Source of the DNA: Patescibacteria group bacterium
GTDB taxonomy: Bacteria > Patescibacteriota > 4484-211
Direction: 5' to 3'
DNA length: 34,222 bases
NCBI GenBank assembly: GCA_018818265.1
Contig: JAHISN010000064.1
Coordinates: forward strand, 1-34,222
Under the pieces are notes generated by a model, which saw only the letters and a program-made list of their open reading frames with translations, had not been told where the DNA came from and made no database searches. Made by a program: the position numbers and the translations under genes. This document shows, one piece after another, positions 1-34,222 of this stretch (position 1 is the stretch's first letter; the number at the start of each line of letters is the position of its first letter).

Positions 1-153
1 CCAAAGATATACAGAGTATAGAGCCTGATTAACAGGAACTCCTTGCTGTATTGCGGTTAAGAAAATAACTAGAGCTGGTGCGGCGAAGATTAAAGTATTC
101 TTGCCCCACTTGAGAAACTTCTCACTGGTGAAAAATGCTTTTATTTTATTCAT
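1..153 (-). CDS. Partial small membrane protein, holin-like (MNKIKAFFTSEKFLKWGKNTLIFAAPALVIFLTAIQQGVPVNQALYSVYLW...)
   Basis: Manual translation of the minus strand from the ATG at 153, open to the window edge. Hydrophobic segment; next to a putative lysin and overlapping its stop codon. Not in the ORF track. Confidence 0.55.
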   Translation of the reverse strand, partial: MNKIKAFFTSEKFLKWGKNTLIFAAPALVIFLTAIQQGVPVNQALYSVYLW

Positions 154-992
154 TTTTTGAATAAACGATTAATAATTTCACTAACTATATCACTAAAGGT
201 ACTAGCCTGTAATGATTTTTTCTTCCAAGTTTGAACTTCAGCACTAGCAGAGTCATAAGACGAGTGCCAATCTGAAGCTGATTTGCCATCATATAGCTGA
301 GATTCGGTTAAAGTCTTTACTTTTTCGGTTAGTGTTTCTACCTTTTTCTCTAGCTTCTCTAGCTTACCCTCTATATTATCGGTTATGTAGCCAATTCCCT
401 GTCTAACATCACCCTCGGTCATGTCTCTTTTTGCACCATTGATAGTAATTCCTTCTCTAATAAATCCTAATATTTTAGTTTCTTCCTCTGTTATATTTGA
501 CATATCTTCCTCCTCTTGAACTGGTTTTAATAAAATAATTCTCAACCCAGACAGTATTGGATATGTTGAGACTGGCTTAATTTTACCACCAAGCGAATCA
601 AACAATTTTCCATCGCCTATAAATGTCACAAAATGAGTATCGAATGCAGTAGAATTAGATCCGTCGTAATCAACCTTTACAATACATTTACCATATTTCT
701 CAATTGCCCCTAAGCAAACATCGTTGTTGTAGGAATTATATTTAACAACATCCTCTATTCTGCCTGGAAAAGCAAACTTTATTTTTGAATGATTTAGTAA
801 ACACTCGTCACCAGTCGAATCAGCATAAAAAGCACCAGCAACAAATAGTCTTCTGTTACATTCTATCGGATCAATTCCCAGACAATAAGCTACGGAAAAT
901 ACATAACACCCATCACTTTTTAAAGTGTATTTTTTTGATTCACCCAAAAATATTTTTGAATAAATTGGATCATTTTGGTTATAGTTAATCAT
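150..992 (-). CDS. Putative C39-like/papain-like cysteine peptidase (endolysin candidate) with C-terminal coiled coil
   Basis: 280 aa; N-terminal DGCYVFSVAYCLGIDP followed by DTHFVTFIGDGKLFDSLGG gives a Cys...His...Asp pattern like C39-type peptidases; coiled-coil C-terminus; end-of-late-operon position. Confidence 0.5.
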   Translation of the reverse strand: MINYNQNDPIYSKIFLGESKKYTLKSDGCYVFSVAYCLGIDPIECNRRLFVAGAFYADSTGDECLLNHSKIKFAFPGRIEDVVKYNSYNNDVCLGAIEKYGKCIVKVDYDGSNSTAFDTHFVTFIGDGKLFDSLGGKIKPVSTYPILSGLRIILLKPVQEEEDMSNITEEETKILGFIREGITINGAKRDMTEGDVRQGIGYITDNIEGKLEKLEKKVETLTEKVKTLTESQLYDGKSASDWHSSYDSASAEVQTWKKKSLQASTFSDIVSEIINRLFKK

Positions 993-1342
993 AGTCTACT
1001 TAAAGTAGTTTGGATAACATCTAAACGCCTAATTATTTCATCGTGTTGCTTGTCATTGTTTTTCCACTTTTCAATGGAGAGGTCTAATGGCATAAATTTA
1101 TCATTATTGGATTCGACAACAACTTTTACTTCTTCTATTTGTTTTTCTAACGCATCAACCCGAAAAGGAATTGTATTAGCAATAGCAAGAGTACCCCAAA
1201 TAGCAGTTCCAGCAGAACCAAGAACAGCAGTGAAAATGATTGCCAAAGCCTTCCAAAGGTCAATTCTAATGACCCCAGCATGTAAAGTCCTTGTTTCCAG
1301 TGGTGGAGACGCTTCACTAATTTTTGTTTTGTTTTCATTCAT
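989..1342 (-). CDS. Single-TM protein with coiled coil, possible holin or lysis accessory
   Basis: 117 aa; TM segment WKALAIIFTAVLGSAGTAIWGTLAIA then heptad-like helix; overlaps the start of the putative lysin gene. Confidence 0.45.
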   Translation of the reverse strand: MNENKTKISEASPPLETRTLHAGVIRIDLWKALAIIFTAVLGSAGTAIWGTLAIANTIPFRVDALEKQIEEVKVVVESNNDKFMPLDLSIEKWKNNDKQHDEIIRRLDVIQTTLSRL

Positions 1343-1398
1343 ATTTTTCCCGTTTTATATATCTTCAATACTTTTTATTATAAGTTTATAAATTAATT

Positions 1399-2292
1399 TT
1401 ACATCATCCCAAAAATTAATGCACCACTTGGCGTTACGAAACTCAAATTATCTCCGTATGTTGTGGAGTTTTCCGTTGTGACAAAAGCACGATAATAATA
1501 TTTAGTTCCTGGGGTTAGACTATTAGCCAAAACCGAAAAAGTGCCGTCCTGTCCCGACGAGGTGTTTTTAGAGTCTGATATTGTAGGGTCTTCCGCTTTA
1601 CTCCAACATATACCACGACTTGTTACCGTACCACCGCCAACGTCTGTAACTTCTCCACTTATTGTCGCATATTGAGGGGTCAGATCGCTTACAGCTCCGC
1701 TAGTGACCACTGGGGGGGTTGTCCAAGTAATACTTATATAAGGTCTTTTGCTTGGTGTAATATCATTATATGAGGCGAATGCAAAATAATCATTACCCTG
1801 CCCAGAAGCGGAATTTAGATAATCATTGCTTTGCATAATGGCTATCTTAGAGTAGCCAGTTTTGCTTATATTAGAGATGGCAGTAGAGTTTAAAGAGACT
1901 GATTTTGCACCAGTACTATATGCACCAGAAATGTAGTTTGAATATGCTGTTCTAACTATTGTATCCCAATCTTCCTCGGCTATTTGATTTTCAGTTTTAC
2001 TTGATTGTACGACATAAAAACCGCCTAATTGATTAACAACGGAGGTGGAATACAAATTTAGTATTACCGACGTAATTGTGGCGTTATCTGGCAAACTCGA
2101 CGTGTCAAAATCTAAAAACCCCCTTAACATAAAGAAATAATCACCCGAGCCAGGTCTTTCAACTTTTGCAATACATTCACCCGTTACGGCAGAGCCGAAA
2201 CTAGAAGACGTTTGTAAATTATTCCAAGTAGCACCAAGAGAAGTTGGCCCGATGTGTCCTGAATAACTGGCTGTTATGTCAGAAACACTCAT
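1399..2292 (-). CDS. Fibre/baseplate-associated protein with DNRLRE-like N-terminal domain and FN3-like C-terminal domain
   Basis: 297 aa; FLDFDTSSLPDNATITSVILNLYS is DNRLRE-like; ISGEVTDVGGGTVTSRGICWS...LTPGTKYYYRAFVTTENSTTYGDNLSF is FN3-like. Confidence 0.55.
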   Translation of the reverse strand: MSVSDITASYSGHIGPTSLGATWNNLQTSSSFGSAVTGECIAKVERPGSGDYFFMLRGFLDFDTSSLPDNATITSVILNLYSTSVVNQLGGFYVVQSSKTENQIAEEDWDTIVRTAYSNYISGAYSTGAKSVSLNSTAISNISKTGYSKIAIMQSNDYLNSASGQGNDYFAFASYNDITPSKRPYISITWTTPPVVTSGAVSDLTPQYATISGEVTDVGGGTVTSRGICWSKAEDPTISDSKNTSSGQDGTFSVLANSLTPGTKYYYRAFVTTENSTTYGDNLSFVTPSGALIFGMM

Positions 2293-2705
2293 TATTTACT
2301 CATTCCCAAAATGTAACCCTCAAACTCATCTCCATCGTCATTGGTACAAATTAAAGCTACGGAATCGGTTTTATTAGCCGTTGTTGTAAAGGTTGGTGCA
2401 GTTCCACCATACCAACTTATCGTAATAGAACCAGACCAGCTAGGCACTCTCGAACCAGTAGCGTCTTGTTTTATTCTCAACATGATAATTTGATCTTTAA
2501 CTGCGTTAGTAACCAAGATTGTTCTATTACCGCCCAATGTAATATCTCTAATTTTCCCTTTAGTTAGATCCGAGGCGTCAACAGTCACGGTGGCCTCATC
2601 TGTTTCATCACCACTCAAAGCCTTGCCCAAGACTAAATCTTTTCTCAAATTGTTGTACTCCAAGGCTGTTGCGTTTTCTCCTGCTGTAACATTTGTGCTA
2701 TCCAT
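2292..2705 (-). CDS. Phage tail fibre-like protein
   Basis: 137 aa; MDSTNVTAGENATALEYNNLRKDLV... resembles the N-terminus of phage fibre proteins; beta-rich; tail module position. Confidence 0.45.
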   Translation of the reverse strand: MDSTNVTAGENATALEYNNLRKDLVLGKALSGDETDEATVTVDASDLTKGKIRDITLGGNRTILVTNAVKDQIIMLRIKQDATGSRVPSWSGSITISWYGGTAPTFTTTANKTDSVALICTNDDGDEFEGYILGMSK

Positions 2706-2719
2706 AAATATATTTTACC

Positions 2720-2818
2720 TTATTTGACTAATTTGTGACAACTGGGACACAATAAAATGAAGTCATCTAAGTTTCTATTATAATTTCCGTCTATATTATG
2801 CCAATGACATATTGTGTC
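2720..2818 (-). pseudogene. HNH/zinc-finger remnant (DTICHWHNIDGNYNRNLDDFILLCPSCHKLVK*)
   Basis: Manual translation directly after the TAA at 2819-2821, in the same frame as the upstream tail gene. CxWHNIDGNY...LCPSCH matches the HNH consensus. No start codon. Confidence 0.6.
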
Positions 2819-3289
2819 TTACCCTATACTTACAGACCATCTTAAAGTTAAAGTATCACTACTCGTTTTTGTTCTACTAATTGCCAAATGACAAAATAAA
2901 GTACCTGAATCTGCGGTGCTCGTTGCACTATCACCAAACAATCCAGCCTCTTTTAATTCCCCATTTGCCTCTTCTATTGAAAAAAAGGTTTCAAAAAGGG
3001 CAACATTGCCAGAAACACTTCTAACCGACACCAACTTTCTAAATATTTCTGCACCCAAAACCGTGTCTGTGACCTCTGGGGCTGTTAAGTCGGTTCCTAA
3101 AGCACAATAAGTTATAATTCCTTTATTACTCGCAGTCGTACCACGTAAACCGTCGGCCATCGAAGCCTTACCTGCGCTGGTAACTAAATTATTTACCAGA
3201 TACCTATCCTCTATCCCAGTTTTTACGTTTCTGAAAATTAACTCAACTTTTCCCTCTGGTATAATTTTGTCATTAAGTTTTTCGTCCAT
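2819..3289 (-). CDS. Tail fibre/baseplate-associated structural protein
   Basis: 156 aa; ...TLTLRWSVSIG end and LVNNLVTSAGKASMADGL motif typical of phage fibre-associated proteins. Confidence 0.45.
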   Translation of the reverse strand: MDEKLNDKIIPEGKVELIFRNVKTGIEDRYLVNNLVTSAGKASMADGLRGTTASNKGIITYCALGTDLTAPEVTDTVLGAEIFRKLVSVRSVSGNVALFETFFSIEEANGELKEAGLFGDSATSTADSGTLFCHLAISRTKTSSDTLTLRWSVSIG

Positions 3290-3305
3290 AGAATATTATA
3301 TGATT

Positions 3306-5612
3306 TTAACCCCAACTAAACAAATCCCATCTTGCCCTAGTGATCGGCGTTGTTTCATCGCTATCACACCAAGTAAAATAAGCACCGCAAGAATCAATAG
3401 TTAGCGAATCCAGCAGTGAGTCGGACAATAAAGCGTCTGATTTTTCTAACAATTCGTCAACAACTTCATCGTCGTCTAATTTAACCAAATTTTTGTCTAT
3501 TTCTAGTAACCTTATTAAGAATCCAATTATCCCAAGAGTTTTTGCGCTTGCTAGTTTTACCTTGTAGGTAAATATTCCAGCGCCCATTGATTTGCTAATA
3601 ACGCTTTGAATTATGTAGTCATCGTCAACTCCGTATTCTGTTAGGCTTATATTTATTGTTTGCCCAGAATTGAACCCAACCTCCTGCGTTTCAAAAGATC
3701 CCTCAACAATGTCATTTGAATAATCTGTCAATTCGGCGATAGCCCTATTTCTTGCCGAAGTAGTGGTCGAAATTGATGTATCAAATATTGCAAACTCCTG
3801 AACTCCATTCGCCATAATAGATTCCGTGTCCTCAACTGCGACCAAAATGGGAATATCATATTTATAGTTTACCTTTAATACATGGTCGGCTGTTAAAACT
3901 GAACCGCCAGAATCTTGCTCGATATATTTTTCCTGATAATTTAAGTACCAATCAAAACCAGAAGTATCAATATTTTTTATACCAAGGGTTTTTTCCTCAT
4001 ATCCAGTACCAGTGTCAACATAAACAGTGACATCGTGTGGCTTGTCGGGTAGATTAAACTTTGTTGTCTCCCCGTCGCCTACTGTTATGTAATCAGTCAA
4101 ATCTGAAAGTTTAGTACCACCTCTAACATATACACGGTTCTTCAACTGTGTGCTGTTTTTTGAGATATTTAGGTTTTTATATTTTGCGCAAGAACTGTCA
4201 ATATCAAAAGGAGACGAATAAGCATTCTCCGCAAAATAATGAATATCTTTATCGTAATCAATATACCAGTTCCTATTAGTAAGCTTGCATATATTCTTTA
4301 AAACCTGTGAAATTTGTAGGTAATTAAACGAGATCTGGTCTATGGTAACACCCTCCTCGACGTTCGTTGTTGTTATTCCTAGGCCAACACAATACGTACT
4401 AACGATGTCTTCTATAATCTCCTTATCAGTCATGTTTTCATAACTTTTGTGAACAAGATACCTGTCAAGTATTCTTGTATAATCAACACAATTTATATTC
4501 GCCATTACCGTGCCAACCCCCATTTTCTTTAAACTTATTGAAGTTACATATCCACCAAAAACCACGCCATAGTATCCGTCGGTGATTATCACTTCGTCAT
4601 CCGTTTCTGGTATGCCGTTTCCACTTCTATCTATAATGGAAAAACTGCAAGTATTTGCCTTTTCGTTGATTATATCTTCAATGACAATGCTTTGGTTTAT
4701 AATATCGGCCGTCCTGTCTATTCCACCTATTGTAATTACATCTGGCGCTGGTGAGGGAGAAGAAGACAGTGAGGGGGATGATGAGGGGGACTCGCTAGGT
4801 GATGAACTTGGGGATTGTGAAGAACTCTGACTAGATGATGGTGATAAGCTGGGGGATTCTGATGGCGAAACTGAACTTGAAGGTGAGGCGGAAGGGGAAT
4901 TGCTTGGGGATTCACTAGGTGATGAACTTGGGGATTGTGAAGAACTAGGACTTAAACTAGGACTTTGTGACGGTGAAACTGATGATGACGGAGACAATGA
5001 TGGGGATGGAGATGGGGACACACTACTACTTGGACTAACCGAAGGACTTTGTGACGGAGATGTAGAACTTGAAGGACTCAATGAGGGACTGGGAGAAGAA
5101 GCGTCTGCATAGACATAAAAACAAGTGTCAAATGACGCATAATTTACTCCTGCGTTGTAGTACCAACCATTTCCAGAGTGTGTCGGAGATGTATCATCGA
5201 CTCCAACGGCAATATAGTTAGAGCTACTACCACCGTGAACCAATTCACCACCATATACAGAAGCAACATAATATGTTTCATCTGTTAATGTTATTTTTTC
5301 TTCCCCAGAAAAAATAAATGTAACCAAAGTTAAATCCGTTGACAGTTCTGAAATATCTACAGTATCAGAAATAGCGAGAACAGCCCCAGTTGCAACAGAT
5401 GATGTGCCATAAGTTCCAGAGTGAGCGTGAATTGTTGCACAAACAGTTCCCGTTGGAACTCCCTCTTTCGCTAAATAAAACTTAATACTGTTTAAAACCC
5501 CACCGTCACCAGTAAAAGATTGCCCAACATATCTCCAACGGTAATCATCGTCATCAAGTCCAGCATAAGAATGATAGTTACTTTCTGAATATGAATCTAC
5601 TATTGTCGCCAT
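3306..5612 (-). CDS. Tail hub/Tal-like protein with N-terminal beta-sandwich domain and SPS-repeat linker
   Basis: 768 aa; N-terminal domain with QSFTGDGGVLNSIKFYLAKEGVPTGTV; SPS tract; C-terminal part (DRYLVHKSYENMTDKEIIEDIV...NRNWYIDYDKDIHYF) resembles baseplate-hub tail proteins. Confidence 0.6.
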   Translation of the reverse strand: MATIVDSYSESNYHSYAGLDDDDYRWRYVGQSFTGDGGVLNSIKFYLAKEGVPTGTVCATIHAHSGTYGTSSVATGAVLAISDTVDISELSTDLTLVTFIFSGEEKITLTDETYYVASVYGGELVHGGSSSNYIAVGVDDTSPTHSGNGWYYNAGVNYASFDTCFYVYADASSPSPSLSPSSSTSPSQSPSVSPSSSVSPSPSPSLSPSSSVSPSQSPSLSPSSSQSPSSSPSESPSNSPSASPSSSVSPSESPSLSPSSSQSSSQSPSSSPSESPSSSPSLSSSPSPAPDVITIGGIDRTADIINQSIVIEDIINEKANTCSFSIIDRSGNGIPETDDEVIITDGYYGVVFGGYVTSISLKKMGVGTVMANINCVDYTRILDRYLVHKSYENMTDKEIIEDIVSTYCVGLGITTTNVEEGVTIDQISFNYLQISQVLKNICKLTNRNWYIDYDKDIHYFAENAYSSPFDIDSSCAKYKNLNISKNSTQLKNRVYVRGGTKLSDLTDYITVGDGETTKFNLPDKPHDVTVYVDTGTGYEEKTLGIKNIDTSGFDWYLNYQEKYIEQDSGGSVLTADHVLKVNYKYDIPILVAVEDTESIMANGVQEFAIFDTSISTTTSARNRAIAELTDYSNDIVEGSFETQEVGFNSGQTINISLTEYGVDDDYIIQSVISKSMGAGIFTYKVKLASAKTLGIIGFLIRLLEIDKNLVKLDDDEVVDELLEKSDALLSDSLLDSLTIDSCGAYFTWCDSDETTPITRARWDLFSWG
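4752..5100 (-). repeat. Ser-Pro-Ser-x repeat tract in the tail hub gene
   Basis: Translated as SPSPSLSPSSSTSPSQSPSVSPSSS...; contains an exact 32-bp direct repeat (4795-4826 and 4915-4946). Confidence 0.9.
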
Positions 5613-7246
5613 TAGAACCTCACATTACCTTTTAACTGGGTAATGATAAGATCTCCGACTTTTTCAGCCATTGACCTTGCGCCGTATTCATCGGTTATCA
5701 TTGCCCCATCAAGACTTATATTCAATGCCAAATTTGACGTACCAGCGCCCGCTAGGGATAGGTGTTGTGTGTCAATCGGCTCAACACCCACTTTTAGATC
5801 ATCAAACGCCCTGTTGACCAGTCCGACCCCTTTATGGACAATATCTACCACCGAGGGAGAGTGTCTTTTGGTAAAGTCTAAAGCGTTTTTTATATTTTCC
5901 ACAATTCCTTTGATAGTCTCCCACGCCTTTCTGAAAGGCTCTGTAAGAACATCAAGCAACCAGCCACCCCAACCAGATAGGAATGAAATTATCCCATTGA
6001 ACATATTTTTTAAACCATCCCAAGCAACCTGAGAATAGTGTTTGATTGCGTCCCAAGCACCCTGCCAGTTTCCAGTAAGTAAGTTTAAGAAAACCACAAA
6101 TATTCCAACTATTACACCAAAATTCCACTGCAAGAAACCAACAATAAACTCCCATGCGCCTTTCAAAATTTTAGATATATTTTCCCAATTTTGTACCCAA
6201 AAATTATACAGATTTGTAAATATTTCTACCAATGATCTATATAAAAAACCAGCAATGGAAACGACTGGTGGTACGACTGCGTTTACAAAATACATAAATT
6301 CAGACCACAAGCTTTGTAATAACGGGACTACATTTGCCACAAATAAACTAATTAAAGGCTCTAAAAATACAATTAGATTATTCCACACTATACCCATTTC
6401 GCTTAATACGTTTGATAAAGCACCACCTTCTTTCGAAGATTGAGTTAATACAGAGACAAAATTAGAAACCCCATCAACAACTGTCGCCATTAAGCCAACA
6501 AAAAATGCCAAGACTGGGTTAAGAATGTCCCCTATTTTTACCTTTAAATCAAGTATCTTAATGCCCAGTTCTGCTTGTTTGTCAATTAAAGTACCAGTAA
6601 ATCTCTCCGAAGAACCTAGTGTCAAGTTTGTCAAGTCCATTGTACCCCTAAGCTTGGCCATATCATCGGTAATATCCTTTGTCGCAACTCCTTCCTTTTC
6701 CAAAGCTATCCGACCTTTATCTATAATATCCGACCAGTTTTCTGACATACCAGACATATTTCCCAATGCACTATTTCCAGTAGCATAGGCAAAAGACAAG
6801 TTTTGTACCGCCTGAGCAAGTGAGATGTTTGCCGACTTGCCTGTTATGGCTTCGTTTGTAAACCTCTTCATTAACTCAACCGATTGATCTAAGTTTAATC
6901 CTGATTTCAACAAGTTCTGTAAACTTTCAGCCGAAGCACCAACGCCAATTCTTAAACTTTTCCCAAGTTCTGTCGCCTTCTCTTTGGCCACGTCCGCACT
7001 AACACCAAATTTACCAGCGATAATGTCTAAAGAAATCATCGCCCTTTCAAAATTAGAGGCTTCCAAACTAGCTTGCTTTCCAAAATCAACTATTTTACTA
7101 ATCGCAAATGCGCCAGCTATAACACCACCAAGTTTTGTCATCAAAGACCCCAATTTGCTTGTACTCCCGCTTATTTCCCCGATACCTTTTTGGAAATCGC
7201 TTGTGTCTGCTTTAATTTTGGCAACTGCTGATCCTATCTCAAACAT
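5612..7246 (-). CDS. Tail tape measure protein
   Basis: 544 aa; N-terminal coiled coil, hydrophobic centre (WEFIVGFLQWNFGVIVGIFVVFLNLLTGNWQGAWDAIKHYSQVAWDGL), C-terminal RHSPSVV motif; lies just after the tail chaperone. Confidence 0.88.
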   Translation of the reverse strand: MFEIGSAVAKIKADTSDFQKGIGEISGSTSKLGSLMTKLGGVIAGAFAISKIVDFGKQASLEASNFERAMISLDIIAGKFGVSADVAKEKATELGKSLRIGVGASAESLQNLLKSGLNLDQSVELMKRFTNEAITGKSANISLAQAVQNLSFAYATGNSALGNMSGMSENWSDIIDKGRIALEKEGVATKDITDDMAKLRGTMDLTNLTLGSSERFTGTLIDKQAELGIKILDLKVKIGDILNPVLAFFVGLMATVVDGVSNFVSVLTQSSKEGGALSNVLSEMGIVWNNLIVFLEPLISLFVANVVPLLQSLWSEFMYFVNAVVPPVVSIAGFLYRSLVEIFTNLYNFWVQNWENISKILKGAWEFIVGFLQWNFGVIVGIFVVFLNLLTGNWQGAWDAIKHYSQVAWDGLKNMFNGIISFLSGWGGWLLDVLTEPFRKAWETIKGIVENIKNALDFTKRHSPSVVDIVHKGVGLVNRAFDDLKVGVEPIDTQHLSLAGAGTSNLALNISLDGAMITDEYGARSMAEKVGDLIITQLKGNVRF

Positions 7247-7250
7247 ATAC

Positions 7251-7882
7251 TTATTTTACACCAAGATGGCTTCCTTTCGCCAATGATCGTTTAAAATTTT
7301 CAAAGGAATTAACATCTAACCTTTCGGGGTGGTCTGTTTCTGAGAAGAGTCTTTTTCTGAGTTCTTTTGGGTCTGATTGTGTTGCTACTGACTGAATTAT
7401 AATATTATCTTTTCGTCTGTCTGAAATAATATCCAAAAAAATCACCCCCTCATAAAAGCCAATATCATTTATAGCGTCCCACCCATACTCGGAAGAAATT
7501 ATGTCGATTATTGTGTAGACGGTGTATTCTGCACCTCTATCTTTGGTTTCTCCTTTAGGGTGAACTCTTTTTTTAGCTTTTCTATCGCCTCAATAAACCT
7601 ATTTTCTTTTATAACGGCAATAAAAATGTCAATTAAGTCGCTCATTCCATATTCATTCAGTTTTTCTACACTTATGCTGGTAGCTTCTGAAAAGATAGCA
7701 ATAACGTCTGGTAAACAATTCACAATAATCTCTGGGGCTAATTCAAACAATTCGTCATTCTTTTTCCCACTAATATCATTAAAATATTTTGGCAATACTT
7801 TTATTTTCTTTAATAGGTCTGGGTATTTTCTTATCGGGATAACTTTAATTTGCACTACTGAGTTCTGTATTTTTAATTCCAT
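7251..7882 (-). CDS. Tail assembly chaperone, long product by -1 frameshift (about 210 aa)
   Basis: Zero-frame ORF 7508-7882 contains in-frame CTA AAA AAA GAG (+ strand T7 at 7568-7574). A -1 slip joins 105 codons to an open frame down to 7251: RVHPKGETKDRGAEYTVYTIIDIISSEYGWDAINDIGFYEGVIFLDIISDRRKDN.... Confidence 0.85.
7508..7882 (-). CDS. Tail assembly chaperone, short product
   Basis: 124 aa ORF between major tail protein and tape measure; standard synteny. Confidence 0.85.
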   Translation of the reverse strand: MELKIQNSVVQIKVIPIRKYPDLLKKIKVLPKYFNDISGKKNDELFELAPEIIVNCLPDVIAIFSEATSISVEKLNEYGMSDLIDIFIAVIKENRFIEAIEKLKKEFTLKEKPKIEVQNTPSTQ

Positions 7883-7914
7883 AATTTCTGACCACTAAGG
7901 GTACTTATAAAAAA

Positions 7915-8424
7915 TTAAGCGGTGGAATCACCAATGAAACCAAGGTAATTACCATCAGATTTGCTTTCGTCTAAAAGGGCTTCGAAAGTAACCTCAATTA
8001 TTTTCTCTTCATCAATCATGTGTTTTAGGGCAACGGTTGAAGCAACCACGGCCTTATGAATCACGATATCGTGCCTTCGAGTACCTTCACTAATTGGGTG
8101 GAGTACAAGTTCTTTTGCCTCTGTAGAGCCAACTTTACCTGCATTTGCGCCAATAGTTAATCTTGCGTCGGCCGCACCAGCCTTACTACCAAAAGGCATT
8201 CCCACTTTTAGGTTAGCCAGTGTGTATTCTGCAAGGGGTATTTTGGCTGATAACTTTTCACCGATTAGATATTTTTCGACTGCTGTTTCGCCATATTTAT
8301 CGACTGAGACGTCTTTGAATGAGGGTTCGTAAGAAACCTCGACGCCACCTTTGGTGTGACCAAGATCAACACCGTTGAAAGAAACGCTACAAACACCGAG
8401 TTCGACATTAGTTATATCAGACAT
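7915..8424 (-). CDS. Major tail protein
   Basis: 169 aa; CSVSFNGVDLGHTKGGVEVSYEPSFKDVSVDKYGETAVEKYLIGEKLSAKIPLAEYT is typical of tail tube proteins. Confidence 0.75.
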   Translation of the reverse strand: MSDITNVELGVCSVSFNGVDLGHTKGGVEVSYEPSFKDVSVDKYGETAVEKYLIGEKLSAKIPLAEYTLANLKVGMPFGSKAGAADARLTIGANAGKVGSTEAKELVLHPISEGTRRHDIVIHKAVVASTVALKHMIDEEKIIEVTFEALLDESKSDGNYLGFIGDSTA

Positions 8425-8426
8425 AT

Positions 8427-8633
8427 TTATTCACCTTCTTTTTTAATAATTTTTAACACTTCTATTTTACCTGTTTTCTTCCATTCATTCAAATCAGTAA
8501 AGTTAAAATGGTTTACCTCACCACATCGTGGGCAGATATAACAGATTTTACCCTTGACTCTTTCGTAGCAGATTAATTTTCGACAAGTAGTACATCTCAA
8601 TTCCCTATATAACTCATTATTGATTTCGATCAT
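8427..8633 (-). CDS. Com-like zinc-finger protein (Mu Com family)
   Basis: 68 aa; LRCTTCRKLICYERVKGKICYICPRCGEVNHFNF has the CxxC...CPxCG pattern; overlaps the tail terminator stop by 4 nt. Confidence 0.6.
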   Translation of the reverse strand: MIEINNELYRELRCTTCRKLICYERVKGKICYICPRCGEVNHFNFTDLNEWKKTGKIEVLKIIKKEGE

Positions 8634-9013
8634 CTAGTTCTGGTTTGAAAATTAATAGAGAACATATCAAAACCATTAAGATCTCTCCCTATATGCCCAC
8701 CCTCACTTAACGCAAGGACAAAGTAACAATATTGGCCACCAGTGACAAACTGTAAGTTACTTTTTTGGTGAAGTAATGATCTAATAAGATCGAGTTTGGT
8801 CTTACCCAAATCATAATCAGTACTTCTAATTAAAATCTGAAAAGTAGGTTCTTTTGTAGGTATATACTGATCTGGTTGAGAACCACCAGTGTCGAGAACG
8901 GCAATACAAGTATCTGGGGAATCTGGTAAAGTACCAACAAATATATTAGTTGCCACTGTGCCTACCCCGTTGCTGGCTAAATAGTCAGCTATATTATCAA
9001 TTAAGTGACTCAT
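8630..9013 (-). CDS. Tail terminator/minor tail completion protein
   Basis: 127 aa; DTCIAVLDTGGSQPD...FQILIRSTDYDLGKTKLDLIRSLLH is typical of tail completion proteins; synteny. Confidence 0.7.
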   Translation of the reverse strand: MSHLIDNIADYLASNGVGTVATNIFVGTLPDSPDTCIAVLDTGGSQPDQYIPTKEPTFQILIRSTDYDLGKTKLDLIRSLLHQKSNLQFVTGGQYCYFVLALSEGGHIGRDLNGFDMFSINFQTRTR

Positions 9014-9381
9014 TTAAAGATGTCTCCGACTAAATTAGTATAAATGTTTTTAAAAATGTTTAGGTTGTTTTTTAAAGGATCTTCAAGATATTTACCCTTC
9101 CTTCCGTTTTTAAAATTATACTGAGGGTTCTCGTGCAACCTCGAAGCATATACTTTATTATAACCCACCAGCCTCTCCTGTTCATTATCGCCTTTTTCTA
9201 CATGCCCACTACTCTGTAGCGCCCCTGTATCTAAGGGTACTTCTCCTTGACTCAATCTTAAAACTTCGTTGGCAATCTTTTCAACGGCCTCACCACTTTT
9301 TAGGCGGGTAAGTCTCGTCAACCTCTCAACACCACTCTTTAGACCATCTAAATTTAACTCTATGTAGAAGTTTCCAGCCAT
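9010..9381 (-). CDS. HK97 gp10-like head-tail joining protein
   Basis: 123 aa; GEVPLDTGALQSSGHVE and YNKVYASRLHENPQYNF; synteny. Confidence 0.72.
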   Translation of the reverse strand: MAGNFYIELNLDGLKSGVERLTRLTRLKSGEAVEKIANEVLRLSQGEVPLDTGALQSSGHVEKGDNEQERLVGYNKVYASRLHENPQYNFKNGRKGKYLEDPLKNNLNIFKNIYTNLVGDIFK

Positions 9382-9689
9382 TTTATTAACTCCAACTTTA
9401 AATGGTTAATGTTACCCTCTCCGTCAATAGCTTCACTTTTTGAATAGACTTTATAATTGTCCGAACCGTAAGTTATCTTGTCGTTAATATTTATAGATAA
9501 AGAACCCTTGCAATAAACAATTGCTTCAATAGTAACCAACTGGCCGTTTGGCAGTAGCTTCTCTTTGTTCTTTTTTTGAAACCTAGCGTTTTGGTCAGTG
9601 CCAGTTCCAAATGTAGCCCTACCATATCTATTGTTGGCAGTCTTTGTAGCTACTGTTATTGTTTGATTGAAAAACCCTACAGGATTCAT
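9360..9689 (-). CDS. Head closure/head-tail adaptor protein
   Basis: 109 aa, small beta protein between connector and gp10-like protein. Confidence 0.6.
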   Translation of the reverse strand: MNPVGFFNQTITVATKTANNRYGRATFGTGTDQNARFQKKNKEKLLPNGQLVTIEAIVYCKGSLSININDKITYGSDNYKVYSKSEAIDGEGNINHLKLELIKWLETST

Positions 9690-10363
9690 ACCTCTATTTC
9701 TCCGACAATGTTCCTAATTCCATTTAGAAGCATTTTAGCTTTTGGGGCAATTAGATCATTGATACGATTTCCAGTACCAGACTTGCTATAAGAATAATCA
9801 CCAATTGACTCACTTTGTATGTTTGCCTTGTTAGTAGAAAAGAAACTATCTCCCATGTTTATTTTATATTCTACTTGGCAGGCAACCGCTCTTTTTAATT
9901 TCTCGGGAATAAATTTGTACCAAGTGTTTGGCACATTCTCACTATCAAAATGAGCGTCTTCTAATCTTGGAAATTTACCTAACTGAAAGATTCTATAATA
10001 AGAAGTACTATCTAGGGACACACTAAATTCTTCTGTGGTTAGCACTCCTGCCAGTGTACTGCTAAGACACATCTTTCTCTCTCCCTGACCAATTCCGCCT
10101 ATAATTTCAACCATACAGTATTTAAAATAGTCTTTTTGAAACAAGTTCTGATGTTTAGTTTGTAGTGTCAAAGATGTGGTAGAGCCACCCGTCGCCATCC
10201 CCCTGTATTCTACTTCAATCGCCTTGTCTTGAAACCCGACATAAGCGTCAATTAATTCCTCCGCCTGCGATATTTGATCTTCCGCTTCATCGTCATCTAT
10301 TACCGTGATATCGGCAAATTCTTCCAGTTCTGCGATTGTAAGATAATTTCTTTTACTAGCCAT
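9686..10363 (-). CDS. Head-tail connector (gp6-like)
   Basis: 225 aa; helical N-terminus EDQISQAEELIDAYVGFQ; synteny upstream of head closure. Confidence 0.65.
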   Translation of the reverse strand: MASKRNYLTIAELEEFADITVIDDDEAEDQISQAEELIDAYVGFQDKAIEVEYRGMATGGSTTSLTLQTKHQNLFQKDYFKYCMVEIIGGIGQGERKMCLSSTLAGVLTTEEFSVSLDSTSYYRIFQLGKFPRLEDAHFDSENVPNTWYKFIPEKLKRAVACQVEYKINMGDSFFSTNKANIQSESIGDYSYSKSGTGNRINDLIAPKAKMLLNGIRNIVGEIEV

Positions 10364-13300
10364 TTTTATATATCCAATTTTTAGTTAATTTATTATACCA
10401 TTTGAAATTGTTCGGTTGTTGGAAGGTCGTATCGTTTTTGTTTTCCCATTTATCTTTAGCCCCGAGATCGCTGACAAACTGAGTGTTGTTTTTTTCATAC
10501 CATTGTTGCTTAGGTGAAGGACTCGGTGAGAATGATGAGGATGGACTTAGTGAAGGTGATTGAGATGGAGAGGCCGATGAACTTGGTGATTCACTAGGTG
10601 ATTGTGACGGAGAAACAGAACTTGAGGGGGATTGGCTCGGACTAATAGAAGGACTTTGGCTCGGACTTGTGGATGAGGACGGTGAAACACTTGGTGAAAC
10701 AGACGGACTGCCCGAAGGGCTAGCTGATGAAGAAGGTGATTTGCTTGGCGACTCGCTTGGGGAAGCTGACTGGGAAACACTAGACGACGGTGATAATGAG
10801 GGAGAGATAGAAGGACTGGCGGACGGAGAAGATGACGATGATGTACTTGAGGACGGAGAAAGGCTGGCGCTATTAGAAGATGATGGACTAGCTGATGGGG
10901 ACACGGAAGATGACGGACTTAAAGACGGACTGCTCGAAGAACTGGGTGATAATGATGATGACGGGGAAACGGATGGGGATTCAGATGAAGAGGGACTTTT
11001 GGAGGGACTTTCTGACGAACTTGGAGACACTGACGGTGACTCACTTGGTGACTCGGATGGAGAAATTGAAGATGATGGAGATAGGCTGGGTGACTCACTT
11101 GGGGAAACGCTTGACGATTCACTAGAAATTTCCGACGGAGAAACACTACTAGACGGGCTTAAAGAGGGTGAGACTGATGAAGAAGGTGAACTAGAGGGGC
11201 TCTCACTTGGAGACGATGAGGGGGAGGTTGATGGTGAGTTTGACGGGCTCTCACTAGGAGACTGCGAAGAACTTGGACTTACTGACGGACTAACAGACGG
11301 CGACTCTGACGGAGACACGCTAGAAGATGGGGACGAGCTTGGACTTTCGGACGGGGATTCAGACGGAGAAACAGAACTACTTGGTGACAAACTAGGTGAA
11401 GCCGAAGACGACGGCGAGACAGATGGCGAGATAGACGGAGAATTAGATGGAGAATTTGACGGGGAAACAGATGAACTTGGGCTGGTAGAAGGTGATTGCG
11501 AAGAACTGGGGCTCAAAGAGGCGCTAGGACTTAAACTAGGTGACTGAGAAGAAGAAGGTGACAAGCTTGGGGAAGTTGATGAGCTCGGGGACTCGCTCGG
11601 ACTTTCACTTGATGATTCACTGGGACTTTCCGAACTTGAAGGAGATAGTGAAGGTGATTGGGAAGGAGAGTTGCTAGGGCTACTAGAAGGACTTAACGAC
11701 GGGCTTTGGCTTGGAGATTCACTAGGACTAACTGATGTCGATGGTGAGGTTGAAGGACTTTCCGAAGGGCTAACCGACGGTGAGATTGAACTGCTGGGTG
11801 AGAGGCTTGGAGATTCTGATGGTGATTCACTAGAGCTTGGAGAAAGCGAAGGAGACACCGAAGGACTTTCGGAGGGGCTCACCGAACTACTAGGGCTTAA
11901 AGAAGGTGACTCGCTGGGACTTTCAGAAGGACTTTCACTAGAACTCGGAGAAAGAGAGGGGGATTCAGATGGCGACAAAGAAGGGGAGATAGAACTTGAA
12001 GGGCTTGTACTCGGGCTTTCGCTCGGTGAAGTACTGGGAGATTCACTGGCAGACGGAGATAAGGAAGGGGATTCTGATGGAGATTGCGAGGGAGAGTTTG
12101 AAGAACTAGGACTTAAACTAGGGCTAGTAGAGGGAGAATTTGAAGGAGACTGTGAACTAGAGGGACTCAAAGAAGGGCTAACACTTGGGCTATTACTGGG
12201 AGAGATACTAGAACTTGGGCTTCGTGAGGGAGAATTAGAGGATGACGGACTACGACTAGGAGAGTTGGATGAAGAAGGACTAATAGACGGTGAATTTGAG
12301 GGAGAGGTGGAAGGACTGTTTGATGAGGATGGGGATAAACTAGGACTTTGAGAAGGGGAAAGAGATGGGGACAAGCTAGAACTAGGGGACAATGAGGGAC
12401 TTTGAGAAGAACTAGGGCTTGGTGAAGGCGACTCTGACGGGCTTTGGCTTGGAGAAGTAGACGGAGATTCGCTAGAACTTGGTGATAAAGATGGAGAAGC
12501 TGAGGGTGAGGCTGATGGACTTGGAGAATTTATAGTTCCGTCATAAAGACTTCCGATTTCGTCAGAAGTTAAGATTCGACTAAAAACAGCCAATTCATCC
12601 AAAACTGCGTCAAGCCCAACAGTTGCCTCTGTGCTTGCACCAACACAAAAAGTTGCCGTGCTATTATAGACAGTAGTCCCTATACCTCCCTGAACCAAAG
12701 TTCCTGCCTCACCAACACCGTTTTTGTAAAAAGTGCATGAATCTGAACTTATGTCAAAAGTCACTGCAACATGTGTCCATCTGCCTGTTGACACCGTAGA
12801 CGTACTTTTTAATTGGATTGCATGTCCACCAGACCAGTCGTTAGTACCATTATCTGTAACACTAACGTACAATTTATTATCGGAGTTTATAAAAAACAAA
12901 TAAGCTCTCTGGTTAGATGTGCCGTTCCACTTACCACATATATACCCGATACCAGTGGCGGTTTTTTTTATCCATGCTGAGATTGTAAAATCGCCAGACA
13001 AATCTAAATCAGTCTGTGAACCATCTGATATGTAAGCATATTGTGCCGAAGACAAAACCAAATTTAGTCCTTTTCCGAAAAAACCAGTTACATAAGACGG
13101 AGAACCAGAAAGGGTTAAATCATTGTTATTTTCGGTTGTGTCCAATGAATTGTCTTCGAATCTCCAATATCCAGCCAGATTATCATCATTCAACAGTCCA
13201 GTAGTGTTTAATTCTACTGAATTTATTGTACCATCATAAATACTGGCTACTTGGTCAGACGATAAGGCAAGCCCGTTAAAAACAGCCACATCGTCAAGTG

Positions 13301-13913
13301 ACCCAGTTACAAAAGAAATTGCCCCAGTGCTAAATGGGTCTCGACAACCAAACCGAACGACGTTTGTCGGGTCATACGAAGGGGCATTTGACCACGCCTT
13401 TGTTGTCTGAAGTGAACCATCGACGTAAATTTTCAAATTCGTTCCGTCCCATGTACCAGTAATCATGTGCCACCCACCATCGCAAACACTTGCCGTACCC
13501 ACGCACTGAGCCCAGTCCGTATTTTCAAGAGTGCCAGTATCTTTTCCTGAAACCAAGACTGCGTACCCAGAAGAATTTACATCTAACATAATTCCTGCGG
13601 TATTTGGTGTAACCGTATATGACGCAAAAATGGCCTGAATTGCTCCTGTTGTAGAGCTTTTTATCCAAGCATTAATCGAGAAGTTGCCCGTCGGCTTAAA
13701 ATCTGCATGGTCTGAAATTGAATACCCGTCATTACCATCTAAATCAACAGCCCCACCAAAAACACCATCCCCCTCCGCTGGGTCAGATATTGCCGTCAAA
13801 GTGTGACCTTGACTACTACTATCTGTAGTTAAAGCCCCAGATTCAAAACGATAATATGATTTGAGATATGTGCTATTAAAAAGACCTGTGGTTATGATTT
13901 CCGCTGAAGCCAT
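10356..13913 (-). CDS. Giant display/fibre-like protein: two LamG-like domains, about 670-aa SPS-repeat region, short WY-rich C-terminus
   Basis: 1185 aa; two concanavalin/LamG-like domains (FSINAWIKSSTTGAIQAIF..., FTISAWIKKTATGIGYICG...), each ending S(I/L)YDGTINS; then SPSx/SPSSSx repeats; C-terminus WYEKNNTQFVSDLGAKDKWENKND.... Confidence 0.85.
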   Translation of the reverse strand: MASAEIITTGLFNSTYLKSYYRFESGALTTDSSSQGHTLTAISDPAEGDGVFGGAVDLDGNDGYSISDHADFKPTGNFSINAWIKSSTTGAIQAIFASYTVTPNTAGIMLDVNSSGYAVLVSGKDTGTLENTDWAQCVGTASVCDGGWHMITGTWDGTNLKIYVDGSLQTTKAWSNAPSYDPTNVVRFGCRDPFSTGAISFVTGSLDDVAVFNGLALSSDQVASIYDGTINSVELNTTGLLNDDNLAGYWRFEDNSLDTTENNNDLTLSGSPSYVTGFFGKGLNLVLSSAQYAYISDGSQTDLDLSGDFTISAWIKKTATGIGYICGKWNGTSNQRAYLFFINSDNKLYVSVTDNGTNDWSGGHAIQLKSTSTVSTGRWTHVAVTFDISSDSCTFYKNGVGEAGTLVQGGIGTTVYNSTATFCVGASTEATVGLDAVLDELAVFSRILTSDEIGSLYDGTINSPSPSASPSASPSLSPSSSESPSTSPSQSPSESPSPSPSSSQSPSLSPSSSLSPSLSPSQSPSLSPSSSNSPSTSPSNSPSISPSSSNSPSRSPSSSNSPSRSPSSSISPSNSPSVSPSLSPSSSQSPSNSPSTSPSLSPSSSNSPSQSPSESPSLSPSASESPSTSPSESPSTSPSSSISPSLSPSESPSLSPSSSESPSESPSESPSLSPSSSVSPSESPSVSPSLSPSSSESPSESPSLSPSSSISPSVSPSESPSTSPSTSVSPSESPSQSPSLSPSSSPSNSPSQSPSLSPSSSESPSESSSESPSESPSSSTSPSLSPSSSQSPSLSPSASLSPSSSQSPSTSPSSSVSPSNSPSNSPSISPSVSPSSSASPSLSPSSSVSPSESPSESPSSSPSSSVSPSESPSVSPSVSPSSSQSPSESPSNSPSTSPSSSPSESPSSSPSSSVSPSLSPSSSVSPSEISSESSSVSPSESPSLSPSSSISPSESPSESPSVSPSSSESPSKSPSSSESPSVSPSSSLSPSSSSSPSLSPSSSVSPSASPSSSNSASLSPSSSTSSSSSPSASPSISPSLSPSSSVSQSASPSESPSKSPSSSASPSGSPSVSPSVSPSSSTSPSQSPSISPSQSPSSSVSPSQSPSESPSSSASPSQSPSLSPSSSFSPSPSPKQQWYEKNNTQFVSDLGAKDKWENKNDTTFQQPNNFKWYNKLTKNWIYKNG
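10513..12525 (-). repeat. Ser-Pro-Ser-x mucin-like low-complexity repeat tract
   Basis: Mix of SPSx and SPSSSx units with variable x (A,L,E,T,Q,N,V,I,R,K,G); codons vary between units. Confidence 0.95.
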
Positions 13914-13939
13914 AATTAATTATACCTTTTCTCTCGGTC

Positions 13940-15616
13940 TTATCCCAACAATCTTTTGACATTATCCCATTCGGAGATAGTATCAATCGTGCCTTCCTGC
14001 CATCTTTTGGGTTTACGTCTAAACTGGTCTATCCTCCACCTTTTTCGACTAACATTACTTCCATGAGTAATGTCTATACTAGGCTTAGGAGAATAAAAAG
14101 TCTTGAAGGGGTATGAATTTTCCCACTTAATTCTTCCATGGGTCATCGGTTCGAAACCTATCTTTAACATAGAAAACTCTTTAAACTGGTCTTTTTCCAT
14201 TAAAGCGATTCTTTCTTTAAAATGTTTAATAGCAATATCTCTGTAAACTACCAATCCCGATAAAGGTGAACAGTCATAACTAATAGCAAAACCATCGTTA
14301 AGTCTTAAAAACCAATAGTTTTCCTCGTAATACCAAGTGTTTCTATCTGGTGGAGTAAAGGCAAAATGTTCTGGGGGATACAAGACATCATGCTCACAAA
14401 AGAACACAATGTCTGTATCCAGCTCCTCTAAAGCAGTTAAAATTTGTTTAGTCATGGTCAAATACCCTCTCTCGCCTTTAAAAACTTTGTTCTTACCAAA
14501 ATCCATCGGTTTTAGAGAACAGGACACTATTGGTAATTTATGGTCTCGACAAGCACTTTTCCATAATTGTTTCTGACAAGCTTTCATAACCTTCTCATCT
14601 AACTGATTATCTGTGTAATATATGACCCCTTTTGTGCCTGATAGCTTCACTATAGGCTCTGTGCTTGACGTTTTTTCGACTACTGGTACTTTTCCACCTA
14701 TTTTTTTCAAATCATCTTCTGTCCATTTTGGTACTGGCCAGAATTTCTCTACTAACCAACTAATTGGTCGTTCACCTTTAAATCTCCCATCAAAAAACAT
14801 CTCCCGTGCAGTTTTTTTCGCATTTGAAATCTGACCCTGTCCTAGCAAGTATGGAAAACCAAAATCCCCTCCCTGAGTTCTAAATAAATGCGCATACCAA
14901 GTCTTATGGTTTATTATCACCCTTCCGCCAGAAAGCCAAGTCTTACACGCCACCTCGATTCCTTGAGAACCCCAATTGCCAAAGTTTTCATCACAAATAT
15001 TAAGCTCCCAATATTTATCTCTAGTCAACATAAAACAAGAGCCTTGAAGGGACATGCTTTCAGTTAGGTCTCCTTGGTCTTTGTACCATTGTCTATTTTT
15101 ACAATCATTGAAATATTGAAAGTGAGGTTCTGGGTCAAAACAATACGACGTGGATGAAGGGTTAGTTTTAGCAATCCAAACAACGTCCTTTTCCGTCGGC
15201 TCACCACATACTTTACAGACTCCGCTTGGGCTTTGATATCTGGTATGTCCATTCTTACACTTCCAATTAAATGCATGCAAATTCCTCATTATCGGGGCGA
15301 CAGTCCAGTCATCGTGCATATCAGCCATTAACTTCACGTCAAATCCCTGATCGAAGGCACAATGAGCGTCTACTTTCATCACATATTTTGCTTTTGATAA
15401 TCGGCAAAGTTGATTGGTCATTGCCCTTTGGCCAATTGACTCGGAAACATGAACAACAGTTACCCTAGGATTGTCTTTTATTGGAGTGGCAGGCCAATTT
15501 CCATCACAACCGACTATAATTTCTGTATTACCTTCTATGTGTTGCAAAATGTCATCTATCGTTCTGACCAAAAACTCCTCGTTTCGGGCTGGTATTAAAA
15601 TAGATAAATCGTACAT
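13940..15616 (-). CDS. Two-domain glycosyltransferase: GT2/GT27-like N-terminal half with Zn-ribbon-like insert, plus a second GT-like C-terminal half
   Basis: 558 aa; LSILIPARNEEFL, VDAHCAF, NWGSQGIEVACKTWLSGGRVIINHKTWYAHLFRTQ; insert CKNGH...CKVCG; C-terminal DIVFFCEHDVLYPPEHF. Confidence 0.85.
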   Translation of the reverse strand: MYDLSILIPARNEEFLVRTIDDILQHIEGNTEIIVGCDGNWPATPIKDNPRVTVVHVSESIGQRAMTNQLCRLSKAKYVMKVDAHCAFDQGFDVKLMADMHDDWTVAPIMRNLHAFNWKCKNGHTRYQSPSGVCKVCGEPTEKDVVWIAKTNPSSTSYCFDPEPHFQYFNDCKNRQWYKDQGDLTESMSLQGSCFMLTRDKYWELNICDENFGNWGSQGIEVACKTWLSGGRVIINHKTWYAHLFRTQGGDFGFPYLLGQGQISNAKKTAREMFFDGRFKGERPISWLVEKFWPVPKWTEDDLKKIGGKVPVVEKTSSTEPIVKLSGTKGVIYYTDNQLDEKVMKACQKQLWKSACRDHKLPIVSCSLKPMDFGKNKVFKGERGYLTMTKQILTALEELDTDIVFFCEHDVLYPPEHFAFTPPDRNTWYYEENYWFLRLNDGFAISYDCSPLSGLVVYRDIAIKHFKERIALMEKDQFKEFSMLKIGFEPMTHGRIKWENSYPFKTFYSPKPSIDITHGSNVSRKRWRIDQFRRKPKRWQEGTIDTISEWDNVKRLLG

Positions 15617-15632
15617 AATTTAGTATAACAGC

Positions 15633-16397
15633 CTAACCAACCCACTCCTTGTTCTTTTTAAGGATTCCCCGTGTAATTTGTGGATTATAACCGAGGGATT
15701 CAGCAAAAGCACACCAAGCATAAACATCCTTTGGAATACATTTAGAGCTCATGCCTCTTTTTTCTGGGTATATAAAAGTAAACCATAAATTAAATCTTGG
15801 ATCATCTCCGTAAACTGCGTCTCGAATTTGGTAGTAGTCGACTCCCGAAATTTCGCAAACATCATATAATTCCTGACACTGGGCAACCTTGAAGGCAATA
15901 GCTCTATTTTCGCTTAGTTTGATTATCTCCGCCTCCAATGAAGATACTTGGCGAATAGTTACGTTTGCATTATAAACCTCGGTGTATAGGTCAATTAAAT
16001 CCCTCCTTGCTTCTGGTTGTCCGCCGATAATTAAAAATGGCCTAGCCTTTGGATCTAATAATGGATGTTGCGGTGTCTCACCTAGATACTCTGGCTGAAA
16101 GACTATTTTTTTGTTATATTTTACCGACCAATTTAGGGTGTCGTTTGGGTTTACTGTTGATCTTATTACAATAAGAGGACACTTACACCACTCAACACAT
16201 TCTTCAACAATTGAAGTGTCCAGCCTACCTTCTTCTATACAAGGGGTTGGAACTCCTATAAAAGCCACGTCACAATTATTTACGTCTTCCTTTGTAACAT
16301 TATTTTTTAACATCGGATCGTAAATTGTGGCCTCTGGGAACAACTTCCCCATTGATTTGCCTACCCACCCGAAACCGATTATCGCTATTTTTTTCAT
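15633..16397 (-). CDS. Short UDP-glucose/nucleotide-sugar 6-dehydrogenase-like protein
   Basis: 254 aa; MKKIAIIGFGWVGKSMG Rossmann start, FIGVPTPC, FQPEYLGE, SKCIPKDVYAW (cf. GxCxPKD catalytic Cys). Lacks the usual C-terminal domain. Confidence 0.75.
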   Translation of the reverse strand: MKKIAIIGFGWVGKSMGKLFPEATIYDPMLKNNVTKEDVNNCDVAFIGVPTPCIEEGRLDTSIVEECVEWCKCPLIVIRSTVNPNDTLNWSVKYNKKIVFQPEYLGETPQHPLLDPKARPFLIIGGQPEARRDLIDLYTEVYNANVTIRQVSSLEAEIIKLSENRAIAFKVAQCQELYDVCEISGVDYYQIRDAVYGDDPRFNLWFTFIYPEKRGMSSKCIPKDVYAWCAFAESLGYNPQITRGILKKNKEWVG

Positions 16398-17143
16398 AGT
16401 TTGTTTGGTTGTGCAACAGGCTCATAACTTAAAGAATGAAACAAACCTTTTGGGTTTAGATCATAATTCACGTTATATCTACCTATTGGAAATATATAAA
16501 TTTTAGAACCTACGATTGGTTTAAGACCGTACTTGACGGCATAATGATTCCACCTCGTATTAAAATATGAGTCCTCGCCTTTCTTTGAAGTGGCATGATG
16601 TCCGTAAGTACAAGCCTTCTCTGGGTATCCGCCGAGATTTTCAAATGTAGATTTCTTCATACAAAAAGTATTCCCGTGATATGAAGCATATAAACCCCTC
16701 TTGGAAGTAAAACGTGATTCATCTATCCCGTAATCTTTCAAAACTTGTTTTTCCTGAGTCAAGCACCCATCTTCATCCAAAACTGCCAAAAATCTAGGGA
16801 AAATCATTTTATCACCAGTAAAATTATATGAGTCCATTATTGCCTCGTAAGACAATATGTGATCGGCGTCAGTCATTAAAATATACTCACCAGACGATTC
16901 CTTTACCCCCCTGTTTCTCGCCAACCCCTGAGTCCAAGGGCGTTTATCATTTGTATAGATAATCTTCAAGTTTTTTAAGCTATAGCCCTCATGTCGGGGA
17001 GAACTGCCATCGTCTACTAGTATAAATTCTATATCGTCGGGAAGTTGGAGTTTGGAGAAAAACTTCATTTGCCTCTCTATGACACCGTGACTGTTATAGA
17101 CTGCTATTATTATTGATAGTTTCATTTTACATATAGCCAACAC
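16394..17143 (-). CDS. GT2 family glycosyltransferase
   Basis: 249 aa; MKLSIIIAVYNSHG...FILVDDGSSP...LARNRGVKESSGEYILMTDADH (GT-A, DxD). Internal Met7 may be the real start. Confidence 0.88.
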   Translation of the reverse strand: MLAICKMKLSIIIAVYNSHGVIERQMKFFSKLQLPDDIEFILVDDGSSPRHEGYSLKNLKIIYTNDKRPWTQGLARNRGVKESSGEYILMTDADHILSYEAIMDSYNFTGDKMIFPRFLAVLDEDGCLTQEKQVLKDYGIDESRFTSKRGLYASYHGNTFCMKKSTFENLGGYPEKACTYGHHATSKKGEDSYFNTRWNHYAVKYGLKPIVGSKIYIFPIGRYNVNYDLNPKGLFHSLSYEPVAQPNKL

Positions 17144-17763
17144 TTGTTGGAATTATTGGTTGTTACAAACCAAGGTTTAATTTTATAAGATTTCATCCAC
17201 CCATCGACGGCATTAATAACATTCATGTCCTTCCAACGTCTACTATTTGAGTAATCATCAAAGTCGTGTCCATATATAATTCCGCCCTTTTTTACCTTTT
17301 TTGACCACAAGGCGATATCTTCAACGACGTATTCATAGGCGTGGTTTCCGTCTATAAACACAAAATCTAACGACTCATCGGGAATAGTCTTGACCACCCA
17401 ATTACTCCACCCTTGAATTAAAGTAGCCCTATCACCATATTTTTTATACACCTCGATGGATTCTCTATGAGCGTCTTTTATATCTTCCCTGTGGTAATCC
17501 TTGTATCCTGTGTACACCTCCCAAGCGTCTACACCTATTAGTTGCAAGTTTGGGTTTCTGTCTAAAAGATGTCTCGAATACGAAGCCCTATAAACACCAA
17601 TTTCAGCCCCTTTGTTGAAGCCTAGTTCACACAAAAGTTTTGGTATGTCCTTAAATCTCCCTATTGCCAACATTATCGGGGATGGTTGATTTAGGTCAAT
17701 GTTAAATTTTTTGACGATATAATCTAAAGTTTCCATAATTTTTCTTTCCAATTTGATGGCCAC
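17122..17763 (-). CDS. Class I SAM-dependent methyltransferase (Methyltransf_24-like)
   Basis: 213 aa; GAEIGVYRASYSRHLL...LIGVDAW...DFVFIDGNHAYEYVVEDIALW...GGIIYGHDFD. Confidence 0.8.
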   Translation of the reverse strand: MAIKLERKIMETLDYIVKKFNIDLNQPSPIMLAIGRFKDIPKLLCELGFNKGAEIGVYRASYSRHLLDRNPNLQLIGVDAWEVYTGYKDYHREDIKDAHRESIEVYKKYGDRATLIQGWSNWVVKTIPDESLDFVFIDGNHAYEYVVEDIALWSKKVKKGGIIYGHDFDDYSNSRRWKDMNVINAVDGWMKSYKIKPWFVTTNNSNKCWLYVK

Positions 17764-18587
17764 GACGGCATTAAAGGGAATTGCTCAATTAAACTAATAA
17801 AAAAGTCCTTGTTTTCGACCATCCATTTGCTATAAGAATAAGCATAAGATTTTCTGTTTTCGTTACGGCTCATCCAGTACATCCTTCCATACTTTTGACC
17901 TTTGTGGAGATGGGCATACCAAGTGTTCTTGTTTGTTACCACCCTTCCGCCGTTCAACCATGTAGTAAAAGAAATTTCCTCCGCTTCTTGACCCCAGCCA
18001 GTATATCCCTCAACTTGCATAAAACCCATCTTGTTAAACCAATCTTTTTCCATAAACCAACACGAACCCTGAAACGTGATAGTGTCGTCGATGGGGATAT
18101 CCCACCTCTCTAGCGTCCTCTCATCCCACTTAAAACCGTGAATACCAAGATCAGTAAAAAGAGGTTTGTACATAATATATTCGTAATCTATTGGTGGTCG
18201 ATTATCGCTCTGGGTTTGTAAGCACCAATTCTCTGCGTCCAGCCTATGTCTTCTTGGTATTTGCACCCAATTTGGTTGACTGTCCTTAACCAGCTGTTCA
18301 TCAAACCCTTTAGCGAACATGCAATGTGCGTCAACAGACATAACATATTTACCAGTACAAATTGAAATTGCATGATTTATTCCGTGTCTTTTCTGGGTGT
18401 ATGTGACTTTTGGAAGTCGGATATAATTTACTCTTGGATCTTTGACAATCTCCTCGGCTGGTGGCTCGTAACCGTCTAAAATTGGGAATACCTCTATTTC
18501 ACCTGTCGCATTTTTTAAAATGTCCTCAATCGTATTTTTTAAAAAGATCTCGTTTCTCGATGGAATAACAATGCTTACTTTATCCAT
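17724..18587 (-). CDS. GT2/GT27-like glycosyltransferase
   Basis: 287 aa; SIVIPSRNEIFLKNTIEDIL, YVMSVDAHCMF, GWGQEAEEISFTTWLNGGRVVTNKNTWYAHLHKGQ. Confidence 0.85.
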   Translation of the reverse strand: MDKVSIVIPSRNEIFLKNTIEDILKNATGEIEVFPILDGYEPPAEEIVKDPRVNYIRLPKVTYTQKRHGINHAISICTGKYVMSVDAHCMFAKGFDEQLVKDSQPNWVQIPRRHRLDAENWCLQTQSDNRPPIDYEYIMYKPLFTDLGIHGFKWDERTLERWDIPIDDTITFQGSCWFMEKDWFNKMGFMQVEGYTGWGQEAEEISFTTWLNGGRVVTNKNTWYAHLHKGQKYGRMYWMSRNENRKSYAYSYSKWMVENKDFFISLIEQFPLMPSWPSNWKEKLWKL

Positions 18588-18593
18588 AGTCTG

Positions 18594-19631
18594 TTATATC
18601 AACTTTGACAAAAAATGTCTAATGATCTTCTCTTCCTTATCAAAGTCAACCTTATTTTTAAAATTATAATATGAGTTGTTACATAGTTCTTTCCATTGCC
18701 GAGAGTAATATTCAATCTTATTCTTTATCTCCAAGGGGTTTAAACCGTCAATACAAACACACGTTTTTCCGTCTATCATTAAGTCTTCTCCCAACTTACC
18801 AGAATAATACTCCTTTTTAACAATCATTGGCCTACCACAAGCACTAGCATTGTGAATTATGTGACCGTAACCATCACCGCCCTTTTTCGTATGCCAAATA
18901 AAGCCAGCCTTTGCAATTGTTTTGGCGACTTCCGCCTCACCATGCGCCTGTCCATCACGACACTGACCGCCCATGCACTTAAAATTCCACTCTGGCATTA
19001 GTTTTTCAACCTTTTGGAATAGCTCCCAATCCTCTTTAAACATTCCGTCATTAGAGAAGCAATTAACTAGCGAAGTGATGTTAGGTTCGAACACCTCACT
19101 AGAAGCCCTAGAAAAGACGTTTGTGTCAAATTCTTGATGATATACCACACTATTCTTGTTCGCTATGGCTATGCGAGAAGAGCACATGATATTGTCAGCT
19201 TTTTCGGCCTCCCCGACCCACTGATTGCCAATTTGGAAAATAAGTTTAGGTCTTGACCAGTGTTCTTTGCATAACTTTTTAAACGGTTCAACATGTTTTG
19301 GAATTGAGGCAATTATGATCCCGAAGTTCATCTCCCTAAATTTGTCTAAGGTAATTGCCCTATTTGTCTTTAAAGAGGATATGTCGTGGCAAATGTAAAC
19401 TCCGCTTTCACCAGTAATAACATCATTCACGGGGTCGGTGTTGTCTGGGGTAGCCCCATTAACATCCAAAAACTGTGCTACCGTGGCTGGGTGATCGTAA
19501 ACCTTCCAATATCCTTCATCAAACCACTGTCTGCCGATGGGTCGATAAACTTTCCACCCCAACCTCCTCTCAAATAATAGAATTAATGAATTAAGAAGTC
19601 CTGCATGATGGAAATCACATAGCACGTTCAT
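18594..19631 (-). CDS. GT-B fold glycosyltransferase-like protein
   Basis: 345 aa; C-terminal GFIWHTKKGGDGYGHIIHNASACGRPMIVKKEYYSGKLGEDLMIDGKTCVCID resembles GT1/GT4 acceptor/donor region. Confidence 0.65.
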   Translation of the reverse strand: MNVLCDFHHAGLLNSLILLFERRLGWKVYRPIGRQWFDEGYWKVYDHPATVAQFLDVNGATPDNTDPVNDVITGESGVYICHDISSLKTNRAITLDKFREMNFGIIIASIPKHVEPFKKLCKEHWSRPKLIFQIGNQWVGEAEKADNIMCSSRIAIANKNSVVYHQEFDTNVFSRASSEVFEPNITSLVNCFSNDGMFKEDWELFQKVEKLMPEWNFKCMGGQCRDGQAHGEAEVAKTIAKAGFIWHTKKGGDGYGHIIHNASACGRPMIVKKEYYSGKLGEDLMIDGKTCVCIDGLNPLEIKNKIEYYSRQWKELCNNSYYNFKNKVDFDKEEKIIRHFLSKLI

Positions 19632-20323
19632 TTTCTATCTAAGTATTCTTGGCATACTTTTATAAAGTTAGGATGTAGTGTTTCCTTGCTGTTTAGAGAG
19701 TCGGCAATGTATTTATCAAACCTATCTACTTCATAGTTTGGAACTCCGCCATTTGCAATTAGACTAAAATTACTGCTAAGCCCATTTAAGTGTTCGTATA
19801 GTCCAGCGCTAATTCTAATCACCGAAATGTTCTTTATGTCTTGCTGAAACTTATAAAAATGATCTGCAACGCCTGGGGTAATGCTAAAGTCTCTCCTTGT
19901 TTTGTCTACGACAGCTCTTTTAGCAAAAATACAACAAGGGTGAAGCCTATCCCCTTGATATGCGCCAATTACGTTTACGTTATTTAAGTCCATTGTAATT
20001 TGGCTGATATATTCCCAAAACTCTTCATTGGGGTAAAAATCTTGTTCTGTAAACCACACCCATTCAGAACTACACAAAGTTAGCCCAAAGTTTGTTGATA
20101 TATTTCTCCAATCTTGTCCTGAAAGAACAGGTGGGGACTTAACTACCGTGCAATAACCTCCCATTTCCTCTTTTATAAAATCACTGTAGTCATACCCTTG
20201 ATTTGTCTCGGTGATGACAATAATGACATCTTTAAACCTATTTCTGTTTTCCCTTATAAATTTTCGCCACATTGGATAATCGCAATTTCTTGGCCAACTA
20301 ATTACAATATCTGGTACGATCAT
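19628..20323 (-). CDS. GT-A-like glycosyltransferase-related protein
   Basis: 231 aa; IVISWPRNCDYPMWRKFIREN...SSEWVWFTEQDFYPNEEFW resembles a GT-A core; island context. Confidence 0.55.
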   Translation of the reverse strand: MIVPDIVISWPRNCDYPMWRKFIRENRNRFKDVIIVITETNQGYDYSDFIKEEMGGYCTVVKSPPVLSGQDWRNISTNFGLTLCSSEWVWFTEQDFYPNEEFWEYISQITMDLNNVNVIGAYQGDRLHPCCIFAKRAVVDKTRRDFSITPGVADHFYKFQQDIKNISVIRISAGLYEHLNGLSSNFSLIANGGVPNYEVDRFDKYIADSLNSKETLHPNFIKVCQEYLDRK

Positions 20324-21339
20324 AGTCCTAACTCCTTATATGCTTTTTGTCTTTTTAACACCGTTTTTCTGTGAACTCCGCTAAGAGCATAGATTCTATC
20401 TAAAGCTTTTCGGTATTCTTCCCTAAATTCACATATCTCGTTCGGATCTGAATTATCGTAAAATGTTTGCCACCACTGTATTCTTCTTGCCCACTCATCT
20501 ATGTGTGCCTCGGCCAACTTAAACTCTCTTGGTTCAACACAAATCTTTCTATTTGAAAGACTTATTCCCCTATCATCAACCAAAACTCCACCAACACCAC
20601 TACTCAAACTTCCTACATGAGTCCAAGCCGATAAACCATTCCATAGATACTGTCGTTTTTCCCAGTGAACCAAGTCTTCGGGGCTACCATGATATTGTTG
20701 TAGGCATAAGAACTTTAATCCTTTAGACCTTAATATGAGGCTAGTGTTTACAAAAGTGTCTCCATATCCAGTTTCTTTCATCACATAATTCAATGGTTCT
20801 ACAACTTCACCCTTCTCCCAAGCCTTGGCCTTAAAGTGCCTATCAGTGTCTAACAATGTCTGTGTCTTACAGAAAAAGAAACATGGCCAAAAATTACATC
20901 CATGATCCCCCAAACCCTCATAATCAACTCCCCACTTTCTTTTGGCTTCTTCTAGTATTTCAAAAGCACAACTGCCCCTCTTCGAGCCAACACAATCCAC
21001 CTCTCCGTCCTCAACGTGTTTAAAACAAGAATCAATATGGCCTTTCTTGAAGACATAAGCGTCATCTTCGACCAGCATTACATATTCTTCCTTGCACATT
21101 TCCAATAAGATTTTGATGGCGTCACCATGTTCTATTTGGTGGTCTATATATACAAAACTAGCCCCGTATCTTTCGAGGAGTTTTTGTTCGTACTCTATGA
21201 CCTCTTTCTCTATGCTCGAATTTAAACAAACATATAATTTGTCGACTTCATCCTTATAGTATTTGGCATAGTTCTCAAGCCAATATTTTAATAGGAACGG
21301 GTCGCACGGGGTTGGTAATAAAACTGCTCTACTTCTCAT
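20320..21339 (-). CDS. GT-A-like glycosyltransferase
   Basis: 339 aa; EHGDAIKILLEMCKEEYVMLVEDDAYVFKKGHID (EDD motif). Confidence 0.65.
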   Translation of the reverse strand: MRSRAVLLPTPCDPFLLKYWLENYAKYYKDEVDKLYVCLNSSIEKEVIEYEQKLLERYGASFVYIDHQIEHGDAIKILLEMCKEEYVMLVEDDAYVFKKGHIDSCFKHVEDGEVDCVGSKRGSCAFEILEEAKRKWGVDYEGLGDHGCNFWPCFFFCKTQTLLDTDRHFKAKAWEKGEVVEPLNYVMKETGYGDTFVNTSLILRSKGLKFLCLQQYHGSPEDLVHWEKRQYLWNGLSAWTHVGSLSSGVGGVLVDDRGISLSNRKICVEPREFKLAEAHIDEWARRIQWWQTFYDNSDPNEICEFREEYRKALDRIYALSGVHRKTVLKRQKAYKELGL

Positions 21340-22084
21340 ATTTATTAAAATTATAATCGGATTCGCTGACCTTGTAAAAGCCAGTTAGACCTCTTGGGGT
21401 TGGCAAGTGGAACACGCAAACCGAGCCGTCGAGAACCAGCTGACTGATTGGAGCAGGTATTTTTCCGAATGGCCAAGCAAAGCCGTGTTCCTCGTTAGGA
21501 ATTTGGTGCATGTGTCGGTGTAAGTCGTGGATAAATATGTAACCACCTTCCTTTAGGTGTGGGAAAAACTTGATAAATTCTGCAAATCTTGTCTGGGGTT
21601 CAGTGTCTAATAATATAAAATCATACTTAATTGTTGGCTGATCCCCACCGATGGTTTCTTGGATGGTGGCATTAGAACCTCTCCAATCTTCTGGGATTTT
21701 AAAATCTTTTACATCACCAAAATGGCATTCAACAAAATCTTGAAGACCCATCTTTTCAATTCTACGTTTAGCTTCTACATAAATAACTGGCAAAAACTCA
21801 ACTGTATCCAAGTGCCCTTTATTATTATCCTTCAAAGCCATCCCTAGATAGGAAGCACCAACGGCAACATGAGTCCCTGTTTCTAGTACAAATTCTGGTT
21901 TTAAAACTCTCAAAAATCCGTATAAAAACTCTCCGACCTCACATTCAATACCAGCGTCGTTAAACGCTGTGTATTCAGAAGTGGTTTTATTCCACTCTCC
22001 CTCATTGTGGACAACTAAGCTGGTATCTTTTTCTTGCAATTCTTTTGTGATTGTCATTTGTCTAAGTTTAAATATTTTAACCAT
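21329..22084 (-). CDS. Class I SAM-dependent methyltransferase
   Basis: 251 aa; EFVLETGTHVAVGASYLGMAL...DFILLDTEPQTRFAEFIKFFPHLKEGGYIFIHDLHRH. Confidence 0.78.
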   Translation of the reverse strand: MVKIFKLRQMTITKELQEKDTSLVVHNEGEWNKTTSEYTAFNDAGIECEVGEFLYGFLRVLKPEFVLETGTHVAVGASYLGMALKDNNKGHLDTVEFLPVIYVEAKRRIEKMGLQDFVECHFGDVKDFKIPEDWRGSNATIQETIGGDQPTIKYDFILLDTEPQTRFAEFIKFFPHLKEGGYIFIHDLHRHMHQIPNEEHGFAWPFGKIPAPISQLVLDGSVCVFHLPTPRGLTGFYKVSESDYNFNKYEK

Positions 22085-23091
22085 TGATTCTTAATAGTTT
22101 CCTTACTAAACAACTTAATTGCCGTTTCTCTTCCCTTTTTACCTATTTTTTGGGCATAATCCTTGTTGCTTAATAAGATTGAAATGTAGTCCTTTAATTT
22201 GTCAATTTCATCGCTACAAAAACCGTTTACACCATCCTCGATAATCTGATCTACCTCATAGAAGTCTAGCTGTTCAAACTTCTCAATATTAGCAGTCTTT
22301 TTTCCGATTGCTAAAATGGGAATACCAGTCATCATGGCTTCAATAAATGATAGCGTGTAGCAAGCGGGGTAAGTTCCACCATAGGCGTATGCTCTGGCGT
22401 CCCTCATCTTTCCCTTCATTAACTCATAAGGCAATTCTCCACCATTCAAAGATCCAAGATCATCATTTCCATTACCATATACTTTTGAGTTAAAACCTTC
22501 CATCATCTTAATAATTTCATCGTGGTGGCAGAAATCACGCCTACCTTTCAAGCTTTGGGTGAAGTTAATGACTAAGGGGTCATCACCATTCCAATCTTTA
22601 AATTCGTCTGGGTCTTTATAAAATCTAATCATAGCCGTCTCACCAGCATAATTAGGCAAATTCTTTTCCATTGGGGAATATCTAACCACTTCCAAACCCT
22701 CGTCAATCAATGGCTTTAATCTCTTCTCTAGTCCACCAGTAGACTGTCCTATTGACCTAAAGATAACTCTTTTGTGTTTAATTCTTTGCCAATTCTGAAA
22801 TAAAACATCGGGGCTATGCATAATCATTATCACATCAAAAGGTTCTATTAGTTCTGGGGGAAGTTCTGTCCGTGGGGTACTTCGTGCAATTTGGGCTAAA
22901 TCTTCGTGGTAAACCATTCCCTCTATTGCGGGACGGGGTAGAGTTATATGTCCCTTCGGGTCAATATAAGCCCCGTTCGAAAAGACATCAATTCCCATTT
23001 CGGTAAACAACTTAACTTCGTCATATTCAAGAATAGAATGGCAGGAAATATAGTGTAGTTTCACTTTCCTAAATAATTCATAACGGTACAT
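22054..23091 (-). CDS. GT4-like (GT-B) glycosyltransferase
   Basis: 345 aa; RAYAYGGTYPACYTLSFIEAMMTGIPILAIG...IEDGVNGFCSDEIDKLKDYI. Confidence 0.82.
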   Translation of the reverse strand: MYRYELFRKVKLHYISCHSILEYDEVKLFTEMGIDVFSNGAYIDPKGHITLPRPAIEGMVYHEDLAQIARSTPRTELPPELIEPFDVIMIMHSPDVLFQNWQRIKHKRVIFRSIGQSTGGLEKRLKPLIDEGLEVVRYSPMEKNLPNYAGETAMIRFYKDPDEFKDWNGDDPLVINFTQSLKGRRDFCHHDEIIKMMEGFNSKVYGNGNDDLGSLNGGELPYELMKGKMRDARAYAYGGTYPACYTLSFIEAMMTGIPILAIGKKTANIEKFEQLDFYEVDQIIEDGVNGFCSDEIDKLKDYISILLSNKDYAQKIGKKGRETAIKLFSKETIKNQWLKYLNLDK

Positions 23092-23210
23092 ACTTGAACA
23101 TCGTCACTTCGATTTTGACAGACAAGTACTTTTGGCTTATTGGCTATGTGAACGTAATAGGCCAATACAAGAATTAAACAAATGTACATAATCGTTTCCA
23201 TTTTTCTCAT
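23061..23210 (-). CDS. Small single-TM protein (MRKMETIMYICLILVLAYYVHIANKPKVLVCQNRSDDVQVCTVMNYLGK)
   Basis: Manual translation of the gap between GT genes, 49 aa, below the ORF track cutoff; N-terminal TM then two Cys; overlaps the neighbouring GT start. Confidence 0.55.
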   Translation of the reverse strand: MRKMETIMYICLILVLAYYVHIANKPKVLVCQNRSDDVQVCTVMNYLGK

Positions 23211-24331
23211 AATTGTTTTTGAATAATTTCTAATCTACTTTTCATTATGTCACCAACTACTGGTAAGTCAAATTCTCTCTTGACAGTTTTCTTTGCTTCC
23301 TTACCCATCTGGCTCACTATTTCCCTAGACTCAAACATATACCTCATCTTCTTTTTAACTTCGTCAATATCAACATCCGCCCAGTTCTGGTCTTGTGTGT
23401 ACCAGATTTGATTTCTTGAATTTGCTCTTACTGGGATCATCTTTGGCTCAAGTAACAGTGAATCTACGTTTTGAGTTAGATATTCATGGCAACCACCACA
23501 ATTCGTTGAGATTATTGGTTTACCCATTAGCATGGCCTCAGTCTGCGGTATTCCCCACCCCTCACCTCGATGTGTGCTAACATAAACATCAAATGTCTTG
23601 TGGAAGCGATATATCTGGTGTCTGTCCATTAACTCCTTATAAAGATATAAGGGGGCGTATTTACTCAAATTAAGTTTTCTCTTTATTGCTTTAACGTAAT
23701 CGTCGATCTCTCTTTGTTTCTCTGGCCTAAAACTATCTACATAAGTCTTAATCGTTAAGCTGACGGGCTCTGCTGGGTCAAATTCAGTCCAAAAAGCCTC
23801 TAGTAGCGCCGACGGGTTCTTTCTCTCAGTCCATTCAAACATAGAATAGAATTTGAAGTCTTGATTATTCGAAACTAAATAAGGTTCTATTTCATCTGAA
23901 TTAATCCTACAATCAATGGCCTCTGGTATAACATAGATCGGTTTTGTTACCCCAGCCTTCTCTATTGCTTTTTTATTAAATTCGCTGGCAGTCCATATCT
24001 CATCACAATACTTCTGAACATTATCAGCGAAATCTTTGGGGAGTTTATCTGTCTCCCAGATAACTCTTCCGATGTGGTATTTGCCTTCTTCGTAGTATTT
24101 AGAATATACGTTGGGAGTAGTGTGAAGTATTTTTATACCATAAGATATAGATAGGTCTTGTCGCTTACGACATTCCTCACCCAATTCACCAAAATCTGAC
24201 ACCTCCAATACATAGCTTGGCATTTCGGTTTTCACTTCAACCCCAGCACTCAACAGAGCGCCGACATCATGGCGACCAGCTTCTCCGTATCCCGAATAGT
24301 CTCTTAGTGCACCACAATATTTGATGTTCAT
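23207..24331 (-). CDS. GT4 family glycosyltransferase
   Basis: 374 aa; YSGYGEAGRHDVGALL, SMFEWTERKNPSALLEAF, STHRGEGWGIPQTEAMLMGKPIISTNCGGCHEYL. Confidence 0.88.
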   Translation of the reverse strand: MNIKYCGALRDYSGYGEAGRHDVGALLSAGVEVKTEMPSYVLEVSDFGELGEECRKRQDLSISYGIKILHTTPNVYSKYYEEGKYHIGRVIWETDKLPKDFADNVQKYCDEIWTASEFNKKAIEKAGVTKPIYVIPEAIDCRINSDEIEPYLVSNNQDFKFYSMFEWTERKNPSALLEAFWTEFDPAEPVSLTIKTYVDSFRPEKQREIDDYVKAIKRKLNLSKYAPLYLYKELMDRHQIYRFHKTFDVYVSTHRGEGWGIPQTEAMLMGKPIISTNCGGCHEYLTQNVDSLLLEPKMIPVRANSRNQIWYTQDQNWADVDIDEVKKKMRYMFESREIVSQMGKEAKKTVKREFDLPVVGDIMKSRLEIIQKQL

Positions 24332-24353
24332 TTTATATTTTTATATAGTTGTT

Positions 24354-24509
24354 CATGTTTTCTAATATAATTTCTTTTCCACATGACTGGCAGGTAACTT
24401 TGTTACCAATCATTTTACTGCTGGTGAAGATTGCATTATTGGTGCAAGCGGGACACACATATCTATATTTCATTTTCGGCTGATCGTTTGTTTTTTTTAC
24501 TTTTTTCAT
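24354..24509 (-). CDS. Small zinc-ribbon protein (MKKVKKTNDQPKMKYRYVCPACTNNAIFTSSKMIGNKVTCQSCGKEIILET)
   Basis: Manual translation, 51 aa, CPxC...CxxCG; not in the ORF track. Confidence 0.6.
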
Positions 24510-24520
24510 ATTTGTATAAA

Positions 24521-25744
24521 CTATTTAACCTCACTTAATTGTAATACATTTGTTAGAGCTTTTTTTTCAATAGGCTTAGAATAGAGTTCCTCAACCATCT
24601 GTTTAAGCTTAATAGCCGTTTTTCTAAAAGTCCACTGTCTCACATACCGACTAGCTCTTTTGCCCATCTCTAAAGCTTCATCTTGATGTTCGTATATATA
24701 ACGCATTTTCTTCCTCAGATCTTTCACATCACAAATCACCATCTTTCCAACATCTTCACCCTTATATTTATGATATAGGGCGGGGCAGTCTTCTTTAACT
24801 TTTACTTCATACATACATTCTTTATCAAAATATTCACTTATCCCGTGTGCATTGGGTACAATCGCAGGTAATCCAGTTGCCATACACTCTAGCGGAGTCA
24901 TGCCAAATCCCTCACCCCTTGAAGGAAAGACGAAACAATCAGACTTATGAATCAGTTCAACTAACTCTTTCTCGCTATATTTTTTGCAAATAACTTCTAT
25001 ATTAGGGTACTTGTCTTTAATGATAGGAATTGGCGGACTATTCAGTGTCGTCTTTAAAACCAACTTGACTGGTTCTGATTTATCAAATTCTTGGGTAAAT
25101 GCCTTAAATACCTCTAAAAAACCCTTTCGAACATTAAATGCGTTATAGTGCAAAAAAACAAATGGTTCATGCTTTTCGCTTTTGTTCTCTCTCTCTTTAA
25201 AAGTATATACATCATCGTCGTAGCCCAATGGAATAACATCGGCATTAACACCAGAATTTTTGAATACGTCTCTACACCATCTACTGGGTACAATCACCTT
25301 GTCGGCAGATTGTAAGTATTTTACCCAATCGTCTGGTATTTTAGTACTCTCAAACATCGTATAAATCACCTTGAATGGGTTTTCCATTTTTAGTACGGAA
25401 TATGGATTATGAAATAGTAGTCCAACGAGTTGTTTCTTAAAAACACGGGATATGTCTACGTCTAGGTTGACCAATTCTTTGACAATCTTATCGCTGGCTA
25501 CTCCATAACCATCTTTGCCACCCTCAACTACCGTGGACAAGTAAATGCCTCGAACAAAATTGTTTTGAATAACCTCTTCCCTTCTCGTTGTTACCTTCTC
25601 TGCTATCTTATATCTTTCCATAACGAAATCTCTTTCTTCTTCTGGCGTAATCTTCTCAAATCCTTTTGTATTTAGGTATTTTTCGTATTCATTTGGCTTG
25701 TCTATGCAAACAATTCTTCCTTTCGGGTTTCTTAGATAAGGCAT
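24521..25744 (-). CDS. GT4 family glycosyltransferase (first gene of the glycosylation island)
   Basis: 407 aa; FLHYNAFNVRKGFLEVFKAF, FVFPSRGEGFGMTPLECMATGLPAIVPNAHGISEYF. Confidence 0.88.
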   Translation of the reverse strand: MPYLRNPKGRIVCIDKPNEYEKYLNTKGFEKITPEEERDFVMERYKIAEKVTTRREEVIQNNFVRGIYLSTVVEGGKDGYGVASDKIVKELVNLDVDISRVFKKQLVGLLFHNPYSVLKMENPFKVIYTMFESTKIPDDWVKYLQSADKVIVPSRWCRDVFKNSGVNADVIPLGYDDDVYTFKERENKSEKHEPFVFLHYNAFNVRKGFLEVFKAFTQEFDKSEPVKLVLKTTLNSPPIPIIKDKYPNIEVICKKYSEKELVELIHKSDCFVFPSRGEGFGMTPLECMATGLPAIVPNAHGISEYFDKECMYEVKVKEDCPALYHKYKGEDVGKMVICDVKDLRKKMRYIYEHQDEALEMGKRASRYVRQWTFRKTAIKLKQMVEELYSKPIEKKALTNVLQLSEVK

Positions 25745-25750
25745 ATCTTC

Positions 25751-25778
25751 ATTTTACAATCATTTTATGTTTTGTCAA
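25751..25778 (-). promoter_or_regulatory. Sigma70-like promoter TTGACA-N16-TAAAAT ahead of the glycosyltransferase island
   Basis: Minus strand TTGACA (25773-25778), 16-bp spacer, TAAAAT (25751-25756), 6 nt, then ATG at 25744. Confidence 0.65.
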
Positions 25779-25811
25779 CAACAAAAACCCCGCTCTTTTA
25801 CAAGCGGGGTT
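25774..25811 (-). terminator. Rho-independent terminator downstream of the major capsid gene
   Basis: Minus strand AACCCCGCT-TGTAAAAG-AGCGGGGTT (perfect 9-bp stem) followed by TTTGTTGTT. Confidence 0.88.
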
Positions 25812-25827
25812 ATCGAGTATCGGTTAA

Positions 25828-26742
25828 TTAGAAGGATTCCACTTCTACGAGTCTTCGATCATCTAAGATTGCAACTCCAAAGAGGACATCAAGTGTCAAT
25901 TGGTGTGCACCGATATCTGCATTGTACCAGAACATCGAGCGAAGAGTGATCCCTGTTAAAGGATCGTTGATAACTGCTGAATAACCGCTGAATCCTTTTG
26001 GGGTAGGTAGTGCTCTAGTAGCCAAGACCATACCGTTTTTGGAATAAGCGAAGTTATGATAAGCAACGGGCGAACCAGATGTAGGAATCATTTGAGACTC
26101 AGAAACGAGCATGCTATAGGCTTTAATCATTTCACCTTCGGTGATTTGACCTTGCTTTCCAGTAGCGTCATATCGTGAGAATTTATCAGTACCGAGTAAG
26201 TCATTGTAGATCGTTGAATCACAATAGAAATACTTTTGCTCCAATTTAGGAACTTTTTGATCGGTAAAGAATTTTCGGATAGCTAACATTGAGGTGTCAA
26301 TGGTAGTTTCACTTGTTCTGTTCCAAGTGAGAGTGTTTGTGATTTGTGGGTGGAGATCGACCAAAGACTGTTCAATGGCTTCTGAAAGAGCAATAGCTCC
26401 ATCTTCTCCATATCTCATTTGTGTGTCTTGGTTTTCAAACACCTTAGTAACATCGTCAATTGTGAAGGTAACTTCTTTGTGTTTGTCCAAAGTAACTTCC
26501 TCGTAAGTGCCAGTTGGGTTTTGTTTTGTGAACGCAACACCAGCGACTTTATCGTTTGCTGTTACAGCACCAGTTTTTGGAACTTGGATTTTATCACCAA
26601 TTTGAGCAGTAGCCCAATCACTATCTTTAGACACGGTTTTTGCCATGTTCAAATAGCTAGGTAATCTCTGTAAACATTTTTGGGCAATTATCGTCGGGAT
26701 AAATACCGCATTTGTAGTATTGTTTAATACGTTTTCCGCCAT
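25828..26742 (-). CDS. Major capsid protein (P22 coat-like family)
   Basis: 304 aa; NAVFIPTIIAQKCLQRLPSYLNMAKTVSKDSDW; follows the scaffold gene. Confidence 0.8.
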   Translation of the reverse strand: MAENVLNNTTNAVFIPTIIAQKCLQRLPSYLNMAKTVSKDSDWATAQIGDKIQVPKTGAVTANDKVAGVAFTKQNPTGTYEEVTLDKHKEVTFTIDDVTKVFENQDTQMRYGEDGAIALSEAIEQSLVDLHPQITNTLTWNRTSETTIDTSMLAIRKFFTDQKVPKLEQKYFYCDSTIYNDLLGTDKFSRYDATGKQGQITEGEMIKAYSMLVSESQMIPTSGSPVAYHNFAYSKNGMVLATRALPTPKGFSGYSAVINDPLTGITLRSMFWYNADIGAHQLTLDVLFGVAILDDRRLVEVESF

Positions 26743-26759
26743 ATAAGTAAATTAAAAAT

Positions 26760-26780
26760 ATAATAGAACCTTTCTATTAT
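26760..26780 (-). promoter_or_regulatory. AT-rich hairpin between scaffold and MCP
   Basis: Minus strand ATAATAGAA-AGG-TTCTATTAT, perfect 9-bp stem, followed by ATTTTTAATTT. Confidence 0.6.
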
Positions 26781-26782
26781 GC

Positions 26783-27415
26783 CTACATATCTTGTTCGAT
26801 TTGACCAGTTTTCATAGCTTCCAAAATTTCAGTCTCATGCTCTTGGTAGAACGCAACATTGCTTATTTGCGACTGTTTAAACTTTGGCGTTGCGTTGTTA
26901 TTTGCAGGATTTGTCCCGTTCGCTAAAGTTGTGGAGTCAAAAAGGTATTTGTCATTTTCAGCCAAACCTTTTAGTGCTTCTTCAACACCTTCCACCGAAC
27001 CGTCATCCTTAACAACGATTTTGCTTCTGTCAACTAATTTCAAAACTGTTTCAGGGTTTAAAGCTCCAAGTTTTGAAGCGCTTGCTCGAATTACACTGTC
27101 CAAAGATGATTGTTTAAGCTCGCTCTCCAATTTCTGGTTTTTCTCCTTTTCCATCTTTAGAGCTTCCTCAAACTTTTTATCTTCTTCAAGTTTCTTTAAG
27201 TCTGCTTCTGACTTTTCCTTAGCGATTTTTTCGCCTTCCTTGGCTTTCTCGTTAAGTGCCTTAAATCTGGGGTGTTTCCAAATTCTTTCATCTTCGAACA
27301 CCTTGTCGATTTGGTCGTCTGTCAGTTTTGATATGTCAAAGGGCTTTGATAGTTCCTTTTTTTCATCTTCTAGTGTTTTTATTTTCTTTTCTAGTTCCTC
27401 GATTGTTTTAGGCAT
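26783..27415 (-). CDS. Capsid scaffolding protein
   Basis: 210 aa, highly charged coiled coil (EKKIKTLEDEKKELSK...), immediately upstream of MCP. Confidence 0.8.
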   Translation of the reverse strand: MPKTIEELEKKIKTLEDEKKELSKPFDISKLTDDQIDKVFEDERIWKHPRFKALNEKAKEGEKIAKEKSEADLKKLEEDKKFEEALKMEKEKNQKLESELKQSSLDSVIRASASKLGALNPETVLKLVDRSKIVVKDDGSVEGVEEALKGLAENDKYLFDSTTLANGTNPANNNATPKFKQSQISNVAFYQEHETEILEAMKTGQIEQDM

Positions 27416-27469
27416 AATTTTGTCCTAATTCGTGTTTTACGTGCAACGCCACTAAAGGATAACAACTTA

Positions 27470-27497
27470 ATTATATAACAATAGAAATTATTGTCAA
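27470..27497 (-). promoter_or_regulatory. Consensus sigma70 promoter TTGACA-N16-TATAAT ahead of scaffold-MCP
   Basis: Minus strand TTGACA (27492-27497), 16-bp spacer, TATAAT (27470-27475); in the gap between minor head and scaffold genes. Confidence 0.8.
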
Positions 27498-27505
27498 TCA
27501 AACGA

Positions 27506-28372
27506 CTACTCTGCTAATTCATATTTTCCAGTTTTTGGATTGAAAGAACGTGTCTGTTTTGAGATCTCTGGGTCATAGACATTAATTGCATGTCGACAGT
27601 TAGGATGAAACAACCCGCTCTCTTCTGCCTCAGTCAAAGTTGGGTATCCCTTGGTATTTCCAGTCAAAGATAAAATCTTAGATTGCCATGGGGCACATAA
27701 AGGACAACTACTTGGATGACTAGACACTTGTACTAGATCATATTTATTCTCAACTACCCTATTAATTAACCCTCTATTGCGTGCTTCGGCGGTCTTTGTC
27801 CTAATTAACATGTCCGTGTACCTGTCCAGTGTCCATTTCCTCCCACCTTTATCTATTAAAGAAGCCAACCCTTGATCTTTAAGATATCCGTTTATGTAAG
27901 CACGAATTGCCTTTGTTGCTTCACCGCTTATCGCCCCCTCCGCCATTCTCATTTTAATTTCTTCTTTAACGGCCTTGTTTAGTAACATCTCAGCATTCCT
28001 TTTTACCCCAGTTATTCCACCAGCAAAAGCCTTAGAAGTATCGTCAATTAAATTTATAATAGCCTCTTGATGGAGAAGGTTAAACTGCATGTCGCCAATC
28101 AATTCAACCCCAAAGCTTTTTAGTTGCCTGTCTGCTTGATTAAAGCCTATTTTGTAATTGTTAGGGATTTCTTTTTCCAAAAAGTCTTGAACGTCCGCAC
28201 CCAACTTAGTTAATATTATCTCAATCTGGCTCAAAATAGATCTTCTGTTGTAAATACCGAAATCAGTGGCGGTGGATATCTCCAAGACAATCTTTTTATA
28301 TGCCCGCTTATAAAGCTTAATGATCTTGTTAATGTCTCTGTCTGGTAGACCAACCTCAATAGGGAAGAGCAT
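27506..28372 (-). CDS. Minor head protein (Mu F-like/minor capsid)
   Basis: 288 aa; SSHPSSCPLCAPWQSKILSLTGNTKGYPTLTEAEESGLFHPNCRHAINVY. Confidence 0.85.
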   Translation of the reverse strand: MLFPIEVGLPDRDINKIIKLYKRAYKKIVLEISTATDFGIYNRRSILSQIEIILTKLGADVQDFLEKEIPNNYKIGFNQADRQLKSFGVELIGDMQFNLLHQEAIINLIDDTSKAFAGGITGVKRNAEMLLNKAVKEEIKMRMAEGAISGEATKAIRAYINGYLKDQGLASLIDKGGRKWTLDRYTDMLIRTKTAEARNRGLINRVVENKYDLVQVSSHPSSCPLCAPWQSKILSLTGNTKGYPTLTEAEESGLFHPNCRHAINVYDPEISKQTRSFNPKTGKYELAE

Positions 28373-29853
28373 TATTTACCTCCCTGTTTTTCCGCCTTTT
28401 TCTTCAGATCTTTAACTTGGTTAAAGGGATTGTTTTTCATATCAAAGCCATTGGTGGGCATTTCAATTGCCTTTTCATCCTTAATCTTTTTGGCCTTTTC
28501 TACTGCTGTGTCCCTGTCCACACCGTCAATTTTCATAATAGCGTCTTCAATTGTCTCCGTGCCTCCGTCTATTCTGGCGTTCTCGTTTTCAATTAATTCA
28601 GTCTCATCAGCAGGAATACCATCAGCCCATACAATCTCGGGTATGACTGGTTCGCCACTAAAGGCAACTCCACCAGCCTTCAATCCCCATGCTTTGGCCA
28701 ACATCATGCTTCGATAGATAATTTCTTTAATTGCATTATCGTAATAAAGTCTCTTTCTTGCGGTCTTAGCGATGGTTCTTAACATCTTATACTTTAAAGC
28801 TCTACCGCTGTCAGACTGCCCCTTGCCCATGCCTAGGATATCTGGGGAAATTTCAGATGTCATCATCAAGAGCTCAACCATCTTGTCAATCTCATTAAAC
28901 GCATTCTCTAATGAGGCGTCCCAAACAACATATTCTGGCTTACCGTCGTTTGCGTCTTGTACTTCTACCACACCCAAACTACCCTTTTTTACTTTTCCCT
29001 TCTCGTCTAGGATTCCAGTTGGGACAACAAGTAACGGATCACTGTGTTTGTCTAAAATGTTATCAATCTTTGAAATACGGTTGTTAATAGCAAAGAACAG
29101 GGTATCAAGATCATAGAAGTCACTGATTCCCCAGAACCTACTCACCGTCTTCCAGTTGGGAATATGAACTACCAGTTGGCGATTAATTTTTGTATCTTCA
29201 AAAGGTTTGGTTGTGGTGTCGCCTATCTCAGAAAAAGGAACTTTCTCGACTACCTTGTCCCCCTCCATTCTCCATAGCTCGTTTACAATCTTTTTAGGAA
29301 GGTGTATCTCTTTCCGTAGGTACTTTTTTGGCTTATTATCTTTATCAATAAAATCTATAATCCAACACAATTCTTTTACTTCTGGGTCTTCGTCAATGTT
29401 ACTTAGGTTTATCTTCGGAAAATATATAGATGGTGGTAAATTCGACAAAATAATAGAACTATCTTCATCACCAGCCATCCTTTTACCAATCCTCAATTTA
29501 AACAAAATATCACCTAGGTAAGAATTAGATAAGGCGCTCTCGTATAATATTTGATTTAGTTTGTTTTCTTGGACAAATGAATCAAGCCAGTTTTGTTGCT
29601 CTTCACTCTCGACCTTTAATTTAATTGGCTCTGAAAAAAGCATGTCGGCAATGACTTTAGAAATTAATCCTGCGAAATTGGCCTTAACATAGCGAATCTT
29701 TGCATAAGCCTTGTTAAAATCCTTGTTGTTGTCAATTGCAATATTAAAGGCTGTAAAATGGTCGCCCATGAAAAGCTTTTCGTAATAGTCGTAACCACTT
29801 AGTCTCGGTTTATCACTCGTCTTAGGAAAAAGTACTTCTGATGTTTCTGCCAT
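28372..29853 (-). CDS. Portal protein (SPP1 gp6-like)
   Basis: 493 aa; position between TerL and MuF; SGRALKYKMLRTIAKTARKRLYY typical of portals. Confidence 0.85.
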   Translation of the reverse strand: MAETSEVLFPKTSDKPRLSGYDYYEKLFMGDHFTAFNIAIDNNKDFNKAYAKIRYVKANFAGLISKVIADMLFSEPIKLKVESEEQQNWLDSFVQENKLNQILYESALSNSYLGDILFKLRIGKRMAGDEDSSIILSNLPPSIYFPKINLSNIDEDPEVKELCWIIDFIDKDNKPKKYLRKEIHLPKKIVNELWRMEGDKVVEKVPFSEIGDTTTKPFEDTKINRQLVVHIPNWKTVSRFWGISDFYDLDTLFFAINNRISKIDNILDKHSDPLLVVPTGILDEKGKVKKGSLGVVEVQDANDGKPEYVVWDASLENAFNEIDKMVELLMMTSEISPDILGMGKGQSDSGRALKYKMLRTIAKTARKRLYYDNAIKEIIYRSMMLAKAWGLKAGGVAFSGEPVIPEIVWADGIPADETELIENENARIDGGTETIEDAIMKIDGVDRDTAVEKAKKIKDEKAIEMPTNGFDMKNNPFNQVKDLKKKAEKQGGK

Positions 29854-29883
29854 ATTATTATTTTACTATAAATCTTGTGTTAA

Positions 29884-31425
29884 TTATAAACCAGTATTGT
29901 TAGATTCCCAAGTTCTAGCGGGCTCTTTGTAGTGTTTAATCATTTGTAACGCTATAAATCCTGCAAATAACCTATCGTCATGTTTACCGTCAGCATGCTC
30001 TCTCTTTCCGTTTTCTTTTTTTACAAATGTCTTCATTTCCCCAAGAGTACCAGTTGAGTTAATTGTCAAAGTATCCTCTTCAAAAGCAATAATAAACTCG
30101 TCGATCATCACATCTCTGGTCTTAGAATTGGTATTCCAACCAATCTTCTTGGTCTTTTTGGCAGTCTTTTCGTCTATTGTGGTAGTAAAGAAGTAGTTAT
30201 CATAAATCTTTGAAAGAAAAAGAATACAGGTCAACATGTTGTTTTCAACCCCTACATAAGCCTTATTGTAATAATCTCCTGCAAGTTTAGCCAAATCTGC
30301 TAATTCATCTGGTCTTATCTTTCCATAGAACTGTGCCACTTGGAATCTTGTATCTTTATCCCAAACGTCAATACATGAGGCGTCTGCACCTTCTCCATCA
30401 CTTGGATCTACCCCTATTACATACTTATGTCCAATTATGACATTCTGCCAAACAATAAACCCTTTAGATTGTAGCGTCGGTATTCCACCCAATAATTGAG
30501 GGTTCGGCTTGGTGGCTTCAACCTTTTCAGTATCGAATACGTTACCAGCACCACTCTGAAAAGCCTCTAAAACAGTGATTGGGTATTCTTGCTTAAATAA
30601 CTGTTCACCAGTTAGTCCCAATAAACCTTTGTCGCTTCTCATTAACTCCTTCATCTTCCACCTTCTCCAAAGCAGTTGACCTTCTGTTAAGTTGTACCTG
30701 ACTTGGATCTCCGTTTCATACTGACTCTTCTCCCCACACTCCCCGCTTAAAGTGTATTCTGGGTTTTCATACCAAGCATAAAAAAATGCCCGATAGTCTA
30801 AAGGTGTTGGATGTGGATTGGTTCTAGCTTCTTCATAAACATCATAAAACTCATCAAAACCATTACCTGTTGTTTCCTCGCTTATTCTTCCAGATAATGG
30901 CACTGCTTGCTTAGAACCAGCATTCAACTCTTGACGATCTTTTATGTAGGCGCTCTCGGTTATATGTAGATTCTGAACAGTACCAGACCTTAGCTTCAAT
31001 GCCACATAGATTGATGAGTCCAACTGCTCACCATCAAACCTAAACGTGAAGTCGTACTGCCGTTTAGTGTCTGTTTTTGTTTTGGGTTTTAGAAACTCTG
31101 GTAAGTTTGTATAAGCTCTTTTCACAATATCAAAGATCTTATCCACGGCCTCTCTCTCATGGCCTAGAATAGCGCAAGTAGTACCCTTAACCCACAATGC
31201 CTCGTCTAATAAATCAATGCAATAAAAAGTAGTAAACCCAAACTGCCTCGCTTTAAGTACAAGTGTTCTGGTAAAGTCTTTCCTATCGACCGCATGTTTA
31301 AGCTGTACTGTATTCGGCTTAAAGGTTACTAACTCCCCCTCCTTGTTCTTTATCTTGTAGAGATGGGTCATTCTCCACCCCTTGTTTTGAAGTTTCTTCA
31401 ATAAGGTCTTTTGCCAAATCTCCAT
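29884..31425 (-). CDS. terL: Terminase large subunit
   Basis: 513 aa; LKARQFGFTTFYCIDLLDEAL (Walker A-like), YVIGVDPSDGEGADASCIDVWD (nuclease Asp), KHDDRLFAGFIALQM. Met19 (31371) is an alternative start. Confidence 0.88.
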   Translation of the reverse strand: MEIWQKTLLKKLQNKGWRMTHLYKIKNKEGELVTFKPNTVQLKHAVDRKDFTRTLVLKARQFGFTTFYCIDLLDEALWVKGTTCAILGHEREAVDKIFDIVKRAYTNLPEFLKPKTKTDTKRQYDFTFRFDGEQLDSSIYVALKLRSGTVQNLHITESAYIKDRQELNAGSKQAVPLSGRISEETTGNGFDEFYDVYEEARTNPHPTPLDYRAFFYAWYENPEYTLSGECGEKSQYETEIQVRYNLTEGQLLWRRWKMKELMRSDKGLLGLTGEQLFKQEYPITVLEAFQSGAGNVFDTEKVEATKPNPQLLGGIPTLQSKGFIVWQNVIIGHKYVIGVDPSDGEGADASCIDVWDKDTRFQVAQFYGKIRPDELADLAKLAGDYYNKAYVGVENNMLTCILFLSKIYDNYFFTTTIDEKTAKKTKKIGWNTNSKTRDVMIDEFIIAFEEDTLTINSTGTLGEMKTFVKKENGKREHADGKHDDRLFAGFIALQMIKHYKEPARTWESNNTGL

Positions 31426-31882
31426 AATTTGTTTTTAAATCTTCTAAATTAGTAGGTAATAAACTCACACCACTTGCGCCAGTCAGTTCACTTCTAACCG
31501 CAAATTCCTCTTTCTTCTTTCGTTCTAAATACCATCTTGCATTTTCCGCTGAATCCAAATTTGAGAAAACAGTTTGCCTTGCCTTTAATGTTGGGTTTTG
31601 TTTCCATTCTTCTTTTAGCTCCAAAAATTCTGGGTAGTCTATTTGAAAGGCATATAAAGAACTTTTGCCTATATTAGCCCAAAAACACGCTTCTTCGTCC
31701 GTAGAACCTATGATAAAAGCTTCATATAATTTACGGAGTACAGACGTGTCGATTATTTTAGGTCTTCCAACCTGTGGTTTTGACTTGTTTTCTGTCTTTA
31801 ATAATGCTTTAAAGATATCAGTGTCTTCTAACCGATTTAGTCCTTTGTCTTTGGCTTCTTGTAGTTCTTTTGGTGCTGTCAT
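31319..31882 (-). CDS. terS: Terminase small subunit
   Basis: 187 aa; helix-turn-helix-like FIIGSTDEEACFWANIGKSSLYAFQIDYPEFLELKE; immediately upstream of TerL. Confidence 0.75.
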   Translation of the reverse strand: MTAPKELQEAKDKGLNRLEDTDIFKALLKTENKSKPQVGRPKIIDTSVLRKLYEAFIIGSTDEEACFWANIGKSSLYAFQIDYPEFLELKEEWKQNPTLKARQTVFSNLDSAENARWYLERKKKEEFAVRSELTGASGVSLLPTNLEDLKTNYGDLAKDLIEETSKQGVENDPSLQDKEQGGGVSNL

Positions 31883-31904
31883 AATTTATTTTACATTAAT
31901 AAGT

Positions 31905-31972
31905 GGACGTGTCGACATTGAAGCCGAGTTCCTAGTCAGTTATTCCACTGACTGGCTAGACCTTTCACGCCC
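31905..31972 (-). other. Multi-stem, tRNA-like structured intergenic element upstream of TerS
   Basis: Closing stem GGGCGTG/CACGTCC (31966-31972 with 31905-31911), contiguous arm TCGGC-TTCAAT-GTCGA (31912-31927), central hairpin AGTCAGT-GGAATA-ACTGACT (31934-31953), mini-stem GGT/GCC. Confidence 0.6.
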
Positions 31973-32152
31973 CTAATTACTAGAAGGGATTTGCCCAAAC
32001 TTCTCTCTTTCCTTTTGTCTTAAAATACGACACTGCTTACATCTTTTGGGCGGGAGATATCCTTTACTCTCGTAAAAGTCTTGATCTCTAATTGAGAACA
32101 AAAATTTCTCCCCACAAGCGCAGGTTAGCCATATATCTTCTTTATCTTTCAT
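31973..32152 (-). CDS. zf-trcl-like zinc-ribbon protein (MKDKEDIWLTCACGEKFLFSIRDQDFYESKGYLPPKRCKQCRILRQKEREKFGQIPSSN)
   Basis: Manual translation, 59 aa; CxCGxxFxFSxxDQxFYxxKG...P.RCxxCRxxR pattern; below the ORF track cutoff. Confidence 0.75.
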   Translation of the reverse strand: MKDKEDIWLTCACGEKFLFSIRDQDFYESKGYLPPKRCKQCRILRQKEREKFGQIPSSN

Positions 32153-32173
32153 TTTTTTTATATAATTTAACTA

Positions 32174-32527
32174 TTACATTATAACCATTTTACATTCTCT
32201 TTGTAAAGAGCTTAATATCAAATTATAGTCTCCAAAAAAGCATTGCTTTGATTTTTTTCTTAATGACTCGTACCATTCAACCCCTCTAGTGTCTATTAGC
32301 CACTGCTTAAATTCGTTTGGAGATCTATGAGCCGAAAAGTCTCCGCCCGTGTGGTGCTCTAAACACAAACAGATACCATTGTTTAAATCCCATCTTACCG
32401 TTTGGTTTATACGCCCAAAAATATGATGTGGGGCTAAACTATAAGTTGACCCACAATATTCGCACCTTTCATTGCCTCTTTTTATAACTAATTTTGACCA
32501 AAGAACATCAAGGCTTTTTTTATTCAT
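32174..32527 (-). CDS. HNH endonuclease-like/NinG-like protein
   Basis: 117 aa; CEYCGSTYSLAPHHIFGR...WDLNNGICLCLEHH...AHRSPNEFKQWL. Confidence 0.7.
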   Translation of the reverse strand: MNKKSLDVLWSKLVIKRGNERCEYCGSTYSLAPHHIFGRINQTVRWDLNNGICLCLEHHTGGDFSAHRSPNEFKQWLIDTRGVEWYESLRKKSKQCFFGDYNLILSSLQRECKMVIM

Positions 32528-32793
32528 CTTAAAATGACACTAGAGAGACTCTCTTTGGCGATAGTAACTAAAACCATCTTGTGAGTGTCAATTGTTAATA
32601 GATAACCGCTGTGCCAGAAATATCTGACCCCATCTTGGTTCTTTCCGTACTTTTCCTTTTTATATCTCTTTCTATATATTGGCACTTTCACCTCTCTAGC
32701 CAATTTCCACATACGTTCCAGCATGGCAACACTTATAGTGTTTTCTTTCATCCTCTGCTGGGCGTGAGTTGATATAACTAACGGTCTTCTCAT
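32524..32793 (-). CDS. DUF4258-like small protein
   Basis: 89 aa; ISTHAQQRMKENTISVAMLERMW...YLLTIDTHKMVLVTI. Confidence 0.5.
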   Translation of the reverse strand: MRRPLVISTHAQQRMKENTISVAMLERMWKLAREVKVPIYRKRYKKEKYGKNQDGVRYFWHSGYLLTIDTHKMVLVTIAKESLSSVILR

Positions 32794-33806
32794 TTTAGTT
32801 GATTTATATTATTTTCCACCATCTTTTCGACCAATTTTTTAAAATCAACGTCGGTTTTCCAGCCGATTGATTTTATTTTAGTTGGATCACCTAACAACGA
32901 ACAGGTATCTTTTCTGACAAATCTTGGATCTACGTAAATATACTTTTCCCAATCTTCTATACCAACAAACTTAAATGCTGTTTGTACCAGTTCCCTAATT
33001 GAATGTTGTTCGCCTGTTGCAATAACAAAATCATCTGGCATGTTTAATTGAAGCAACATCCACATTCCCCTAACGTAGTCTGGGGAATACCCCCAATCTC
33101 TTTTAGCGTCCAAGTTTCCCAAACTTATCTTTCCGTCCTTGACTAGTGGTTCATTTTCTTCGTTCAAGGCTGGTGACTCCTTCATACCCAAGCTTATGCA
33201 AGCTACTCCATAGCAGATTTTTTGAGTAACAAATTGAAGACCCCTTCTTTCGCTTTCGTGATTAAATAATATTCCACAAGCAACAAATAAACCCTTGTTT
33301 CTGTAAATATGCGCCATTTGGTGCGCATACATTTTTGAAACCGCATAAGGGTTGCTTGGATTAAACTGTGTTGTTTCCCTTTGAGGACTTTCAAACGCAT
33401 TGCCAAACATTTCGCTTGTAGAGGCTTGATATACCCTCGTTTGTGGGGAATATATGGACACTGCTTCAAAAAGCCTGTGACTACCCAAGGCGTTCACGTC
33501 AGTGGTAAGAAAAGGTTGCTTAAAGCTTTCCGCAGGACTTGATTGCGCCGCTAAATTATAAATTTCATCGAACTGTCCGTCTTTTACTATCTTTACTATA
33601 CTGGTAATATCTGTCATGTCGCCATAAATTAAATTTACTGACCCAAGAAGGTGTTTTATGTTTTGATAATTTGGACAACTAAGCCTTCTAACCATTCCAT
33701 ATACCTCGTATCCTTTATCTAAGAGAAACTCCATTAAATAAGAACCATCTTGCCCATTACATCCAGTAACTAGTGCTTTTTTTCTTTCTTGACTGTTTTT
33801 TTTCAT
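32790..33806 (-). CDS. gmd: GDP-mannose 4,6-dehydratase-like protein
   Basis: 338 aa; ALVTGCNGQDGSYLMEFLLDKGYEVYGMVRR, YNLAAQSSPAESFKQP, ASTSEMFG, NPYAVSKMYAHQM, LFNHESERRG. Confidence 0.85.
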   Translation of the reverse strand: MKKNSQERKKALVTGCNGQDGSYLMEFLLDKGYEVYGMVRRLSCPNYQNIKHLLGSVNLIYGDMTDITSIVKIVKDGQFDEIYNLAAQSSPAESFKQPFLTTDVNALGSHRLFEAVSIYSPQTRVYQASTSEMFGNAFESPQRETTQFNPSNPYAVSKMYAHQMAHIYRNKGLFVACGILFNHESERRGLQFVTQKICYGVACISLGMKESPALNEENEPLVKDGKISLGNLDAKRDWGYSPDYVRGMWMLLQLNMPDDFVIATGEQHSIRELVQTAFKFVGIEDWEKYIYVDPRFVRKDTCSLLGDPTKIKSIGWKTDVDFKKLVEKMVENNINQLK

Positions 33807-33886
33807 AGTTTTTTAATCATAGTAATAAATAACAAAAATAAACCCATAAGAAAAACACTCAATACTATTGCTGTTGGATAATCCAT
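33803..33886 (-). CDS. 27-aa TM micropeptide (MDYPTAIVLSVFLMGLFLLFITMIKKL)
   Basis: Manual translation; strong SD AAAGGAGAAAATAA-ATG; TGA overlaps the gmd ATG. Confidence 0.5.
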   Translation of the reverse strand: MDYPTAIVLSVFLMGLFLLFITMIKKL

Positions 33887-33949
33887 TTATTTTCTCCTTT
33901 TTTTAATTATTAATTTTATCTTTTCTTCTACTGTGTCTGATTTAGTCAT
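33887..33949 (-). CDS. 20-aa ORF (MTKSDTVEEKIKLIIKKRRK)
   Basis: Manual translation; GGAGGAGAAGAA-ATG SD; ATGA overlap with the upstream gene. Confidence 0.35.
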   Translation of the reverse strand: MTKSDTVEEKIKLIIKKRRK

Positions 33950-34098
33950 TTCTTCTCCTCCATAATCTTTTGAAGTTCTTTACGGATGGCTAAACCATCA
34001 GCTAATCCCTTGGTTATTGGAATTGTGGGTATTAGTCTGGTTATTGCTAGTTTAATTTCCATTAACTCTTCTCGGTCATTGGTTAGTTTAGTTTTCAT
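33946..34098 (-). CDS. 50-aa small protein (MKTKLTNDREELMEIKLAITRLIPTIPITKGLADGLAIRKELQKIMEEKK)
   Basis: Manual translation; strong SD AAAGGAGGAAAA-ATG; overlapping stop/start with neighbours. Confidence 0.55.
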   Translation of the reverse strand: MKTKLTNDREELMEIKLAITRLIPTIPITKGLADGLAIRKELQKIMEEKK

Positions 34099-34222
34099 TT
34101 TTCCTCCTTTCTCTGCTTGATGGTTTGACGCACTTTGTCAAACAAGTCTTGTGGAAAAAACTTACTATCAGCATCACTATTATTGTCTTTATCTCTTTTC
34201 CAATATTTCATATCATCATCTA
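34095..34222 (-). CDS. Partial CDS at right edge (...DDDMKYWKRDKDNNSDADSKFFPQDLFDKVRQTIKQRKEEK)
   Basis: Open frame from the window edge; stop overlaps the next ATG. Confidence 0.45.
   Translation of the reverse strand, partial: DDDMKYWKRDKDNNSDADSKFFPQDLFDKVRQTIKQRKEEK

Follow-up and report, generated by a model that had tools for sequence, protein, structure and literature searches.

The DNA analysed here (the window) is a whole contig of 34,222 bases from a 1.19-Mb bin that is 97.75% complete. It is a tailed-phage genome or a fragment of one. Genes for a terminase, portal, minor head protein, capsid, head-tail adaptors and connector were recognised in it, as were tail genes for a major tail protein, a tape measure and a baseplate hub. 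A closed circle via a terminal direct repeat was not found in the window at the lengths tried. The IMG/VR contig L004 carries glycosyltransferases (GTs) and a capsid protein 100% identical to those of the window. Genomes in the bin's phylum measure 0.4-2.0 Mb, and ribosomal protein L30 is missing in 56 of its 59 sampled members, this bin included. Both traits agree with Patescibacteria (CPR), a group of tiny and mostly uncultured bacteria with which loss of L30 is associated.

All genes located below lie on the minus strand. A GT cluster is flanked by the major capsid protein gene (25828..26742, phrog_283) on the side of the head genes and by a head-tail adaptor gene (9686..10363, phrog_541) on the opposite side. 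Two of its products are the subject of this work: GT-B (13940..15616, 558 aa), with a predicted GT27-like domain at about residues 1-300 and a second, C-terminal domain (about 326-558) that matches no family, and GT-A (17724..18587, 287 aa), a putative single-domain GT27-like transferase. Between them lie genes for a short nucleotide-sugar dehydrogenase of 254 aa (15633..16397), a GT2 glycosyltransferase assigned by family match and likely to act in glycan extension (16394..17143), and a methyltransferase (17122..17763, Methyltransf_24). The N-terminal and central domains of the dehydrogenase were matched, and no match to its C-terminal domain was obtained in the domain search. Beyond GT-A the cluster continues with two genes for which family searches gave no match (18594-19631 and 19628-20323), a weak GT2 (20320-21339), a second methyltransferase (21329-22084), a weak GT4 (22054-23091) and two GT4 glycosyltransferases adjoining the capsid gene (23207-24331 and 24521-25744). 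A GDP-mannose 4,6-dehydratase, which may contribute to nucleotide-sugar supply, is encoded at 32790..33806.

The gene at 10356..13913, which separates the GT cluster from the head-tail adaptor gene, encodes a predicted virion protein of 1185 aa that we propose as the substrate; the GT-B stop codon is 27 bp upstream of its start. It consists of N-terminal Laminin_G_3 (ConA-like) domains, an SPSx stalk of 666 aa and a C-terminal tail of ~50 aa. The stalk (10512..12527, limits approximate) has Ser at 99.7% of alternate positions and contains 141 Pro. Reverse-strand ORFs at 10669-11547 and 11671-12351 were considered as genes and rejected as read-throughs of the SPS repeat. A second SPS-bearing virion protein is the baseplate-hub-like tail protein (3306..5612), with a shorter SPS linker at residues ~173-290 (about 4743-5096). 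In a recurrent phage backbone (L034, L066 and others) a small protein encoded directly after the capsid gene combines a conserved domain of ~115 aa with a C-terminal SPS tail. An HMM of this domain gave 40 matches, 36 with at least five SPS units; of the other four, two score strongly but are truncated or end in short SPS-like tails, and the last two are weak matches that are probably unrelated.

GT27 enzymes and the mucin-type glycosylation that they carry out are regarded as eukaryotic. The traits of GT27 are a UDP-GalNAc donor, a Ser/Thr peptide acceptor and a retaining mechanism, and its members typically carry a C-terminal ricin-type lectin domain and an N-terminal type II membrane anchor. 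The preliminary description had read both GT-A and GT-B as GT27-like. Neither enzyme matched PHROGs, and in Pfam both scored above the cut-off for PF00535 (Glycos_transf_2), a broad fold-level family, with weaker fold-level matches besides; family libraries alone could therefore not decide the class. Comparison with PDB was more informative. When single sequences were searched with phmmer, the first match of GT-A was GalNAc-T10 (E=1.8e-6) and that of GT-B was GalNAc-T1 (E=4.7e-6), values at which the likeness is not due to chance. Profiles built from 71 relatives of GT-A and 39 of GT-B again placed GalNAc-Ts first (E=2.4e-12 and 1.3e-11, respectively). AlphaFold models of both proteins were confident (pLDDT 94.9 for GT-A and 90.7 for GT-B), and the best 50 Foldseek matches of each were GalNAc-Ts, with strong E-values and probabilities and a large rmsd of about 4-9 Å over ~300 columns. 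Also matched was 8uhv, which is Toxoplasma GalNAc-T3 (PMC11074326). In viral structure space the best matches, with 10-20% identity, were GTs bearing a generic name or none.

Residue conservation points in the same direction. The VDAHC motif said to occur in both proteins is present, at residues 85-89 of GT-A and 82-86 of GT-B. A second conserved block is likewise found in both, WGQEAEEISFTTWLNGGRVVTNKNTWYAHL from residue 198 of GT-A and WGSQGIEVACKTWLSGGRVIINHKTWYAHL from residue 215 of GT-B; the spacing first given for it was off by 1-2 residues, so that neither protein fits the pattern in its original form. With the spacing corrected it reads WG-x4-E-x5-WL-x-GGRV-x6-WYAHL, and among the ORFs of the window it occurs only in GT-A and GT-B. 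Residues D86, H88 and H226 of GT-A and D83, H85 and H243 of GT-B align with Asp209, His211 and His344 of GalNAc-T1, which are its Mn ligands (PMC4202792). D86 and H226 are present in 71/71 relatives of GT-A and H88 in 68/71, while D83, H85, H243 and R246 are present in all 39 relatives of GT-B. Both enzymes thus possess the DxH metal motif and the distal His of GT27, with DxH standing in place of the DxD-type motif of GT2. In the WGGE-type motif, the relatives of GT-A have Glu in 69/71 (W in 16/71 and F in 45), and those of GT-B have WG in 39/39, with Gln replacing Glu in 33/39. Since this Glu is the sugar-binding site of the GalNAc-T WGGE motif, the donor of GT-B may differ. GT-B also has a zinc-ribbon-like insert (C120, C134 and C137).

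These data bear on whether GT-A and GT-B could be GT2 transferases of the ordinary polysaccharide type whose motifs arose by convergence. Apart from the PF00535 match, such an origin would agree with the match of the GT-A profile to bacterial chondroitin synthase (E=4.8e-11), the best stretch of which is confined to residues 4-85. The GalNAc-T match of the same profile, however, covers the whole domain (4-255), and other GT2 chains align mainly to the N-terminal nucleotide-binding third. The base Asp of the inverting GT2 xED motif was not seen after the conserved Glu in GT-A relatives, where A, F, P, G and S are commonest. With the DxH and distal His retained and both the HMM and the structure comparisons giving GalNAc-Ts as best matches, we regard a GT2 polysaccharide-synthase placement as highly improbable. 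Neither protein has a Pfam match to a ricin-type lectin domain, GT-A being only 287 aa long, and neither has a membrane anchor: the maxima of 19-residue hydropathy are 0.95 for GT-A and 0.81 for GT-B, and both N-termini start at the catalytic fold. For this reason we call them GT27-like and not members of GT27. As such, both are well supported as predicted transferases by sequence comparison and modelled structure.

The idea that these enzymes act on the SPS tracts had earlier been drawn from gene neighbourhood; co-occurrence tests now back it, and it is probably correct. SPS arrays of at least 10 units were present in 73 of 93 distinct viral contigs found through their GTs, in 40 of 43 viral GT loci with phage hallmark genes visible, and in 0/50 random viral contigs, a control set unmatched for host or habitat. 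Because of this mismatch three further controls were added. Firstly, a search by SPS codon pattern found a GT in five of seven loci with at least 40 units, as against 0/113 others; of the two exceptions, one contig starts inside the SPS gene (L233) and the other 1.6 kb upstream of it (L271). Secondly, among loci picked by their major capsid protein only, with the two query contigs excluded, nine had both GT and SPS, four had neither (counting those with enough sequence) and none had one alone (Fisher p=0.0014). The third control, L157, is taken up below. Homologues of the window's structural genes are all but absent from the other GT loci, where the GTs, the methyltransferase and SPS recur; whole-genome co-inheritance was therefore rejected as the cause of the GT-SPS linkage. 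Among the GT loci, 74 viral and 27 bacterial ones contain a homologue of the methyltransferase at 17122..17763, which makes this gene part of the mobile cassette.

The third control is the relative L157, whose capsid protein is 66% identical. Its contig is a 23.7-kb fragment, throughout which the GT27-like enzymes and the SPS protein are absent, and it keeps seven cluster genes, including those corresponding to 18594..23091. Some of the GTs would consequently act elsewhere, which would suit a protein-glycosylation system with other virion proteins, such as the major capsid or tail tube, as its main targets in place of the SPS arrays. Precedents are Che8, Corndog and Myrna, in which phage GTs are reported to glycosylate capsid and tail tube (as cited in PMC12363180). 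On the other hand, the SPS protein and both GT27-like enzymes are missing from L157 together, the arrays track the GTs across unrelated capsids, and arrays found by DNA pattern alone predict a GT. Other main targets therefore seem distinctly improbable.

In phage backbones that are unrelated to one another, the cassette is found downstream of the gene for the major capsid protein, often directly ahead of the head-tail connector. The window, L016, L050 and L072 share this general placement, and in the first three the cassette is between the capsid and connector genes. In the recurrent backbone the order is capsid gene, small SPS protein, GTs, larger SPS protein and, where visible, connector-type genes. 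This arrangement has to be weighed against the possibility that the cluster builds or alters an O-antigen-like host surface glycan, for example in phage exclusion or host adhesion, with the SPS proteins as plain stalks. Published work on Patescibacteria phages interprets their sugar-nucleotide and ConA-lectin genes as auxiliary genes for host adhesion (PMC12911398); those phages share with ours the host group, the nucleotide-sugar genes and the ConA-like lectin domains. Such roles are commonly filled by GT4 and GT2 enzymes, and the GT2 at 16394-17143 weakly matches GtrB-like families. Against a host-surface target, the cluster sits among late structural genes from capsid to connector, the nearest relatives of GT-A and GT-B are polypeptide transferases without, in our two enzymes, any membrane segment, and the presence of GT and SPS is coupled in the capsid-anchored loci. 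We consider a host glycan unlikely as the product; the linkage data favour a virion role, and we read the genes as a virion glycoprotein cassette.

The family was also found outside phages. When 84,980 species genomes were scanned, 35 bacterial GT loci came to light. Thirty-one of them come from MAGs whose labels name CPR groups; a further locus belongs to a Sedimentisphaerales MAG, and for three the label says no more than 'bacterium' or 'uncultured bacterium'. Many of the loci sit on chromosomes, where TatC, cohesin or dockerin proteins are encoded close to SPS proteins of very large size (2615 aa for the complete one in L349); the SPS proteins show no obvious signal peptide. TatC occurs in 13/35 bacterial loci versus 0/99 viral loci, and homologues of phage hallmarks in 1/35; together with the housekeeping surroundings of several CPR loci, this led us to reject the view that all bacterial loci are prophages. 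Strong matches are sporadic in the window's own phylum (5/380 genomes), and neither protein found a match by tblastn in about 50,000 phage records. In the GT-B tree phage and chromosomal copies are mixed, at least two switches being forced by supported branches, and the window enzyme groups with chromosomal copies from Collierbacteria and Parcubacteria (support 100/93 and 100/100).

Taken as a whole, the data are best explained by a mucin-type O-glycosylation cassette that acts on SPSx arrays of CPR phage virion proteins and circulates among phages and chromosomes of Patescibacteria, a reading to which we assign a probability of roughly two in three. GT-A and GT-B would be cytosolic, metal-dependent glycosyltransferases of GT-A fold, belonging to a GT27-like clade and attaching sugars to Ser (or Thr) hydroxyls of the arrays. 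Either GT-B or GT-A may prime the array Ser, the other enzyme then taking part in glycan building. The GT2/GT4 enzymes and methyltransferases would extend, decorate and cap the glycan, with sugars partly supplied by the phage dehydratase and dehydrogenase. As the product we predict a brush-like layer of glycosylated stalks around the particle, carried by capsid-decoration and fibre proteins. Alternatively, the SPS arrays could be unglycosylated spacers.

Compared with CAZy GT27, the eukaryotic mucin-type family, the two enzymes share the GT-A fold, the DxH and distal His, a repetitive Ser/Pro-rich partner and, in part, the WG..E block. They differ in being prokaryotic and viral, probably cytosolic, without lectin or anchor and only about 20% identical, and GT-B has in addition its C-terminal domain and insert. 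Virion glycosylation is known in mycobacteriophages, involving Che8 gp110 and Corndog gp38 (Freeman et al. 2023, cited in PMC11256854 and PMC12363180). There, too, the GTs are phage-encoded and modify virion proteins, as is proposed here from gene context. The Che8 GT genes, however, are near the genome end and those of the window between capsid and connector, and the accessible text of these sources describes no SPS partner. Che8 gp109/gp110 were rejected as homologues, as no homology to the GT-A profile was detectable (hhalign probability about 0.2), and gp110 had no good match in PDB. In the open-licence literature searched we found no phage or CPR counterpart of GT27 mucin-type glycosylation, and an earlier description may exist elsewhere.

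As the pairing of GT and SPS recurs in many unrelated viruses, their particles are probably coated with sugars in a mucin-like manner. More tentatively, CPR bacteria and their phages may share a prokaryotic mucin-type O-glycosylation in which GT27-like enzymes modify SPSx 'bacterial mucins', both chromosomal (large proteins that reach 2615 aa or more, encoded next to TatC) and in the phage coat as capsid decoration and fibres, where they might serve in mimicry or binding of the host surface; we hold this to be possible, at somewhat less than even odds. If our reading is correct, it would provide a compact cytosolic GT27-like enzyme together with the repetitive acceptor that it naturally modifies, which would be of use for engineering mucins in E. 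coli. A class of CPR-phage sugar genes would then serve virion parts and not be host 'auxiliary' genes, and there would be a way to test how phages interact with ultra-small episymbiotic cells on meeting them.

The second GT27-like glycosyltransferase of the window, GT-B, has a C-terminal domain (13940-14638) that also occurs as free proteins of ~210-260 aa, several per locus (for example L286:12367-13005); no Pfam family was found for this domain or for its stand-alone copies. Residues 120-145 of GT-B (window 15182-15259) form a Cys-rich insert that weakly resembles the eL37 ribosomal protein's zinc ribbon, with an E-value of about 0.05. The nucleotide-sugar dehydrogenase at 15633-16397 has homologues in 22 cassette loci, and its usual C-terminal UDP-binding domain was unmatched. 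One relative of the window phage, L157 (G391), retains most of the other cluster genes and lacks GT-A, GT-B and the SPS protein; it represents either a natural loss of these three genes or the state before their acquisition.

Immediately 3′ of the major capsid gene lies a gene for a protein with a conserved domain of ~115 aa and an SPS tail at its C-terminus (L034:8973-9953, L066:9039-9947, L043:4810-5715 and about 35 others). The domain consensus is MATFELK...LEAEGNTLPTGY.GFK.GA.F.DLDK, and no Pfam match was found for the protein, which we consider a candidate capsid decoration protein.

Very large SPS proteins, from 907 to >2600 aa, are encoded at the cassette end on CPR chromosomes (L347, L348, L349, L350, L351 and L354, extended from L294, L313, L283, L282, L287 and L299, respectively). 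None has an obvious signal peptide. Several lie near tatC and cohesin/dockerin-type proteins, and the C-termini of some resemble those of phage fibre proteins. The sole named non-CPR locus among the bacterial matches is L307, from a Sedimentisphaerales MAG; it carries a homologue of GT-A, and no SPS array was seen there.

In three loci (L025, L026 and L055) Thr/Pro-rich arrays (TTTTTPAPTTTT) are present besides the SPS arrays and adjoin the same enzymes. This arrangement suggests that Thr may be an alternative acceptor.
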